From Citricoccus sp. K5 (GTDB lineage: Bacteria > Actinomycetota > Actinomycetes > Actinomycetales > Micrococcaceae): a stretch of 64,000 nt of DNA. Where the stretch lies: contig NZ_LR732817.1 of the NCBI RefSeq assembly GCF_902506195.1, positions 3,439,407 to 3,503,406 of the forward strand. The letters run 5' to 3'. The position numbers and the translations under genes were made by a program. The notes beneath the pieces are model-generated. The model worked only from the letters and a program-made list of their open reading frames with translations, was not told the DNA's origin and ran no database searches. Positions 1 through 64,000 of this stretch are shown piece by piece (within the stretch, counting starts at the first letter, position 1; each line of letters starts with the position of its first letter).

Positions 1-811
1 ATGAAGAGGCCAGTGTCCTGGCAACCGATTGGTTGGTGACGCGGAGGATGGTCCTCAACTCCTCGAGGGCATCGGGCTCCAAGCCATCCCAGATACTGCG
101 GAACAGGCGGTAGGCGGAGGCTCGAGGCCAGTCATCAGGGAGTACGTCCAAGGGCAGGTGAGGGTCCGCGGCGGCGATCCGACGCCAGTCCCTGAGTGCC
201 CGTGTGCGGACGGTCAGCGCGGAGTCCGAGCCTGGGCCTCCGGTGGAGTCGGCTGTCTGTCTTGGTCCGTAGGCTTGGAGGAATTCGTTGTAGAGGCTTC
301 GTAGCTCATCGAGAGGGAATCCCGCGAGGGGGTCAAGCGTTCCCCCGAGATCGACAGGACCTCGTAACAAGAGCAGATCGATCGAATGTAATTCGCCAAG
401 CCGGCGGGTTTCTGCATGGCGATCCCACGGAGCAAGCCAGACTCCGTCCACTATCTGGCCGTAACCGAGTTCCGTCAGGCCGGTGCGGAACCGCTGCCGG
501 GCATCTCGACGAGTCTCAGGGACGGTGAACATGCACGCACTCCACATGCCGTCCCAGGCCTTGGCCTCCGCACCGAACATCACTACCGAGTGGAGCTTCG
601 GGGCCTGTGTTTTCCGAGCTTCTTCCGTGAGCCCGTAGGTGATATCGCCGTCACGACGGTGCAGGGCGAGTGTTCCCCGCTTGACCGTTCGGCTCAGTGC
701 GGAACGGGCTGCTGACTCCGATACCCCGAAATGTCGCATCACCGCAACGATATCGGTCGAAGTCAGAGCCGGAAGGCTGCCGAAGTCGTACTCCACAAGC
801 AGCGCCCCCAT
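1..811 (-). CDS. PaaX-family transcriptional regulator (C-terminus cut by window edge)
   Basis: One frame stays open from an ATG at 811 to the window edge, giving 270 residues of a family usually about 290-310 long, so only the last residues are missing. A stop (TAG) lies a few codons upstream of the ATG, which fixes the start region. Residues 1-50 form the PaaX winged helix, seen as FGVSESAARSALSR followed by RGTLAL. The middle holds the family pattern WDGMW, RQRFRTGLTELGYGQ and DGVWLAPWD. Known family members repress phenylacetate catabolism and bind acyl-CoA ligands. No paa genes are visible in this window, so the target is unknown; they could lie beyond position 1. The family call is solid, the target is not. 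Confidence 0.82.
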   Translation of the reverse strand, partial: MGALLVEYDFGSLPALTSTDIVAVMRHFGVSESAARSALSRTVKRGTLALHRRDGDITYGLTEEARKTQAPKLHSVVMFGAEAKAWDGMWSACMFTVPETRRDARQRFRTGLTELGYGQIVDGVWLAPWDRHAETRRLGELHSIDLLLLRGPVDLGGTLDPLAGFPLDELRSLYNEFLQAYGPRQTADSTGGPGSDSALTVRTRALRDWRRIAAADPHLPLDVLPDDWPRASAYRLFRSIWDGLEPDALEELRTILRVTNQSVARTLASS

Positions 812-1284
812 CAGTCCCTGTGAACTGCCAGCGGCCTACCGGTCAAGGTGAACCAATGGTGGTGCCTTGCCAGAGTCCACGTTAGCCGTCATGTCAGCCT
901 CCGCTTGTCACTGCCGTTGCGTCCTGAGCCTATCGAGCTCCCACGTAGGGCCTTCGAGGGGTGTCCATCTCCGGCTCCTGCTTCCAAGGCACCTGTGGAT
1001 CCTGCGAAACCGGCGTACTCAGCGGGACGCCTGCCCACCGTGACTCCTTGCTGACTAAGAAGCAACGTGCAGCCGGTGATGTCATGATGCCCTGTGTCTC
1101 CCGTTCGCACACCGAGACGCTGTCGATTGATGTTTGAGGCGACCAGCAGTGCGGATGACCCATCTCGCCCAGGCACCTGCCGGAGCATCGTCCAAGCGCT
1201 CACGAAACATCACAAACGACTCGATATTCTCAGTGCAGGAGCTTGAGCGAGACCCGGGTGGCGAACCGGCCGCAGACCGCCTGA
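812..1284. other. Non-coding or decayed stretch, nothing recognised
   Basis: No frame on either strand gives a protein I recognise. Several short open frames exist but none has a plausible ribosome binding site plus family motif. The stretch separates the paaX-like gene from a decayed SDR remnant and is probably itself degraded sequence. The paaX-family promoter should lie just after 811, but I cannot point to clear -35/-10 hexamers. Confidence 0.4.
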
Positions 1285-1501
1285 ACTACACGGCCTACCG
1301 ACTCGGCGCCACGGCATCACACTCTCCAACCCTCAGTTGGGCCGACGGACCTTCGTCAGCGCCTCACGCGGGATCCGGTGGAGTGCTCCGGGAACTTCTT
1401 CCTGGATGACGAGGTGCTCGCCGAGGCAGGGATCACCCGACCTCTCGGTATACGGCGGCCCGGCGGAGACCCTGGAGCGCGACCTGTTCCTGGACGGCTG
1501 A
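1285..1501 (+). pseudogene. C-terminal remnant of an SDR-family oxidoreductase, frameshifted
   Basis: The C-terminal signature of citronellal/steroid-type short-chain dehydrogenases can be read in pieces. One frame gives RLTRDPVECSGNFFLDDEVL then AEAGIT (about 1345-1433). After a one-base shift the sequence continues as DLSVYGGPAETLERDLFLDG and a stop at 1499-1501. Upstream fragments TAYR, HGITLS and TLSWAD resemble the HTAYT-AKYGMS region of such enzymes, but in alternating frames. No N-terminal Rossmann region is present. This is what I see; that it is a decayed SDR gene is inference from the preserved order of fragments. It is probably inactive. Confidence 0.6.
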
Positions 1502-1508
1502 GTGCGCC

Positions 1509-1766
1509 TCAGAACAGTCCGGCGATCGAGCCAATGATCCAGAAGACCACGAAGACCAGGACCAGCACCAGCAGGACCACCAGCCAGGCCTTGTTCATGA
1601 CGCCCGCACCGCGCCGATCCACGTCGAGCTCGTTGTTGGTGGGCTCGGCGCTGGCGCCCTCGGCTGGCGGGGTATCGCCATCGATACTGTGACCCGATGT
1701 CTCACGGGTGGCTTCGGCTGCGTTCTGGGGGTTGCCCTGCGTCTCTTCGGGATCGGTGTTGGCCAC
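1509..1766 (-). CDS. Small single-pass membrane protein, DUF6480-like (copy 1)
   Basis: This is an 85-residue protein with an acidic, polar N-terminal half (about 1-58) and one C-terminal transmembrane helix (about 60-84, AWLVVLLVLVLVFVVFWIIG). The conserved centre is SIDGDTPPAEG followed by PTNNELDVDR. The DTPPAEG element resembles the PPGETPPAE motif of actinobacterial DUF6480 proteins, so I place it there tentatively. A same-length paralogue lies at 4818-5075; about 51 of 85 residues match by hand count, without gaps. The two upstream regions are also alike. Function is unknown. Its topology, cytosolic acidic tail and C-terminal anchor, would suit a small envelope stress or scaffold protein, but nothing in the sequence proves that. 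Confidence 0.6.
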   Translation of the reverse strand: MANTDPEETQGNPQNAAEATRETSGHSIDGDTPPAEGASAEPTNNELDVDRRGAGVMNKAWLVVLLVLVLVFVVFWIIGSIAGLF

Positions 1767-1796
1767 GGCTACCTGCCTCCTGCGGTCGGTTATTCC

Positions 1797-1824
1797 GGGC
1801 GTGCGTAGGCACAGGCTAACAAGC
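1797..1824 (-). promoter_or_regulatory. Conserved upstream element of DUF6480-like copy 1
   Basis: On the plus strand GGGCGTGCGTAGG, then ACAGGCTAACAAG, lies about 30-58 bases before the start codon. It is nearly repeated before copy 2 (5104-5131: GGGCGTGCGTAGG then GTCAGGCTAGCAAG). The shared block probably contains the promoter, read on the minus strand as TTGTTAGCCTG then CCTACGC. The sigma factor is not recognisable to me. Confidence 0.4.
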
Positions 1825-1869
1825 CCTCCGGTCCGCAGAGAGGGTGGATCTGCGGCGCCTTGAGGATGG

Positions 1870-2736
1870 TCACCATCGGGCGAGCAACCGCGCGCCGTCC
1901 GTGAGCACTCCCATGAGCGCCGCCACCATGCCGGCCACGGCCACCAGCGAGACCACCACGGCCACGGCCCACTCGCGCCGCGACCCGGTAGGGCCCAACA
2001 CCGGGAGCTTCATCCGCCCCCCGGAACTCCACAGCGCGCGGGTCAATGGCGTCCTCGGCAGGGTGCTCGGCGGCCGCAACTTTAGGGGCCAGAACGGGTT
2101 GCAACCCCCGTCAGTCAGCATGTCTCCGGCAATGTGGACCGCGACCCCCAGTGCCACCGCGAGGACGAACCAGAAACCCTGGTCCCCAGACCCGAACGCC
2201 GCCAGCGCGCCCAGCGGCACGGCGACCAGCCAGGGCACCTTCCGTGCCCGGTCCGGCATGAACTTCAGTGCCTTCACCGCGAAGGAGGCCAGTAGTACGG
2301 TCCCGAGGCCGGCGCCAACCTGCACGGTGCCAGTGGTGGTGGGCATGGCCAATAGGGACAGCAGCCAGGCGATCAGGGTGAAGGCGGCCAGGCCGAGCAG
2401 TGAGTGTGTGCCGTTGCGGTGCCCGCCGGCGACCCTGCCAACGGCTGCGCAGATCCACTCGGACACGGGTGGCAGCGAATGGGCTATTGAGGCGCTGCGA
2501 TGGTCAGCGTCCGGCAGGAGGGCGGCCCCGGCTGCCACGATCGCGCCGGTCAGGATGCCGAGGTCCGTGATTCCCGGGAGCAGGCCGAAGCCCAGCGGGA
2601 TCGCCTCGGGCAGCACCACCGCGGAGCTGGTGCCCAACAGCCCGACGCCGGCCAGCGGGCCCAGCGGCACTGCATAGTCTGCGGCGATCAGCACCCAGCC
2701 TGCGGCTCCACAGGCGGCATGGTGCGGTCCCATCAT
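1870..2736 (-). CDS. Membrane-bound metal-dependent hydrolase (YdjM/DUF457 family)
   Basis: The 288-residue product is strongly hydrophobic with several membrane segments. It carries the family's metal-site signature in order: HH at 5-6, LLPDADH at 73-79, HRNGTHSLL at 106-114, and HIAGDMLTDGG near 200-210. This matches the LexA-regulated inner-membrane hydrolase family (PF04307), whose substrate is generally unknown. Two adjacent ATGs (2736 and 2733) are possible; an AAGGAA about 8 bases upstream suits either. The gene stands alone between a small membrane protein and a long AT-richer promoter region for the Excalibur gene, so there is no operon clue. Family call is confident; role is not known. 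Confidence 0.8.
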   Translation of the reverse strand: MMGPHHAACGAAGWVLIAADYAVPLGPLAGVGLLGTSSAVVLPEAIPLGFGLLPGITDLGILTGAIVAAGAALLPDADHRSASIAHSLPPVSEWICAAVGRVAGGHRNGTHSLLGLAAFTLIAWLLSLLAMPTTTGTVQVGAGLGTVLLASFAVKALKFMPDRARKVPWLVAVPLGALAAFGSGDQGFWFVLAVALGVAVHIAGDMLTDGGCNPFWPLKLRPPSTLPRTPLTRALWSSGGRMKLPVLGPTGSRREWAVAVVVSLVAVAGMVAALMGVLTDGARLLARW

Positions 2737-2841
2737 GGGCGGTGTTCCTTCCTGGCGGGCCTCCGCGAAGGCGGCGAGGGAGGGCCAGCGGTCGATTCGC
2801 CAGCGACTCAGTTAACCATGACGGGTCCAGGTGTCGGGTTG

Positions 2842-2877
2842 CTCGCTGATCTCGCTGATCTCGCTGATCTCGCTGAG
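2842..2877. repeat. 9-bp tandem repeat, four copies
   Basis: CTCGCTGAT is repeated at 2842, 2851, 2860 and, with a last-base change (CTCGCTGAG), at 2869. It lies in the intergenic region between the membrane hydrolase and the Excalibur gene. Such a perfect short array is prone to slipped-strand length change. Confidence 0.85.
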
Positions 2878-2983
2878 ATGGAGAAGAGGAGGATTGATGG
2901 TTCCCGGTCACCAAAGGGACAGGGATTAACCGGTTATTTTCGTGTGGTATACGCGCAAATATTCAATGGTAAAGATGCGACAG

Positions 2984-3016
2984 GCACTTACTTGTAGCTC
3001 TAAGTGCTTGTATGAT
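2984..3016 (+). promoter_or_regulatory. Inverted repeat and -10 element ahead of the Excalibur gene
   Basis: GCACTTA (2984-2990) and TAAGTGC (3001-3007) form a perfect 7-bp inverted repeat with a 10-base spacer, followed at 3011 by TATGAT, a good -10 hexamer. The region is clearly more AT-rich than its surroundings. A repressor operator next to the promoter of the gene at 3055 is the likely reading. No well-spaced -35 box is evident. Confidence 0.4.
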
Positions 3017-3054
3017 TTGACTATCACTCGTCTTTTTCTCATGGGGACTTCAAA

Positions 3055-3963
3055 ATGAATACTCTGCCTGGGGCGGACTCCGCCCAGAATGCATCCGCCA
3101 ACCGAAGGCGATGGCTGATCATCGGTCTGATCGCTCTTGCGGTTCTGATTCTGCTGCTCGTTTTCGCACCCGTGGTTCTGATGCTGTTGTGCATCCCCGC
3201 GTTCATCGTCGCTCTCATCGCGCTGATCACCGGTGGTCTCCGCTGGGCCCGCATCCGGAACCGACGCGTTGCCGGTGGACTGGTGGGGGGCACCTTCGTC
3301 CTCTTCATCATCGCTGCAGTGGTCTTCAGCACGAGCCTGCCTGCCTCGACAACCGACTCGATCACCGTTTCTGAAGAGTCGACTCCGACCATCAGCGCGG
3401 AGCCGGAACTGGCCAGCTTCGTCGGGGAAGCCTGCGATGCCGATCACCTCATCATGACCCAAGGCGCAGACACGCTCTATTGCGATGACGACGGCCAGGG
3501 AGAGTTCGTGTGGTTCACCGCCGCAGACCATGATGCAGCTGAGGCCGAAGCCCAGAAGGTTGCAGCTGAACAGGCTGCTGCAGAAAAGGAGGCTGCGGAG
3601 AAGGCCGCTGCCGAAAAGGAAGCAGCCGACAAGGCGGCCGCGGAGGAAGCGGCACAGAAAGCCGCCGCTGAGAAGGCCGCGGCTGACAAGGCAGCGGAGG
3701 AGAAGGCCGCTGCCGACCAGGCTGCTCAGGCCGAGTCTGAGCGGAGGGCCGAGGCTGAAGCTGAAAGGCAGGCCGCGCGGGAACGCGAAGCGGCACCGGC
3801 ACCGGTACCAGCGCGAGCACCGGAACCAGCGCAAGCGCCGGCGTCGGCCAATTATGCCAACTGCTCCGAGGCTCGCGCCGCGGGTGCGGCACCCGTCTAC
3901 CGCGGCGACCCGGGCTATAGCAAGAAGCTGGACCGCGACGGCGATGGTGTCGGCTGCGAGTGA
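3055..3963 (+). CDS. Membrane-anchored Excalibur calcium-binding domain protein
   Basis: The 302-residue product has two to three N-terminal membrane helices (about 20-60 and 82-102), an acidic extracytoplasmic region with Cys pairs (EACDAD, LYCDDD), then a long Ala/Glu/Lys coiled coil (about 160-250) and a Pro/Ala linker. It ends in an Excalibur domain: ANCSEARAAG, APVYRGDPGY, then DRDGDGVGCE, the Ca-binding DxDxDGxxCE loop (PF05901). GGGGA 8 bases before the ATG is a good ribosome site. The next gene, a DUF1524 nuclease lipoprotein, overlaps its stop, so the two are translated together. In this family the Excalibur domain often accompanies extracellular nucleases and surface proteins. The repetitive coil probably spans the wall. 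Confidence 0.82.
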   Translation: MNTLPGADSAQNASANRRRWLIIGLIALAVLILLLVFAPVVLMLLCIPAFIVALIALITGGLRWARIRNRRVAGGLVGGTFVLFIIAAVVFSTSLPASTTDSITVSEESTPTISAEPELASFVGEACDADHLIMTQGADTLYCDDDGQGEFVWFTAADHDAAEAEAQKVAAEQAAAEKEAAEKAAAEKEAADKAAAEEAAQKAAAEKAAADKAAEEKAAADQAAQAESERRAEAEAERQAAREREAAPAPVPARAPEPAQAPASANYANCSEARAAGAAPVYRGDPGYSKKLDRDGDGVGCE

Positions 3964-4805
3964 TGCCTCGTAGCGCCCCACGAGGACTGATCGTCCTCGG
4001 ACTCCTGCTGGGGGCTGGTGTGACAGGCTGCGGCGTCCAAGACGTTGGAGCACCGTCGCCCGCCGCCCCACTGATGATCGGTTCCGAGGCGCCCACCCCG
4101 GAGCCGATCATCGTGGGGTCAGAAGCCCCCGGCCTTCCTCTCGCCTCGTCGTCCGGTCCCTCGCTCGCGCCGATCGAGGAGAGTCTCGCGGCTGGAGTGA
4201 CCGTAGGGAAGCCACGTGTTCAGGTGGGCACTGTGCTCGCCCAATTGGAGACCATCCCCGTCAAGGGGCGTGCACCCCAGACTGGATATGACCGCGACTT
4301 GTTCGGCAGCGGCTGGCAAGATCCTGACGCCAACGGCTGCGATGCTCGCAATGACATCCTTGGCCGTGACCTGACGGAGACGATTGCGAAACCGGGCACC
4401 CACGGTTGCGTCATCACCTCGGGTGTTCTTCAAGACCCCTTTACGGGGGAAAAGATCGACTTCGTCCGTGGACAAGACACCAGCACGCTCGTGCAGATCG
4501 ACCACGTGGTGGCGCTGTCGGATGCGTGGCAGAAGGGTGCCCAGCTTTTGGAGCCGGAGGAACGCGCCGAATTCGCCAATGACCCGTTGAACCTGCTCGC
4601 CGTGGATGGCCCCACTAATGCGGCCAAGGGCGATGGCGACGCCGCGACGTGGCTGCCTCCGAATCATGGTTATAGGTGCAACTATGTCGCCCGGCAGTCA
4701 GCGGTCAAGGCCAAGTACGACCTGTGGATGACTCAGGCGGAACACGATGCCATCCGGAGGATTGTCAGCACACAGTGTCCTGCCCAGAAAGTCGCGACGG
4801 AGTAG
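3960..4805 (+). CDS. Secreted HNH nuclease lipoprotein (DUF1524/GmrSD-type C-terminal domain)
   Basis: A signal peptide with lipobox (LLGAGVTGC, Cys24) is followed by a short repeat (MIGSEAPTPEP / IVGSEAPG) and a linker. The nuclease domain, about 100-275, has FGSGW, GCDARNDILGRDLT, DPFTGEKI, the HNH core VQIDHVVALSDAW, FANDPLNL, NAAKGDGDAATWLP and the late CNYVARQ. These are diagnostic of the secreted DUF1524 HNH family. Translation starts at GTG 3960 or ATG 3963; either overlaps the upstream TGA, so coupling with the Excalibur gene is expected. Proteins of this kind act on DNA outside the membrane; whether for nutrition, competition or DNA processing is not shown here. Confidence 0.87.
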   Translation: MMPRSAPRGLIVLGLLLGAGVTGCGVQDVGAPSPAAPLMIGSEAPTPEPIIVGSEAPGLPLASSSGPSLAPIEESLAAGVTVGKPRVQVGTVLAQLETIPVKGRAPQTGYDRDLFGSGWQDPDANGCDARNDILGRDLTETIAKPGTHGCVITSGVLQDPFTGEKIDFVRGQDTSTLVQIDHVVALSDAWQKGAQLLEPEERAEFANDPLNLLAVDGPTNAAKGDGDAATWLPPNHGYRCNYVARQSAVKAKYDLWMTQAEHDAIRRIVSTQCPAQKVATE

Positions 4806-4817
4806 CGTCCGCGCTGG

Positions 4818-5075
4818 TCAGAACATCCCGCCAATCCGGCCGATGATCGCCAGGATGACGAAGACGAAGACCAGCGCGAGGATGACCACGAGCCAGGTCT
4901 TGTTCTTGGCACCCACACCGGGCCGGTCGACGTCGAGCTCGTTGTTGGTGGGCCCTACTCCGAGGCCTTCGGCGGGGGGAGTGTCACCGTCAATGCTGTA
5001 GCCCGAGTCCTCATGGGTGGCGTCGACCGCCTTCTCGCGCTCGCTGCGTGTGTCGTCGGGGTTGGTGTCTGTCAC
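4818..5075 (-). CDS. Small single-pass membrane protein, DUF6480-like (copy 2)
   Basis: The 85-residue product has the same architecture as the protein at 1509-1766: a polar N-terminal half with YSIDGDTPPAEG and PTNNELDVDR, then one C-terminal membrane helix (about 60-83). The two copies align without gaps. Its stop is only 12 bases from the end of the convergent nuclease gene, leaving no room for a separate terminator. The duplication with shared upstream DNA suggests that a segment was copied and that the three genes between the copies either lay within it or were inserted. Function unknown. Confidence 0.6.
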   Translation of the reverse strand: MTDTNPDDTRSEREKAVDATHEDSGYSIDGDTPPAEGLGVGPTNNELDVDRPGVGAKNKTWLVVILALVFVFVILAIIGRIGGMF

Positions 5076-5103
5076 GGATGCCTGCCTTCGGCGTTGGTCG
5101 TGC

Positions 5104-5131
5104 GGGGCGTGCGTAGGGTCAGGCTAGCAAG
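5104..5131 (-). promoter_or_regulatory. Conserved upstream element of DUF6480-like copy 2
   Basis: This block is nearly identical to 1797-1824 (shared GGGCGTGCGTAGG and CAGGCTA-CAAG on the plus strand), at the same distance from the start codon. It probably holds the promoter and shows that both copies are likely to be co-regulated. Confidence 0.4.
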
Positions 5132-5163
5132 GCTGGCGCCGGGCAGGAGCGTCTGGGATCCGA

Positions 5164-5958
5164 TCAGTGCGCGGGCGAAGGACCGCCCAGTTGCTCGGTG
5201 AGGTGCGCGGCGGCATCCATCACCCGCCGGCCCAATTCTGCTTCCCTGTCGTCGTCGACCCGGGTGGCCAGCGCGGCAATGCTGAGGCTGCCGGTGACCT
5301 CACCGATGGCATCGAACACGGGGGCGGCGAAACTGACTGATTCGGCAACGCGCTCGCTGTCAGTGCGGGCATAGCCGTGTTCCCGCACGAGGCACAGTCG
5401 TTCCCGAATCCGTTCGGGACGGGTCTCAGTGCGCTCGTTCAGGGCCGGTACCGGCCGGTTGAGGACGTTCTCGATGTCCGCCTGCGGCAGGAAGGCGAGC
5501 ATGGCGTGACCGGATGCGCCGACAGTGAGTGGGAGGCTCAACCCCACCTGCACCGAGATGCGGATGAGCTGTGAGCTCTCCACCTGCCCGATATAGGTTC
5601 TGCGGTAGCCCATCCTGGCGGAGAGGGTGGTGGTCTCCCCGGTGTCCTCGGATAGAGCGGCGAGCATGGCCATGCCCTCTTTGCGAAGACTCGACTGTGC
5701 CGAGGCTGCGTTGGACAGGGCGAAGGCGCCGTTGCCGAGGGTGTACTTGCGGCTGGATGGATCCTGGACCACCAAGTGGTTGGTGCCCAGTTCCTGCAGG
5801 ATGCGGTGGGCCACCGCCTTGCTCAGTCCGGTGGAACGCGCGATGTCGCTGACCCCCAGCAGGGACTTGCCCTGAGAGAACGCCAGGAGGACCTGCACTA
5901 CCCGGCCGGTCGTGGAGTCCGGTGGGCGGTGGACGGATGGTTCTGTCATGATCCTCAT
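5164..5958 (-). CDS. IclR-family transcriptional regulator
   Basis: The 264-residue product is of normal length for the family. The N-terminal winged helix spans about 17-75 (VSDIARSTGLSKAVAHRILQ, then KYTLGNG). The C-terminal IclR effector domain covers 90-255, with SLPLTVGASGHAMLAFLP and SFAAPVFDAIGEVTGSLSIA. The start may be ATG 5958 or ATG 5949. The gene lies next to the flavoprotein of island 1, in the same orientation, and is the only regulator adjacent to that island. It is thus the best candidate to control the divergent 7404/7650 promoters and the inverted-repeat operator at 14676. Effector unknown, probably a small carboxylate as in most of this family. Confidence 0.88.
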   Translation of the reverse strand: MRIMTEPSVHRPPDSTTGRVVQVLLAFSQGKSLLGVSDIARSTGLSKAVAHRILQELGTNHLVVQDPSSRKYTLGNGAFALSNAASAQSSLRKEGMAMLAALSEDTGETTTLSARMGYRRTYIGQVESSQLIRISVQVGLSLPLTVGASGHAMLAFLPQADIENVLNRPVPALNERTETRPERIRERLCLVREHGYARTDSERVAESVSFAAPVFDAIGEVTGSLSIAALATRVDDDREAELGRRVMDAAAHLTEQLGGPSPAH

Positions 5959-6024
5959 TATTCGACGGGTCCCCAGGGGAACGAGGGCGATGCTGTGGTG
6001 GTGGTGCCGGCCAGTCCGAAAAGC

Positions 6025-7404
6025 CTATGACCCCGTGTCCCAGGCGGCTACATGTTCTGCTGCGAGCAGGGACAGCCCGAGGGCGGGGAGGAGTCCGTTG
6101 CCCGCGAGGTATCCGGAGGGTCCGTGACCTGAGATTCCCGTGGCGGCCCCTCCGGAAGCATAAAGCCCAGTGATCGGGGTGGAACTCTCGCTGAGGACCC
6201 GTGCATGGCCGTCCACGGCGAGGCCGCCCTGGGTGTGGAAGAGTGCCGGTTCCACGAAGACCGCACCCAGTCTTCCCTCAAGGGGTGCCTCCCATGCGGT
6301 GCGTCCCCAGGGATCGACGCCGGCAGCGCTGGCGATCGACTGTGCCTGCCGGACGGTCTCGACGAGCCCGATGGGCTCGATGCCGCAGGACTCGGCCAGG
6401 CTGGCAGCATCTTCGGCCCAGTGGATCCCGCCGGACTCGACGACGTCCACGAAATCCTGGAAGACCAGGCAGGCGTCGTATATGCGCTGGTCGAGGATGA
6501 TCCAGGACCGCCCCGCGGCGTGCTCGACTGATTCTCGGGCGTACTCCGAGTAGCCCATGGTCTCGTCTCCATAGCGCTGCCCGTCCTCATTGACCAGGAA
6601 CCCTCCGTGCATGACGGTGGCCCACGTGGTGAGCATGGCGGACGGGGAGGCCAGTGCTGCATGGCCTTGGTAGGAGTCCAGGAATGCGGTGGCCGCACCC
6701 AGTTCACGGCCGATCCGCAGGGCATCGCCCGTGGATTCCTCACTGCCGTAATAGGTGGCCCCGGCGATCTCGGGCAGATGCTCGTGCACCAGTTCTCGGT
6801 TGGCGCCGTAGCCGTTGGTGGCCAGCAGGACGGCGCGGGTGGGGATCTCCTCTGTTCCGTCCGGACTGGAGACAGTCACACCGCGGACCGAACCGTCCTC
6901 AGCGAGCAGAACATGTTCAAGGCGTGCGGGCACGAGGACGTCGATCAACTCAGAATCACCGACCTTGGCCAGCAGCATGTCCAGCATCGCGCTGCCGGAC
7001 CGTCCCGGCACGGTGTGGCAGCGGAACTGGCTGTGACCGGGGTACGGGAAGTCAGTCACCAGGGACAGGGGCATCTGCAGGTGATCGGCCATCCACTCCA
7101 CGAGCCGCGCGCTCACGCCGACCAGTGCTTGGGCCAGTTCCTCGTCTACGGTCCCGCCGGTCTTCTTCAGCACATCGGCGAGGAAGTTCTCGGGAGAGTC
7201 GGCGACTCCGGCCTCTCTCTGCCACCGAGACCCGGCGCCGGGAATCATGGCGGTGGACATCGAGGTGTTGTTTCCGCGCTTGAAGCGCGGGTTCGCCTCC
7301 ACGACGAGAACCGAGCGGCCCAGTTCGGCGGCGCGGAGGGCAGCGGTCAGGCCTCCGCCGGCACCGGCCACGACGAGATCGGGACCTTCGAAATCTGCGT
7401 TCAT
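6025..7404 (-). CDS. FAD-binding dehydrogenase, fumarate reductase/TcuA-like flavoprotein
   Basis: The 459-residue product begins with an FAD-binding Rossmann motif (DLVVAGAGGGLTAALRAAELG) followed by VVEAN, GNNTSMST and, near the C-terminus, FHTQGGLAVDG and GLYASGGAATGISG, as in fumarate reductase/succinate dehydrogenase-type flavoproteins, ketosteroid dehydrogenases and tricarballylate dehydrogenase TcuA. The start is placed at ATG 7404 because GAGGAG lies 6 bases upstream; the ATG at 7410 abuts it. The gene is divergent from the Liv-type importer and adjacent to the IclR regulator, so it probably acts on the imported substrate or a product of it, inserting or removing a C=C bond. The exact substrate cannot be read from sequence. 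Confidence 0.78.
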   Translation of the reverse strand: MNADFEGPDLVVAGAGGGLTAALRAAELGRSVLVVEANPRFKRGNNTSMSTAMIPGAGSRWQREAGVADSPENFLADVLKKTGGTVDEELAQALVGVSARLVEWMADHLQMPLSLVTDFPYPGHSQFRCHTVPGRSGSAMLDMLLAKVGDSELIDVLVPARLEHVLLAEDGSVRGVTVSSPDGTEEIPTRAVLLATNGYGANRELVHEHLPEIAGATYYGSEESTGDALRIGRELGAATAFLDSYQGHAALASPSAMLTTWATVMHGGFLVNEDGQRYGDETMGYSEYARESVEHAAGRSWIILDQRIYDACLVFQDFVDVVESGGIHWAEDAASLAESCGIEPIGLVETVRQAQSIASAAGVDPWGRTAWEAPLEGRLGAVFVEPALFHTQGGLAVDGHARVLSESSTPITGLYASGGAATGISGHGPSGYLAGNGLLPALGLSLLAAEHVAAWDTGS

Positions 7405-7470
7405 CAGCATCTCCTCGGGGAACTGTTCGAGCCTCTGTGACAGAGAATACGCTACCAGCGTTCGGGTCAG

Positions 7471-7585
7471 TGGAACTCGAATTTTCATGGAATTTACACA
7501 AAAGGCTAGATAATCCGTGGAAACAGCGGCAGACTATCCGCATGCCGAACCTGTGATCCCTTTCACGTGGTCCGGCGGGTGGAAC
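7471..7585. promoter_or_regulatory. Divergent promoter region with four TGGAA half-sites
   Basis: Between the flavoprotein and the importer genes, TGGAA occurs at 7471, 7488, 7518 and 7580, two of them as TGGAAC. IclR-family operators often contain TGGAA/TTCCA half-sites, and the island's other operator (14676-14696) also has a GGAAC core. No perfect inverted repeat is visible here, so the link to the IclR gene at 5164 is inference. Confidence 0.35.
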
Positions 7586-7649
7586 ACTTCAGGGATTCTC
7601 CCGGCTGATGCCCAGCACCGTTTCAATGCCGACGAAGGGTTAGAGATCA

Positions 7650-8873
7650 ATGCGTAGAAAGTGCCTTGCCGCCGCTGCCGTGGCGATGATGATGGGACTG
7701 ACGGCCTGCTCCGGTGGCGGGGCCTCCGCCGGTGCTGGGGACACGATTGCGATCGGGGCCGTCCACCCGCTCTCCGGTGGACTGGCCGGCGTCGGCGGGA
7801 TGATGAATGACGGGGCCGCCCTGGCGGTGGAGGACATCAATGAGTCCGGTGGCATCCAGGCGCTGGATGGTGCCCAGCTCGAACTGCGTGACGGGGACAG
7901 CCAGGGCTCGGCCCAGACCGGTCAGAGCGAAGCGCAGCGTCTCATCAGCGAGGGCGCTGTGGCCCTGGTGGGCACCTACCAGAGTGACGTCACCGAGAAC
8001 GTCGCCTCTGCGGCGGAGCGAGCCGACGTCCCCATGGTCATCGATGTCGCCGTCGACGACAAGATCATGGAGCAGGGCTACGAGAACATCTTCCGGATCC
8101 AGCCGAACGCCAGCAGCATGGGCCAGGCCGGTGCAGAGACCCTGGCGGCGATGGGCGAGACCGCAGGCGTGGACGTGGAGAAGGTGGCCTACCTCCACAT
8201 CGAGGGGGCCTTCGGTACCAGCGTGTCCGAAGCCTTCACGGAGGAGGCGGAAGCCCAGGGCATTGAGGTGGTCTCCACGGTCAGTTACCCGGCCACGAAT
8301 TTCTCGGACGCCACCACCCAGGTGAAGCAGGCGTTGAGTGCGGACCCGGACGTCGTCGTGGTCACGGGGTACTACCCGGACAACGTGCTGGTCGCGGAGG
8401 CCGTCCAGGCCCTCAACCCGGACATTCTCGGGGTCTTCGGCATCGCCAGTGGTGCCTTCGACGATTCCTCGTTCCCCACCGATGCCGGGGCCGCAGCCAC
8501 CAACGTCCTCAGCGCCAATTACCACTACGCGGCCACCAGTGAGCGGAGCCAGGACATCCGGGAGCGCTTCGAGGAGAAGTATGGCCGTCCCATGGAGACC
8601 GCAGCCATGCTCTCCTACCAGGCCGTCGAGGTCATCGCCGCCGGCCTGGAGGAGTCCGGGTCAGCTGATCCGGAGGCGCTCCGGGATGCCATCGCCAACA
8701 CCAGCATCGAGGATCCACTGCTGGCCTTCGACGGACCTATCGAGTTCGACGAGACCGGGGAGAACAAGAACGCGACGGTGATCGTCATGCAGTCCCAGGA
8801 CGGGGAGATCGAACAGGTCTTCCCCGAGGAGTTCGCCACGGCGGAACTCATCTTCCCGGCACGGGACCAGTAG
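7650..8873 (+). CDS. ABC transporter substrate-binding lipoprotein, branched-chain amino acid/carboxylate type
   Basis: The 407-residue product has a lipoprotein signal (GLTACSGG, Cys20) and the type I periplasmic-binding fold: IAIGAVHPLSGGLAGVGGMMNDG, ELRDGDSQG, ALVGTYQSDVT, FRIQPNAS and SVSEAFTEEAEAQGIEV. This matches the LivJ/Peripla_BP_6 family. It is followed by two permeases and two ATPases in the LivHMGF order, so it delivers the substrate to a complete importer. Relatives bind branched-chain amino acids, amides, urea or aromatic acids. With racemase, CoA-transferase and lyase genes downstream, a carboxylic acid or amide is likelier here than leucine. Confidence 0.88.
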   Translation: MRRKCLAAAAVAMMMGLTACSGGGASAGAGDTIAIGAVHPLSGGLAGVGGMMNDGAALAVEDINESGGIQALDGAQLELRDGDSQGSAQTGQSEAQRLISEGAVALVGTYQSDVTENVASAAERADVPMVIDVAVDDKIMEQGYENIFRIQPNASSMGQAGAETLAAMGETAGVDVEKVAYLHIEGAFGTSVSEAFTEEAEAQGIEVVSTVSYPATNFSDATTQVKQALSADPDVVVVTGYYPDNVLVAEAVQALNPDILGVFGIASGAFDDSSFPTDAGAAATNVLSANYHYAATSERSQDIRERFEEKYGRPMETAAMLSYQAVEVIAAGLEESGSADPEALRDAIANTSIEDPLLAFDGPIEFDETGENKNATVIVMQSQDGEIEQVFPEEFATAELIFPARDQ

Positions 8874-8951
8874 GTCCACGCGCCCCGGCCCTTGGCGGGC
8901 CGGCGCAACGCCAGCATCAGCAGCATGCCAGTAACGAACAGGGGTGTCAGA

Positions 8952-9959
8952 GTGACACAAACGAGTACAGAGACGAAGGTAGTTCCGCCGGCTCCGCCGC
9001 GGCTCCTTGACAACCGACAACTCAGGATCACCGCCGGGCTCGTCGTGGTGGTCGGCGCGGCCGTGGTCCTCATGTACCTCTTCGGAGGCCAGCCGTCGGG
9101 ACTGCTGACCCAGTCCTTGATCACCGGGGTCCTGTTGGGCGGGGTCTACGCCCTCGTGTCCCTCGGGCTGACGCTGATCTTCGGGGTGCTGGGCATCGTG
9201 AACTTCGCGCAGGGCGCCATGCTGACGATGTCCATGTACATCGTCTTCTTCCTGGCCACGGAGTGGGGGCTGAACCTCTACCTCGCCGCCGCCCTGACCG
9301 TTCCGGTGATGTTCGGATTCGGTTGGCTCGTCCAGTCGACCGTGCTGAACCGCGTGATGGGGGACAGCACCCATGAGCGCCCCTTGCTGGTGACCCTGGG
9401 CCTGTCCCTGCTCATCATCAACGTGCTGTTGATGATCTTCGGCGGACGGCCGGTGAGCGTGGCCTCGCCGGTCGAGGGATCGATCAACGTGATCGGTGCC
9501 CTCGTGGATGTCCCCCGGCTGATCGCCTTCGGGGGCGCGCTGGCCGTGGCCGTGGCGCTGACGCTCATCCTGCGCAAGACCACGCTGGGACTGGCCATCA
9601 GAGCGGTGGCCGCGAACGACGTCGGCGCCTCCTTGGTGGGTGTCAACGTCAAACGCATCTACGCCATGACCTTCGGGGTGGGCGCGACCTGCGTGGCCGT
9701 GGCCGGCGGCCTGATGGTCTCCTTCACCTCCCTGGTGCCGTCAGCCGGCGAGCAGTTCACCACCCTGGCCTTCGTGATCGTGGTGCTGGGAGGCCTGGGC
9801 AGTATCCCCGGTGCCCTGGTAGGCGGTCTGTTCATCGGCCTGGTCCAGACGGTGGGGTCGCTGTACCTCCCCGGTAGCGGTTCGCTGCTGCTCGTCTTCG
9901 GCATCTTCCTCCTCGTCCTCTTCCTCCGGCCCCAGGGTCTGTTTGGAGCCAAGTCATGA
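8952..9959 (+). CDS. ABC transporter permease, LivH type
   Basis: The product is about 335 residues with eight or more membrane helices. The family pattern is clear: GVLLGGVYALVSLGLTLIFGVLGIVNFAQGAML, then LRKTTLGLAIRAVAANDVGASLVGVNV (cytoplasmic coupling loop) and VLGGLGSIPGALVGGLFIGL. I chose GTG 8952 because AGGGGTG sits about 7 bases upstream; an in-frame ATG at 8925 has no ribosome site. Its stop overlaps the next start (ATGA at 9956). It forms one half of the membrane pore with the following LivM-type subunit. Confidence 0.88.
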   Translation: MTQTSTETKVVPPAPPRLLDNRQLRITAGLVVVVGAAVVLMYLFGGQPSGLLTQSLITGVLLGGVYALVSLGLTLIFGVLGIVNFAQGAMLTMSMYIVFFLATEWGLNLYLAAALTVPVMFGFGWLVQSTVLNRVMGDSTHERPLLVTLGLSLLIINVLLMIFGGRPVSVASPVEGSINVIGALVDVPRLIAFGGALAVAVALTLILRKTTLGLAIRAVAANDVGASLVGVNVKRIYAMTFGVGATCVAVAGGLMVSFTSLVPSAGEQFTTLAFVIVVLGGLGSIPGALVGGLFIGLVQTVGSLYLPGSGSLLLVFGIFLLVLFLRPQGLFGAKS

Positions 9960-11008
9960 GCGCCACCACCGAGTCACCGCGAGGCACCAAGCTGCCCTCC
10001 GCACTGCCCCAGCGGACCCACGACGGCGCCCGGCGCCAGTACATCTACCTGGCGGTCGGGCTGGTCGTGCTGTTCTTCCTGCCCTTCGTCCTGCCGGAGT
10101 CCAGCCAGCCGGTCCTCGTCCGAACCCTGATCTACGGCATCATGGCCGTCGGCTGGAACCTGATGAGCGGCTATGGCGGCATGTTCAGCTTCGGGCACGC
10201 GGCGTTCTTCGGCGTCGGCGCCTATACGGACGCGGTCCTGCTGACCAATTTCGGCATCTCCCCGTGGATCGCCATGATCATCGGTGCGGTGTTCTCCGCA
10301 GGGGTGGGCGTGCTCATCGCCTACCTGTGCCTGCGATACAAGTTGGCCGGCTCCTACTTCGCGCTGGCGACGTTCGCCTTCGCCCAGATGTTCCTGCTCC
10401 TGGCCCAGAACCTGGAACTGGTCAACCGCACGGAGGGCATCAACATCCCCCTGCTCCCAGAGGACTCCTGGGCCATGCTCCAGTTCGGGCAGGACAGCTT
10501 CAACTACTACTGGATCCCTTTGCTGCTCCTGGCGGCTGCCGTGGCAGTCACCATTGCCTTCGTCTACTCCCGGCCGGGCCGGTACACGCAGGCCATCAGG
10601 GACGACCCCGTGGCGGCAGAATCCCTGGGCATTCCCATCATGAAGTACCGGCTGATCACGGTGGCGCTGAGCTGTGCCATCACCTCCATCGCCGGGTCCT
10701 ATTACACCCAGTACTACCTCTTCGTCGGTCCGGAGCAGGCGTTCAGCATGCATGTCTCCACGGATGCGATCGTTCCCGCCGTGATCGGCGGGGTGGGGAC
10801 CATCTGGGGCCCGCTGATCGGGGCCGCCGTCGTGGGCCCCCTGTCCGAGCTGGTGGCCGCGGTGGTCCGCAACCCGCCGCCGTTCCTGGAGTTCCTCCAG
10901 GGCGTCAGCGGCCTTGACGTGGCCATCTACGCGGTGCTGCTGATCGTCATCGTCGTGTTCCTGCCCAAGGGCATCTACGGAACCATCCGGGAAAGGCTTC
11001 GCAAATGA
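9956..11008 (+). CDS. ABC transporter permease, LivM type
   Basis: The 350-residue product is a polytopic membrane protein with LivM hallmarks: GYGGMFSFGHAAFFGVGAYT, GSYFALATFAFAQM, RDDPVAAESLGIPIMKYRL (coupling helix) and IGGVGTIWGPLIGAAVVG. It overlaps both neighbours by four bases, so LivH, LivM and LivG are translationally coupled. Its role is the second transmembrane subunit of the island 1 importer. Confidence 0.88.
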   Translation: MSATTESPRGTKLPSALPQRTHDGARRQYIYLAVGLVVLFFLPFVLPESSQPVLVRTLIYGIMAVGWNLMSGYGGMFSFGHAAFFGVGAYTDAVLLTNFGISPWIAMIIGAVFSAGVGVLIAYLCLRYKLAGSYFALATFAFAQMFLLLAQNLELVNRTEGINIPLLPEDSWAMLQFGQDSFNYYWIPLLLLAAAVAVTIAFVYSRPGRYTQAIRDDPVAAESLGIPIMKYRLITVALSCAITSIAGSYYTQYYLFVGPEQAFSMHVSTDAIVPAVIGGVGTIWGPLIGAAVVGPLSELVAAVVRNPPPFLEFLQGVSGLDVAIYAVLLIVIVVFLPKGIYGTIRERLRK

Positions 11009-11721
11009 GCATCCTGAAACTCGAGGGGCTGTCCAAGTCCTTCGGCGGCCTGCGCGCACTGCGGGACGTCACCGTGGAGATCCCGGAACGGGAGTTCTTC
11101 GGCATCATCGGCCCCAACGGCGCCGGTAAGACCACCCTGTTCTCCGTCATCGCAGGGCAGCTCGGGCCGACGTCCGGCCGCGTCGTCTTCGATGGTCAGG
11201 ACATCACGGGCTGGTCGGCGGACAAGATCGCCGGCGCCGGCCTGGTCCGGACCTTCCAGCTGATGCGGCCGTTCGAGTCCATGTCCGTCCTGGACAACGT
11301 CTCCATCGCCTCTCACCGCCGGTTCCGCTCCACCGCGAAGGCCCGCGACCATGCGGCCGAGGTCATCGAGCGGGTGGGGTTGAGCCAGTATCTCAACAAG
11401 ATGTCCGGGACGCTGCCCACCGCGGGGCTCAAACGCCTCGAGCTGGCCCGCGCCCTGGCCCTGGAGCCGAAGGTCCTGCTGCTGGACGAGGTTCTGGCCG
11501 GACTGGTCCCCACGGAGCGGGCGCCGATCATCGACCTGTTGCGGGACATCCACCGAGACGGGGTCACCGTCATGTTCGTGGAACACATCATGGCAGCCGT
11601 GATGGCGCTGTCGGAACGTCTCCTGGTCATGCACGAGGGGGCCGAACTGACCCTCGGCGTGCCCAAGGATGTCGTCCAGGACCCACGGGTCATCGAAGCT
11701 TATCTCGGAGAGGATTTCTGA
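11005..11721 (+). CDS. ABC transporter ATP-binding protein, LivG type
   Basis: The 238-residue product has Walker A GPNGAGKTT, the LivG-specific GLVRTFQLMRPF, Walker B VLLLDEVLAGL and a switch histidine in VMFVEHIM. The ABC signature is divergent, LPTAGLKRLELARAL instead of LSGGQ, as is common in the LivG subgroup. Stop and next start overlap at 11721. With LivF it makes the asymmetric ATPase dimer that powers uptake. Confidence 0.88.
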   Translation: MSILKLEGLSKSFGGLRALRDVTVEIPEREFFGIIGPNGAGKTTLFSVIAGQLGPTSGRVVFDGQDITGWSADKIAGAGLVRTFQLMRPFESMSVLDNVSIASHRRFRSTAKARDHAAEVIERVGLSQYLNKMSGTLPTAGLKRLELARALALEPKVLLLDEVLAGLVPTERAPIIDLLRDIHRDGVTVMFVEHIMAAVMALSERLLVMHEGAELTLGVPKDVVQDPRVIEAYLGEDF

Positions 11722-12425
11722 TGTTCCTCCAACTCGATTCCGTCACTGCCGGATACCGCCGCCTGGACATCGTCCACGATCTCAACTTCCACGTCGAGCG
11801 CGGGGAGATCGTCTCCATCATCGGGGCCAACGGGGCCGGCAAGACCACGACTCTGCGCGCCATCGCCGGGCTGATCAACACCCGCAGCGGGCGGATCCGA
11901 CTGGATGGTGAAGAGGTCCAGAACCAGCGCCCCGATCAGATCGTCAAGAACGGGATGGTCCACGTGGCACAGGACCGAGCCCTGTTCGGTGACCTGGCCG
12001 TGCACGAGAACCTCACCATGGGCGCCTTCACCCAGCCCAAGTCCACCATCCGGGAGTCGTTGGAGCAGGTGTTCGAGCTCTTTCCGATCCTGCGGGAGCG
12101 TCGCATGCAGCGGGCCAACACCATGTCCGGCGGTCAGCAGCAGATGCTGGCGATCGGGCGGGCGTTGATGGCCCGGCCCACGTGCCTCACCCTGGATGAA
12201 CCCTCCATCGGCCTGGCCCCCAACCTGGTGGCCCAAGTGCTGGAGGCCATCAAGCGCATCCGGGACGCCGGGGTGACCGTGCTGATCGTGGAGCAGAACG
12301 CCGCCCAGGCCCTGGCGATCTCGGACCGCGCCTACGTCATGGAGAGCGGATCCATCGTCCTGGAAGGGACGGGCCAGGAACTGAATGACAGCGCCGAGGT
12401 CCGCAAGGCCTACCTGGGCATGTGA
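11721..12425 (+). CDS. ABC transporter ATP-binding protein, LivF type
   Basis: The 234-residue product has Walker A GANGAGKTTTLRAI, the LivF-type Q-loop replacement VHVAQDRALFGDLAVHENL, signature MSGGQQQMLAIGRAL, Walker B CLTLDEPSIGLAP and switch region LIVEQNAAQAL. It completes the importer that begins at 7650. The next gene starts 59 bases later with no terminator in between, so catabolic genes are probably read on the same transcript. Confidence 0.88.
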   Translation: MFLQLDSVTAGYRRLDIVHDLNFHVERGEIVSIIGANGAGKTTTLRAIAGLINTRSGRIRLDGEEVQNQRPDQIVKNGMVHVAQDRALFGDLAVHENLTMGAFTQPKSTIRESLEQVFELFPILRERRMQRANTMSGGQQQMLAIGRALMARPTCLTLDEPSIGLAPNLVAQVLEAIKRIRDAGVTVLIVEQNAAQALAISDRAYVMESGSIVLEGTGQELNDSAEVRKAYLGM

Positions 12426-12484
12426 CCCGGTTGCCGAACCTGACGCACGACCTGCTCGGTGCTACACCCTGAGATGAGGAAGAC

Positions 12485-13162
12485 ATGAAACTGCTGGCCA
12501 TCACGCCGATCGCTGTATCGTCCGAAGAACTGTCACGGAGGCAAGCCCGCTATGCGAGGCTGTGTCCGCCGGGCGTGACGATCCGCCTGGAAGCTCTGGG
12601 CGTCGGCTCGGACATCCCGGGGGCCTTGGACACCCCAGAAGACATCGAGGCGTCCGAACAGGCGTTGCTGCACCGGTTCCGCGACGCAGATCCCACGGGC
12701 GTGGACGCATTCCTGCCCGACTGCGTCCTGGACCCGACGGTGGACGCGGCGGATGCCGGCTTCTCCCGGCCGGTGCTGGGGCTGCTCAAGTTGACCGGCC
12801 ACGTTCTGGCCGGCCAGGGATTGCGGGTGGGCGCCCTGGCCCGCAACGAGGCCATCGCCTCGGAACTGGACCGGAAGTATGCATCGTACGGTCTAGCCCC
12901 GATCGTGGGCGGAACCCGCGTGCTGGGACTGTCGGTGGAGGACATCGCGGACGACCAGGCCTGGCAGTCCGCCGTCGAGAGGCGGCTGGGTGACACCGAC
13001 GCGGACGTGGCCATCAACGGCTGCTCCGCGGTGGAGGTCAGCCCCAGCGGCCGCCGGCCTGTGGTGGTCGATCCGACAGCGGTGGCCCTGCAGCTGCTGG
13101 AACTGCACCAGCGGACCCTGGGGGGCGCCCTCGCCGTCCCAGCCGGCCAGCACCGTGGATAG
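12485..13162 (+). CDS. Asp/Glu/hydantoin racemase superfamily protein
   Basis: The 225-residue product has the two-lobed family layout with both catalytic cysteines in place: FLPDCVLDP (about Cys79) and AINGCSAVEV (about Cys180). Members include aspartate, glutamate and hydantoin racemases, maleate isomerase and arylmalonate decarboxylase, all using the Cys pair for proton transfer. The N-terminal KLLAITPIAV resembles hydantoin-racemase/maleate-isomerase types. The nearby dihydropyrimidinase-like amidohydrolase favours a cyclic amide or hydantoin substrate; the CoA-lyase and CoA-transferase favour an unsaturated dicarboxylate. I cannot choose between these. Confidence 0.72.
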   Translation: MKLLAITPIAVSSEELSRRQARYARLCPPGVTIRLEALGVGSDIPGALDTPEDIEASEQALLHRFRDADPTGVDAFLPDCVLDPTVDAADAGFSRPVLGLLKLTGHVLAGQGLRVGALARNEAIASELDRKYASYGLAPIVGGTRVLGLSVEDIADDQAWQSAVERRLGDTDADVAINGCSAVEVSPSGRRPVVVDPTAVALQLLELHQRTLGGALAVPAGQHRG

Positions 13163-13178
13163 TGGTTCCACAGCTCCG

Positions 13179-14558
13179 ATGTCCGATGAGACCAGGCATG
13201 CCTGCATCAAGGCGGTGGATGGGTTGGCCGCCTTCGCCGAAGGCCTGTCCCCTGAGGACGTGCCAGCCCGGGTCCGTGAACGGCTGCAGACCATGCTGAT
13301 CGATCTGTTTGGGGTCACGGCAGCCGGACACCGCATCCCGGAGATGCGTGCCTTGATCGAAGCGTGGAAACCCGCCTCCGGCACTGTCCCGCTGATCGGC
13401 ACCGATGCGCGTGCTGACCCGGACGCGGCAACGCTGCTCAACGCGACGGCGGCCTGCGCGCTGGAGTTGGATGAGGGGAACAAGCATGCCCGGGGGCACC
13501 CTGCCGTGCACGTCGTCTTCGCTGCCATGGCTGCAGCGCAGACGGCCGAATCGGCCGTCACCGGGCGACGTTTCCTGACAGCGGTGGCTGCCGGCTACGA
13601 GGTGGCTGCACGCTTCGGAGCCGCTGTGGAACGGGACCCCCGGTGGCACACCCACGGACACTGGGGTGCCACTGGCGCGGCCTGTGCAGCAGCGCTGATC
13701 CAGGGTGCCTCGACGGCCGAGGTCGCCGCGGCCATCGACTCCGCCGCCGGATTGGTCCATGCAACACCGTGGGAGATGGTTCTGGACGGAAACTTCACCC
13801 GGAACCTGTGGGCGGGAGGCGCCAATATCGCCGGCCTGAACGCTGTCCGGCTGGCGCGGTCCGGTCTCGTCAGCAACAGGGGCGCCGCAGCGTCAACACT
13901 GGGTGGACTCATCGGGACCCTGGACCCGTCAGGGCTGACCGAAGGACTCGGGCAGGTCTGGTTGCTGGAGCAGGGTTACAGCAAGAGGCATGCCTCCTGC
14001 TCCTACACGCATGCCGCCGTCGACCTCGTCCAAGAACTGAGGCGCGAGCATTCCTTCACGGCGGCCGAGGTGACCGCCGTGGCGGTGGCAACGCATTCGC
14101 TGGCCAAGCCGCTCCTCGGGCGGGATGTCCGCAACCGTCTCTCGGCCATGTTCTCCCTGCCCTTCGTGGTGGCCACGGCGATGCTGCACGAGGTGGTGGA
14201 CCCGGACACGATGGACCCGGAGTCTCCGGGTTTCGAAGCCACGCGACCATTCATGGACAAGGTCTCTGTGCACGTGGAACCGGAGTTCGACGAGCGGCTG
14301 CCCGGCGAGCGGTGGGCCCGGGTGCGGATTGAGTTGGCCGATGGAACGGTCCTGGAAGGATCCCAGCCCAACCCCATCGGGGACACCGATTTCGAGCCTT
14401 TGGACCGAGCGCAGACGGTCGCCAAGATCAAGTCACTGATCGGCGCTGAGGCGACCGGGCGGGTCATCGACGCGGTCCACCATCTGGCATCGGACGCTGA
14501 GGCTCGTTCTGCCCTGGGCTCACTGCATCGAGATGTTCCAGTGAACGAAACGCATTAG
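13179..14558 (+). CDS. MmgE/PrpD family protein (copy A)
   Basis: The 459-residue product has the usual family length. It carries LIDLFGVTAAGHRIPEM near the N-terminus, ALELDEGNKHARGHPAVHV (the D-GN-H substrate region), HTHGHWGATGAACAAA, and KRHASCSYTHAAVDL in the C-terminal half. The family contains 2-methylcitrate dehydratase, cis-aconitate decarboxylase and iminodisuccinate epimerase. Start is either ATG 13179 or GTG 13155, which would overlap the racemase stop; neither has a strong ribosome site. A second, different PrpD protein lies at 17715, so the pathway may need two dehydration or epimerisation steps, or the pair may work together. Confidence 0.78.
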   Translation: MSDETRHACIKAVDGLAAFAEGLSPEDVPARVRERLQTMLIDLFGVTAAGHRIPEMRALIEAWKPASGTVPLIGTDARADPDAATLLNATAACALELDEGNKHARGHPAVHVVFAAMAAAQTAESAVTGRRFLTAVAAGYEVAARFGAAVERDPRWHTHGHWGATGAACAAALIQGASTAEVAAAIDSAAGLVHATPWEMVLDGNFTRNLWAGGANIAGLNAVRLARSGLVSNRGAAASTLGGLIGTLDPSGLTEGLGQVWLLEQGYSKRHASCSYTHAAVDLVQELRREHSFTAAEVTAVAVATHSLAKPLLGRDVRNRLSAMFSLPFVVATAMLHEVVDPDTMDPESPGFEATRPFMDKVSVHVEPEFDERLPGERWARVRIELADGTVLEGSQPNPIGDTDFEPLDRAQTVAKIKSLIGAEATGRVIDAVHHLASDAEARSALGSLHRDVPVNETH

Positions 14559-14622
14559 GTGGACGTCAAGAGTGAGGGTGGCGGCGGGGTGGGGAGCGAA
14601 GCCGCAGTGTTACCGCAATCCC

Positions 14623-14652
14623 TTGACTTGGCAGGCGACAACGATCTAGCGT
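14623..14652 (+). promoter_or_regulatory. Probable sigma-70-type promoter for the CoA lyase transcription unit
   Basis: TTGACT at 14623-14628 and TAGCGT at 14647-14652 are separated by 18 bases, in the only sizeable gap (about 165 bases) inside the island. The operator at 14676 lies just downstream, about where transcription would begin, which suits repression by roadblock. Confidence 0.45.
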
Positions 14653-14675
14653 GATCACTATCGCAAAGGCCTTCG

Positions 14676-14696
14676 TCGTTCCACTTATAGGAACGA
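14676..14696. promoter_or_regulatory. Perfect inverted-repeat operator, TCGTTCC-N7-GGAACGA
   Basis: Two perfect 7-bp arms are separated by seven bases, 28 bases before the chosen GTG start of the CoA lyase. Size and GGAAC core suit an IclR-type dimer site, and the IclR gene of this island is at 5164. One matching half-site (GGAACGA) occurs at 5978-5984, upstream of that iclR gene. Binding by that regulator is inference. Confidence 0.6.
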
Positions 14697-14723
14697 AGGC
14701 GACGACTATTGACTGGAGTCTTT

Positions 14724-15722
14724 GTGACTCCGGACCTGACGACGGGTATGGCAGTGAACGATGATGTGAGGAGTCAGGGGCTGACGGACACCGCCGCCGT
14801 GGCGTGGCCGGCGTCGTGGCTCTACGTCCCGGCCAGCAAACCGTCACTCTTCACCAAAGGGGCAGGATCAGACGCCGAAGCCCTGATCCTAGATCTCGAG
14901 GACTCGGTGCCTCAACCGGAGAAGGGACAGGCCCGCAGGGAACTGAAAGAGTGGCTGACGGCCAACGCGTTGGACGCTGATGGTGGGCCCCGTGGTTCAG
15001 CCCACGGCAAACCGGTCTGGGTCCGCGTCAACGCCGAACAGATCTCCGAGGACGCAGCCGCCGTGATGGGCCCGGAGGGCGTGGCCCTCTGCGCCGGCAT
15101 CATCCTGGCCAAGGCTGAACCCACCGTCGTGACAGAGCTGGAGGACATCACCGGCGGCCGGCTTCCGGTGATCGGCCTCGTGGAGAGTGCCGCCGGACTG
15201 AAGGGACTCGATCAGATGGCTGCCTCACCGTCCGTGGAGACGTTCGGGCTCGGTGAAGTGGATCTGCTGGCCGACCTCCGGATGCGGCGGAGCCCTGCGG
15301 CGGAGGCCGCCGTGGACGCCATCCGCCTTCAGGTGGTCGTGACCTGTGCGGCGGCCGGTATCCGGGCCCCTCTGGCCCCGACCTCCACCGACTTCCGGGA
15401 CCTGGGCGCCTTCGCGGAGACCACGCGGAAGTTCCAGGACCTGGGGTTCCGGGCCCGTACAGCCATCCACCCCGGACAGTGCCCGGTCATCAACTCCGTC
15501 TTCACACCCACGGCGGAGGACGTCACGGCGGCCCGGCGCATCCTGGACCACTCGGCACAGGCCTCCGGGGGAGTCACCCTGGACGACTCGGGCCGCCTCA
15601 TCGATGCCGCCGTCGTCCGCGGTGCACTCGAAACCCTTGAGAGAGCCACCGCGGACCGAGAGCACCCGGACACCTCCGCCCTGCTCGCGCAGGGCCCATC
15701 CTCGTCACGAAGGAGAAACTGA
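14724..15722 (+). CDS. HpcH/HpaI-family CoA-ester lyase (CitE-like)
   Basis: The product is about 332 residues with the CitE pattern: SWLYVPASKPSLF, ALILDLEDSVPQPEK (metal-binding DLED), WVRVNAEQ, PVIGLVESAAGL (Glu ligand), FGLGEVDLLADL (Asp ligand) and TAIHPGQCPVI. The family cleaves malyl-, citramalyl- or related CoA esters into acetyl-CoA plus a ketoacid. I prefer GTG 14724 since TGGAG lies about 7 bases upstream; TTG 14709 and ATG 14748 are alternatives. Its stop overlaps the CoA-transferase start, so activation and cleavage of the same acid are probably coupled. It may be under the operator at 14676. Confidence 0.8.
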   Translation: MTPDLTTGMAVNDDVRSQGLTDTAAVAWPASWLYVPASKPSLFTKGAGSDAEALILDLEDSVPQPEKGQARRELKEWLTANALDADGGPRGSAHGKPVWVRVNAEQISEDAAAVMGPEGVALCAGIILAKAEPTVVTELEDITGGRLPVIGLVESAAGLKGLDQMAASPSVETFGLGEVDLLADLRMRRSPAAEAAVDAIRLQVVVTCAAAGIRAPLAPTSTDFRDLGAFAETTRKFQDLGFRARTAIHPGQCPVINSVFTPTAEDVTAARRILDHSAQASGGVTLDDSGRLIDAAVVRGALETLERATADREHPDTSALLAQGPSSSRRRN

Positions 15723-16909
15723 TGCTGCCGCTCGAGGACCTGAAGGTCATTGACGCGTCGTCCATTCTGGCGGGCCCCCTGTGCTGCCAGATCCTCGGAG
15801 ACTACGGTGCCGACGTCATCAAGATCGAGCATCCGGTGCTCGGCGACAGCATGCGCGGACACGGGGAGAGTAAGGACGGCATACCGCTGTGGTGGAAGGA
15901 GGTCTCGCGCAACAAGCGCACCCTGGCCCTGAACCTCGGCAAGCCCGAGGGGGGCGAGGTCTTCCGCAAGCTGGCCGCGACGGCCGACGTCGTGGTGGAG
16001 AATTTCCGGCCGGGCACCTTCGAACGGTGGGGGATCGGCCCCGAGGTCCTGCATCAGATCAATCCCGGCCTGGTCCTCGTCCGGATGACCGGGTTCGGGC
16101 AGACCGGACCGTACTCGTCCCGGGCGGGCTTCGGCACCCTGGCGGAGGCCATGAGCGGCTTCGCCCACCTGACCGGACCCGAGGACGGGCCCCCCACCCT
16201 GCCGGCGTTCGGCCTGGCGGACAGCATCGCCGGCATCGCCGCGTCCTCGGCGGTCCTGACAGCCCTGCGGCATCGGGACCGGACCGGGGAGGGACAGGTA
16301 GTGGATATGTCCATTCTGGAGCCGATCATGACCGCTGTCGGTCCCGGCCCCACGGTCTACGAGCAGTTGGGCATCATCGGCCAACGCCATGGCAACCGGT
16401 CCACCAACAACGCCCCGCGGAACACCTACCTGACGAAGGACGGCAAGTGGGTGGCGGTGTCCACCAGCGCCCAGTCGATCGCCGAACGGGTCATGCAGCT
16501 GGTGGGCCACCCGGAGGTCATCGACGAGCCGTGGTTCGCGTCTGGGCACACCAGGGTCCAGCACGTCGACGAGCTCGACGAGTACGTGGGCTCCTGGATC
16601 CGTGAGCGCAACCAGGCGGAGGTCATGGACGCCTTCACCGAGGCCGGGGCCGCCGTCGCCGCCGTCTATGACGCCAAGGACATCGTGGAGGACGAACACA
16701 TCCGGGAGACCGAGATGCTCATCGATGTGCCGGACGAGGACCTCGGTTCGGTGCTGCAGCACAACGTGATGTGGCGCATGAGCAAGACGCCGGGGGAGAT
16801 CCGCTTCACCGGACGGCCCCTGGGGCAGGACACAGACAACATCCTGGGCGAGGTCGGATACACCGACTCAGAGATCGCCCAGCTGAGGGAAGGTGAGTTC
16901 ATCAAGTGA
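15722..16909 (+). CDS. CaiB/BaiF (family III) CoA-transferase
   Basis: The 395-residue product matches the full family length. Motifs are DASSILAGPLCCQILGDYGADVIKIE, SRNKRTLALNL, VVENFRPG, RMTGFGQTGPY, GLADSIAGI and GQVVDMSILEP, with the catalytic Asp in VVDMS. Such enzymes move CoA between carboxylic acids. It is tightly coupled to the CitE-like lyase (TGATG overlap) and to the following cyclase-family gene (GTGA overlap). An itaconate- or mesaconate-like route, CoA activation then cleavage to acetyl-CoA and pyruvate, would use exactly this pair, but a separate hydratase is not obvious. Confidence 0.85.
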   Translation: MLPLEDLKVIDASSILAGPLCCQILGDYGADVIKIEHPVLGDSMRGHGESKDGIPLWWKEVSRNKRTLALNLGKPEGGEVFRKLAATADVVVENFRPGTFERWGIGPEVLHQINPGLVLVRMTGFGQTGPYSSRAGFGTLAEAMSGFAHLTGPEDGPPTLPAFGLADSIAGIAASSAVLTALRHRDRTGEGQVVDMSILEPIMTAVGPGPTVYEQLGIIGQRHGNRSTNNAPRNTYLTKDGKWVAVSTSAQSIAERVMQLVGHPEVIDEPWFASGHTRVQHVDELDEYVGSWIRERNQAEVMDAFTEAGAAVAAVYDAKDIVEDEHIRETEMLIDVPDEDLGSVLQHNVMWRMSKTPGEIRFTGRPLGQDTDNILGEVGYTDSEIAQLREGEFIK

Positions 16910-17718
16910 ACAGTGCATTGTTGGACGTCGTGCAGTCAGGGCTGCATACGGTGGATCTGGGCCGGCAGCTGAGGGTCGGCATGCCGCAGTCCCCGAACCA
17001 TCCCCAGTTCTGGCACACGCTGCCCCGTCGCCACGGTGACATGGTCCGTGCCGATGGCGGCAGCGCCGCGAATGACATGATCTCGACCGGCACCCATGTG
17101 GGCACCCACATCGATGCCTTGGCCCATGTGAGCCAGGACGGCAAGCTCCACGGCGGTGCGAACGCCGGCGACTCCTGCCTCGGCGGCAAGTACGTGGAAC
17201 ACGGCGTGCACACCATCGAGCCGATGCTCAAGCGCGGCCTCCTGTTGGACATTCCCGCCTACAAGGGCCTGCCGGATCTCGAGGGCGGCTACGAGATCAC
17301 CGTGGAGGACCTGCAGGGATGCCTCGCGGCGCAGGGCGTGGACGTGCTGGCCGGAGACGTCGTCCTGATCCGCTCCGGCTGGGGCAAGAAATTCGCGGAG
17401 GGATCGGCATATGTCGGCGGACCGTCCGGGGTGCCCGGCATCAGTGAGGCCGGGGCGACGTTCCTGGCCGGCCTGGGTGTCCACGCCCTCGGTGCGGACA
17501 CCATCGCCTTCGAGATGCTCCCGCCGGGCGGCGGCCACGCCCAGCTGCCGGCCCACCGGATCCTCCTGGTGGAAAGCGGCATCTACATCATCGAGGCGCT
17601 GGACCTGGAAGGCCTGGCCGAGCAAGGACTTCACGAGTTCCTCTTCGTCCTCGTGCCGTTGAACATCTTCGGCGCCACCGGTTCACCGGTCCGGCCGCTG
17701 GCGGTGGTGCCGGCATGA
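16906..17718 (+). CDS. Cyclase-family hydrolase (kynurenine formamidase/isatin hydrolase-like)
   Basis: The 270-residue product has the metal-binding signature THVGTHIDALAH (His64, His68, Asp70, His74) of PF04199, plus VVLIRSGW and the late HILL-type region PAHRILLVESGIYIIEALDLEGL. Family members hydrolyse amides or lactams with Mn or Zn. GTG 16906 overlaps the CoA-transferase stop and its own stop overlaps the next start, so it sits inside the coupled string. It would suit ring opening or deformylation of an amide intermediate. Confidence 0.8.
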   Translation: MNSALLDVVQSGLHTVDLGRQLRVGMPQSPNHPQFWHTLPRRHGDMVRADGGSAANDMISTGTHVGTHIDALAHVSQDGKLHGGANAGDSCLGGKYVEHGVHTIEPMLKRGLLLDIPAYKGLPDLEGGYEITVEDLQGCLAAQGVDVLAGDVVLIRSGWGKKFAEGSAYVGGPSGVPGISEAGATFLAGLGVHALGADTIAFEMLPPGGGHAQLPAHRILLVESGIYIIEALDLEGLAEQGLHEFLFVLVPLNIFGATGSPVRPLAVVPA

Positions 17719-19211
17719 GCGCCAGCTCCAACACCACACGGAAATCCACATCGGGCGCGACGCCGCCCCCCGCCTCAGACGCCCCGCTCGCCGAGATCGT
17801 GGCGACCTGGGCCGAGGGCGTGACCTTCGAGGACCTCTCTCCGGCCCTGATCGAGAACATCAACTCCCGCGTTCTGGACATCCTGGGCATCTGTGCCGCG
17901 GCGGCTCCGCTGGACACCAGTCGCGCGGTGCGCCGCTTTACTACATCACAGGGCGGGGCCGGCCAGGCCAGTGCCGTCGGGGTGGCCGAGCAATTGCCGG
18001 CCGCCCAGGCGGCCTTCGTCAACGGCGTCCTCGCGCATTCCCTGGACTATGACGACACCCACCTGCCTTCGGTGCTGCACCCCAGTGCCAGTGTCATCCC
18101 GGCGGTGCTGGCCGCCGCACAGGCCCACGGGTCCGCGGGTCAGGACGTGGTCCGGGCCATTGCGATCGGCCTGGAGGTCAGTGTCCGCCTCGGCATGGCC
18201 GGTTATGACAGCGCGGCGCAGAACTCGGTGTTCTTCGAACATGGCCAACATGCCACGTCCATCTGCGGCGCCATGGGATCCGCCGCGGCCGTGGCCGCCC
18301 TGCACGGGGGTGCGGAGTTGATTCGCAACTCCCTGGGCGTGGCTGCCTCGATGGCTGCCGGGATCATCGAGTCGAACCGGACCGGTGGAACCGTCAAGCG
18401 CATCCACTGTGGTTGGGCCGCGCACTCCGCAGTCACCGCCGTCGAGCTGGTTCGCCATGGCCTGACCGGCCCGCCCACGGTGTTGGAGGGCCGCTTCGGG
18501 TTCTTCCAGGCCTGGCTCCACGGCGCCTTCGATGCCTCGGCCATCACCGATGACCTGGGGGAACGGTGGTCCATCGAGGACATCTTCTTCAAGCCGTACC
18601 CCGCCAATCACTTCACCCACGCTGCCGTGGATGCGGCAGCCGCACTGCGGCGAGCCGGCATCACACCCGGGGACATCAACTCCCTGGTGCTCGGAGTGCC
18701 GGCACCGAACCTGCGCACGATCGGCGAGCCGATCGACGTGAAGCGCACCCCCACCACCGCCTACATGGCCCAGTTCTCCGGACCCTATGCCGTCGCCGCC
18801 GGGCTGCTCGGAGGTGGGGGCCTGGAGGTCGGCCTGGACGACTACACCGACGAGCTGGCGCAGGATCCGGTCCGGCGGGCCATCATGGCCAAGGTGGACG
18901 TGGTCCCGGACCCGGAGTGCACGGCGATCTTCCCGATGCAGTTCCCCGCGGTCCTGACCGCGCACCTCACGGACGGCCGGACCATCGTGGAGAAGGTCCT
19001 GGCCAACCGCGGCGGCAACGAGAATCCCCTCAGCTTCGAGGAGCTCACCCGCAAGTTCCGGGACAACGCCCGCCGCACCATGTCCACCGGGGACATGGCA
19101 GCACTCGAAGAGGGCTGTCGCACCCTGGAAACAGCTACGTCCGTCCATGACCTGTTCACCGGTCTCGCCTTGGTGGATCCAGACCGCCTCCAGAATGAAG
19201 TCCAGAAGTAG
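17715..19211 (+). CDS. MmgE/PrpD family protein (copy B)
   Basis: The 498-residue product has LDILGICAAAAPLDTSRAV, AHSLDYDDTHLPSVLHPSASVIPAVLA (typical DYDDTH substrate loop), EHGQHATSICGAMGSA, and FKPYPANHFTHAAVDAA. The DYDDTH loop resembles cis-aconitate decarboxylase and methylcitrate-dehydratase-like members more closely than copy A does. It overlaps the cyclase gene (ATGA) and is followed 25 bases later by the amidohydrolase. Copies A and B are clearly divergent, so this is not a recent tandem duplication. Confidence 0.8.
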   Translation: MSASSNTTRKSTSGATPPPASDAPLAEIVATWAEGVTFEDLSPALIENINSRVLDILGICAAAAPLDTSRAVRRFTTSQGGAGQASAVGVAEQLPAAQAAFVNGVLAHSLDYDDTHLPSVLHPSASVIPAVLAAAQAHGSAGQDVVRAIAIGLEVSVRLGMAGYDSAAQNSVFFEHGQHATSICGAMGSAAAVAALHGGAELIRNSLGVAASMAAGIIESNRTGGTVKRIHCGWAAHSAVTAVELVRHGLTGPPTVLEGRFGFFQAWLHGAFDASAITDDLGERWSIEDIFFKPYPANHFTHAAVDAAAALRRAGITPGDINSLVLGVPAPNLRTIGEPIDVKRTPTTAYMAQFSGPYAVAAGLLGGGGLEVGLDDYTDELAQDPVRRAIMAKVDVVPDPECTAIFPMQFPAVLTAHLTDGRTIVEKVLANRGGNENPLSFEELTRKFRDNARRTMSTGDMAALEEGCRTLETATSVHDLFTGLALVDPDRLQNEVQK

Positions 19212-19236
19212 GACCAGAAGCAAGAAAGGGACCCTC

Positions 19237-20724
19237 ATGTCCAACTACGATCTGCTGATCAAGAACGCCACCGTGGTGCGCCCGGGCGAGCTCGCCCCCG
19301 AGCTGCTGGATGTCGCCGTCAAGGACGGCAAGTTCGCCGCCATCGCCGCTGACATCGACGCCTCCGAGGCCACCAAGGTGGTGGATGGCACCGGCAAGCA
19401 CCTCTTCCCGGGCGTCGTGGACGTCCATCAGCACTGGGGCATCTACAACCCGCTCGAGGAGGATGCCGAGACCGAGAGCCGCGCCAGCGCCCAGGGCGGG
19501 GTGACCAGCGGCATCACCTACGTGCGCACCGGTGCCTACTACCTGAACAAGTCCGGCCCCTACAAGGACATCTATCCCGAGGTCCTGGAGGCCACCCGGG
19601 GCCGGGCCTACATCGACTACGGCTATCACGTGGCACCGATCCTCAAGGACCACATCAACGAGATCCCCGACCTGCTGGACATGGGCGTGGCCTCGTTCAA
19701 GATCTTCATGTTCTACGGCATCCACGGACTGCACGGCCGCTCCACGGACCAGAGCAAGTTCCTGATGATCCCGGAGGACGAGTCCTACGACTACGCCCAC
19801 TTCGAGTTCGTGATGCGCGGTATCGAGAAGGCCCGCCAGGACCCGCGCTACGCGGACATCAAGGACCAGATCTCCCTGTCCCTGCACTGTGAGACCGCCG
19901 AGATCATGCGCGCCTACACCAAGTTGGTGGAGGAGGACGGCACCCTGACCGGGCTGGAGGCCTACAGCGCCTCGCGCCCGCCGCACTCGGAGGGCCTGGC
20001 CATCACCATCGCCTCCTACCTGGCGCATGAGACGGAGCTGCCCAACATCAACCTGTTGCACCTGACGAGCCGTAAGGCCATTGAAGCGGCCATGATGATG
20101 CAGCAGACCTTCCCGCACATCAACTTCCGCCGCGAGGTGACCGTGGGCCACCTGCTCGCGGACTGCCACACCGCGAACATGGGCGGCAAGGTCAACCCGC
20201 CGCTGCGCCCCCGCGAGGACGTGGAGGCCCTCTGGGACCACCTGCTGGCCGGGAACTTCTCCTGGGTCACCTCGGACCATGCCTGCTGCAAGGACGAGAC
20301 CAAGTTCGGTGACCCGCGCGAGGACGTCTTCGTGGCCAAGTCCGGCTTCGGCGGCGCCGAGTACCTGCTGGCCGGGATGATCTCCGAGGGTCGCAAGCGC
20401 GGTCTGTCATACAACAAGATCGCGGAACTGGTCTCCAAGAACCCCGCCGAGCGTTACGGCCTCAACAGCAAGGGCGATCTGCAGGTCGGCTTCGACGCGG
20501 ACTTCTGCCTGGTCGACGATCAGACGAACTACGTGGTCCGGGCGGAAGACTCCCTGTCCACGCAGGAGTACACGCCCTTCGAAGGGTTCGAGCTGACCGC
20601 CAAGATCACGGACACCTACCTGCGGGGGAACACGGTGTTCCAGGACGGTGCCGTGGTCGGGACTCCGCAGGGGCAGTACCTGGACCGGACCGGCCGCACA
20701 TCGGAGGTGCTGACCGAGGCGTAG
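19237..20724 (+). CDS. Dihydroorotase/hydantoinase-type amidohydrolase
   Basis: The 495-residue product has a cyclic amidohydrolase layout: N-terminal beta-domain (LLIKNATVV), metal ligands FPGVVDVHQHW, the Lys in MGVASFKIFMFYG that is carboxylated in hydantoinases, SLSLHCE, INLLHLTSRKA and VTSDHACC (catalytic Asp), then the C-terminal FDADFCLVD region. ATG 19237 is chosen for its GAAAGGGA ribosome site; longer frames upstream overlap the PrpD gene. Relatives open hydantoins, dihydropyrimidines or allantoin. It ends the island 1 transcript and is followed by a strong terminator. Confidence 0.85.
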   Translation: MSNYDLLIKNATVVRPGELAPELLDVAVKDGKFAAIAADIDASEATKVVDGTGKHLFPGVVDVHQHWGIYNPLEEDAETESRASAQGGVTSGITYVRTGAYYLNKSGPYKDIYPEVLEATRGRAYIDYGYHVAPILKDHINEIPDLLDMGVASFKIFMFYGIHGLHGRSTDQSKFLMIPEDESYDYAHFEFVMRGIEKARQDPRYADIKDQISLSLHCETAEIMRAYTKLVEEDGTLTGLEAYSASRPPHSEGLAITIASYLAHETELPNINLLHLTSRKAIEAAMMMQQTFPHINFRREVTVGHLLADCHTANMGGKVNPPLRPREDVEALWDHLLAGNFSWVTSDHACCKDETKFGDPREDVFVAKSGFGGAEYLLAGMISEGRKRGLSYNKIAELVSKNPAERYGLNSKGDLQVGFDADFCLVDDQTNYVVRAEDSLSTQEYTPFEGFELTAKITDTYLRGNTVFQDGAVVGTPQGQYLDRTGRTSEVLTEA

Positions 20725-20744
20725 GAGCAGGGAGCGCCCTGCAG

Positions 20745-20789
20745 GAAGCCGCCTGGGCCTGTCTCGTCGAGACGGGCCCAGGCGGCTTC
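20745..20789. terminator. Strong hairpin terminator between convergent genes
   Basis: GAAGCCGCCTGGGCC (20745-20759) pairs perfectly with 20775-20789, and the interior GTCTC/GAGAC extends the stem to about 20 bp with a three-base loop. It lies just after the amidohydrolase stop and faces the end of the convergent gntR gene, so it can serve both. Confidence 0.85.
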
Positions 20790-20853
20790 TCGCTTCGGAG
20801 AGGCCATGACAGCGGACCTCTGTCCCGACCCTTGGTGCAGACGGCACGTGAAC

Positions 20854-21573
20854 TTAAGCGGTACTGGTGAGGTACCCGCCGAGCTTCTCGCGCAGACGGG
20901 TCCGCTTGCTGAGGTTGCGCTGCTTTTCACGGTCGGCCAGGGCGCGGACGTAGGTCTGCCCCGCCTGATCGATGTGCTGGGTCAGGACCTGGGCCACCCC
21001 CGGAGCATCGGCGGCTCGGACGAGGTCCACGATCTGCGCGTGTTCGCGCATGGACACGGCCACGGCGTCGCTTTTCCACGTGGAGAGATGGGCCCGGAGT
21101 GCTGAGACCTGGGTGGAGATCGCACCGTACGCCTCGGCCAGGTAGCGGTTCCCGCCGACCTCGAAGGCCACGGCATGGAACCGGGCATCGAGCCGGTTGT
21201 ACGCCGCACGGTCCTCCCGGGAGATGGCCGATTCCATCTCAGCCATGACTTCCGTCAGGGCGGCCCCTGCGTGTGGTGCCGACGTTCGCAGGGCGTCTTC
21301 CATGGCCCATGATTCCAGCCGGAAGCGAAAGCCGCATAATTCAAGCACCTGTTCGGGCGAGGGATCGAAGACGAAGGTGCCGGACTTGGGGACGATCTCT
21401 ACGATTCCCTCGTTCTGCAACGCTTTCAGGGCTTCGCGCACGGGTGTCCTGCTGACGGAGAAGACCTCTGCCAGGGCATCCTCGGACAACGGTTCACCGA
21501 GTTCGAAGGCACCGTCCGTGATGGATGCGCGGAGCGATGCAACGATCCCGTAGGCCATGGATGAGGTTCTCAC
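20854..21573 (-). CDS. GntR-family regulator, FadR subfamily (FCD domain)
   Basis: The 239-residue product has an N-terminal winged helix (about 8-70: GEPLSEDALAEVFSVSRTPVREALKALQNEGIV, KSGTFVF) and an all-helical FCD effector domain (about 80-220) with the metal/ligand residues in RLDARFHAVAFEVGGN and the late REHAQIVDLVRA. GTG 21573 is favoured because AGGAGG lies 9 bases upstream; ATG 21558 is an alternative. It is divergent from the lyase gene at 21769, with palindromic sites in the gap, so it very likely controls that operon and itself. The effector is probably an organic acid. Confidence 0.87.
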   Translation of the reverse strand: MRTSSMAYGIVASLRASITDGAFELGEPLSEDALAEVFSVSRTPVREALKALQNEGIVEIVPKSGTFVFDPSPEQVLELCGFRFRLESWAMEDALRTSAPHAGAALTEVMAEMESAISREDRAAYNRLDARFHAVAFEVGGNRYLAEAYGAISTQVSALRAHLSTWKSDAVAVSMREHAQIVDLVRAADAPGVAQVLTQHIDQAGQTYVRALADREKQRNLSKRTRLREKLGGYLTSTA

Positions 21574-21616
21574 TGAACGGGGCCTCCTCTGTCGCCATCA
21601 TGCTATCCGGCCCAAC

Positions 21617-21654
21617 ACTTGTATCCAAGTTGACGTTCATCTAGTATCCAAGTT
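21617..21654. promoter_or_regulatory. Two GntR-type operator sites in the divergent promoter
   Basis: ACTTG-TATC-CAAGT at 21617-21630 is a perfect 5-bp-arm palindrome. A second, imperfect copy (CTAG-TATC-CAAGT) follows at 21641-21653. The shared core GTATCCAAGTT starts at 21621 and 21644, 23 bases or about two helical turns apart. FadR-type GntR proteins bind short palindromes of this shape, so these are likely sites for the adjacent regulator. Confidence 0.6.
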
Positions 21655-21768
21655 CAACGTGAGGTGCATCACGTCGGCGACTCTCTCGATCCGCCGGGCC
21701 ACAACCCTGCAGACCGTCGAAGTCCCGCGCGCCCCGCAACCGTCAGAGAACCAAGGACACGGAGAATC

Positions 21769-22629
21769 ATGAACGCGGCTGCATCATTGAGAACACTGCT
21801 CGAGCCGGGTCGGCCCCTCGTGCACGCCCCAGGGGCCTTCGATTCGCTCACCGCCCGACTGGTCGAACAGGCGGGATTCCCGGCCGTGTATCTCACCGGC
21901 TTCGGGGCCACGGCGTCGAGACTCGGTCAGCCGGACATCGGCTTGCTCACCGCGACCGAGATGACGGAGCATGCCAGGAACATGGTCCGGGCCGTCTCCA
22001 TTCCCGTCATCGCCGATGCTGACAACGGGTACGGTGGCCCGTCCAACATTCACCGCACGGTTCTCGAATACCAGCAAGCGGGCGTCGCCGCGATCCACCT
22101 CGAGGACCAGGTCTCTCCCAAGCGCTGCGGGCAGATGGCCGGCATCAGCCTGGTGGACGCGGAGGACTCGGCTCGTCGGGTCAAAGCTGCCGTGGCGGCC
22201 CGCGGCTCTGACGACCTCGTGGTGATTGCCCGGACCGACGCTCTGGCCGCCACCTCCCGGGAGGATGCCGTCGAGCGGATCCACCGCTACCGCGATGCTG
22301 GGGCAGACCTGCTCTTCGTGGACGGGGTCAAGACCATCCGCGACGTGGAGTTCATCGCCCGATCCGTGGACGGACCGACCGTGGTCTCCATTGTGGACGG
22401 CACCGAGGCGGCGAGCCTGGCTGGCAGTGACCTGGAAGAGCTGGGATTCCGGATGGTCCTGTACCCCTTGACCGCCCTGTTCTCCGCCACCTCCGCAGTG
22501 CAGCAGAGCCTGCACTCCCTCCGCGAGAACCAGACCGTACCGGCCAGCGCGATGGACTACGCCCAGTACTCGGAGATCGTCGGCCTGCCGTTCCATCAGC
22601 ATCTCGATGAGACCTTCGGCCAGCTCTGA
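21769..22629 (+). CDS. Isocitrate lyase/PEP mutase superfamily lyase
   Basis: The 286-residue product has the family barrel: PGAFDSLTARLVEQAGFPAVYLTG, PVIADADNGYGG (metal-binding Asp pair), AAIHLEDQVSPKRCGQMAG and VVIARTDALAA. The catalytic loop reads KRCGQ where methylisocitrate lyase and most relatives have KRCGH. The family cleaves 2-methylisocitrate, dimethylmalate or oxaloacetate-type acids. The next genes encode a hydroxyacid dehydrogenase and a TctC binding protein, consistent with a small operon for uptake and cleavage of a branched hydroxy-di- or tricarboxylate. ATG 21769 has GGAG four bases upstream. Confidence 0.8.
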   Translation: MNAAASLRTLLEPGRPLVHAPGAFDSLTARLVEQAGFPAVYLTGFGATASRLGQPDIGLLTATEMTEHARNMVRAVSIPVIADADNGYGGPSNIHRTVLEYQQAGVAAIHLEDQVSPKRCGQMAGISLVDAEDSARRVKAAVAARGSDDLVVIARTDALAATSREDAVERIHRYRDAGADLLFVDGVKTIRDVEFIARSVDGPTVVSIVDGTEAASLAGSDLEELGFRMVLYPLTALFSATSAVQQSLHSLRENQTVPASAMDYAQYSEIVGLPFHQHLDETFGQL

Positions 22630-22676
22630 CTCCGCGGCCACGGCACTCCCCCCAACTCCCACGACCTGAGGTATCC

Positions 22677-23663
22677 ATGTACAAGATCGTCATCACCGAC
22701 TACGAGTTCACAGACCTGTCCCCGGAACGGTCCGTCTTCGACGGACAGGACGTCATGGTCGACGCCGGCCCCTTCGCTGACGAGGCCGCGTTGCGGAAGG
22801 CCTGCCGTGACGCGGACGCCATCGTCAACCAGTACGTCCAGCTGGATGCCGCCTTTATCACCACCCTGGAACGCTGCCGCGTGATTGCCCGGTACGGAAT
22901 CGGCGTCAACACCATCGACATCGAGGCCGCCACCGCCGCCGGCATCATGGTCGCCAACGTCCCCGACGGTTCCCTGGATGATGTGTCCGACCACGCGGCA
23001 GCCATGATCCTCTCCCTCTCCCGCGGACTGGGTATCTACGATCGCGCGCTGCGGCGAGGTCAGTGGGACTATGCCCAGGCCAAGCCGCTGCACCGGCTCC
23101 GCGGGGCCACCTTGGGGCTGCTGGGCTTCGGCAACATCCCCCGGCGTCTGGCTGCGAAGATGCAGATCTTCGGCATGAGGGTGATCGCACACGATCCGTT
23201 CGTGGACCCGGACGTCGCGTTGCGGGAGCATGACACCACGCTGGTGACGCCCGAAGAGCTCTTCGCGGCAGCGGACGTGGTCTCGATCCACCTCCCGCTC
23301 ACCACCGAGACGGTCAACCTGGTGGATTCCCGGTTGCTGGGCCTGATGAAGACCACGGCGCTGTTGCTCAACACTTCCCGCGGCGGAATCGTCCAGGAAG
23401 AGGACCTGGCGGCGGCCCTGGCAGGAGGCCGGCTGGGAGGGGCCGGACTGGACGTCTTCAGCGCGGAACCGCTCGGTCATCAGTCCCCGTTCACCGAACT
23501 CGAGAACACGGTCCTGACGCCCCACGCGGCGTGGTACTCGGAAGAGTCCGAACAGGAGATCCGCACCAAGACCGCCCAGAACGTCCTCGACGCCCTGTTC
23601 CAGGGCCAACCCACGTATTTGGTGAACCGCACCGTGGTCCCGCGCGCCGCCGTCGGGACCTGA
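22677..23663 (+). CDS. D-2-hydroxyacid dehydrogenase family protein (C-terminal-binding-protein type)
   Basis: The 328-residue product shows the D-isomer-specific fold: ARYGIGVNTIDIEAATAAGIMVANVPDG, the NAD motif LGLLGFGNIPRRLAAKMQIFG, catalytic Arg in LLLNTSRGGIV, Glu in GLDVFSAEPL and His in LTPHAAWYSEES. The GFGNIPR dinucleotide motif and WYSEES tail are typical of CtBP-like bacterial members. It follows the lyase by 47 bases and would oxidise or reduce a 2-hydroxy/2-keto acid in the same pathway. Confidence 0.85.
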   Translation: MYKIVITDYEFTDLSPERSVFDGQDVMVDAGPFADEAALRKACRDADAIVNQYVQLDAAFITTLERCRVIARYGIGVNTIDIEAATAAGIMVANVPDGSLDDVSDHAAAMILSLSRGLGIYDRALRRGQWDYAQAKPLHRLRGATLGLLGFGNIPRRLAAKMQIFGMRVIAHDPFVDPDVALREHDTTLVTPEELFAAADVVSIHLPLTTETVNLVDSRLLGLMKTTALLLNTSRGGIVQEEDLAAALAGGRLGGAGLDVFSAEPLGHQSPFTELENTVLTPHAAWYSEESEQEIRTKTAQNVLDALFQGQPTYLVNRTVVPRAAVGT

Positions 23664-23728
23664 ACCACTCATTGGTAGACCCGCCCACCCCCCCTTATTC
23701 GCTGCACCCCTCAGAACCAAGGAGAATC

Positions 23729-24724
23729 ATGTCTCTGCACCTGAAGACCAGAACCCTGTCCCTGGCGGCTCTCGCCCTTGCCGGCACCATGGTGCTGAGC
23801 GCCTGTGCCGACAACGCCGGGAGCAAGACCGCTGACGCGGAGGACTTTCCCACTACGGACATCCGCCTCGTGGTGCCGTGGCAGCCAGGCGGCCAGGGAG
23901 ACCTCACCGCCCGCACCCTGGCCCCGCTGCTGGAGGATGAGCTGGGGGTGTCCGTGATCGTGGAGAACCGGCCCGGGGCCAACGGGTCGATCGGCTACAC
24001 CTGGCTGGCCGAGCAGGAGCCGAACGGCTACAACCTGTCCATGATGGGCGTGGAGGTGGCGACGCTCCAGTTCATGGACTACGACGTCAGCCCGGATGAC
24101 TTCGTCCCGATCGGTCAGGCCATCGAGGGCCCGGGTGCCATCGCCGTACCGGCGGGCAGTCCCTACGAGTCCCTCTCAGAGCTCATCGAGGATGCCAAGG
24201 CCAACCCAGGGAAGCTGACCTATTCCTCCCCCGGGGTCGGATCCGTGTGGGATTCCCCGGCACGGGGCCTGCAGGACCTGGCGGGAATCGAGTTGACCAG
24301 CGTGCCGTATGACGGGTCCGCCCCCTCCATCGCCGCGGCTGCCGCTGGTGACGTGACTTTCTCGATCGATGCGATGGGCAGCCAGAAGGCCCAGGTGGAC
24401 GGCGGGGAGATGCGCTACTTGGCCATGCTCTCCGAGGAACGCCACCCGGACTACCCGGACGTGCCGACCGCCCAGGAGGAGGGCGTTGACCTGCAGAACG
24501 CCTCATGGGCCGGCATCATGGCGCCGGCCGGCACCCCGGACGAGGTGGTCAAGGCCCTCTCCGACGCGATGGGTACGGCCGTCGAGGATCCCGGCTACAT
24601 CAAGGTCATCGAGGACGGCAACCAGATTCCGACCTTCCGTGACTACGAGGAGACCGCCGCCCTGATTCAGAGCGAGGCCGACCGGTACGGGCCGTGGATC
24701 GAGATGGCCCAGCAGGGCCAGTGA
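23729..24724 (+). CDS. Tripartite tricarboxylate transporter substrate-binding lipoprotein (TctC/Bug family)
   Basis: The product is about 331 residues with lipobox VLSACADN (Cys26) and the Bug signatures IRLVVPWQPGGQGDLTARTLAPLLEDELG, VIVENRPGANGSIGY, NPGKLTYSSPGVGS, LTSVPYDGSAPSIAAAAAGDV and APAGTPDEVVKALSDAM. ATG 23729 has GGAG four bases upstream; an open frame upstream of it overlaps the dehydrogenase. No TctA or TctB membrane subunits follow, and a terminator comes directly after, so the protein must use membrane partners elsewhere or act as a sensor. Confidence 0.88.
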   Translation: MSLHLKTRTLSLAALALAGTMVLSACADNAGSKTADAEDFPTTDIRLVVPWQPGGQGDLTARTLAPLLEDELGVSVIVENRPGANGSIGYTWLAEQEPNGYNLSMMGVEVATLQFMDYDVSPDDFVPIGQAIEGPGAIAVPAGSPYESLSELIEDAKANPGKLTYSSPGVGSVWDSPARGLQDLAGIELTSVPYDGSAPSIAAAAAGDVTFSIDAMGSQKAQVDGGEMRYLAMLSEERHPDYPDVPTAQEEGVDLQNASWAGIMAPAGTPDEVVKALSDAMGTAVEDPGYIKVIEDGNQIPTFRDYEETAALIQSEADRYGPWIEMAQQGQ

Positions 24725-24730
24725 CCTCTC

Positions 24731-24759
24731 GCCCCCGCCCCGGGCCTCGGGGTGGGGGC
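24731..24759. terminator. GC-rich hairpin after the TctC gene
   Basis: GCCCCCGCCCCG (24731-24742) pairs with CGGGGTGGGGGC (24748-24759), 12 bp with one G-U pair and a five-base loop. It follows the tctC-like stop by seven bases and lies 36 bases from the end of the convergent DUF4287 gene. Confidence 0.75.
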
Positions 24760-24795
24760 TTCGGACGCTGAGACGCAGCTGAAAGCGACCGCCGG

Positions 24796-25086
24796 TCAGG
24801 CGGGCTTGGTGGCCTTGCCGTCGAGCCAGAGCACGTCCGACTCGTCGCTGTGGCTGCCCGTGGTCCCCACGTGCTTGGCGTCGATCTGGGGGCCCCTCTT
24901 GATGACGTGGACCAGGGCCATGCCGTGTCCGCGGCCGAGTCCGTAGTCGGCCTTGAGCCAGTCGAGGATGACGCCGGCCTTGACCGAGGCGTCGTCATAG
25001 CCGCGGCTCTGCGCGATCTCGATCAGTTGGCGCGGGGTGAGACCGGTCTTCTCCTCGATGGTGTCGAGGTAGGCCTGGAAGGACAT
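24796..25086 (-). CDS. DUF4287 domain protein
   Basis: The 96-residue product begins MSFQAYLDTIEEKTGLTPRQ and continues with VILDWLKADYGLGRGHGMALVHVIK, the characteristic pattern of the small DUF4287 family. These are soluble proteins of unknown function, sometimes linked to DUF5655 proteins. It lies 46 bases downstream of thiE on the same strand and could be read from the riboswitch transcript, but nothing ties it to thiamine. Confidence 0.8.
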   Translation of the reverse strand: MSFQAYLDTIEEKTGLTPRQLIEIAQSRGYDDASVKAGVILDWLKADYGLGRGHGMALVHVIKRGPQIDAKHVGTTGSHSDESDVLWLDGKATKPA

Positions 25087-25132
25087 GGAAGCTCCTGGGG
25101 TCGGGTGTCCGCTGTGTGGTCGTCACCAGTGT

Positions 25133-25840
25133 CTACCGCGCCGGAGCCGACCGCCAGGCCTGGGCCAACTCGGCCGCAGCTCGCTGCGGGTCCTCCGCGG
25201 CACAGACCCAAGACACGACGGCGGCCCCCGCCAGTCCCGCGTTCCGCAGGCCTGGGAGATCGTCTGGGACCACCCCGCCAATCGCGACGGCGGGCAGTGC
25301 GGTGGTGGCGGCGAGATGCTCGATGCGCTCCGCGCCGATGGGAGCAGGCGCGTCCGCTTTGGAGAAGGTGGTGCGCAGGGCGCCGATGCCCACGTAGGTG
25401 ACGTCGGCGATGCTGGCCTCGGTGGCCGCGAGCTGGTCCGGGGTGGCGGCGCTGATGCCGAGGATCGCCTCCGGGCCGATGAGCCGGCGAACGTCCGCCA
25501 CGTCCAGGTCCGACTGGCCCACGTGCACCCCGTGGACGCGGGCCCCGCGGTGGCGGGCGGCGAGGTAGACGTCCACGCGGTCGTTGACCAGCAGGGTCAC
25601 GTGTACGGGGAGCGCTGCGGACAGGGTCTCGAGCAGTTCGATCTGCTGCCGGGCCGGGGTGGTCTTCTCCCTCAGTTGAACGGTGGTGACACCACCGCCG
25701 ACGGCGGCCACGACCGTCTCGACGAGTGTGCGGCCCGCGCCCTGGGCTTGTGCCGAGTCGGTGACGAGGTAGACGGAGAGATCGGGGGGCGGGGTGATTG
25801 GTGTCGTGGTGCTGGCGTTCGCGGTGGTGGTCAGGCTCAT
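25133..25840 (-). CDS. thiE: Thiamine phosphate synthase
   Basis: The 235-residue product joins HMP-PP and thiazole phosphate. It shows [81 protein letters not shown] and LPAVAIGGV, all ThiE landmarks, with the phosphate-binding loop near the end. The first 18 residues are Thr/Pro-rich and dispensable-looking. Its start overlaps the thiM stop by four bases, so the two salvage enzymes are coupled and share the TPP riboswitch. Confidence 0.92.
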
Positions 25841-26775
25841 GCGGTCCTCCCTGTGGTCGAGTTGAGGGCTGGGGTTGCTGCTGCAGCAGGCTCAACGGTG
25901 ATTCGTGCCCGGGCGGTGACGTCCTCGGGGGTGAGGGCGTCGAGTTCGTCGAGGAAGGCGGGGATGAAGGATCCCGGCCGGTGGGTCTGTTCGGCGGCCA
26001 GTTCGGCGGCGATGGCGTAGATCGTGCAGGCCGTGACAGTGGTGGCGAGTGGATCGGTGCTGGTCTCAGCCGCTGAATCGGGTGAGATGGTGCGTGCGGT
26101 GGAGCCTGTGGCGACGAAGGCCGCAACCACCGCCCCGAGGAGGCAGCCGGCTCCGGTGATGCGCGTCAGCAGGGGGTGGCCGTTGGCGATGCGGACGATG
26201 CTGTGGCCGTTGGTGATGAGGTCGGTCTCCCCGGAGACAGCGACGACCGCGCCGGTGGTGCGGGCCAGCTGCAGGGCGCTGTCCCGGGCGGCCTCGGTGG
26301 TGTCGGAGGAGTCAACACCGCGACCGCCGGTGCCTTCTCCGGCGAGGGCCCGGATCTCGGAGGCATTGCCGCGGATTACAGTGGGGGAGAGGTCTAGCAG
26401 ACGATGTGCGAGGGCGGTGCGGACAGGCAGGGCACCCACGGCGACGGGGTCGAGCACCCAGGGGGTGCCGGCGTCGTGCGCTGTTTCTGCTGCCTCGAGC
26501 ATGGCCTCTCGTTGCTCGGAGTGTGGGGTGCCGAGGTTGATGAGCACGGCAGAGGCGGCGCGGGCGAACGAGCCGGCCTCGCCGGGGATGTCCGTCATGG
26601 CGGGCGTCGCGCCGAGGGCGAGCAGGCCATTGGCGACGAAGTTGACGGTGACCGGATTGGTCAGGCACTGGACCAACGGCTGGGTCTCCCGGAGCCGGGG
26701 GAGTAGCTGGTGGGTGTGTTTGACCAGGTCAGTGGGGTCAGGAAGAGCGGGTGCAGAAAAATGAGTGCGCGGCAT
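25837..26775 (-). CDS. thiM: Hydroxyethylthiazole kinase
   Basis: The 312-residue product phosphorylates the thiazole moiety for thiamine salvage. Motifs are [77 protein letters not shown] and the catalytic [15 protein letters not shown]. The C-terminus is longer than usual, with a Thr/Ala-rich stretch about 235-260. The ATG at 26775 lies about ten bases after a Shine-Dalgarno that belongs to the riboswitch, pointing to translational control by TPP. Confidence 0.92.
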
Positions 26776-26781
26776 AGGCGC

Positions 26782-26856
26782 GACATCCCTTCGCTAGTAC
26801 GAACTAGATCAGGTTCGACGGGTGTTCTCTCAGCCCCTCGCGGGGCACCCCGTGTC
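26782..26856 (-). ncRNA. TPP riboswitch (THI element)
   Basis: On the minus strand the conserved THI box reads GGGGTGCC, GGGGCTGAGAGAA, ACCCGTCGAACCTGATC, then AGTTCGTACTAGCGAAGGGA. CTGAGA lies at 26833-26828. GACAC at the 5' end and ATGTC at the 3' end can close helix P1. The AAGGGA of the final segment doubles as the thiM ribosome site, so TPP binding should block translation start. Confidence 0.95.
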
Positions 26857-26882
26857 ACGTGGTGTGTGGCCACAGTAACGCA

Positions 26883-26933
26883 CAGCCCCCAGGCGCCGGA
26901 CGATATGTCGTGTCGTCGGGCACCCGGGGGCTG
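26883..26933. other. Long inverted repeat upstream of the riboswitch
   Basis: CAGCCCCC (26883-26890) and GGGGGCTG (26926-26933) form 8-bp arms around a GC-rich 35-base loop, between the thiM leader and the Fic gene promoter region. TACTGT at 26878-26873 on the minus strand could be the thiM -10 box. The hairpin may separate the two divergent units, but no T-run is present. Confidence 0.35.
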
Positions 26934-27016
26934 CGGTTGATCGAGCGGGCGATGTTGCGTGGGCCGGCCGATGTAGGTCGACTCGGGTCTCGTGGACTTC
27001 TCTTCGCAGTCGCGGG

Positions 27017-27042
27017 TTAATTTCTCGACGAACCGTGATTAA
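27017..27042. promoter_or_regulatory. AT-rich inverted repeat before the Fic gene
   Basis: TTAAT (27017-27021) and ATTAA (27038-27042) flank a 16-base GC-rich centre in an otherwise unusually AT-rich patch about 100 bases before the fic start. It could be an operator. TTGACC at 27099 may be a -35 box, but a well-spaced -10 is not clear. Confidence 0.3.
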
Positions 27043-27141
27043 TTACTGGGTAGCCCCGTGTAACTCGAAAACCCCGAAAGTAAGAGACATTGTGGTAGTT
27101 GACCTTAAATACGGCGACCCATCGCGGTAAAGTCTGAGCAC

Positions 27142-28281
27142 ATGTCGCTACACATTCCTGAGTTTCCTTTCGACTCTTCGCTGACGATGGCCGTCTTCGA
27201 TCTCGAACGATTGCGTGGTGACTTGGCCATGACGGATACGGACCCGGAGCTTCTAGGACAGATACACCAGGTGCTGCAACTGGTCACCAGCATGACGAGC
27301 GCCCGCATCGAAGGAAACCGCACCACGGTTCTGGATGTCGTGACCGAGAAGGAGCAATCGGACGGCTTCCAGTATTCGGACTCCGTGCAGGAGATCATCA
27401 ATTTGGAGAAGGCCTCGGAGTTCATCGACGAGCACGTCGAGCCGGGAGTGCCACTGACCCAGATGTTCATACGCGAGCTGCACCGAATCGCCGTCGAGGG
27501 GCTCGAAACCGAGGGGGATCGCACCCCCGGTTCCTACCGCACCATGCCGGTGGCCATCTCGGGTGCTAAGCACGTTCCTCCCGGCCCGGACCTGATCCCC
27601 CTGCTGATGGGCGAGCTCGCCGACTTCATCAACGCCGAACGGCCTGGAAACCTGGACCTAGTGGCGACGGCCGTCTCCCATCATCGGTTCCTGTGGATCC
27701 ACCCGTTCGGGAATGGTAATGGTCGGGTGGCACGGTTGCTCACCTATGCAGTGCTGGTCCAGCAGGGATTCACCCAGACAACCAGCTTCCGCGCTTTGAA
27801 CCCGACTGCGGTTTTCGGTGCCGACCGAGAGCGGTACTACGAGCACCTTGCCGATGCGGACACCTATCAGGACATTGGCCTTGTGCGCTGGTGTGAGTAT
27901 GTGTTGCTCGGACTCCGCGATGACCTGACGCGAGTGAAGTCACTGGGCGAGGCGAGCTTCGTCCGTGCACGTGTGCTATTACCGGCGATTGACCGTCTGC
28001 TGCGGTCGGCACAGATTAGCGTGCCAGAGGCAGCGGCCCTGAGTACCGTGGCGGAGCGCGGCATAGTGAAGGCGAGTCACCTTGCGGAGGTGTTTCCCGG
28101 CTCTTCATCGACGCGCAGCCAACTGATCCGTGGACTCGTGGACCGAAGACTCCTCGGACGATTGCCGGAATCACCGCGGTCATATCGTTTGAGACTGGAT
28201 GCCGGTCCGTTGGTGTTGACCGTGATCGGACAACTGGAGGAGTTGGGCTTCGTCCCCGCCATTATGCGCGGGGCCATCTGA
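27142..28281 (+). CDS. Fic-domain protein (predicted AMP-transferase) with winged-helix tail
   Basis: The 379-residue product has the intact Fic motif HPFGNGNGRVAR at 187-198. SARIEGN at 53-59 matches the autoinhibitory (S/T)xxxE(G/N)N helix of class II Fic proteins, so activity is probably self-restrained. A Fic N-terminal domain (about 15-100) precedes it and a DNA-binding-like region (about 290-365) follows, with TRSQLIRGLVDRRLLGRLP as the likely recognition segment. Class II Fic proteins transfer AMP to protein targets; some act in conflict or stress. It stands alone, convergent to the DUF2075 gene, at the edge of a helicase/nuclease stretch. Confidence 0.88.
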   Translation: MSLHIPEFPFDSSLTMAVFDLERLRGDLAMTDTDPELLGQIHQVLQLVTSMTSARIEGNRTTVLDVVTEKEQSDGFQYSDSVQEIINLEKASEFIDEHVEPGVPLTQMFIRELHRIAVEGLETEGDRTPGSYRTMPVAISGAKHVPPGPDLIPLLMGELADFINAERPGNLDLVATAVSHHRFLWIHPFGNGNGRVARLLTYAVLVQQGFTQTTSFRALNPTAVFGADRERYYEHLADADTYQDIGLVRWCEYVLLGLRDDLTRVKSLGEASFVRARVLLPAIDRLLRSAQISVPEAAALSTVAERGIVKASHLAEVFPGSSSTRSQLIRGLVDRRLLGRLPESPRSYRLRLDAGPLVLTVIGQLEELGFVPAIMRGAI

Positions 28282-28408
28282 CTCAGTCGTGGCGACGGGG
28301 CGACGGCCAATCGAGGTCGCGAACACGTCAGCCACCAGGATATGTATGCGGGCTCGCTACTGGAGCGCCAAGATGCGTCCGAAGCAGTCCGCGATAGTTT
28401 CGAAGTTG

Positions 28409-30358
28409 TCACGTGTCTCGCAGGGGAACGGTGTCTACCGTCTTGAGCACCACCTTTTCGATCGCCCCGCGGTGTGCTCGGGGCCGATAGGTAATCCGAG
28501 GATCAGGGTTCACGAGGTAGTCGGCCCCATGGATAAGCGATGTTCCCATGAACGTCGCTTCGCTAGCTCCGGACAAGATGTCGGGGAAGTAATGCTGAGC
28601 CAAGTACTTCCGCAGTGGCTCATCACAGACGTAGAGAAACGTGCCGAGGATGCCTCGGGTCAACAAGACGTTGTAGATGTTGATCACGTACTCCCGGATC
28701 TGATCGTCCGTGTACGTGATATCCAACTTCCTGTTGCTCTCCATACCCTTCGTGTCGAAGTAGGACTGCCGGTTGAAGGTGACCCGGCCCGTGGACTCGT
28801 CCAATCTCAGGTCGGGGCCGATGATCACCCCCGCGTAATTCAGGTCGTAGCCCTGGATGGTGTGGATAGAACCGACTTCGAGCGGCGACTTTGGCGAACT
28901 GACCCAGTCTGTTGCTGTGGAATTCCATCGCAACTCCAGTCCATCGAGCTCGATGTCGAAGGCAGCTTTGTTCTTTTTGCTACGCCACTTCCAGGCAAAC
29001 CCTGCGAGGAGGCGGGCCAAACCGTTTCGGCTATCCAGCCGCAGAATCTCCTGTCTCATCCGCTTGAGGTCGGTAAACATGCGCAGGTCATACTTCATGA
29101 TGTCGGGAGCCGAAGGCGCCATGCCGTTGCCGGCCGAGCGCAGCACCTTGCCGAAGAAACCCACATAGTCGTCGCCCGCCCGCACTCGAAGTTGGGACTG
29201 GAGCGTGAAAAGTCGAGCAGCTGACGAGGCTTCCTGGATCACCGCCTCGACGCTGTCACGGGGAAGGTCCGCGGGTCTGACAGTTTGATTGGGGTCAAGG
29301 ATCAGAACCTGGTGTCGGCTCTTTGCGCGGATCCAGTCCAGTTGGGTCTTGGAATGATCATCCCCGCCAAACAGGTCTTCGGTGATCGTCTGGAACTGGA
29401 TGTTGAGCATGCCGGCGGACTGGTTGGCACGCTGGCTTAGGCGGTGTGCTTCGTCCACCACCAGCAGGTCGTACTCAATACCCGACCCCCCAACCTTGAA
29501 TGGGTCCACCACTTGCGATGGCTTCAGTCCCGGTGCCCTCTTGAAGACATTCTGGATGGACTTCCGGAGCGATTGCTGGGGGATCACCAACCCGATGGTT
29601 AGCCCCCGAAGCCGGTCTCTGTTTTCTTGGGTGAAGAGGTCGCTGAAGGGTCGACCTTCTTGAATCAGGTCTTCCAGTTCCTCATCTGTTGACTCGCCGA
29701 TATCGGCGAGAAGCTTCATCAGCACGACGGCAAGCACGGTCTTGCCGGTTCCGGGGCCCCCTTGAACCACCATCGTCTCGACGGAGGAGGGTTGAACTGC
29801 GGCGCCACCGACGTCGGCGAGAACTGCCTCCGCCATGCGGCGCACTGACTCGTCCTGTTCGGGCGAAAGCTCCTTGAACGGGGAGAGTTTGTATAGGTCC
29901 TGATTGATGATGTCCAGCTGGGTTTGGACGAAGAGCCCATCCGCATACAGTTGCTGAAAGATCTGCTTGAAGGTCTCCTGGTAGTACTCGCGAGCGAAGT
30001 ACTGCCCGGCAACGATCCCCTCATTGCGGTTCTGAATTTCGTGGCCGTCACCGGAAAACATCCGGATGAGGAAAGCCTCCAGATCGAGGGTGGCGGACTT
30101 GTTGTACATATCGTGTAGCACCACACGTGTTTCCGTGAGATCCTTCTTGGCATCGCTCTGCATATGCTGCGTGAGTCGGCGGTCCGCTTTGAGCGTTTCG
30201 CCCACGTAAATTTTCTGAGCCACCCGATGGGACTCGGTGGACCGGCCCTCATGCAGGATGTAGACCGCTGGCCAGTTCTTCAGTCGCGGCTCCTTCGAAG
30301 CGGCTGCGCTGACACCCTCGCTGTTCAGAGGAAAGCTCTGGATCTCAAAGTCGGTCAT
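28409..30358 (-). CDS. GIY-YIG nuclease domain fused to a DUF2075 P-loop ATPase/helicase-like domain
   Basis: The 649-residue product has an N-terminal GIY-YIG domain (about 28-110: AVYILHEG, KIYVGETLKADRRLTQH, then LDLEAFLIRMF). The DUF2075 ATPase follows from about 160 to 620, with Walker A QGGPGTGKT (199-207), Walker B YDLLVVDEAHRL (296-307), ILDPNQTV, SQLRVR and the late IHTIQGYDLNYAGVIIGPDL and YNVLLTRG typical of superfamily 1-like helicases. Start ATG 30358 lies inside the end of the MazG-like gene, so the pair is coupled. Fusions of a nuclease with this ATPase suggest nucleic-acid surveillance or phage defence; the actual role is not established here. Confidence 0.85.
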   Translation of the reverse strand: MTDFEIQSFPLNSEGVSAAASKEPRLKNWPAVYILHEGRSTESHRVAQKIYVGETLKADRRLTQHMQSDAKKDLTETRVVLHDMYNKSATLDLEAFLIRMFSGDGHEIQNRNEGIVAGQYFAREYYQETFKQIFQQLYADGLFVQTQLDIINQDLYKLSPFKELSPEQDESVRRMAEAVLADVGGAAVQPSSVETMVVQGGPGTGKTVLAVVLMKLLADIGESTDEELEDLIQEGRPFSDLFTQENRDRLRGLTIGLVIPQQSLRKSIQNVFKRAPGLKPSQVVDPFKVGGSGIEYDLLVVDEAHRLSQRANQSAGMLNIQFQTITEDLFGGDDHSKTQLDWIRAKSRHQVLILDPNQTVRPADLPRDSVEAVIQEASSAARLFTLQSQLRVRAGDDYVGFFGKVLRSAGNGMAPSAPDIMKYDLRMFTDLKRMRQEILRLDSRNGLARLLAGFAWKWRSKKNKAAFDIELDGLELRWNSTATDWVSSPKSPLEVGSIHTIQGYDLNYAGVIIGPDLRLDESTGRVTFNRQSYFDTKGMESNRKLDITYTDDQIREYVINIYNVLLTRGILGTFLYVCDEPLRKYLAQHYFPDILSGASEATFMGTSLIHGADYLVNPDPRITYRPRAHRGAIEKVVLKTVDTVPLRDT

Positions 30359-30665
30359 ACTTCGTGCTCCTGCCTTTGGCGAGGTCCACGGGGTACTTCT
30401 CGTGGGTCTTGCCCAATTTGGTCTGGACGATCTCGTCCACGTCTAGGCCAAGGGCATCCGCAAGAAGGAAGCAGTACGTCAGGACGTCGGCGAGCTCCGA
30501 CTGAACCGCTTCGATTTCTGCCTCGCCGCCCCATTGGAAACATTCCAGAAGTTCACCGGACTCGATGGAGATGCTCTTCGCAAGGTTCTCCGGGGTGTGG
30601 AACTGACTCCACTCTCTTTCGGAGACCATCTGACGGATCAGGTCCATGGTGCGCTCATGACTCAT
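30345..30665 (-). CDS. MazG-like nucleotide pyrophosphohydrolase
   Basis: The 106-residue product is an all-alpha NTP pyrophosphatase of the RS21-C6/MazG type. Motifs are REWSQFHTPENLAKSISIESGELLECFQW (ExxE pair) and ELADVLTYCFLLADALGLDVDEIV (ExxD), followed by KYPVDLAKGRSTKY. These acidic residues bind Mg and cleave (d)NTPs to monophosphates. It overlaps the DUF2075 gene by 14 bases, so the enzyme and the nuclease-ATPase are made together. It may lower a nucleotide or signal pool when that partner is active; that link is inference. Confidence 0.87.
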   Translation of the reverse strand: MSHERTMDLIRQMVSEREWSQFHTPENLAKSISIESGELLECFQWGGEAEIEAVQSELADVLTYCFLLADALGLDVDEIVQTKLGKTHEKYPVDLAKGRSTKYDRL

Positions 30666-30780
30666 ACATTGAAGTTATCGGATGATGGAGGCGGCTCGCC
30701 TCTGCGCTTGTTGAACCCCAGTGAAGCAGTCCAGTACGGCGGCAGAACCTTTGCCCAGCTGCCTGGCACTTCAGCCCTTC

Positions 30781-33504
30781 TTACGTCGCGCAGGGACTGT
30801 CGGAAGCTTGGTAGGTGCCTCGGTCGCCGAGCAACCGCTCCCGCTCCGCAGCAACAACCTCCCTGGCCAGCTCCGCCTCGGACACGTCCACGGCCTCAGG
30901 TGCCGCCTCGGCCACGTCGGACTCCCGGGCGAACTGCTCGAACAGTTCCGCCTTGACCGCCAGCATCTCGGTCAGTCGCTGGTCCACGCCGTCCTCGCTG
31001 AGCAGCCGGTGCACCTGCACGGTCTCCAGCTGCCCCATCCGCCGGGCCCGGGCGATGGCCTGCCACTCGATGGCCGGGTTCAGCTGCGGCTCGCAGAGCA
31101 CCACCACGGAGGCGGCCTGGATGTTCAGCCCCACCCCGCCGGCCGTCACTTGCGCCACCAGAGCGGCACCTCCGGGCGCAGCAGAAAAAGCGTCCACCAT
31201 CGCCTGCCGCTGTGCCGCCGCCACCGAGCCGGTCAGCGGCCCGAACACCGGACCGTCCAGGGTCTCCGCCACGGCGTCCAACACGTCCCGGAAGAACGAG
31301 AACACGATCACCCGCCGACCGTTCTCCTCGGCCTCGGACACGATCTCCACCAGCCGCTGCATCTTCTCGGACGCACCCCCAGAAGAAAACGCGGCCGTCC
31401 GCATCGCCATGAAGTTCCCCTCACTCACGGCCTCCCGGTAGGCCTGCGCATCCGCCGCGATCATCGGCAGCAGCTCCTGAACCTCCACCAGCTCCGGCAA
31501 CTCGGTGAGCACGTCCTCCTGGTTGCGCCGCAGATACGCCGGGGCCACCTGCTGCCGGAACCGCGCCGGCGCCAGCGCATGCGAATCCAGCACCAGATCC
31601 GGGCGGAGATAGCCAATGAGCACCCGGAACTCCTCGAGCCGGTTCATCAGCGGCGTGCCGGTCAGCAGGATCGCCCGCTCCGTCCGTCCGATCACCTCCG
31701 CCACCGCCTGGGACCGCAGCGCCTCCGGGTTCTTGATGTACTGCGCCTCATCGACCACCACGCAGCCCAGCGGCACCGGCTCGGTACCCTCATCGCCGAA
31801 GGCCGCACTGCGCAGGGTGGCGAAGGTCGTCACAGCCACACCACCGGTGCGCCGCCAGGCACTCGCCGCGGCTTCCCGGTTGGGCCCGTGCAGCCGATGC
31901 GCAGGCAGCGTGGTCATCTTCTCGATCTCCCGCATCCAGTTCGTCACCACGGCCGCCGGGCACACCACCAGGAAGTGCACCGGCCGCTCCGTCCCGCCGG
32001 TCGCGGCCAGATGCGTCAGCACTGCCAGCGCTTCCACGGTCTTGCCCAGGCCCATCTCGTCGCCGATCACCACCTTGCCCTGCACCAGCGCGAACTTCGC
32101 CCCGAAGCTCTGATAGCCGCGCAGTGACGCGGTCAGGTACGTGGTGTCCAGGCGGAAGGCCCGGACCGCCTCCACGATCTCCGCCGGCAGGTCGCCCTGC
32201 GTCTTCTCCGGATCCTCCGTGGTGAACCCGAGCTCGGCGAACAGCGCGTAGTAGTCCGCCGGCCTCGCCAGAAAATCGACCCAGACCTCGTCCCCGGACC
32301 CACCGGCACCTGGGTAAGCGCCAGCGTCGGGCCCGGTGTGCCTTTCGGAAGGAACCGTTCCGGCCAACTGAAGTACGGAAGCCACCGCCTCCCGGAACTG
32401 CGCGGCGGTCCGCGCCCGCGGCGCCAGCAGCACGGGATGCCCCGGTGCCTGCGTGTGGGCCAGCGGGGCGAGGGCCTCGGCCAGCGCGACCCCGGCCGTG
32501 GCACGCCGCAGCGGCAGCAGATGCTTCCATGCCCGGGTCCGGCGCAACAGCTCGGTGGCGGCCTCGGTGCGGTCGGCCGGGTCCAGCCGCAGGCCCGTGC
32601 CGTCCACGGCGAGGTCCCACAGCGTGCGGGCGGCGCCGCGCAGACGGGTGGCGGTGGTCTTCCCGACGCCGTCCAGCGCCTCGAGCTCGGCGCCGCGGTC
32701 CCAGACCTGCAGCACCGTGGTGATGCCCGCCTCGAGCAGCGGGCTCGTGGACAGCCGGTCGGCGGTGGCATCCTTGAGCCGCTCCACATCCATGGTGTCC
32801 AGCAGGGCGCGGGCCTCGCCGTCCCGGACCACGACGCCGGCCCGGTGGGCTGCCGCGCGACGCTCGACCTCGCGGCGGAGCGCCTCTTCGAGGGTCGCGA
32901 TGGCCCGGGGGAGCGGGGCGATGTCCTCCGCCGGCATCAGCTCGGGAGCGATCCCGAGCTCGGGCAGGCGGCGGAGCAGGCCGATGCTCGGATGGAGGGC
33001 GTCCTCGGTGGGGATGGAGGCGGCGATGGTGGGGTGCTGCTCGAGCCGGTCGAGCAGTTGGGGCAGGCCCTGGGTATGGGCCCAGAGTCGGTAGTCGTTC
33101 AGCCGCCGGGCTGCCTGCTCGGCCTGGTGGCGGGCCTGGCCGAAGGTGATGAGGCGACGCAGGCCGAGGAGCTTCTGAGCTTGGATGATCTCCTGCTCTC
33201 GGCCGCCGGCCAGGCTGGCCAGGGCCTCCTCCTCGTGCGCCGCGATGGGCTGGAGGGCCCGTAGGCGAGCGAGGGCAGCGAGGTGCGCGCCGTCGTCGGG
33301 CCCCAGGGGCAGGGCACGCCAGTACTCGGTGGGCTGGTGCTGGGGGTCTCGAGGGCCGAGGTCGAGAACGGCGGAACTGAGCCGGCGGTTCGCCTCAGTG
33401 CTGACCATCATGATCTGGGTGCGCCGCCCGAGCAGGGCCGCGGCGCGCCGCATCCAGGACGCGACCTCGATGATGGTGCGCTGGAGGGTGGCGCGATCAT
33501 TCAT
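30781..33504 (-). CDS. SNF2-family DEAD/DEAH-box helicase with helix-hairpin-helix region
   Basis: The 907-residue product has a helical N-terminal half (about 1-410) including a HhH motif near 280 (EALDGVGKTTATRLRGAARTL broken at the turn), then an SNF2 ATPase core. Motifs: SLRGYQSFG, IGDEMGLGKTVEAL (about 475-488), VVDEAQYIKNP (about 582), LLTGTPLMN (about 613) and QAIARARRMGQ (about 818), with ESDGVDQR-like tail SEDGVDQRLTEML. Such proteins move along or remodel duplex DNA. It stands on the same strand as the MazG/DUF2075 pair, 115 bases upstream of mazG, with no terminator seen between. Confidence 0.88.
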   Translation of the reverse strand: MNDRATLQRTIIEVASWMRRAAALLGRRTQIMMVSTEANRRLSSAVLDLGPRDPQHQPTEYWRALPLGPDDGAHLAALARLRALQPIAAHEEEALASLAGGREQEIIQAQKLLGLRRLITFGQARHQAEQAARRLNDYRLWAHTQGLPQLLDRLEQHPTIAASIPTEDALHPSIGLLRRLPELGIAPELMPAEDIAPLPRAIATLEEALRREVERRAAAHRAGVVVRDGEARALLDTMDVERLKDATADRLSTSPLLEAGITTVLQVWDRGAELEALDGVGKTTATRLRGAARTLWDLAVDGTGLRLDPADRTEAATELLRRTRAWKHLLPLRRATAGVALAEALAPLAHTQAPGHPVLLAPRARTAAQFREAVASVLQLAGTVPSERHTGPDAGAYPGAGGSGDEVWVDFLARPADYYALFAELGFTTEDPEKTQGDLPAEIVEAVRAFRLDTTYLTASLRGYQSFGAKFALVQGKVVIGDEMGLGKTVEALAVLTHLAATGGTERPVHFLVVCPAAVVTNWMREIEKMTTLPAHRLHGPNREAAASAWRRTGGVAVTTFATLRSAAFGDEGTEPVPLGCVVVDEAQYIKNPEALRSQAVAEVIGRTERAILLTGTPLMNRLEEFRVLIGYLRPDLVLDSHALAPARFRQQVAPAYLRRNQEDVLTELPELVEVQELLPMIAADAQAYREAVSEGNFMAMRTAAFSSGGASEKMQRLVEIVSEAEENGRRVIVFSFFRDVLDAVAETLDGPVFGPLTGSVAAAQRQAMVDAFSAAPGGAALVAQVTAGGVGLNIQAASVVVLCEPQLNPAIEWQAIARARRMGQLETVQVHRLLSEDGVDQRLTEMLAVKAELFEQFARESDVAEAAPEAVDVSEAELAREVVAAERERLLGDRGTYQASDSPCAT

Positions 33505-33581
33505 GGCTCATCATCTGCCGCCCGGGCCGGCGTGGCGGTGTCCTCCTCTTGTTGTCATTGTGGCAGGGCTGGGAGACAGAG

Positions 33582-34589
33582 CTACCAACGGTCGAGGTGG
33601 GCCTGCCGCTGGGCCCGCCGGGCGCGCGGTGCCGGACGGGCGCGGGCGGCCGGGAGCGGGTGCGGTTCGCGGGAAGGCCCCACGGTCCCGGTCAGCACGC
33701 CGAGCCCCTCGACCGCCATGCGGACCGCGTCCCCCTCCTGCAGTGGTGGCGGCACCAGCTCGCCGCCGGCCTTGCCCCAGAGCTCGCCCAGGCAACCGCC
33801 GTTGCCCACGGTCCCGGACCCGATGACGTCCCCGGGAACAATCCGGGATGCTCGGGAGGAGTAGACGAGCAGCTCGGGGAAGGTCCACGCCATATTGGAG
33901 ACCAGGTCCGCACCGATGAGCTCGTCGTTGACATACACCTCGGCCCGGACGTCCAGGAACCCCTCAGCGTCCAAGAAGGGTGCCATCTCGTCTGCGGTGA
34001 CGATCCAGGGTCCGAGCGAGGTGGCGAAGTCTTTGCCCTTGGCCGGGCCCAGATGCCCGCGCATCTCGGCGGTCTGGATGTCCCGGGCGGACCAGTCGTT
34101 CATGATCAGGTAGCCGAATACGTGCTCGGCGGCCTCGTCAACGCTGAGGTCGGTGCCAGGGTGCCCGTCCACCCCGCCGACCACCACGGCGATCTCCAAC
34201 TCGAAGTCGAGCTGCTCGGTGGCCGGCGGAGTGATCCGGTGGCCGGTGCCGAAGATCTGGTGTGGGTTGGTGAAGTAGAAGGTGGGGGACTCGTACCAGG
34301 CCTCTCCCACGTGGGGATCGCCGTTGGAGTCGGCGCTCATGCCTTCCACGTGCTCCTCGAAGACGGCGAAGTCGCGCACCGCGGCTGGCACCAGCGGCGC
34401 CAGCGGGGTGACCTCGAACAGGGGGACGCCTTCGGCGGGGTCGGCCCGGCCGTAGAGGTCGGCGGCGGCCGGAAGCCCAGCCGCGAGTACCTCCCGCACC
34501 GTGGCCTCTCGAGGGAACGGCACCACCGCGTCCTCGATCACGAAGCCCTCACCGTGGGTGTCACCATGCGTCCAGCGTGCGATCCTCAT
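33582..34589 (-). CDS. Fumarylacetoacetate hydrolase family protein (copy A)
   Basis: The 335-residue product has the FAH fold (about 70-300): RDFAVFEEHV, PTFYFTNPHQIFG, LDFELEIAVVVGG (metal Glu pair), GYLIMNDWSARDIQ (Asp ligand region), GPAKGKDFATSLGPWIV and GDVIGSGTVGNGGC. Members hydrolyse or decarboxylate diketo acids from ring cleavage. The last 25 residues are Arg/Pro-rich and look like an extension. Stop and start overlaps place it at the 3' end of a six-gene string (39810 down to 33582) that starts with an extradiol dioxygenase. Confidence 0.85.
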   Translation of the reverse strand: MRIARWTHGDTHGEGFVIEDAVVPFPREATVREVLAAGLPAAADLYGRADPAEGVPLFEVTPLAPLVPAAVRDFAVFEEHVEGMSADSNGDPHVGEAWYESPTFYFTNPHQIFGTGHRITPPATEQLDFELEIAVVVGGVDGHPGTDLSVDEAAEHVFGYLIMNDWSARDIQTAEMRGHLGPAKGKDFATSLGPWIVTADEMAPFLDAEGFLDVRAEVYVNDELIGADLVSNMAWTFPELLVYSSRASRIVPGDVIGSGTVGNGGCLGELWGKAGGELVPPPLQEGDAVRMAVEGLGVLTGTVGPSREPHPLPAARARPAPRARRAQRQAHLDRW

Positions 34590-35611
34590 CGCGACCCTCC
34601 TTGATGCAGTGTTGCGGCCGTCAGGGTTTCCAGCTCGGCGGCATTGCCCCCGAGGACGCCGTGTTCCACGTCCGGGGCGAGCCCTGCCGTGCGGATGAAC
34701 CCGACCGGGTCCTCGCTGCCCATGTCGAAGGGGTAGTCACTGCCCAGCAACACTTGGGACGGTCCGGCTACCTCGATCAGCTGCTGCAGGGCACGGGGAT
34801 CGTGCACCACGGTGTCGAACCATATCCGCGTCAGGTAGTGCGAGGGAGGGTGCTTGCAGCCCTGCGCATCCGGCCGCACTCTCCACGCGTGATCCGATCT
34901 CCCGATCGCCGTGGGCAGGTACCCACCGCCGTGGGCGGCCACCACCCGCAGGCCGGGGTGGCGGTCCAGCACGCCCCCGAAGATGAGGTGGGAAAGGGCG
35001 ACCGCATTCTCGACCGGCTGGCCGACCGTGTTGACCAGGTAGAACCGGTCCAGGCGCTCATCGAGCGTGCATCCGAACGGGTGCACGAACACCGGGCAGC
35101 CGAGTTCGGCGGCCCGCGCCCAGAACGGTTCCAGGCGCGGGTCCGAGAGCTCCACATCCCCGGCGGCGGAGGAGATCTCCACCCCGAGCAGCCCGAAGCC
35201 GAGTACGGCATTCTCCAGCAGTTCCCGGGCGTGCTCAGGCCACTGCAGTGGTACCAGACCGAGCCCGGTGAGCCGCTCCGGTGCCTGGGCTACGTGCTCG
35301 GCAATGAGCCGGTTCGCCTCCGCGCAGGCCCACGCGGCGAGGCCCTCCTCGGCCCAGGGGTAGTAGTGATTCGGGGAGGCGCTCACCCACTGGCGGTCCA
35401 CCCCCTGTTCGTCCATGATCCGCAGCCGCTCGGCCACGTCGAGGAGCCGGGGGATCCGGGCGGCCACCATGGGGCCGGACACCTGCTGGCTGGCCGCCCC
35501 ATTGCGACGGTGGTCCAGCTCGGCGGCCGCGGCTACGCCCTCGGGGGCCCGGCGGACAACCTCCTTATGCAGCGAGGGCAGCAGCATGTGGGCGTGCACA
35601 TCGACGATCAT
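34586..35611 (-). CDS. Amidohydrolase-2 family protein (ACMSD/LigJ-like)
   Basis: The product is 341 residues from ATG 35611; longer readings upstream overlap the monooxygenase gene. It starts MIVDVHAH, the N-terminal metal HxH, then FVHPFGC, VVAAHGGGYLP and LLGSDYPFDMG (catalytic Asp). This is the nonhydrolytic/decarboxylase branch containing aminocarboxymuconate-semialdehyde decarboxylase, resorcylate decarboxylases and 4-oxalomesaconate hydratase. In a ring-cleavage operon it would decarboxylate or hydrate an unsaturated acid. Its four-base overlaps with both neighbours show co-translation. Confidence 0.83.
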   Translation of the reverse strand: MIVDVHAHMLLPSLHKEVVRRAPEGVAAAAELDHRRNGAASQQVSGPMVAARIPRLLDVAERLRIMDEQGVDRQWVSASPNHYYPWAEEGLAAWACAEANRLIAEHVAQAPERLTGLGLVPLQWPEHARELLENAVLGFGLLGVEISSAAGDVELSDPRLEPFWARAAELGCPVFVHPFGCTLDERLDRFYLVNTVGQPVENAVALSHLIFGGVLDRHPGLRVVAAHGGGYLPTAIGRSDHAWRVRPDAQGCKHPPSHYLTRIWFDTVVHDPRALQQLIEVAGPSQVLLGSDYPFDMGSEDPVGFIRTAGLAPDVEHGVLGGNAAELETLTAATLHQGGSR

Positions 35612-36747
35612 GCCCGCACCGCCACTCGCTGGGCCACGCCGCCGAGCAGACCCGGCACCTCGGCGGAATGGTCCTGGCCGTCCCGCTGCCATTCGGCCAG
35701 CTGCGCGGAGGCGTTCACGATGGCGGTGGCCCGCTCCACCCGGCGTGCGTGGAACGCGTCCCACAGGTCCTCGTCCAGGGACTCGCGTTCCACGAGGAGT
35801 TCAGTGAGCACCAGGGCGTCCTCCAACCCCTGCGCGGCCCCCTGGGCGATGGTGGGCGGGCAAGAGTGCGCGGCATCCCCGATGATCACGGCGCGGCCGC
35901 GGTTCCACCGACCGGGGACCACATGCTGGGTGAACCACGTGTAGTTCACCTGCGCATTCCCGGCGGTCAGATCGGTCCGCACCTGATTCCACGGCCCGCC
36001 GTAGGCCTGGCTCTGCTCGAGCATGGCGGTGGCACCCTCCTGGGCGGTGGCGCGGAAGTGGTCCCCGGCATCGGACACCAGGAACGCGTACATCGAGTCC
36101 TGGCCGGTGGGGGTGTAACCGGCGATGTAGCAGGGGCCGCCGTAGTACAGCTCCGTGTACTTCACCTCCTCCGGCCGGGAGACGAAGGCCCGCCAAATCC
36201 CCATGCCGGTGTGTTCGGGAGCCACGGTGATGCCCAGGGCAGTGCGCACGGTCGAGTGCAGGCCATCGGCACCGATCACCAGGTCATAGCGGCCCGCCGG
36301 CCCCGACGCCAGGATCGGCTCTGCGTAGTCCGCGGTGGAGTCCACGGCGGTCACCCGCTGCCCGAACCGGACGGTGGCACCGGCCCGGACGGCATGATCA
36401 TGCAGGATGCGGGTGAGGTCAGCCCGCGGCATGCCCATGGCGGAGGGCAGCCCCGTCCCCGGATCGTCGCCTTCCTCCTGTCGGGCGATCACCGGGGCCT
36501 GCGGGCCGGGGGCACGCATCCCCATCCCGTCGAAGGGAAACCCGGCCGCGCTGGCCTCCTCCCACACGCCCAGCTCGGCGAACGCGCGCAGGGCGTTGCC
36601 CTGCAGCGAGATCCCCGAACCCAGGGCGCTCAGTTCGGCGTTCGCCTCGAAGACGTCCACCTCGACGCCGGCCCTGGCCAGCTGGATGGCCGCGGCCAGT
36701 CCGCTCACTCCGGTGCCGACGACGGCAACCCTCTTCACTGCGGTCAT
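35608..36747 (-). CDS. FAD-dependent aromatic monooxygenase (PHBH/salicylate hydroxylase type)
   Basis: The product is 379 residues from ATG 36747, which has AGAGAGG 8 bases upstream. It carries the group A flavoprotein set: RVAVVGTGVSGLAAAIQLARAGVEVDVFEAN (FAD Rossmann), R-x-x-L-type PRADLTRILHDHA, YDLVIGADGLHSTVR (DG motif) and RAVIIGDAAHSCPPTIAQGAAQGLEDA (GD motif). Such enzymes hydroxylate aromatic acids with NAD(P)H and O2. In this operon it would supply the diol for the extradiol dioxygenase at 38794. Confidence 0.87.
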   Translation of the reverse strand: MTAVKRVAVVGTGVSGLAAAIQLARAGVEVDVFEANAELSALGSGISLQGNALRAFAELGVWEEASAAGFPFDGMGMRAPGPQAPVIARQEEGDDPGTGLPSAMGMPRADLTRILHDHAVRAGATVRFGQRVTAVDSTADYAEPILASGPAGRYDLVIGADGLHSTVRTALGITVAPEHTGMGIWRAFVSRPEEVKYTELYYGGPCYIAGYTPTGQDSMYAFLVSDAGDHFRATAQEGATAMLEQSQAYGGPWNQVRTDLTAGNAQVNYTWFTQHVVPGRWNRGRAVIIGDAAHSCPPTIAQGAAQGLEDALVLTELLVERESLDEDLWDAFHARRVERATAIVNASAQLAEWQRDGQDHSAEVPGLLGGVAQRVAVRA

Positions 36748-36797
36748 GATCAGTACCTCTCTCTGCCTCAATATGCTTGGTGTTGCCGGGGTGCGTC

Positions 36798-37793
36798 TCA
36801 GAGCAGGGCGATGGGATTGATGGGCGAACCGACGGCACCGGTGATGGGCAGCGGCTGTGCGGAGAGCAGGAAGTCATACCGTCCGCGCTCGGCGCAGGCC
36901 TTCCCGATTCCCTCCAGATCCCACATCTCGCCGACCGTCAGCCCCATGTTGGGGATGACGATCTGGTGCAGGGGCTGGAAGGAATCGTGGAACTCGTTCG
37001 GACGCACCTCGAAACCCCAGGTGTCCGTGGCGATCGCGGCGATCTCGCTGCGATGCAGCCACCCCGCGGTCGTGATGGACAGGCCGGGGGCCGGCCCGCC
37101 GGCGTAGCCGCCCCACCCCTGACGGCGGACACGGGCGAGCTGACCGGTGCGGACCAGCAGGATGTCCCCGCGGCCGACCCCCGAGGACGGTCCCTGGGCG
37201 GCGATGCAGGCATCCAGGTCCTCGGTAGTGATCGCATAGCCGTCCTCCAACTCACCGGTCTCCGGGCGCACGTGCCGGCCCAGATCGAGCAGCACACCCC
37301 GGGAGACGATGACGGAGGCGGCGTGCTCGATCCCGGTGACCTGGTCGCCCTGGGTGGTGACGACGTCGCCCGCGCGGCGGCCGTTCCACGCGTAACCGTG
37401 GTCGAAGATGTGGCCGAGACCGTCCCACTGGGTGGAGCACTGCAGCGGCATCACGATCAGGTCGTCCGCCCCGCCGATCCCGTGGGGGTGGGCTCCGGGA
37501 TTGCGCTCGGCGTCCAGGCCGGTGCCGGTCATGGTGTGGACCGGGTTGTTGCGTTTCTTCCACCCCTTCTGCGGGCCGTCCTCATTGAACTCCTGGCCCA
37601 GCGAGACGGCCAGTCCCTCCGTCACCAGACGGGCAGCCTCCAGGCGCTTGGCGGCGTCGATGAAGTTCAGGGTCCCCAAGGCATCGTCCTCGCCCCAGCG
37701 TCCCCAATTGCGGTACGCCTCGGCCCGCACGCCGACCTCTCCGGTCGGATCGGCCGGATCCAGGTCCGCCGGGTTCTCAGACAGCGAGCTCAT
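36798..37793 (-). CDS. Cyclase-family hydrolase, long subtype
   Basis: The 331-residue product belongs to PF04199 but to the longer subgroup in which the metal motif reads STQWDGLGHIF (Gln122, Asp124, His128) instead of HxGTHxD. Other features are WGEDDALGTLNF near the N-terminus and DILLVRTGQL. It differs clearly from the short cyclase at 16906. Its start overlaps the FAH copy B stop. It would hydrolyse a lactone, lactam or amide intermediate in island 2. Confidence 0.8.
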   Translation of the reverse strand: MSSLSENPADLDPADPTGEVGVRAEAYRNWGRWGEDDALGTLNFIDAAKRLEAARLVTEGLAVSLGQEFNEDGPQKGWKKRNNPVHTMTGTGLDAERNPGAHPHGIGGADDLIVMPLQCSTQWDGLGHIFDHGYAWNGRRAGDVVTTQGDQVTGIEHAASVIVSRGVLLDLGRHVRPETGELEDGYAITTEDLDACIAAQGPSSGVGRGDILLVRTGQLARVRRQGWGGYAGGPAPGLSITTAGWLHRSEIAAIATDTWGFEVRPNEFHDSFQPLHQIVIPNMGLTVGEMWDLEGIGKACAERGRYDFLLSAQPLPITGAVGSPINPIALL

Positions 37794-38797
37794 CTGCTTC
37801 CTCCTGCACTCTCAGCGATACAGCGGACCCTCTGGGTGCCCAGGCCCTGGACCGAGCCCTCCATGACATCGCCGTCCCGCAACAGCCGGCCCCAGTGCGC
37901 GCCGTTGCCGGCAGGGCTGCCGGTCAGCAGCAGGTCCCCGGGCAGCAAGGGCATGTTCAGCGAGGCCGCGGAGACCAGGGCGGGCAGGCCGAACAGCAGA
38001 TCCGAGGTGGTGGCATCCTGCATGCGCTCGCCGTTCAGGTCCAGGGTGATGCCCAGGTCGTGGGGTTCCACGAAGCCTGCCGGGACCAGGAAGGGGCCGG
38101 TGGGCAGGAACCCGGGGGCGTTCTTGGAGCGGTACCAGTCCGCGCCGATGCCCTTCGAGTCCTCGCGGAACACGCGGTCCCGCGTGGTGATGTCGTTGCA
38201 GATCGTGTACCCCGCCACATGATCCATCGCCTTCTCGGCGCTGATCCGGAACCCCTCCATGCCGATCACCACGGCCAGCTCGAGTTCCCAGTCGTGCTGC
38301 TCGCTGTATGACGGCAGGACCAGCGGGACGTCGTCGCCGACGACCGCCGCCGGCAGTCCGATGAAGAAATACGGCTCCCCGGTGGCGGCACGCTCATCCA
38401 TCATCCGGGCCGCATCCTCGCGGATCTCGGCTTCGGGACGGGTGTCGCTCTTCGGGGCGTGAGCCACCACAAGATCGATGACGTGGGTGCGGTAGTTCGC
38501 CCCGGCCTGGACGACCTGGCGCGGCTGGACCGGCGCGGTCAGCGTGACCTCGGCCAGGGGCCGCCAGAGGTTTTCCGTCCCCGTGTCCGTGTCTACGAGA
38601 CGGCCGAGCCGGTCCCAGTCGGGAGCGGCCAGGAAGGCATTGAGGTCCGGGGCGCCGAGGTCGGTTTCGTCGAGGGCGCGGATGCGCTCACCGGCCACGA
38701 GACCGAGGCGCACGGAGCCTCCGTCGCCGTCGCGAAAGCGGGCCACCGCGAAAGGTGCGGTCAATCCGGTGCCGGGCGCCGGCGTCGTGCTGGTCAT
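37790..38797 (-). CDS. Fumarylacetoacetate hydrolase family protein (copy B)
   Basis: The 335-residue product has FAH motifs: VVQAGANYRTHV, PYFFIGLPAAVVG, HDWELELAVVIG (metal ligands), GYTICNDITTRDRVF, KNAPGFLPTGPFLVP and GDLLLTGSPAGNG. It resembles the fumarylpyruvate/acylpyruvate hydrolase branch more than copy A does, because of the NDITTRD element. Two distinct FAH enzymes in one operon suggest successive steps or a hydrolase plus a decarboxylase. It is coupled to genes on both sides by four-base overlaps. Confidence 0.85.
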   Translation of the reverse strand: MTSTTPAPGTGLTAPFAVARFRDGDGGSVRLGLVAGERIRALDETDLGAPDLNAFLAAPDWDRLGRLVDTDTGTENLWRPLAEVTLTAPVQPRQVVQAGANYRTHVIDLVVAHAPKSDTRPEAEIREDAARMMDERAATGEPYFFIGLPAAVVGDDVPLVLPSYSEQHDWELELAVVIGMEGFRISAEKAMDHVAGYTICNDITTRDRVFREDSKGIGADWYRSKNAPGFLPTGPFLVPAGFVEPHDLGITLDLNGERMQDATTSDLLFGLPALVSAASLNMPLLPGDLLLTGSPAGNGAHWGRLLRDGDVMEGSVQGLGTQRVRCIAESAGGSR

Positions 38798-39810
38798 TCG
38801 GTGACCCCGGCCGACTTCGCGACCAGTTGGTCGCGGACTTCCTCGGTGATGCCCTCCTCCGAGGCGCTGGGTCCGTTCGCCGGCGGGAAGGACTCGCTCA
38901 GGGACGCGTGCATGGGGCTGTTCTGGTAGATGTCGTAGGAGCCCTGGGACGTCTTCCAGGTGTTCGCCTGCCAGTCGGGCACGTAGTTGCGGTAGCCGCC
39001 GCTGTTGAGCTCGATCCGCATGGAGGACGGCTCGCGGTAGTACAGGAACGACTGCTCGCCGATGCCGTGGATGGTGGGGCCGTATTCGATGCGCACCCCG
39101 TCCTCCAGCAGCGAGTCAGCCGCGATGAGCATCTCTTCGCGGGTATCGACCCAGAACGCGAAGTGGTTGATGCGTCCGGCGCGGTCCGAGCCGTCCAGCA
39201 CGATGCCGAGATCGTGGGACTTCTCGTTGGTGGTGATCACCGAGAACACCGAGAGGGGGACGTCCTCCAGTTCCGTGCGTGCCATGATCCGGTATCCCAG
39301 CACCTCGCTGTACCAGGCGGCGAAGGCATCCACATCGCTAGCGCAGATGGTGACGTGGTCGAGCTGGCGGGGGGCGCCGGCCACCCGGCTGCGCCGCTGG
39401 GGGCGGTCCGGGAAGACCGAGGCGAGCTCACCCTTCTCGTAGCGGAAATGCCGGGCGTCCCAATGCAGGGTCATGGAGTGGCCCCAGGGTCCCACGAAGC
39501 GGTAGGCGCGGCCGATGTCCAGGCCATCGAACCACTCACCGGTGACGCCGGCGGCCTCGATGCGCTGCACCGCCTCGTCCAGGGCCTCGTGGCTGGTGGT
39601 GCGCCAGGCCATGGTGGCCAAGGAGGGTTCGTCAGCGTGCTGGATCACCAGGCTGTAGGTGTAGTAGTCGCCCCAGCAACGCAGGTAGACCTTGCCGTCC
39701 TCACGGGCCACCTCGGTGAGGCCGACCTTGTTGACGTAGAAGTCCACCGATGCCTCGACATCGGGGGTGGTCAACGCGATGTACGACAGGTGGGAGAGAA
39801 GCGTGGTCAT
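38794..39810 (-). CDS. Type I extradiol dioxygenase (VOC superfamily)
   Basis: The 338-residue product has two VOC modules (about 7-120 and 148-270). The C-terminal one keeps the Fe ligands His152 (LDHVTI), His216 (INHFAFW) and Glu267 (SMRIELNSGGY), plus a candidate catalytic His199 and Tyr258. The N-terminal module lacks a metal triad, as in catechol 2,3-dioxygenases. It is the first gene of the operon and faces the LysR gene. A tail of about 60 residues follows the usual end. Ring cleavage next to a diol is the expected reaction; the diol is unknown. Confidence 0.87.
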   Translation of the reverse strand: MTTLLSHLSYIALTTPDVEASVDFYVNKVGLTEVAREDGKVYLRCWGDYYTYSLVIQHADEPSLATMAWRTTSHEALDEAVQRIEAAGVTGEWFDGLDIGRAYRFVGPWGHSMTLHWDARHFRYEKGELASVFPDRPQRRSRVAGAPRQLDHVTICASDVDAFAAWYSEVLGYRIMARTELEDVPLSVFSVITTNEKSHDLGIVLDGSDRAGRINHFAFWVDTREEMLIAADSLLEDGVRIEYGPTIHGIGEQSFLYYREPSSMRIELNSGGYRNYVPDWQANTWKTSQGSYDIYQNSPMHASLSESFPPANGPSASEEGITEEVRDQLVAKSAGVTE

Positions 39811-39916
39811 CCTCGGTCCTTTCAGTGCCCGGAGCGGGCGACGGCCCGGATGGGCCTCGTGACATCCATAGTGGTCGGCGTCACATCATCAGTGAAGCCC
39901 CGAATGAATATCCCCA

Positions 39917-39935
39917 CTATCGGTATGGCTGATAG
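39917..39935. promoter_or_regulatory. LysR-type box in the divergent promoter
   Basis: CTATC (39917-39921) and GATAG (39931-39935) are perfect inverted arms with a 9-base spacer, which contains the T-N11-A pattern (T39920, A39932) of LysR-type recognition sites. It lies 46 bases before the lysR start and 107 before the dioxygenase start, right for autoregulation and operon activation. Confidence 0.6.
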
Positions 39936-39980
39936 CCTGAGCGCATCATCGACCGACATTCTCTAAAGGAGGGCGCGGCC

Positions 39981-40920
39981 ATGCCGGACGAACGACTGCT
40001 CTCACGACTCGACCTGAATCTGCTCGTGGCCCTGGACGCCCTGCTCACCGAGCGAAACGTCACGCGGGCGGCCACCCGGCTGCAACTGAGCCAGCCCTCG
40101 CTGAGCGCCTCACTGGGCAAGCTCCGCCGGCACTTCGACGATCCGCTGCTGGCCCGGCGGGGCAACACGTATGAGCTCACGCCGCTGGCGGTGCGGTTGG
40201 CCGAGCACACGACCGTGGCGCTGGATGCCACGCGCCGGGTGTTCGAGAGCCAGTCCCGGTGGGATCCCACGGAGTCCGAGCGCGAGTTCATCATCCACTG
40301 CTCCGACTACTCGCTGGCCACGATCGCGCCGCGGGTGACCCAGATCGCCCATCAGCAGGCGCCGAACGTCCGGATGCACTTCGTGCCCTCCTCTCCGGAG
40401 ACGATGGACGAGGTGCTGCTGCGCCTGCCCTCGATTGACGCGCTCGTGCTACCCCACGGGGTGGTGTCCGAACTGCCGCACCAAGACGTGATCCGGGACG
40501 ACTGGGTGGCCATCGCCTCCACCGACAATGAACGGGTCGCTGACGGGCTCACCATGGAGGTGCTGTCCGAGTCCCCCTGGGTCTTCACCTACCGCACCCG
40601 CTTCGCGTTCACTTCCGTGGGGCGCCAGCTCGAGCAGCTGGGGGTGAATCCCTGGATCGACGCAGTCGCCGAGAGCTTCGTGATGCTGCCCCTGTTCGTG
40701 GAGCACACCGAGCGCCTGGCGATCATCCAACGCCATCTCTCCCCGCTCGCCCAACGCATGGGTGAAGTACAGGTCCTGGAGCTGCCGTTCAACGCCGTGC
40801 CGCTGCTGAACGCGCTCTGGTGGCACCCGGTGCATCAACCCGATCCGGAGCACCGGTGGCTCCGTGAGGTGTTCGCCGCGGCACGCATTGGCTTCGAGGA
40901 CGACTGCGGCGTGGGTCCTG

Positions 40921-40940
<20 letters not shown>
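39981..40940 (+). CDS. LysR-family transcriptional regulator (NodD/NahR-like)
   Basis: The 319-residue product has an N-terminal winged helix (LDLNLLVALDALLTERNVTRAATRLQLSQPSLSASLGKLRRHFDDPLL split by the turn at residue 35) and a periplasmic-binding-like effector domain from about 95. AAGGAGG lies 9 bases before ATG 39981. It is divergent from the extradiol operon and convergent with the importer ATPase gene, overlapping its end by 20 bases. The RRGNTYELTPLA pattern is typical of the NahR/NodD/LinR branch that senses aromatic compounds. Confidence 0.88.
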
Positions 40941-41726
<786 letters not shown>

Positions 41727-41730
<4 letters not shown>

Positions 41731-42536
41731 GCTCGTGCTCCTTTTCGAGGGCGGGTGGTGGGTCCGGCATCCTGCTCGCGGTTCCACTGCAGCAGTCGGT
41801 GCTCGGCGATGGCGTAGAGCGAAGTGAACACCCAGCCAATGACCCCGACCAGCAGGGTTCCGGCCCAAGCGGCGGCGAGCTGGAAGCGCTGGCCGCTCTG
41901 CAGGATGAAGTACCCGACCCCCTCGGTGGCCCCGTACATCTCGCTGACGACCAGCATGACGATCCCGATGGTGATCGCCAGCCGGACGCCCACCGCGATC
42001 TGCGGCAGTGCTCCGGCGAGTACGACCTTGGGGATCTGCAGGTGCAGTGGGATCCGGTAAGCCCGAGACGCCTCGAAGATGGCGGGCTGGATGGAGCGGA
42101 CGCCCACGATGCAGTTGAGCAGGATGGGCCAGACGCAGGCGATGAAGATAAGGAACACCTTCGGCTCCCGCCCAATCCCGAGCGTGAGGATGATGATCGG
42201 GACGAAGACCACGTTGGGCAGGGACCGGAAGAAGTCCAGATAGGGGTCCAGGATGAGGCCGACCCGGGGCATCAGCCCGATCGCCGTGCCCAGGGCGAGC
42301 CCGACCAGCAGGGATACGAGCAGTGCCAGGAAGTAGTTGCCGAAGCTGAACAGCGCGTCACGCCAGAGCCCGCCGCTGCTGGCCCACTCGCCCATGGTGC
42401 CGAGGATTTCGGTCAGGGGCGGCCAGAACACCGAGGTGGAGTTCGCGGACACGGCGAACCACAGCAGGATCAACGTCACAGGCAGCCAGGCCTGCAGCAA
42501 CACCGACATCAGCGGGGAGTATGTCTTGGTACCCAT
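41727..42536 (-). CDS. ABC transporter permease (SsuC/TauC type, copy 1)
   Basis: The 269-residue product has about six membrane helices and the BPD_transp_1 coupling loop EASRAYRIPLHLQIPKVVLAGALPQIAVGVRLAITI, with EMYGATEGVGYFI near the end, as in SsuC-like permeases. It lies between the ATPase gene and a second, different permease gene. Two permeases of the same kind suggest a heterodimeric pore. Confidence 0.87.
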
Positions 42537-42537
42537 A

Positions 42538-43380
42538 TCAGTCTCCCGATCCGTTGGGCTGCCATCGCAGGAGCCGAGCCTGAACCCAGCCGAGCCCCAC
42601 GTTCACGGCGTAGCCCAGGAGGCCGGCATAGACGATGTAGGCGTAGGCGAGCGCAGAGTTGCCCCCGACCTGGGCCTCGGCGATGCTTGCCCCGAGGCCG
42701 GGTGCGCCGGTCAGGACCTCCGTGGAGATCGTGACGAGGACGGCCACGGAGGCCGCCAGGCGCAGCCCGGCCAGGATGGAGGGAGCGGCGCTCGGCAGCA
42801 GCACCTTGCGCATGAAGAGCCCCCCGCGGATCCGGAACGCCTGGGTGGTGTCCACGATCGAGGCACTCACGCTGCGGACACCGTGCTGGGTCTGCAGGAT
42901 GATGATGAACACCACAGCGACGAAGACCAGCACCACCTTCACCTCGATGCCGCGCCCGAGGACCAGCAGGAGCACGGCAACGAGTGCGACGGCCGGGAAC
43001 GCGCGGCCGAAGTCAACGAGGAACCGCACCGACAGCTCGGCGGCCACGAAGCGCCCCGTCAGGATTCCCAGGGGGATTCCCGCCACGATCCCGAAGGCCA
43101 GGCCAACGAGGGCGCCGGCGATAGTGTCTCCCAGGATCGACCAGAAGCTGGCCGACACCAGCGCCTGAGCCCATTCCGTGAGCACGGCGATCGGGCCGGG
43201 AAGGAGTGCGGCGGGGAGGATCCCCGTCAGGTGGATCAGGTACCAGAGGGCGATTCCTGCCACGAAGACCAGGATCCTCCAGGCGGTGATCCCGATCCCG
43301 CCCAGCCGCGGTTCCCTCGGCGTGCGAGTGCGAGTGCGAGCCGGGGCTCGGGCGGCGCGCTGGATGTCAGTCACGGTCAC
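42538..43380 (-). CDS. ABC transporter permease (SsuC/TauC type, copy 2)
   Basis: The 280-residue product has an Arg-rich cytoplasmic N-terminus, about six helices and the coupling loop TTQAFRIRGGLFMRKVLLPSAAPSILAGLRL (broken by helices), followed by EVLTGAPGLGASIAEAQ. It is similar in kind to the neighbouring permease but not a close duplicate. It lies 50 bases after the binding-protein gene and one base from the next permease. Confidence 0.87.
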   Translation of the reverse strand: MTVTDIQRAARAPARTRTRTPREPRLGGIGITAWRILVFVAGIALWYLIHLTGILPAALLPGPIAVLTEWAQALVSASFWSILGDTIAGALVGLAFGIVAGIPLGILTGRFVAAELSVRFLVDFGRAFPAVALVAVLLLVLGRGIEVKVVLVFVAVVFIIILQTQHGVRSVSASIVDTTQAFRIRGGLFMRKVLLPSAAPSILAGLRLAASVAVLVTISTEVLTGAPGLGASIAEAQVGGNSALAYAYIVYAGLLGYAVNVGLGWVQARLLRWQPNGSGD

Positions 43381-43430
43381 GTCGAAGACCTCTCATGATG
43401 TCGGGGCGGAGCGGTGGGCCAGCGGGCGGC

Positions 43431-44450
43431 TCAACGGGCTCCCTCCCAGACGATCTCCTCGTAGGTGAGATCCTCACGGAGGTCGCCCTCGTCCTTCATC
43501 ACCTGGAGCAGGGTGTTCCACCCCTCCTCGTCGAACTCGACGTTGAGGGGCTCGAGCACCATGCGCTCATCGATGAAGGGAGCCGGGAGCTGGGTGTGAT
43601 CGTGGTAGGCCTGCCGCACGGCCTCCTCGTTCTCATTGCCGTACTCGGTGCCCTTCTCGATCGCGTTGTGGAACCGCTCGAGGGCCTCCGGGTTCTTCTC
43701 GGCGAACTCCTTCGAGGCAACCCACAGCACCTGCGGGGCGTGGGGCAGGTACTCGCGCACTCCCGTGCCGACGCGAGTGAAGCCGCTGTCCACGGCGGAG
43801 AGGAGGAAGATGCTGAACGTGAAGACCGCATCCACCTGGCCCTTCGCCGCGGCCTCCACCAGGGCGTCGGTCGGCAGCGGCACGAACTCGACCGAGTCCG
43901 GGTCGACTCCGTTCTCCAGCAGGCCGGTCATGGTAGCCATGTGCGGCAGGCCGCCGAGCTCAGGGACGCCGATCTTCTTGCCCTCCAGATCGGTCCATTC
44001 CTTGATGTCGCTACCCGGCGGGACGACGACGCCGTCGGAGACCTCGCCCTCGTAGTCCGGGTCGGCTGACTTGGTGCCGGCCACCGCGACGACGGGCATG
44101 CCCTCGGCCACGGCCCGGATAACGGTGACGGCGTCGGTGGCCGCCACATCGAACTCGCCGGAGATCACGGAGGAGTTCGCGGCGGCTCCGCCCATGCCGG
44201 TGAGCTGCATTTCGCCGATGTCGAGTCCTTCTTCCTCGAAGAAGCCCTGCTCATCAGCGAGGACGGCGTTCTCGATGTTCACGCCGCCGCGGGCCACGGT
44301 CAGCGGGAGGACCTCCTCGGCAGCGCCACGGCTGCTCGCGGAATCACTGACGGGCTCTGATTCGGCGGATCCGCCGCAAGCGGTCAATCCGAACATGAGG
44401 GCGAGGGTGGTGATGGCGACAGCGGGTCGCAGGGTGCGTCGAAGTTCCAT
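43431..44450 (-). CDS. ABC transporter substrate-binding lipoprotein (NMT1/SsuA-like)
   Basis: The product is 339 residues from ATG 44450, which has AGGAG 5 bases upstream; longer frames have no ribosome site. Lipobox GLTACGGS (Cys25) precedes the NMT1-type fold: ADEQGFFEEEGLDI, GEFDVAATDAVTVIRAVAEGMPVVAVAG, DLEGKKIGVPELGGLPHMAT and KGQVDAVFTFS. The family binds sulfonates, nitrate, thiamine precursors or aromatic acids such as phthalate. It is the first gene of the four-gene importer and is divergent from the LigI-like hydrolase. Confidence 0.87.
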   Translation of the reverse strand: MELRRTLRPAVAITTLALMFGLTACGGSAESEPVSDSASSRGAAEEVLPLTVARGGVNIENAVLADEQGFFEEEGLDIGEMQLTGMGGAAANSSVISGEFDVAATDAVTVIRAVAEGMPVVAVAGTKSADPDYEGEVSDGVVVPPGSDIKEWTDLEGKKIGVPELGGLPHMATMTGLLENGVDPDSVEFVPLPTDALVEAAAKGQVDAVFTFSIFLLSAVDSGFTRVGTGVREYLPHAPQVLWVASKEFAEKNPEALERFHNAIEKGTEYGNENEEAVRQAYHDHTQLPAPFIDERMVLEPLNVEFDEEGWNTLLQVMKDEGDLREDLTYEEIVWEGAR

Positions 44451-44822
44451 GTCATCTCCTGTGATGAACCTGGCCGAGAGGGCCGGGGAGGCGGGGGTGC
44501 CGATTCTCCTGGCCTCGGTGCACGCTGCAAATGAGATCCAGGTCACATCAGCATCTCCACTGCAGGACAATAGGGGAACGCGCTCTTGCTTATCGGTGAC
44601 ATCAGGCTCATCTATAGTGCTGGGGCCCAGGGGCCCGACGGGGGCACGGTCTGCCAGCAATCTTTCAGGCTCATTCGCGGAGATGTCAGGCTCGCTCGAA
44701 ATGGTTGTCAACCATCCCGAGGGCGGCTACCGTCGGGTGACTCGGATCATATTCTGGTCACGGTCCCGCCACGGTTAGCGGTGGGGCACCAGACTGCACC
44801 AATCCGTTCAGGAGGATCACGG
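44451..44822. promoter_or_regulatory. Divergent intergenic region with three TCAGGCTC repeats
   Basis: This 372-base gap between the importer and the LigI-like hydrolase has no convincing gene. TCAGGCTC occurs as direct repeats at 44602-44609, 44665-44672 and 44686-44693. The first two share CAGGCTCAT; the last two are exactly 21 bases or two helical turns apart. They may be sites for a regulator of both units. An AGGAGG at 44810-44815 serves the GTG at 44823. Confidence 0.5.
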
Positions 44823-45728
44823 GTGACCGAATCTGAGAAGACCGCCGGCTGGCTGGACTGGGTGAAAGATCGGGGCGAGCCCGCTTTCACCCTCCCGGAG
44901 GGGGCAGTGGACGCCCATTGCCATGTGTTCGGCCCGGCCGCGGAGTTTCCCTTCTCGCCAGCGCGGAAGTATACGCCGTGCGATGCGAGTAAGGCCGACC
45001 TGCGGCACCTGAGGGAGCACCTGGGCGTCGCCCGGAACGTCATCGTCCAGGCGACCTGCCACGGACATGACAACGCCGCACTGCTGGATGCCCTGGACGA
45101 CTTCGGGGACACCGCGCGCGGTGTGGTCTCCGTGGGTGCAGACGTGACGCTCGAAGAGCTGGCCGCCATGCACGAACGCGGAGTCCGCGGGGTGCGCTTC
45201 AACTTCGTCAAGCGACTGGTCCAGAGCCAGCCGTTCGAGGAACTCGCGCAGGTGGCGGACAAGATCCGTGACTTCGGCTGGCACATCGTCCTCTACTTCG
45301 AATCCGAGGACCTTCCCGGCCTCGAGGACACGTTCGCGGGCCTTGGCGTCCCGCTCGTCATCGACCACATGGGCCGCCCGGACGTCCGGAAGGGCGCGGA
45401 CTCGGACGAGTTCTCCTCCTTCGTCCGTTTCGTCGAGCGGACCGACGCCTGGGTCAAGGTCAGCTGCCCCGAACGCCTCTCGGAAGCCGGTCCCTACGCG
45501 GTGGATGGGCAACGCGAGGTGTATGCCGACGTCGTCCCCTTCGCCCGCCGGGTGATGGCCGAGTTCCCGGAGCGGATCCTGTGGGGCACGGACTGGCCGC
45601 ATCCGAACCTGCGTTCGCACATGCCGGACGACGCGCTGCTGCTGGGGTACATCCCACAGATCGCGCCGACCGAGTCGGAAAAGCAGGCCCTGCTGGTGAC
45701 CAACCCGATGTCCCTGTATTGGGCCTAA
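44823..45728 (+). CDS. 2-pyrone-4,6-dicarboxylate hydrolase-like amidohydrolase (LigI type)
   Basis: The 301-residue product starts at GTG 44823, set by AGGAGG 7 bases upstream. The pattern is that of LigI: GAVDAHCHVFGPAAEFPF, ARKYTPCDA, HLGVARNVIVQATCHGHDNAALLDAL, GVRGVRFNFVKRL, PLVIDHMGRPD, WVKVSCPERLS and ILWGTDWPHPN (catalytic Asp). LigI opens the lactone of 2-pyrone-4,6-dicarboxylate in the protocatechuate 4,5-cleavage pathway. With an extradiol dioxygenase and a LigJ-like protein in the neighbouring operon, a related route is plausible, but a LigC-type dehydrogenase is not seen. Confidence 0.85.
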   Translation: MTESEKTAGWLDWVKDRGEPAFTLPEGAVDAHCHVFGPAAEFPFSPARKYTPCDASKADLRHLREHLGVARNVIVQATCHGHDNAALLDALDDFGDTARGVVSVGADVTLEELAAMHERGVRGVRFNFVKRLVQSQPFEELAQVADKIRDFGWHIVLYFESEDLPGLEDTFAGLGVPLVIDHMGRPDVRKGADSDEFSSFVRFVERTDAWVKVSCPERLSEAGPYAVDGQREVYADVVPFARRVMAEFPERILWGTDWPHPNLRSHMPDDALLLGYIPQIAPTESEKQALLVTNPMSLYWA

Positions 45729-45765
45729 AGAATCCGCCCGCATCGCTCCGTCATGAAAACAGGCC

Positions 45766-45799
45766 GGGGCGTTCGCTGACGAAGGTCAACGAACGCCCC
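45766..45799. terminator. Bidirectional hairpin terminator
   Basis: GGGGCGTTCG (45766-45775) pairs with CGAACGCCCC (45790-45799), a perfect 10-bp stem with a 14-base loop, between the convergent ligI-like and clp genes. It can serve both. Confidence 0.8.
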
Positions 45800-45826
45800 G
45801 ACCTCGTAACGCATGCCTGCAACCAC

Positions 45827-48412
<2,586 letters not shown>

Positions 48413-48444
48413 AGTGTCCTCCCTGAGGGGTGTTTCCAGCGATA

Positions 48445-48465
48445 GTTGAGTGTGTTCAACTCAAG
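48445..48465 (-). promoter_or_regulatory. HAIR element (HspR binding site) upstream of clp
   Basis: TTGAGT-N7-ACTCAAG matches the HspR consensus CTTGAGT-N7-ACTCAAG at 13 of 14 arm positions, with only the first base changed (G for C). It lies 33 bases before the clp start codon, overlapping the expected promoter, so HspR should repress the gene until heat or misfolded protein accumulates. No hspR gene is in the window. Confidence 0.88.
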
Positions 48466-48551
48466 TAACGACGAGTGACGTCAGAATGTTCCCGAATCCC
48501 GCCTCGGGATGCAAGAAACATGAGCGCACCTGGCTCAAGAAGGTCGAATGC

Positions 48552-49166
48552 TCAGAGTTTGCGGGCCTCACGCACGTTGCGCGCGCCGGCGAGGAACAGC
48601 ACCAGGGGCAGGATCAGGAGGACGCCGGTGATGATCATGATGATGATGACTCCCCGTGGCAGGGAATCGGCATCCGCCTCTTTGTACTCATGGACGAGGA
48701 CGAATCGCTCGGGCTCCTCGGGGTCGGCATAGACCATCAGTTCCTGCCCTTGAGTCCAGGCCGGCTCCGGATACCTGTCCGGGGAGCGGCGGATCTTCGT
48801 GCTCGAGGATGCGGTGATCTCCTCGCGCATCTCCTGACCGCCCACGGTGTAATCCAGCACCGAGGTTGAACGGGTGGTGTAGGCCCGCCCGGACCTGCGC
48901 ACCTGTTCCGACGTGTGCTCCACCGTCACGGGGCCAACCACGCCGGTCGTCTGCACCCCCGTCGATTTCAGCTGGTTGTACTCGATCTGTTCTCCGTACT
49001 GCGCCGACGCGAGGATGGCCCCGCCGGCGATCATGATCATGGCCAGGGCTACAGCGATCCAGCGAAAGACTCCCGTCCTGCGGGCGATGCGCTCGCTGTC
49101 CCAGCCGGGGGCGAAGTACCCGTTCCCCTGACCGTCATTGGTGTACCAACGCGTGGTGTTGCTCAT
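48552..49166 (-). CDS. DUF3592-type two-helix membrane protein
   Basis: From ATG 49166 the product is about 204 residues. It has a helix at about 35-55 (VFRWIAVALAMIMIAGGAILA), a beta-rich extracytoplasmic part with YGEQIEYNQLKSTGVQTTGVV, SVLDYTVGGQEM and QELMVYADPEEPERFV, and a second helix at about 177-195. This resembles DUF3592 proteins, which have two helices around an extracellular beta domain. The frame remains open upstream and a GTG at 49292 could give a longer protein, but neither start has a strong ribosome site. Function unknown. Confidence 0.65.
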   Translation of the reverse strand: MSNTTRWYTNDGQGNGYFAPGWDSERIARRTGVFRWIAVALAMIMIAGGAILASAQYGEQIEYNQLKSTGVQTTGVVGPVTVEHTSEQVRRSGRAYTTRSTSVLDYTVGGQEMREEITASSSTKIRRSPDRYPEPAWTQGQELMVYADPEEPERFVLVHEYKEADADSLPRGVIIIMIITGVLLILPLVLFLAGARNVREARKL

Positions 49167-49574
49167 CTCTAAGGCGAAGCGGCTCGTCGAGACGTTGGGC
49201 GATCTCGTCCATCCCTCGGGAGGAACGAAGGGGGCCGAGGTGTCTCCAGTCGGAGCCGGCTCGGGCCCCTGATTCTTGGTTCGTGCGATCACGGATTTGA
49301 GTGTAAATCCCAGGTGGGGCGATGAATTCCCGGAGTGCCAGAGGGGCTCGTTCTGTGTGGCCGAGGCAGTCGACGGACCCCGTGGTTCCCAGAAGTGCTT
49401 TGATGCCGTACAGTTGCTTGCAGAAGTAGTTGTAGTAGATGCAGTAAGTCCGTCACCACTGCGGACCGGACGGCCTTCGGGTCGGATGGGGCGCTGGGGA
49501 AGCGGTATGTACACACCGCTTCGCCCCCGCTGGAAAAACTGGCGGGTTTAGCACCCTAAAGAAAAGAGGCCACC
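49167..49574 (+). promoter_or_regulatory. Cold-shock gene upstream region and probable long 5' leader
   Basis: No gene is convincing here apart from a possible N-terminal extension of the DUF3592 gene on the other strand. TTGCTT (49414) and TAGATG (49436) are separated by 16 bases and would start a transcript about 130 bases before the csp start, a typical length for a cold-shock leader. The assignment is tentative. AAAGAAAAGAGG just before 49575 is the ribosome site. Confidence 0.35.
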
Positions 49575-49778
49575 ATGGCCACCGGTACAGTCAAGTGGTT
49601 CAACGCTGAAAAGGGCTTTGGTTTCATTGCCCCGGACGACAACTCCGCTGACATCTTCGTGCACTTCTCCGCCATCGACGGCGGCGGCTTCCGCGAACTT
49701 CAGGAGAACCAGAAGGTCGAGTTCGAGGCGACTCAGGGCGACAAGGGCATGCAGGCCTCGTCGGTCCGCCCCCTCTGA
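49575..49778 (+). CDS. Cold-shock protein (CspA family)
   Basis: The 67-residue product is a complete cold-shock domain: [18 protein letters not shown] (RNP1), DIFVHFSAI (RNP2), [16 protein letters not shown] and [10 protein letters not shown]. It binds single-stranded RNA/DNA and acts as an RNA chaperone. It is a single gene followed directly by a strong terminator. Confidence 0.96.
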
Positions 49779-49792
49779 TCTGATCAGACTCT

Positions 49793-49830
49793 AAAACGGC
49801 CGCTCACCCTCCGGGGTGGGCGGCCGTTTT
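49793..49830 (+). terminator. Intrinsic terminator of the cold-shock gene
   Basis: A 17-bp stem, AAAACGGCCGCTCACCC (49793-49809) with 49814-49830 ending in TTTT, has one G-U pair and a four-base loop. The 3' T-run makes it a classical rho-independent terminator. Confidence 0.92.
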
Positions 49831-49917
49831 GCTGTCCGCAGTGTGTTGGGCAAATACTGCCCGCAGCTCGGCTCTTGAAATCTACCGACGTCGAGCGAAT
49901 GTGGTGAAGCCAAGCAG

Positions 49918-51024
49918 ATGGCTGTCGAAATGGGAATCTGGCGCATCAACGGCGGCAAGCCGAGGAAGCTCAATAGCACTGTCATGCCATCGGAACGGCA
50001 GCTCGAGGAACTGCTCGAGCACGACTCAACGCTTTTGGGGGAGCCCCTCCTCATCATCGGACGGCAAGTGAAGACTCCCTATGGAAAGTTCATCGATCTG
50101 CTGGCGATTGACGCCGACGGCCACCTCCACGTTCTGGAGTTAAAGCGCGACCGGACGCCCCGGGACGTCGTGGCTCAGGCGCTGGACTACGGCTCGTGGT
50201 GTGCGACTCTCTCGACCGACGAAGTCGTGGTGATCGCCAATGACTACTTGAACGTCCCCTTCGAGGAGGCTTTCGAGGATGTCTTCCAGGCGACTCGCCC
50301 CGACGTGCTCAATGAGGATCTCCAGTTGACCATCGTGGCCAGCGAACTGGACGCATCCTCTGAGCGAATCGTCACTTACCTGCGCGACTTCGGGGTGCCG
50401 ATCAACGCAGTCTTTTTCGCCTATCTGGAAGAGGATGACCGCTCCTACTTAGCACGAACATGGCTGGCTGCATCGGAGGAAACGACGGTGGCTCCTGTGG
50501 GCGCTCGTGCGCGCAAGGCACGACGTGCCTCCTGGAACGGCGTGGACTGGTTCGTCTCGTTCGGCGAAGGCGACTATCAGCCTGGACGCAGTTGGGAGGA
50601 TGGCCGCAGGTACGGATTCGTCAGTGCGGGTGGAGGGGCATGGTACTCACGTACCTTGCGGAACGTCCCTGTGGGCGCCCGGGTCAACGCGTATATCCCC
50701 AAACAGGGGTATGTGGGTGTCGGAACCGTTGTGGGCGAGGCCGTCCGATTCGACGAAGCCACCGTGATGATGAACGGGCAGAGCATGAAACTCGCCGACC
50801 ACAAGCTGGTCGGCAACTACCACTACGCGGTAAACGGCATGTCCGAGTCCGACGACGAGGCCGAATGGATCCTGCCGGTCGAGTGGATTGACACGCGCCC
50901 TAAGGAGGGTGCCTTCTGGCGCAAGGGAATGTTCGCGAACCAAAACAGTGCCGGTCGTTTGAGGCAGGAGTACACCCTGGATCTCATCGCCCAGGAGTTC
51001 AGAATCTCCGCCGATGACTACTGA
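49918..51024 (+). CDS. Nuclease with NucS/DUF91-like PD-(D/E)xK domain
   Basis: The 368-residue product has an N-terminal region with PSERQLEELLEHDSTLLGEPLL followed by the nuclease core: GKFIDLLAIDADGHLHVLELK (Asp, then ExK) and TPRDVVAQALDYGSW, as in NucS-type endonucleases. The C-terminal 200 residues contain an aromatic-rich repeat (WFVSFGEGDYQPGRSWEDGRRYGFVSAGG) and a beta-barrel-like VNAYIPKQGYVGVGTVVGEAV, which could bind nucleic acid. Full NucS mismatch endonucleases are shorter and arranged differently, so this is a relative, not NucS itself. It stands alone. DNA repair or defence are both possible. Confidence 0.75.
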   Translation: MAVEMGIWRINGGKPRKLNSTVMPSERQLEELLEHDSTLLGEPLLIIGRQVKTPYGKFIDLLAIDADGHLHVLELKRDRTPRDVVAQALDYGSWCATLSTDEVVVIANDYLNVPFEEAFEDVFQATRPDVLNEDLQLTIVASELDASSERIVTYLRDFGVPINAVFFAYLEEDDRSYLARTWLAASEETTVAPVGARARKARRASWNGVDWFVSFGEGDYQPGRSWEDGRRYGFVSAGGGAWYSRTLRNVPVGARVNAYIPKQGYVGVGTVVGEAVRFDEATVMMNGQSMKLADHKLVGNYHYAVNGMSESDDEAEWILPVEWIDTRPKEGAFWRKGMFANQNSAGRLRQEYTLDLIAQEFRISADDY

Positions 51025-51050
51025 CCATCCTGGTCTGCGCGACGATTCGG

Positions 51051-51803
51051 CTACCGCTTGAAGTCCATCTCCTCCAGCCGGGTCTGCACGGTTCGGCCGC
51101 TCTCCCAGAGGTTGGCGCCCGGGGCGACCTCCGGCATCGGGATGTCAGCGCGGCTGGCTCGCTTGTGCGAGGTGGAGATGCCGAGGCGGCGGTCCCTCTT
51201 GCGGATGAGCTCCTCATCGGCCTGCCCGTCCTCGGTCAGCCCCATCATCAGCTGCGGGATGCCGTAGGGGAATTCATCGCGATCGTACTGCCACGTGTGG
51301 AACGTCTTGCCGTAGGTGGTGACGAGGTCGGTGAAGTAGGCGTGCTCGGCCAGCTCCGGGACGCCGGGGGCGGCGAGTACGCCGGATTTCACCTCGTAGT
51401 GGTGGCTGTGCCAGAGCCGCTTCTCGTCCTCCGGCAGGCTGAGGAAGCGCTCCTCGGTGGTGATGTACTCGATGCCGATCAGCCGGGCATCGGGCGCGTT
51501 TCTATCGAAGATCACGCACTGGTGCAGGTCGTGGCGCAGGTGGATGCAGAAGTGTGAGGCCTCCACCTGCCGACCCATCTCGTCGGCGTACATGTGGAGG
51601 CCGTTGAGGTAGGTGCTCATGGCCTCCAGCGGGTATTTCGGCTGGATCAGGCCGGAGGCCAGATCCAGCGCACGGTGTTTCAGGGGGTGGCCTTGGCCGA
51701 CCTTGGCGGCGGTGACCACCTTGCGGCCGACGGCGGCACTGACGGCAACTCCGAGTCCGGCGGCGAAGCCGAGACCCATTGATTTCACAGGTGTAGGTCC
51801 CAT
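51051..51803 (-). CDS. OBAP-family protein (DUF1264)
   Basis: The 250-residue product (from ATG 51803; ATG 51836 is possible) matches the oil-body-associated protein family: TYLNGLHMYADEMGRQVEASHFCIHL, QCVIFDRN, RLIGIEYITTEERFLSLPEDEKRLWHSHHYEVKSG, YGKTFHTWQYDRD and PYGIPQLMMGL. The His-rich WHSHHYEVKSG and HTWQ segments may bind metal or lipid. A hydrophobic N-terminus (AAGLGVAVSAAVG) could touch the membrane. In plants the family coats lipid bodies; in bacteria the role is unknown. Confidence 0.83.
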   Translation of the reverse strand: MGPTPVKSMGLGFAAGLGVAVSAAVGRKVVTAAKVGQGHPLKHRALDLASGLIQPKYPLEAMSTYLNGLHMYADEMGRQVEASHFCIHLRHDLHQCVIFDRNAPDARLIGIEYITTEERFLSLPEDEKRLWHSHHYEVKSGVLAAPGVPELAEHAYFTDLVTTYGKTFHTWQYDRDEFPYGIPQLMMGLTEDGQADEELIRKRDRRLGISTSHKRASRADIPMPEVAPGANLWESGRTVQTRLEEMDFKR

Positions 51804-51836
51804 GGTGCCACCGTAGTGACCAGGACGCTGGAGCAC

Positions 51837-52045
51837 ACGGGTTCACTGCGCATTCGCCGTGGCCGTGACCGGACGGCGTCGGATGTCCGGAGGCCAGGGC
51901 GGCGATCTCGTGCGAGTCACGCCGCAGGCTGACTCAGTTGTGACGGGCAGCTCGATCCGTCCTCCGTGGACGCCACCGCGGCCCTGCTCTCGGGTGCCCT
52001 GAACGAGGACGTGCAAACCCGCGGCCGACGGGACATGATGGAGCT
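51837..52045. other. Divergent intergenic region
   Basis: I see no gene or clear operator between the OBAP gene and the small HTH gene. The promoters of both must lie here. A GGACATGATGGAG just before 52046 supplies the ribosome site for the HTH gene. Confidence 0.3.
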
Positions 52046-52363
52046 ATGGCTGACCACGACTTCATCATTCCCGCAGACCTGGCACGCGCCGCCCGTGCCC
52101 TGACCCAGGTGTCCTACTCCGTGGTGGCCAAGGCTGCTGGCCTGGAACCCGGCGATCTGCGGGCCTACGAGCGGGGCCACGGCACGCTCAATGCGGACGA
52201 GAGCCACCGGCTGCGCATGGCCCTGGAAGGGTTCGGCGCCCAGTTCATCGCTGAGGACGATCACGCAGGTTACGGCGTCCGCCAGAAGTTCAACAGCGTG
52301 AAGGCCAAGCGCCTGGAGACGTGGGAGGGCGAAGGCGGGCCCGCCTACGAGGACGACATCTGA
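52046..52363 (+). CDS. Small helix-turn-helix (XRE-like) protein
   Basis: The 105-residue product has an XRE-type pattern: DLARAARALTQVSYSVVAKAAGLEPGDLRAYERGHGTLNADESHRLRMAL, read as five helices with recognition helix near GDLRAYERG, followed by FGAQFIAED. The C-terminal tail (GYGVRQKFNS to EDDI) is acidic. It resembles small plasmid- or toxin-antitoxin-type regulators, but no partner is adjacent: the next gene encodes a secreted glycosidase. Target unknown. Confidence 0.7.
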   Translation: MADHDFIIPADLARAARALTQVSYSVVAKAAGLEPGDLRAYERGHGTLNADESHRLRMALEGFGAQFIAEDDHAGYGVRQKFNSVKAKRLETWEGEGGPAYEDDI

Positions 52364-52429
52364 ACACTCGGCGACAGCTCGGCGAATTGACCCCAGTCAC
52401 GGCCCGCGGCCGCTGCTGGGCAGGTCAGC

Positions 52430-54088
52430 ATGGACACCGTGACTACCTCAACTCGCCGCACCGCCACCCGTACCCTGACCATCACCGCGCTCTCCTGCGC
52501 CCTGCTGACCGGCGGCACCGTGGCCGGGCCCGTCGCCGCCACCTCTGAGTCTTCCGCGGTCACCGCCGTCACCGCGGACGTCTCGGCCGCCGAGCGGGAG
52601 CCGACGGCCGGCGTCGGGACCTTCCGATCTGCGGGCACCGAGCAGCGCTTGGCCCGCGGTGTCACCCACGAGTCCTTCACGCTCGGGAATCCTGATGCGA
52701 AATACACCTGGACCGTGCAGGTGACGCTGCCATCTGGCCAGGAGCGTGTGCGGGATTCGCAGGTCTCCAGCCGGAGCGCGGCCCGCCGCGTGGCCGCCGA
52801 ACTACGGGAGGCGGGCCTGGATGCCCGCGCAGAGGCCGTGGTGGCCGACCAGCTGGCCGACTCCGGCGGCTACCTAGGCCACCGTGTCCGAGTGGGGGCA
52901 TTCCCCACCGAGGCTGAGGCTGAGGCGGCCCGATCCGAACTGACGGCCCTCGGGTATTCCGGCGGTACCTGGTACGAGGGCTGGGACGGCGATCAGCCGT
53001 CAAGCGGCCACCGCAGCGGTCCCGTCAACGTGGACGTCGTGACCGTCGACCCGCGCCGCTTCCAGGGGGAGGTGACCGGCACCTTCGGCGAGGACATCGA
53101 GCGGACCGAAACTACCTCGGAGTTGGCCGACGGTGCCCTGGCCGACGTCAATGCCGGGTTCTTCGTCTACGGGGAGCAGCACGGCGCCCCCGGAGACCCC
53201 GCCGGCGCAGCGGCGTACAACGGGGAGATTCTCAGTGAGGCCGTGGGGGACCGTCCCAACCTGGTGATCGATCACCGCAGCGGCCGCGCCTCCATCCAGC
53301 GCCTCACCTGGGAGGGCCGCGTCTCCTCAGGCCGAGAGGGGCTGGACCTGGACGGCATCAATCGCGTGCCCGGCAAGATCCGCAACTGCGGCGGCACCGA
53401 TGACCTGCCCACGGAGGCCCCGAAACATGATGTCACCTGCACTGATGCCGATGAGATCGTCGTGTTCACCGAGGAGTACGGGACGACCACGCCGGAAGGG
53501 GACGGTATGGAGGTCGTCGTCGATCACCGCGGCCGGGTCCAGGAGGTCAACCAGGAGCGGGGCACCGAACTGACTGACGGGCAGTACTCCATCCAGGCCA
53601 TCGGCGAGGACACCGCGGATCTGGACGAGTTTGCCACCGAGGCTCGGCGGATCAAGCTCACCAACGAATACCTCGACGAGCGCGGCGAGAAACTGCGTAT
53701 GACCCCGCACACCCAGGTGCTCAACGGGGGCCCGAACCTACTGACGGACGGTGAGCGGAACATCACGGCAGCCCGTGACGGCATGGTCCATGCCGACAAC
53801 CCGGGCCAGTTCTACGGCTGGACGCACCAGCGCAATCCGCGCACCATCGCCGGGGTCGACGGCCGGGGCCAGCTCGTGCTCATCACTGCCGACGGCCGGC
53901 AGGCCGACTCCGTGGGATTGAGCATCTCCGAGGCGGCGGACCTCTCCGAGCGGCTGGGGCTGGTGGACGCCATCAATCTCGACGGCGGCGGGTCCACCGC
54001 CATGGTCGTGGACGGCGAGCTGGAGAACTCGCCTTCTGGCGGTGCGGAGCGTGCCGTGGGCGATGCCATCGTGATCCGGAAGCGGTGA
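52430..54088 (+). CDS. Secreted SPOR-domain / phosphodiester glycosidase family protein
   Basis: The 552-residue product has a signal peptide (about 1-37), a SPOR-like segment (about 100-180: SSRSAARRVAAELREAGLDA, HRVRVGAFPTEAEAEAARSELTALGY) and a C-terminal phosphodiester glycosidase (NAGPA) domain (about 190-550) with DVNAGFFVYG, VLNGGPNLL, NPRTIAGVDGRGQLVLITADG and AINLDGGGSTAMVV. This domain removes sugar from phosphodiester linkages or acts on exopolysaccharide. SPOR domains bind denuded peptidoglycan, so the enzyme is probably held at the cell wall. Confidence 0.86.
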   Translation: MDTVTTSTRRTATRTLTITALSCALLTGGTVAGPVAATSESSAVTAVTADVSAAEREPTAGVGTFRSAGTEQRLARGVTHESFTLGNPDAKYTWTVQVTLPSGQERVRDSQVSSRSAARRVAAELREAGLDARAEAVVADQLADSGGYLGHRVRVGAFPTEAEAEAARSELTALGYSGGTWYEGWDGDQPSSGHRSGPVNVDVVTVDPRRFQGEVTGTFGEDIERTETTSELADGALADVNAGFFVYGEQHGAPGDPAGAAAYNGEILSEAVGDRPNLVIDHRSGRASIQRLTWEGRVSSGREGLDLDGINRVPGKIRNCGGTDDLPTEAPKHDVTCTDADEIVVFTEEYGTTTPEGDGMEVVVDHRGRVQEVNQERGTELTDGQYSIQAIGEDTADLDEFATEARRIKLTNEYLDERGEKLRMTPHTQVLNGGPNLLTDGERNITAARDGMVHADNPGQFYGWTHQRNPRTIAGVDGRGQLVLITADGRQADSVGLSISEAADLSERLGLVDAINLDGGGSTAMVVDGELENSPSGGAERAVGDAIVIRKR

Positions 54089-54127
54089 CCTGGAGACCTG
54101 CTGGGAAGGAGTCTTCCGGCCTAGCGT

Positions 54128-55006
54128 CTATCCCCGGCGGTAGGTCTGGATGACCTGCGAGTCATCTTTTCGGTCCCAACCGGACTTCTGAGCGGCCCGG
54201 TACTTCGCCTGTGCTGCCGTGATCATCGGTGCATCGAATCCCAGATCGTCAGCGATCTCCTTCACCAAGGTCGAGTCCTTGACGAAGATGCCGATCGTGC
54301 TGGTCACCTCTGCCTCGAGGCCCTGGAGCATGCGCGGGCCACGTTCGGAGAGCATCCACGATGCGCCTGCGCCGCCGGCCACGGCGGAGAAGACCTTCTC
54401 CGGGTCCAACCCCAGCTCCTCTGCCAGGGCCAGGGCCTCGGCTGCCGCGACGATGTGCACGGAACAGAGCAGTTGGTTGACCGCCTTGTAGGACTGCCCC
54501 TGGCCGATCTCTGCACCGCAGTCGATCACTGTTCCCAGGGCGTCGAGAACCGGCCGGATCTCCTCGACCACTGATCGTGGGCCGGAGGCGAACAAGCGCA
54601 GGTCCCCGGTGATGGCCCGAGCGACGCCGCCGGTGACGGGGACATCCACCACGCGCACGGACGGCGGCGCCTCGTCCGCCACGTCCTGCACGGCGCGGGG
54701 CCCCACGGTGCTCATCACCAGCAGGACCGCACCATCTCGCATGCGCCCGAGGACGCCGTCGTCGCCCAACGCCGCTGTCCGCAGTTGATCGGGCGTGGCA
54801 ACCATGCACACCACGACGTCGGCCTCGGCCGCAGAGTCCGGCGCCGGTTCCACGCTCAGACCCTGGACGGCCGCCTCCTCACGTCGGGCGGCGGACGGAT
54901 CGACTCCGGTGACCTCGAACCCCGCGGCGAGAAGTTGCCGGGCCATGGGCAATCCGATGGCGCCAATGCCGATGAACGTGATGCGGAGCGGGGAAGCGGA
55001 GGGCAT
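54128..55006 (-). CDS. NAD(P)-dependent dehydrogenase, 3-hydroxyisobutyrate/L-threonate type
   Basis: The 292-residue product starts at ATG 55006, which has AGGAG 5 bases upstream. Motifs are RITFIGIGAIGLPMARQLLAAGF (Rossmann), VVDVPVTGGVARA (substrate binding, about 120-131) and GQGQSYKAVNQLL with catalytic Lys174. The family oxidises beta-hydroxyacids including 3-hydroxyisobutyrate, tartronate semialdehyde, 6-phosphogluconate-like acids and L-threonate. It is 44 bases downstream of the GntP permease gene on the same strand, a pairing known from threonate/erythronate operons. A sugar-acid substrate is likely. Confidence 0.86.
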   Translation of the reverse strand: MPSASPLRITFIGIGAIGLPMARQLLAAGFEVTGVDPSAARREEAAVQGLSVEPAPDSAAEADVVVCMVATPDQLRTAALGDDGVLGRMRDGAVLLVMSTVGPRAVQDVADEAPPSVRVVDVPVTGGVARAITGDLRLFASGPRSVVEEIRPVLDALGTVIDCGAEIGQGQSYKAVNQLLCSVHIVAAAEALALAEELGLDPEKVFSAVAGGAGASWMLSERGPRMLQGLEAEVTSTIGIFVKDSTLVKEIADDLGFDAPMITAAQAKYRAAQKSGWDRKDDSQVIQTYRRG

Positions 55007-55050
55007 GGGGACTCCTGGGGAATGGTGTGGATTGGGGGGCGGAGGAGCGA

Positions 55051-56463
55051 TCAGAGGAAGAGCTCGAGCAGCAGGCAGACGGCCAGGCCGATGACAGCGA
55101 AGATGGACTGCGCCAGGGTGTAGATCTTGAAGGTTCCCTTGGTGGTGAAACCGAGCATCTGCTTGAAGATCCAGAACGTGTTGTCGGTGACGTGTGCGCC
55201 GAAGGCCGCGCCGGTTCCGGCGGCCAACAGGATCAAGATGGCCGGTGCATCGATGGATCCCATGATGGGCGCGAGCAGGGCTGCCGCGGTGATGGCAGCT
55301 ACTGATGCCGATCCCTGAGCCATCCGCAGGATGGCGGCCACGGTCCACGTCAACAGGACCGGAATCGCCGCATTGGCCTGGAACAGGGTCGCCAGCATGT
55401 CGCCGATGCCTACCTCCGTGATCACCTGTCCGAGAGATCCGGCCACGCCCGTGAAGAGCAGGATCGAGCCAGAGGTCTGGGCTCCCTTGGTGATCAGCTC
55501 GTCGATGCCGTCACGCTTGACGGTGGGGATTGCCAGGATGATGCCGATGAGCAATCCCACGAGCAGGGCGACCACGGGACTTCCGAGGAATCCGAGGAGG
55601 GGGATGTCCTGACCGAGGATGCCAGTGACGGTATCCAGGACGATGAGCAGGATGGGCACGATGACCGGAAGCATGGCGATGAGCAGGGGAATCTGCCGTG
55701 TCCGGGTCTCCACGGCTACGGAGCCGGCCTGAATGTCCGTGGCTTCGGCGACGTCGCCCGCGTCATGGCTCATGAGGCGGGTGCGCTCCTCTTCGAGGGA
55801 CTCGCCGAAGATGGAGTCGTCGAAATGGGGATCCAGATCCGTGGCCGGATTGAAGATCTTCCGCATCAGCAGGTCGTGAAGGAAGATGCTGGAAATGATG
55901 AAGAAGATCCCCAGGGGAATGCCCCAGATCAGCATGGTGCCGAAGTCCACGCCCAGAGGGCCGGCAACGGCGACCGCGGCGACGCCGGGGACCACGATCA
56001 GCAGGCCGACCTCGAGCCCGATGGCCAAGGATCCGGCCAGGGTCGCGAGACTCTTGCCGGTCCGCTTGGCGATCGTGCCGGCCATGGGCGCCAGGATCAC
56101 CAGGGCCACATCGAAGTAGATCGACGGGAAGACGATGCCCGACGTCAAACCCAACACATAGGGCGACTTCTTGGGACCGACGAGTTTGAGCAGACCGTCC
56201 ACCACTCGTTGCATCGTGCCGGTGGCAGACAACGTGGTGCCGATCATGACGCCGAAGCCGATGATCAGTCCCACTTCAGCCATGAGATTGCCGAAGCCGA
56301 CATTGACGGCCTCGACGGATTCAGTGAAACCGAGGCCGGCCGCGACACCGAGGTACAGCGCCCCAGCCACGATCGACACGACAGGGTTGATCTTCGCCCA
56401 GACGATCATCAGAACGATGCCGATGACAGCGATGGCGAGATGGACGAGGACGGCAATGTCCAT
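55051..56463 (-). CDS. GntP-family sugar-acid:H+ symporter
   Basis: The 470-residue product starts at ATG 56463, with GGAGA 6 bases upstream. It has about twelve membrane helices and the GntP signatures GFGNLMAEVGLIIGFGVMIGTTLSATG, GLTSGIVFPSIYFDVALVILAP, LRMAQGSASVAAITAAALLAP and FGAHVTDNTFWIFKQM. A hydrophilic central loop (about 205-245) separates the halves. It imports gluconate-like acids. A perfect 20-bp palindrome 57 bases upstream is its likely operator. Confidence 0.9.
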   Translation of the reverse strand: MDIAVLVHLAIAVIGIVLMIVWAKINPVVSIVAGALYLGVAAGLGFTESVEAVNVGFGNLMAEVGLIIGFGVMIGTTLSATGTMQRVVDGLLKLVGPKKSPYVLGLTSGIVFPSIYFDVALVILAPMAGTIAKRTGKSLATLAGSLAIGLEVGLLIVVPGVAAVAVAGPLGVDFGTMLIWGIPLGIFFIISSIFLHDLLMRKIFNPATDLDPHFDDSIFGESLEEERTRLMSHDAGDVAEATDIQAGSVAVETRTRQIPLLIAMLPVIVPILLIVLDTVTGILGQDIPLLGFLGSPVVALLVGLLIGIILAIPTVKRDGIDELITKGAQTSGSILLFTGVAGSLGQVITEVGIGDMLATLFQANAAIPVLLTWTVAAILRMAQGSASVAAITAAALLAPIMGSIDAPAILILLAAGTGAAFGAHVTDNTFWIFKQMLGFTTKGTFKIYTLAQSIFAVIGLAVCLLLELFL

Positions 56464-56519
56464 GTCTTCTCCGTAACGGTAACGCCGGTGAGGGCCGGCA
56501 AGCGGACGCTGGTCGAGTG

Positions 56520-56539
56520 GTTGACGGTTAACCGTCAAC
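56520..56539. promoter_or_regulatory. Operator 1, perfect 20-bp palindrome GTTGACGGTTAACCGTCAAC
   Basis: All 20 bases are self-complementary. The site lies 57 bases upstream of the gntP start. Related copies occur at 57487, 57572 and 60625, all at promoters of this island, so it is most simply the binding site of the FadR-type GntR protein encoded at 56728. Confidence 0.8.
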
Positions 56540-56727
56540 GGAACTAGTCGTGAAGTGTGTCACAGCGAATACCGGGTGCGCAAGGGCGCGGCGGAAGAAG
56601 GACGGAGCGTCGGGATGCGCGGCACAAGACGGCCTGCGGAGGTGCGCGTGGGGGATGGCGCAACGGGTGGGGAGGCCGGAGCGGGGAGGGGAGAGGCCAG
56701 GCGGCCGGCGTCATCGCCCCGGGTGGA

Positions 56728-57387
56728 TCAGGAGACGAGGTTGGCGGCAGCCTCGTCCATGTGGGCAAGGATGTGGTCCGCCGCCGCCGCTGCATCCCCG
56801 GCGGCGATGACATCCGCAATGGCGGCGTGCCGGTCGACCCGCATGTTCCCTACGGCGCGATCCGTGCCGGCCCACATGAAGGACATGCGTATCGACCCCT
56901 CCAAGGCTGTCCACGAGTGCAGCAGCACGGCGTTGTCGGTGAGCTGGCACAGGATGCGGTGGAAGTTCAGGTCGGCCTCGATGCGCTCCTCGAGTGTGGA
57001 GCCCACTGCACTCTCCATTGCCTGGACGGCGGCACGGAGGGCGTCGACGGCCGCCTCTCGATGGCTGGCCTGGCTCAGGATCCTGACCGCCAGGGATTCC
57101 AGGGCGGCTCGGACGGCGAAGATGTCCAGGATCTCCTTGGTGTCCAGGCTTCGGACGGACAGTCGGCCGCGCTCGCCGGCGGTGATCAGCCCTTCCTGCT
57201 GCAGTTGTCGCATGGCCTCCCTCAGGGTGCCGCGGCTGATCTGCAGCTGTTCGGAGATGTCCTTCTCGACCAAGTGGGTCCCCGGCTGCAGTTGCCCGGT
57301 GGTGATGGCCTTGCGCAGTGCGGACAAAGCCTGCTGTCGCAGGTTCGTCTTGGCCAGGCCGGTCAGGGCCGCGGTCGGGATGCTCAT
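56728..57387 (-). CDS. GntR-family regulator (FadR subfamily) of island 3
   Basis: The 219-residue product starts at ATG 57387. It has an N-terminal winged helix (about 10-75: PGTHLVEKDISEQLQISRGTLREAMRQLQQEGLI, GRLSVRSL) and an FCD-type helical domain with ADLNFHRILCQLTDNAVL, MRVDRHAAIADVIAAGDAAAA. The gene lies between the gntP unit and the divergent transketolase genes, in the middle of the four palindromes. It very probably represses all units and is relieved by a sugar-acid intermediate. Confidence 0.88.
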   Translation of the reverse strand: MSIPTAALTGLAKTNLRQQALSALRKAITTGQLQPGTHLVEKDISEQLQISRGTLREAMRQLQQEGLITAGERGRLSVRSLDTKEILDIFAVRAALESLAVRILSQASHREAAVDALRAAVQAMESAVGSTLEERIEADLNFHRILCQLTDNAVLLHSWTALEGSIRMSFMWAGTDRAVGNMRVDRHAAIADVIAAGDAAAAADHILAHMDEAAANLVS

Positions 57388-57486
57388 CGGGAGGTCCTTA
57401 GCAGAATCGTGGACACGGGTGCAGGGTGGAACGTCCTGGCCGGCATGGTGCTGGCCAGGCGCGCGACCTGTTGGTCCCCGATCATA

Positions 57487-57506
57487 CGTGGCGGTTAACC
57501 GTCGAC
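57487..57506. promoter_or_regulatory. Operator 2 (variant palindrome) upstream of gntR
   Basis: GGCGGTTAACCGTC is the preserved centre; the right arm AACCGTCGAC differs from operator 1 by one base and the left arm by three. It is 100 bases before the gntR start, suggesting autoregulation. Confidence 0.65.
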
Positions 57507-57571
57507 GCGGTGCCTGCGCGCTGTGTGCCGGAAGCGGCAAGACCCTGTCTTGTGGCGAACGGAGTGACGTG

Positions 57572-57591
57572 ATTCACTGTTAACCGTCAAC
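57572..57591. promoter_or_regulatory. Operator 3 (variant palindrome) upstream of the transketolase genes
   Basis: The right arm AACCGTCAAC is identical to operator 1; the left arm ATTCACTGTT keeps seven of ten bases. It is 85 bases from operator 2 and about 90 bases before the transketolase start. Confidence 0.65.
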
Positions 57592-57682
57592 ATTGAACTT
57601 GGCGTGGCGGCTGCGTGGTCCAGCATCGGCCGCCTCTCCGTCCAGCGTCCGTGTCAGGACCACAGCATTCGAGGTGAAGCTC

Positions 57683-58546
57683 TTGCCATCAACCACAGAA
57701 CCGGAGCCGGTGGAGATTGAACGACTTCAACGGATCAAGGAGGCTGCCTTCCGGATCCGCACCAACGCCCTGATCCAGGGCGAAGTCCAGGGCCAGGGGT
57801 ATATCGGCCAGGCCCTGGACATCGCCGACGTACTCGCCGTGCTCTACGCCGATCAGCTCCACCTGCGTCCAGAAGAGCCGGAGTGGGAGGGGCGGGACCG
57901 CTGCCTGCTGTCCATCGGTCACTATGCGATCGCGCTGTATGCCGCCCTGGCCGAGGCCAAGTTCTTCCCGGTGGAGGAACTGGAGACCTATGCCACGGAC
58001 GATTCCCGCCTGCCGATGTCCGCCATGGCCTCGTATACCCCAGGGGTGGAGATCTCCGGTGGATCTCTCGGTCACGGTCTGGTGATCGCCAACGGCGTGG
58101 CCCTGGGGCTGAAGCGCAAGGACAATCCTGCTTTCGTCTACAACATCCTCTCCGACGGGGAGCTCAACGAGGGTTCAACCTGGGAGGCTGCCGCTGTGGC
58201 TGCCCACCACGAGCTGGACAACCTGATTGCGATCGTCGACTTCAATGACCAGCAGGCTGACGGAAAGAGCCAGTCCATGCTGGGTATGGAGCCCATCGAG
58301 GACAAGTTTCAGGCATTTGGGTGGGAGACCCGCCGCGTGGATGGCAACGACGTCGCGGCCGTCCTTGCCGCCTTGGAAGAACTCCGCGGCTGGGAGGGGA
58401 CCCAGCCCCGGTGCCTGGTGGTCAACACCAAGCTCGGCAAGGGTGTCGACTTCCTGGAGGAGCGGGAGAAGCTGCACTTCATGACGGTCGCCGCAGACGA
58501 ATGGAAGACCGCCCACGAACGACTGAAGGAGTCATCCCAGGCATGA
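57683..58546 (+). CDS. Transketolase N-terminal (thiamine diphosphate) subunit
   Basis: The product is about 287 residues. TTG 57683 is preferred since GAGG lies 8 bases upstream; GTG 57674 is possible. It carries the ThDP domain only: GQGYIGQALDIADVLAVLYAD, LSIGHYAIALYAALAE, ISGGSLGHGLVIANGVALG, and the ThDP/metal motif LSDGELNEGSTWEA followed by NLIAIVDFNDQQADG. Split transketolases like this pair with a second subunit, here the next gene, whose start overlaps its stop (ATGA). Split enzymes serve specialised sugar pathways such as apulose catabolism. Confidence 0.87.
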   Translation: MPSTTEPEPVEIERLQRIKEAAFRIRTNALIQGEVQGQGYIGQALDIADVLAVLYADQLHLRPEEPEWEGRDRCLLSIGHYAIALYAALAEAKFFPVEELETYATDDSRLPMSAMASYTPGVEISGGSLGHGLVIANGVALGLKRKDNPAFVYNILSDGELNEGSTWEAAAVAAHHELDNLIAIVDFNDQQADGKSQSMLGMEPIEDKFQAFGWETRRVDGNDVAAVLAALEELRGWEGTQPRCLVVNTKLGKGVDFLEEREKLHFMTVAADEWKTAHERLKESSQA

Positions 58547-59580
58547 ATACCCTCTCGAATTCTCCCGCGGCGGCCCCGAAGAAGCGGCTGACGTCCGATG
58601 CCATGAGCGCTTCCCTCGCCAAGGAGGGGCAGCGGGTCACCGCCGCCCCTCTCGGCCACGCCCTGGTGGCCTTGGCTGAGCAGGATGAGCGGATCCTGGG
58701 CCTGTCGGCCGATCTGGCCAAGTACACCGACCTGCATATCCTGCGTGATGCCATGCCTGATCGCTTCTATCAGATCGGCATGGCTGAGCAGGCCCTCTTG
58801 GGGGCGGCGGCAGGCCTGGCCATGGAGGGGTTCGTCCCATTCGCCTCGACCTACTCGGTGTTCGCGACCCGGCGAGCCTATGACTTCCTCTGCCTGGACA
58901 TCGCCGAGGCCAACCTCAACGTGAACATGGTGTGTGCCCTGCCCGGTCTGACCACCGGCTACGGCCCATCCCATCAGGCCACGGAAGACGTGGCGATGCT
59001 GCGCGGAATGCCGAACCTGACCATCGTGGATCCCTGTGATGCGGTGGACATCGAACAGGCGGTGCCGCAGTTGGCCGCCCATGACGGTCCCACATACACG
59101 CGCATCCTGCGCGGCAAGGTGCCCCGGGTGTTGGACGAATACGACTACACCTTCGAACTGGGCAAGGCCAAGATGATCCGCGGCGGTTCCGAGGTGCTGC
59201 TGATCTCCACCGGCCTGATGACGGAGCGTGCCCTGGAGGCGGCCCGCGAGCTGGAAGCAGACAACGTCGATGTGGCCGTGTTGCACGTGCCGACTCTGAA
59301 GCCGCTGGACGAGGCCACCATCCTGCGGGAGCTGGCCCAGGACCGCCTCGTGCTGACCTGTGAGAACCACACCATCATCGGAGGGCTATTCGACGCGGTT
59401 GCCCACGCGGCTGTTCGCGAGGGGATCTTCCGTCAGATCACCCCGATCGGTCTGCCCGACGAGTTCCTCGACGCCGGAGCCCTGCCCACGCTGAACGACC
59501 GGTATGGCGTGTCGACGGCCAAGATCTCCGAGAGGATCAAATCCCTGCTGAGTCCACGGCACACCCAACGCGTGGACTGA
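58543..59580 (+). CDS. Transketolase C-terminal (pyrimidine-binding and C-domain) subunit
   Basis: The product is 345 residues from ATG 58543. Motifs: ERILGLSADLAKYT, FYQIGMAEQALLGAAAGLAMEG with the catalytic Glu that activates ThDP, PGLTTGYGPSHQATEDVAMLRGMPNL (phosphate/substrate loop) and the C-terminal TCENHTIIGGLFDAVA. It completes the enzyme with the preceding subunit. Two convergent terminators follow. No sugar kinase is nearby, so the substrate may be phosphorylated elsewhere or used as a free keto-sugar or keto-acid. Confidence 0.87.
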   Translation: MNTLSNSPAAAPKKRLTSDAMSASLAKEGQRVTAAPLGHALVALAEQDERILGLSADLAKYTDLHILRDAMPDRFYQIGMAEQALLGAAAGLAMEGFVPFASTYSVFATRRAYDFLCLDIAEANLNVNMVCALPGLTTGYGPSHQATEDVAMLRGMPNLTIVDPCDAVDIEQAVPQLAAHDGPTYTRILRGKVPRVLDEYDYTFELGKAKMIRGGSEVLLISTGLMTERALEAARELEADNVDVAVLHVPTLKPLDEATILRELAQDRLVLTCENHTIIGGLFDAVAHAAVREGIFRQITPIGLPDEFLDAGALPTLNDRYGVSTAKISERIKSLLSPRHTQRVD

Positions 59581-59600
59581 CGCGTCAAAGGAACGCGAGA

Positions 59601-59632
59601 GGGGCTGGACGGAGGAGTCTCCGTCCAGCCCC
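59601..59632 (+). terminator. Terminator of the transketolase operon
   Basis: GGGGCTGGACGGAG (59601-59614) pairs perfectly with CTCCGTCCAGCCCC (59619-59632) across a four-base loop, 21 bases after the stop. Confidence 0.88.
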
Positions 59633-59680
59633 TCGTCTCGTTCTCACGCACTTGACACCCGCTTCGATCCGTACAGCACT

Positions 59681-59722
59681 ACGGCGCCCGAACGCTGGGA
59701 TTCCCCAGTGTTCGGGCGCCGT
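59681..59722 (-). terminator. Terminator of the SDR gene
   Basis: A 19-bp stem (ACGGCGCCCGAACGCTGGG, 59681-59699, with 59704-59722) has one G-U pair and a four-base loop. It lies 18 bases beyond the SDR stop on the minus strand, back to back with the transketolase terminator. Confidence 0.88.
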
Positions 59723-59739
59723 TGTGCCACTGACACACG

Positions 59740-60513
59740 TCAGTGCATGTGGCTGCCACCGTTGACGTCCAGGGTGACGCCGGTCAGGTAGGCGGACTCC
59801 TCCGAGGCCAGGAACGTGATGGCTGCAGCGACCTCCTCGGTCGTCGACGTGCGGCCCACGGGGATGTCCCGGGCGATGGCCGCTTCCTGCTCCGGAGTGC
59901 TGCCGACGCGGATGTTGGTGTCCACTGCACCCGGGGTCACGGCGTTGACGGTGACTCCAGTCGTGCCCAGCTCCCGGGCCAGCGCCTTGGTGAAGCCGAG
60001 GATCGCAGCCTTGGCCGCGGAGTAGGGGACCTTGCCGAAGACGCCGCCGCCACGTTGGGCTGAGACGGAGGACATGTTCACGATCCGGCCCCAGCCGTTC
60101 TCGATCATCGCTGGGAGGAAGGCCTTGGAGACGAGGTAGGTGCCGGTGGCGTTGACGTCCATGACCTGGTGCCACAGTTCCACGGTGGTCTCCAGGAAGG
60201 GAACCGGGGAGGTGATGCCGGCGATGTTGACCACCGCGCCAACCGGGGGCAGGCTGCCGGCGGCCACGGCTGATGCCACGGCATCGTGCGCCCTGCCCAC
60301 GGCGGATTCGTCGGCCACGTTGATCTCATGCCCGAAGGCGGGCGCCCCATACTTGTCGGCGATGTTCTGGGCGACTTTCGCGGACTTCTCGCCATCGAGG
60401 TCCAGGATCACGACTCCCCACCCCTCGCGGGCAAAGCGTTCGGCGGTGGCCACTCCGATGCCCTTCTCCGAGGTGGCGCCGGTGATGACAGCGGTGCGTT
60501 GGATACTCGACAT
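59740..60513 (-). CDS. Short-chain dehydrogenase/reductase of island 3
   Basis: The 257-residue product starts at ATG 60513 with AGGAG 5 bases upstream. Classical SDR motifs are present: VITGATSEKGIGVATAERF (cofactor TGxxxxxGIG), DLDG (Asp, NAD preference), VNIAGI, VNATGTYLVSK, SSVSA, PYSAAKAAILGF (catalytic Tyr-Lys), and NAVTPGAVDT. The Asp after beta-2 points to NAD. It probably oxidises a polyol or sugar-acid hydroxyl before or after the transketolase step. Operator 4 lies 112 bases upstream. Confidence 0.9.
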   Translation of the reverse strand: MSSIQRTAVITGATSEKGIGVATAERFAREGWGVVILDLDGEKSAKVAQNIADKYGAPAFGHEINVADESAVGRAHDAVASAVAAGSLPPVGAVVNIAGITSPVPFLETTVELWHQVMDVNATGTYLVSKAFLPAMIENGWGRIVNMSSVSAQRGGGVFGKVPYSAAKAAILGFTKALARELGTTGVTVNAVTPGAVDTNIRVGSTPEQEAAIARDIPVGRTSTTEEVAAAITFLASEESAYLTGVTLDVNGGSHMH

Positions 60514-60624
60514 GATGCTCCTCAAATGGTCAGTTGCCAGGAGGCGGCTGATGCTCCATGGCGGGCAATGGCGGCGCCCAAGGGGGCGCTGCTGAAACGT
60601 TGTGCGACACATCACGTTACGGCA

Positions 60625-60644
60625 GTTGACTGTTAACCGTCAAC
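60625..60644. promoter_or_regulatory. Operator 4 (near-perfect palindrome) upstream of the SDR gene
   Basis: GTTGACTGTTAACCGTCAAC differs from operator 1 at a single base. It lies between the SDR gene and the divergent alpha/beta hydrolase gene (start 60685), so it may control one or both. Confidence 0.78.
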
Positions 60645-60684
60645 GTAAACGCGGAAGGCGGACACGGTGCATCCCTGAGAAGAT

Positions 60685-61425
60685 GTGCTCGTGAATCCGC
60701 AACAGACTTCCGTGGCCGCTGACCCGTCTTCCCTCTCGAACGAGCTTCCTGTCCCCGCGCCTGTGGACCATGTCATCGTGTGCCCCGGAGGTGGCTATGT
60801 CGGCTACGCAGAGAACGAAGCCGACCCCGTCGTCGCGTGGCTTCGTCAGCTGGGTCTGTCCGCGAGCGCCTTCCGGTATCCCGTACACAGCCGGCACCCC
60901 GCTCCCCTGGACGCGGTCAGGGCCGAGGTTGCCCGGATCCGGGGCCGCGGGACCCGACGCGTCGCTCTGATGGGGTTCTCTGCGGGTGGCCATGTCGCTG
61001 GCCATGCCGCTCTCACGGGAACGGGGCACGAGCGCGTCGACGCTGCCGTACTTTGCTATCCGGTGGTGTCGATGGAGGTCGATGCCCATGAGGGTTCTCG
61101 GCGAGAGCTGTTGGGGGATCCCTCCGATGCAGAGCAGAGGTCAGGAACATCTCTGGAGCAGTTGGTGGCCGCGGGTGCGCCTCCATTCTTCCTCTGGCAC
61201 ACCGCTGATGATTCATCGGTGTCCGTGCGGCACTCGTACCTGTTGGCCGAGGCGCTGTCGCGGCACGGAGTTCCCCACGCGCTGCACGTCTTTCCCAAGG
61301 GGGAGCATGGTCTAGGACTGGCGGTCGGAAGCGGAGAACCTGAAGCCTGGACCGCTCTCTGCGCCGCGTGGTTGGCGGCGCAAGGATGGCTGAAGACGGG
61401 AAGGGCCGGCTCTCTGGACGACTGA
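60685..61425 (+). CDS. Alpha/beta hydrolase (BD-FAE/acetylxylan-esterase-like)
   Basis: The 246-residue product has the alpha/beta-hydrolase core: VDHVIVCPGGGYVGYAENEADPVVAWL (oxyanion region), ALMGFSAGGHVAGHAAL (nucleophile Ser in GFSAGG), FFLWHTADDSSVSVRHSY (Asp) and FPKGEHGLGL (His). It resembles small carbohydrate esterases that remove acetyl or acyl groups. The start is GTG 60685 or GTG 60691; no strong ribosome site decides. As it begins 41 bases from operator 4, it may be part of the island 3 regulon and deacylate its substrate. Confidence 0.82.
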   Translation: MLVNPQQTSVAADPSSLSNELPVPAPVDHVIVCPGGGYVGYAENEADPVVAWLRQLGLSASAFRYPVHSRHPAPLDAVRAEVARIRGRGTRRVALMGFSAGGHVAGHAALTGTGHERVDAAVLCYPVVSMEVDAHEGSRRELLGDPSDAEQRSGTSLEQLVAAGAPPFFLWHTADDSSVSVRHSYLLAEALSRHGVPHALHVFPKGEHGLGLAVGSGEPEAWTALCAAWLAAQGWLKTGRAGSLDD

Positions 61426-61447
61426 TGTGTCCAGAGGCCCGGCCCTT
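61401..61447. terminator. Convergent terminator overlapping the hydrolase stop codon
   Basis: AAGGGCCGG and CTCTGGA (61401-61418) pair with TCCAGAG and CCGGCCCTT (61430-61447) with a two-base internal loop, giving a 16-bp stem. The TGA of the hydrolase gene (61423-61425) lies in the loop. The hairpin ends two bases before the end of the convergent tetR gene. Confidence 0.8.
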
Positions 61448-61448
61448 G

Positions 61449-62045
61449 CTAGCTCCAGAGCGTGGCCAGGGCGTCGGCTGCGGCGTGCAGATCCTGGGGA
61501 GGCGTCTCATCATGGGTCTGCGTGGCCAGGGCAAGGATGAAGCCGTGGATCAGGCGGGCCAGGGAGTCGCTCGTGACGGCCGTGGCCGGAACGCCCTCGT
61601 CGAAGGCACGTCTCGTGAGGGCCGCGATGGCTTCGTAGTCCCGTTCGCGTTGGTCCGCCACGATGCGGCCGGACTCGGTCCCGTGGTCCTGGGGGCCGAC
61701 GGTGGCGGCGAGGGCCACCAGGCATCCCCGGGGGTGGGAGTCATCGAACTGCTCGTCGATCGAACGGTGCAGAAGCTGTGTGAGGGCCTCGCCGGCAGGG
61801 ACAGCATGGCTGGCGGAGATGATGCTGACCACGCTCCCGGGCCGCGAGACATAGTGCTCGATCACGCGCCCGAACAGCCGGTCCTTGGAGCCGAATGCGT
61901 GGTAGAGGCTCGCAGAGGACAGGCCCATGGCCTCCCGGAGCTGGCTCATCGAGGTGCCCTCGTACCCCTGGCGCCAGAAGAGCTGCATGGCCTCTTCCAA
62001 TGCCGCCTGTTCCTCAAAGAGTCTCGGACGCCCCGCCACTCGCAT
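61449..62045 (-). CDS. TetR-family transcriptional regulator
   Basis: The 198-residue product has an N-terminal HTH (about 10-55: ALEEAMQLFWRQGYEGTSMSQLREAMGLSSASLYHAFGSKDRLF, broken into helices) and a helical effector domain with PRGCLVALAATVGPQ, a pattern of the YcdC/NemR-like branch that includes a conserved Cys in RGCL. It is divergent from the Old Yellow Enzyme gene, an arrangement like nemR-nemA, where electrophiles are sensed by Cys. A palindrome in the gap supports direct control. Confidence 0.88.
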   Translation of the reverse strand: MRVAGRPRLFEEQAALEEAMQLFWRQGYEGTSMSQLREAMGLSSASLYHAFGSKDRLFGRVIEHYVSRPGSVVSIISASHAVPAGEALTQLLHRSIDEQFDDSHPRGCLVALAATVGPQDHGTESGRIVADQRERDYEAIAALTRRAFDEGVPATAVTSDSLARLIHGFILALATQTHDETPPQDLHAAADALATLWS

Positions 62046-62105
62046 CAGCTCCCGCCTGCTTTATCAACCAGGACAGTTTGACACGGCGGGCCGCCACGGT
62101 GAAAC

Positions 62106-62121
62106 TGGATCAATCGATCCA
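62106..62121. promoter_or_regulatory. Palindromic operator TGGATC-AATC-GATCCA in the tetR/OYE gap
   Basis: Six-bp perfect inverted arms with a four-base spacer lie between the divergent tetR and OYE genes. TTGACA at 62078-62083 is a likely -35 box of the OYE promoter, placing the operator over or just after the -10 region, which suits repression by TetR. Confidence 0.65.
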
Positions 62122-62164
62122 CTATTGCGAACCGGGTGGATCTGGTCGAACCGAGAGGACTGCC

Positions 62165-63304
62165 ATGACTGCGACGCCTGCGAGCGAAGCCACGCTGAAC
62201 GCGCCCTATGGACTGCGGGGGCTTGACCTGCCCAACCGGGCGGTCCTGGCCCCGATGACGCGGATCAGCGCGCACGGTGACGGCCGGGCGACGGAGAGGA
62301 TGCGGGACTACTACCGGTCCTTCGCCGAGGGCGGTTTCGGCCTGCTCGTGACGGAGGGGATCTACCCGGACACCGCCTACAGCCAGGGGTACCTGGACCA
62401 GCCGGGTCTGGCGACGCCCGAGCACGTGGAGTCCTGGGTCCCCGTCACGGCGGCCGTCCACGAGCACGGCGCCTCGATCATCGCGCAGCTGATGCACGCC
62501 GGCCCCCAGGGCCAGGGCAATCCCCATGTCTCGGGATTGCGCTCCGCCTCGGCGGTCCGTGCCCGCGGGCAGCAGGCCGGCATGTACCGGGGCAGCGGAC
62601 CGTACGAGCAGCCGGAGGCGCTGAGTGTGGAGGAGATCGGCGAGGTGATCTCATCCTTCGCCGCAGCCGCCGTGCGGGCCCGAGATGCCGGCTTCGACGG
62701 TGTGGAGATCCACGGTGCCAACGGCTACCTCGTGGACGCGTTCCTGACGGACTACCTCAACGAGCGGACGGACGGCTATGGCGGTTCGCCGATGGCGCGG
62801 ACCCGCGTGGCGCGGGAGATCATCGAGGCCGTCCGCGCCGCCGTCGGGAACGACTTCGTGGTGGGGATCCGCATCTCGCAGGGCAAGGTCAGCGACGCCA
62901 CCCACCGGTGGTCTGGGGGAGTGGCGGAGGCCGAGACGGTCTTCGGTGCCCTCGCCGGTGCCCCCGTGGATTACCTCCACACCACCGAGTGGAAGGCCAA
63001 TGCGCCCGCGTTCCCGGACGAGGACGCCCGCTCACTGGCCCAACTGGCCCGCGAGTTCGCCCCGGGGCTGACCGTCATCGCCAACGGTCACCTGGACACC
63101 GGCGCCGAGGCGGCACAGGGCCTCGTCGAGGGAGGTGCTGACCTCGTCGCGATCGGCAAGGCGGCCCTGGCCCAGCACGATTGGCCGCGGCGAGTGCAGC
63201 AGGGTCGCCAGCTGCTCGACCCCCTGGCGCCGAGCGCCTTCGGGGAACTGGCGACCATCCAGGACTGGGAATTGCGGGTGGCCGAGCCGGTTCCAACGAG
63301 CTGA
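62165..63304 (+). CDS. Old Yellow Enzyme family NADH:flavin oxidoreductase
   Basis: The product is 379 residues from ATG 62165. It has an FMN TIM-barrel: RAVLAPMTRISAHGDG, IIAQLMHAGPQGQGNPHVSG, AVRARDAGFDGVEIHGANGYLVDAFL, NERTDGYGGS, GIRISQGKVSDATHRWSGG and VIANGHLDTGAEAA. Such enzymes reduce activated alkenes, nitroesters or quinones. The usual QLxHxGR is QLMHAGPQ here, so the Arg is replaced. Its divergent TetR neighbour and the operator at 62106 suggest induction by electrophiles. Confidence 0.88.
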   Translation: MTATPASEATLNAPYGLRGLDLPNRAVLAPMTRISAHGDGRATERMRDYYRSFAEGGFGLLVTEGIYPDTAYSQGYLDQPGLATPEHVESWVPVTAAVHEHGASIIAQLMHAGPQGQGNPHVSGLRSASAVRARGQQAGMYRGSGPYEQPEALSVEEIGEVISSFAAAAVRARDAGFDGVEIHGANGYLVDAFLTDYLNERTDGYGGSPMARTRVAREIIEAVRAAVGNDFVVGIRISQGKVSDATHRWSGGVAEAETVFGALAGAPVDYLHTTEWKANAPAFPDEDARSLAQLAREFAPGLTVIANGHLDTGAEAAQGLVEGGADLVAIGKAALAQHDWPRRVQQGRQLLDPLAPSAFGELATIQDWELRVAEPVPTS

Positions 63305-63313
63305 TAGACCGCA

Positions 63314-63353
63314 GGCCGGCCGGTGGACGATGTTCATCATCCACCGGCCGGCC
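63314..63353 (+). terminator. Terminator after the OYE gene
   Basis: GGCCGGCCGGTGGA (63314-63327) pairs perfectly with TCCACCGGCCGGCC (63340-63353); inner GATG/CATC lengthens the stem. It lies ten bases after the stop and before the end of the convergent small gene. Confidence 0.85.
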
Positions 63354-63377
63354 AGCGGCGGTTGGGGAAAAACGGGC

Positions 63378-63677
63378 TCACCTGGCCCGGGTGAGCAGGC
63401 GCCGGACAAGGGCCCGCGGCGTCTCGGCCCCGGTCCAGTCCGCGCTGGTGCCCGCCTCCGGCGAGTCCAAGGAATCGAGCAGCTGCTCCACGTCCGCGAA
63501 GACATCCTGGCGCCCGGTCCGGCGCCGCAGGGTCCAGCCGTCACCCATCAGGGTGAGCGAACAGCCAGGAGCCAGCCCGCGGCGCAACTCTGCCAGCGCC
63601 TGGCGCTTGCGCCCGAGCCGGTTGAGGGTAGCCGTGGTGTGAGACACCGTGGTGCCACCGGGGCATGCTCCGCACAT
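63378..63677 (-). CDS. Small conserved-looking protein with N-terminal CGAC motif
   Basis: I do not recognise the 99-residue product. It begins MCGACPGGTT, with a close Cys pair, followed by a basic helix (TLNRLGRKRQALAELRRG), a beta-like segment (CSLTLMGDGWTLRRRTG) and a C-terminal helix ending in Arg-rich RALVRRLLTRAR. The Cys pair plus a third Cys might bind metal. It ends the transcript that starts with the SDR gene upstream (63687-64000), separated by nine bases. Confidence 0.55.
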   Translation of the reverse strand: MCGACPGGTTVSHTTATLNRLGRKRQALAELRRGLAPGCSLTLMGDGWTLRRRTGRQDVFADVEQLLDSLDSPEAGTSADWTGAETPRALVRRLLTRAR

Positions 63678-63686
63678 GGTGACCCC

Positions 63687-64000
63687 CTACGGCATCACGT
63701 CGCCGCTGTTGGGCCCGAGCGTCTGGCCCACGTAGATGTCCCCGCCCGGAGAGGACGCCAGCAGCAGGGCCGTCGGCGCGATCTCCTCGGCCGTGCCGAA
63801 GCGGCCCAGCGGCAGTTCGGCACGCTTGGCCGCCTTCCATTCCTCGGTCACGCCGTTCAGCAGGGGCGTGTCGATGGGGCCGGGGGCGATGGCGTTCACC
63901 AGGATCCCCTCGGGGGCCAGCTCCAGGGCCATCGCCTTGGTCATGCCAATCACGCCGGCCTTCGCCGCCACATAGTGCACCAGCCCGGTGCCGCCCTTGA
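63687..64000 (-). CDS. SDR-family oxidoreductase (N-terminus beyond window edge)
   Basis: Only the last 104 or so residues are in the window. They include HYVAAKAGVIGMTKAMALELAPEG (catalytic Tyr-x3-Lys), VNAIAPGPIDTPLL, RFGTAEEIAPTALLLAS and a C-terminal GQTLGPNSGDVMP in place of the usual GQ-DVNGG. This is the C-terminal half of a classical SDR of the FabG-like group. The frame runs on past 64000 without a start. Substrate unknown. Confidence 0.85.
   Translation of the reverse strand, partial: KGGTGLVHYVAAKAGVIGMTKAMALELAPEGILVNAIAPGPIDTPLLNGVTEEWKAAKRAELPLGRFGTAEEIAPTALLLASSPGGDIYVGQTLGPNSGDVMP

Follow-up and report, generated by a model that had tools for sequence, protein, structure and literature searches.

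A cluster-specific palindromic operator beside a GntR regulator and a two-subunit transketolase-like enzyme in Citricoccus sp. K5

The window analysed here, a stretch of 64,000 nucleotides from Citricoccus sp. K5, contains a gene cluster in which one palindromic sequence recurs at the gene starts, and this palindrome is both real and specific to the cluster. Our principal reading, to which we give a probability of about 0.85 on the strength of sequence comparison, is that the palindrome would mark a local regulon of the GntR-type regulator encoded in the cluster, which also encodes a transketolase-like enzyme divided between two genes, tkN and tkC. The genes concerned are the following.

54128-55006, minus strand: HIBADH-family dehydrogenase; top NCBIfam model L-threonate dehydrogenase, at 233 bits short of its cut-off of 350 (searched as 54131-55009, one codon earlier)
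55051-56463, minus strand: GntP-family permease (gntP); Pfam GntP_permease 249 bits; NCBIfam gluconate:H+ symporter (TIGR00791) 222.5 bits, below its cut-off of 292.75
56728-57387, minus strand: GntR/FCD transcriptional regulator (gntR); Pfam GntR 48.7 and FCD 75.1 bits, both above cut-offs
57683-58546, plus strand: tkN, transketolase-like ThDP enzyme, N (pyrophosphate) subunit; Pfam Transketolase_N 133.5 bits; TTG start
58543-59580, plus strand: tkC, transketolase-like ThDP enzyme, C (pyrimidine and C-terminal) subunit; Pfam Transket_pyr 114 and Transketolase_C 88.2 bits; overlaps tkN by ATGA
59740-60513, minus strand: short-chain dehydrogenase/reductase (SDR), by profile matches; present in 95 or more of the 134 related loci
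60691-61425, plus strand: alpha/beta hydrolase, by profile match; candidate regulon member

The perfect palindrome GTTGACGGTTAACCGTCAAC occurs exactly at 56520-56539, 57 bp before the gntP start codon, and recurs with one mismatch at 60625-60644, between the start codons of the SDR (112 bp) and the hydrolase (47 bp), with three at 57572-57591, 92 bp before the tkN start codon, and with four at 57487-57506, 100 bp before that of gntR, where the palindrome is weak. All four places had been located correctly in the sequence-only reading, but its set of four operators is well supported for three of them: a matrix built from 61 training sites of relatives ranks 60625-60644 (32.0 bits), 56520-56539 (23.2 bits) and 57572-57591 (20.4 bits) first to third in the window, and gives 57487-57506 only -0.9 bits, a weak candidate for a full operator. 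Two Kocuria loci (L014 and L015) carry sequences like this last site, with five mismatches, upstream of gntR. A scan of 56400-60800 for sigma-70-type promoters found none, and the overlap of sites and promoters is accordingly presumptive. Positions 7 and 14 are G and C in the perfect 20-mer of the window and T or A (with their complements) in the 61 training sites; by these letters, the window has a local form of an operator whose commonest version across relatives is GTTGACTGTTAACAGTCAAC. Residue 42 of the regulator is lysine in the window alone (one of 102 rows), which may be connected with the altered operator letters at positions 7 and 14.

That the repetition is chance or a general genomic motif has a negligible probability, and we regard it as ruled out by shuffling and by scans of this genome and of its relatives. 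None of 100 shuffles gave three matches (mean 0.00), and the whole-genome scan that had been proposed with the sequence-only reading finds the 20-mer at up to three mismatches at only three places in 3.88 Mb, all inside the cluster, against none for the reversed control. The inner 14-mer at up to two mismatches has 15 places in the genome (control 1): the three with no or one mismatch all belong to the cluster (56520, 57487 and 60625), and the 12 with exactly two comprise the tkN site and 11 outside the cluster. With positions 7 and 14 left free and up to three mismatches, three of four places are cluster sites (0, 0 and 2 mismatches) and the fourth, at 28215 of the window with three mismatches, is weak. 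In 295 genomes of the family the generalised palindrome, allowed at most one mismatch, occurs 21 times, each time 83-8409 bp from tkN, and never in the 233 of these genomes that lack a tkN gene. The palindrome is not, then, common at unrelated promoters in either setting, and the claim that the operators form a compact set, specific to the cluster and next to a GntR of the FCD type, stands; since every copy in the 295 genomes lies at this pathway, the operator offers a tight and portable mark of it.

Comparison of orthologous promoters had also been proposed, and its outcome was divided: of 61 family clusters 49 have a site with at most three mismatches, as do 26 of 40 from other actinobacteria, and none is recognisable at that threshold in the remaining 12 and 14, nor in any of 33 proteobacterial clusters. 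Because the clusters are related, these counts are not independent. The operator stays at promoters across relatives although the transporter and gene order vary, and 57 of 64 sites with at most two mismatches fall outside predicted ORFs, though 83% of bases fall inside them. The presence of gntR and the presence of the site both track the actinobacteria.

Calling the regulator FadR-type is correct if the term is taken broadly, as a GntR helix-turn-helix joined to an FCD domain. Its recognition helix (S51, R52, T54, R56, E57, R60) is the same in all 102 GntR rows, which still include three duplicate loci (L014, L015, L016); D139 and H143 are likewise present in 102, and H187 and H209 in 100. 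We take these Asp and His residues for the place where FCD domains bind a metal and a ligand. We propose that the protein most likely occupies the palindromes at the gntP-dehydrogenase, gntR, tkN-tkC and SDR promoters and would keep them repressed, until an organic acid, either the substrate or an intermediate, bound at the metal site and released it from the DNA. The regulon is probably self-regulated, a proposal that rests on little because the site before gntR is weak. Membership of the esterase (60691-61425), which the sequence-only reading had entertained, is weakly supported, a homologue adjoining the operator in one other cluster (L153). We think it improbable that some other regulator, a GntR paralogue or a member of a different family, recognises the palindrome and that the cluster's gntR simply lies nearby. 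More regulators are indeed encoded nearby and elsewhere, such as the TetR at 61449-62045, but the palindrome is confined to these clusters, a gntR homologue with the invariant helix is found in 61 of 61 family clusters (60 of these homologues lie no more than 2.1 kb from tkN and share 59-83% identity), and the 33 proteobacterial clusters have a GntR-like match in one and the site in none. Control by the cluster's own GntR would have a parallel among local FCD-type GntR regulators of sugar-acid genes, for example SCO1678 of Streptomyces coelicolor, in the accessible text a FadR-subfamily GntR beside permease and dehydrogenase genes and likewise expected to be a local repressor; the cluster described here differs from that account in its operator GTTGACTGTTAACAGTCAAC and its tkN-tkC-SDR gene set.

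A further element, resembling the CRP/GlxR consensus TGTGA-N6-TCACA, accompanies three of the operators.

56549-56564, no strand: CRP/GlxR-like box, one mismatch
57563-57578, no strand: CRP/GlxR-like box, two mismatches; overlaps the tkN operator
60601-60616, no strand: CRP/GlxR-like box, two mismatches

Of 60 operators, 38 have such a box beside them, where shuffled flanks give 4.4; at two mismatches it accompanies 37 of 38 operators in the family and one of 22 outside it, where 1.3 are expected and there is no enrichment. A second layer of control is suggested, chiefly for the family: a CRP/GlxR-type regulator would probably make the same promoters responsive to the carbon source. The genome encodes one strong CRP-type protein.

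The cluster had been described as built around a split transketolase, which is accurate for the fold, the domains and the cofactor residues and doubtful as a functional label. All three transketolase domains (Pfam) are present across tkN-tkC, whose best full-length profile is transketolase, and the ThDP and metal residues D155, N185, E411, H66, H261 and H473 are kept in 134 of 134 rows. In those same 134 rows H26, H100, S385, H461 and D469 are all changed: position 26 is always Y, position 100 always S, and 469 is always deleted, with Y beside it; the clade also has S385Y, H461L, I189A, G262F, Y440R and, in every row, R91 changed to G or A. R358 is changed in 131 rows and kept in three, and R520 is kept in 132, with two gaps. 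tkN-tkC is consequently without the two histidines that contact the donor in transketolases, H26 and H100, and without the contact at D469, and does not retain the full phosphate-contact set R358, S385, H461 and R520. We therefore consider it likely, from the alignments, that this is not a normal phospho-sugar transketolase; its reaction probably differs, and the name should not be taken literally.

Both locus sets behind these counts were selected by similarity to the window's enzyme, with counted loci at or above about 55% identity. Loci L014-L093 were chosen with peptide patterns, one of which (PMSAMASY) spans the H100 loop, so this set leans to the clade's state there; the 61 family loci were collected by a protein search that used no such patterns, and they have the same pocket state. 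L014, L015 and L016 duplicate L152, L151 and L154 and are excluded from gene-family, operator-site and pocket counts, L089, L090 and L093, outside the clade, were held separate, and L092, without a C-subunit match, is in no alignment. Gene-family counts are lower bounds from a simple ORF caller, tkN being called in 93 of 134 loci though all have it.

The pocket recalls transketolases of E. coli evolved in the laboratory (H100L/D469T plus S385Y; H26Y; D469Y), whose mutations, in the accessible parts of the reports, invert stereochemistry, impede phospho-sugars or admit pyruvate (PMC10787763, PMC5073344, PMC3657141). The clade has the very same replacements S385Y and H26Y, shares the loss of H100 and D469 with the evolved enzymes and, like TK-1, the best pyruvate variant described there, retains R520; S385Y is also described as reducing pyruvate activity in a different mutant context. 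Unlike those enzymes, the clade is natural and two-subunit, with S at 100 and the additional changes at 461, 91, 189, 262 and 440. It resembles DXS, judged from our own DXS row, in the replaced H100, the one-residue deletion at 469, Y434 and R440 (the last also common to two other split transketolases), and differs in where it is split and in the residues at 26, 385, 461 and 520.

In proposing what the enzyme does, we picture a pathway for a hydroxylated organic acid, in a direction that we infer, in which the acid permease would import, the SDR (and the HIBADH-family enzyme) would oxidise, and the two-subunit ThDP enzyme might then carry out carbon-carbon cleavage or transfer. More speculatively, the enzyme might use a donor without a hydroxymethyl group, pyruvate-like or another 2-oxo acid, and an unphosphorylated acid partner held by R520 and R440, with stereochemistry inverted by Y26; this would be an undescribed step of a widespread actinobacterial and proteobacterial organic-acid pathway, placed in actinobacteria under the GntR operator. 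An ordinary catabolic transketolase, moving a ketol unit between sugar phosphates with pocket changes that merely tune it, is unlikely. It would fit the complete domains and cofactor residues, the retention of R520, an R440 that could still hold an anion, and the nearest solved relative, the characterised split transketolase of Carboxydothermus hydrogenoformans (PDB 6yaj/6yak), which in the available text is divided at the same domain border with the same cofactor residues (PMC7661550). That enzyme, however, is described there as having histidine at 100 and using hydroxypyruvate, and in our alignments retains residues 26, 461 and 469, all of which, like 100, are changed in tkN-tkC; R91 and, in most rows, R358 are lost besides, phospho-sugar binding is described as impeded in the portion seen of the Y385 crystal structure report (PMC5073344), and the same genome encodes an ordinary transketolase.

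Cleavage of a keto-aldonate that the SDR would make, 5-ketogluconate for example, with transfer of a C2 ketol unit to an unphosphorylated acceptor, strikes us as doubtful. GntP and galactonate-type transporters, the SDR next to the tk genes, and the DAK and RpiB-like genes of many actinobacterial clusters, which fit a triose or tetrulose product, speak for it, as does the loss of R358 and H461, both also replaced in the engineered TktA R358I/H461S/R520Q, better on 5-ketogluconate in the accessible account (PMC12016104). In contrast to that variant R520 is kept, the loss of H100, described in the source text as contacting the donor's hydroxymethyl group, speaks against a ketol donor, and the SDR has FabG-like profiles and no gluconate 5-dehydrogenase among its best 25 of 228. 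We did not adopt an apulose-4-phosphate or sulfoquinovose-type split-transketolase pathway, having found no sugar kinase in the eight cluster genes searched and most phosphate contacts lost in tkN-tkC.

A natural transketolase-like clade with S385Y and H26Y and without H100 and D469 would give biocatalysis a ready-made starting enzyme and lead to a proper name for a protein that profile libraries label transketolase, while the GntR regulator could act as a sensor for the pathway's acid. We found no paper describing the cluster among titles and abstract openings in the open-access literature, partial coverage that is weak evidence of absence, and a search there for the operator letters gave no bacterial operator or promoter paper, judged by title. 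Finally, of 75 clusters, 17 and 12 have a GTYRAC unit one step beyond the 20-mer, compared with an off-register rate of 3.5%, chiefly in Geodermatophilaceae and other non-family loci, a pattern no more than suggestive of hexamers iterated beyond the operator.

Four copies of one palindrome, GTTGACGGTTAACCGTCAAC, punctuate the cluster at the positions reported by the sequence-only reading, one being exact and the others carrying one, three and four mismatches.

Predicted operators, CRP-like boxes and genes of the cluster (window coordinates; scores from the relatives' matrix)
54128-55006, minus strand: HIBADH-family dehydrogenase
55051-56463, minus strand: gntP, permease
56520-56539: operator, perfect GTTGACGGTTAACCGTCAAC, 57 bp before gntP, 23.2 bits
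56549 (start): CRP-like box
56728-57387, minus strand: gntR, regulator
57487-57506: weak palindrome copy, 4 mismatches, 100 bp before gntR, -0.9
57563 (start): CRP-like box, overlapping the operator
57572-57591: operator, 3 mismatches, 92 bp before tkN, 20.4 bits
57683-58546, plus strand: tkN, transketolase-like N subunit
58543-59580, plus strand: tkC, transketolase-like C subunit, overlapping tkN by ATGA
59740-60513, minus strand: SDR
60601 (start): CRP-like box
60625-60644: operator, 1 mismatch, 112 bp before SDR and 47 bp before the hydrolase, 32.0 bits
60691-61425, plus strand: alpha/beta hydrolase

A scan of the whole genome (3,879,757 bases, nine contigs), which the earlier reading had proposed as a check, places the 20-mer at up to three mismatches in only three positions, 56520, 60625 and 57572, all within the cluster; the reversed 20-mer has no match at this threshold, and shuffled windows contain a mean of 0.00 matches (100 shuffles). 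The inner 14-mer at up to two mismatches occurs in 15 places against one for its control: the three with zero or one mismatch are each a cluster site, and the 12 with two comprise the tkN site and 11 outside the cluster. Leaving positions 7 and 14 free yields four places at up to three mismatches, of which three belong to the cluster and the fourth, a weak match, lies at window position 28215. From 61 sites with at most two mismatches, none of them from the window or locus L154, we derived a matrix whose consensus is GTTGACTGTTAACAGTCAAC; within the window it places 60625 first, 56520 second and 57572 third. None of these 61 sites has the G/C pair that the perfect copy shows at positions 7/14. 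Three predicted operators are firm; the fourth, at 57487, scores -0.9, and its candidacy is suggested by its position and by similar gntR-upstream sequences (5 mismatches) in two Kocuria loci.

In the Micrococcaceae genomes searched, every close copy of the operator lies near the enzyme gene. We found tkN in 62 of 295 family genomes (E up to 1e-60), and GTTGACNGTTAACNGTCAAC at up to one mismatch in 19 of the 295, at 21 places, each between 83 and 8409 bp from tkN and all but one within 2.3 kb of it. None of the 233 family genomes lacking tkN contains it at this threshold, and the reversed sequence has no match in any of the 295. Within the genus, just one of the seven other genomes (G133) has both cluster and site. 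Comparison of related clusters, along lines also proposed earlier, finds the site among actinobacteria: at up to one, two and three mismatches it accompanies 18, 38 and 49 of 61 fetched family clusters and 18, 22 and 26 of 40 other actinobacterial clusters, leaving 12 and 14 respectively with no recognisable site at three mismatches, and it is absent at that threshold from all 33 proteobacterial clusters. When the 61 family loci were shuffled, once each, no site appeared. Since clusters share ancestry, these counts are not independent, and a stronger control lies in the absence of the site elsewhere in the genomes. Most sites with at most two mismatches (57 of 64) lie outside predicted ORFs. 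In L026, L040, L050 and similar Geodermatophilaceae loci the palindromes overlap with a 7 bp shift, as if GTYRAC units were iterated.

Profiles identify the 56728-57387 product as GntR/FCD, as expected of the FadR-type regulator proposed to lie amid the sites. A homologue is present in all 61 family clusters, and in 60 it shares 59-83% identity and lies within 2.1 kb of tkN; the exception is locus L210, which lacks the site and whose homologue (41% identity) is 5.7 kb away. Across 102 GntR rows, three of them duplicates, the recognition-helix residues S51, R52, T54, R56, E57 and R60 are invariant, and the FCD-domain Asp/His set is conserved in 100-102. The window's protein alone (1 of 102 rows) has a lysine at residue 42, where the DNA-binding region begins.

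A second layer of control is suggested by a TGTGA-N6-TCACA-like box, which at up to two mismatches adjoins 38 of 60 operators, compared with a mean of 4.4 in shuffled flanks (sd 1.9, largest 10). At two mismatches it adjoins 37 of 38 family operators (3.1 in shuffled flanks) and 1 of 22 outside the family (1.3); at three mismatches the latter figure is 19 of 22 (6.4). The window search found no such box at the 57487 site. The genome has 12 HTH_Crp_2 matches, two above the cut-off, one of these strong at 70 bits.

Profile assignments give the cluster a HIBADH-family dehydrogenase, GntP permease, GntR/FCD regulator, both transketolase-like subunits, SDR and alpha/beta hydrolase. Among the 134 related loci, the most frequent neighbour families, counted as lower bounds, are SDR (at least 95), gntR (at least 85, all actinobacterial) and an MFS family (at least 81), followed by an AP_endonuc_2 family (at least 41), DAK kinase (34), RpiB-like isomerase (23), HIBADH (18) and gntP (11). 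The transporter differs between clusters, being GntP, MHS-type MFS, galactonate-type MFS or TRAP, whose cargo is mostly organic anions. The esterase-like hydrolase, suggested earlier as a possible further member, is a weak candidate: it stands 47 bp from the 60625 site, and in L153 (family genome G258) a homologue is likewise divergent from a palindrome (3 mismatches), but no other fetched cluster has one, and homologues occur in 39 of 295 family genomes, our own included. In L171, from the same family, the operator separates a gntR-tkC-tkN-MFS side from a divergent AP_endonuc_2-SDR-DAK side (4174-11885), a division shared by clusters of this type. A minimal form, galactonate-type MFS, SDR, tkN and tkC, occupies 4757-8859 of L031 (Klebsiella grimontii), with rhlE, dinG and ybiB homologues downstream.

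Taken together, site specificity, conservation and gene content support well the reading of a compact GntR regulon. As a local regulon of the FCD-GntR type it would be of a familiar sort; what specialists would find unexpected is the remodelled split transketolase in its midst. We aligned the 134 enzyme rows (median pairwise identity 0.68, 2000 sampled pairs) to E. coli TktA and to our genome's own transketolase, second split transketolase and DXS. All 134 retain the cofactor residues D155, N185, E411, H66, H261 and H473, and all carry Y26, S100, Y385, Y434, R440, L461 and a deletion at 469, together with R91 to G or A, I189 to A, G262 to F and E468 to Y. R358 survives in three rows; R520 survives in 132 and is a gap in the remaining two. 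The more distant rows L089, L090 and L093 retain H26, H100, S385, H461 and D469. In a quick 45-row tree a branch with SH-aLRT 100 separates the 38 sampled members of this group from the rest, though the program warns that several outgroup branches are very long. Sequence supports membership in the transketolase superfamily, but not 'transketolase' as a functional label, positions 26, 100, 385, 461 and 469 being changed throughout.

Several of these positions have been read in the laboratory. H100 is the donor residue that distinguishes transketolase from DXS, and pyruvate use rises with H100F or H100L (PMC7661550). Adding S385Y to an H100L, D469T variant raised kcat for pyruvate and 3-formylbenzoate 630-fold, with docking leaving the carboxylate towards R520, although in another mutant background S385Y cost activity (PMC10787763). 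The phosphate of phospho-sugars would clash with Y385 (PMC5073344), H26Y and D469Y gave inverted enantioselectivity (PMC3657141), and R358I/H461S/R520Q improved use of 5-ketogluconate (PMC12016104). The natural clade thus combines changes that engineers had to introduce one after another. None of this identifies pyruvate as the donor: with serine at 100, one that is larger or bears an acid group is equally possible, and the SDR, DAK and isomerases encoded nearby suggest hydroxylated substrates.

Computation establishes the site specificity, conservation, gene content and pocket changes. The most likely mechanism is that a GntR dimer would occupy the palindromes and block transcription, that an organic acid at the GntR metal site would relieve this block, and that a CRP-like regulator would adjust expression to carbon state. 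The permease would take up the acid, which the SDR would oxidise to a ketone; this the ThDP enzyme would cleave or join to a partner, the pathway probably running in this direction.

Our genome encodes a second, different split transketolase about 10 kb from its only Dak1-domain match, the two loci concerned being L101 (C1:2930182-2930646, minus strand) and L224 (C1:2939965-2940891); the own-genome scans found no copy of the palindrome nearby. Beyond the hydrolase, a TetR-family regulator (61449-62045) is divergent from an ORF (62165-63304) that, by eye, has the look of an old-yellow-enzyme oxidoreductase.
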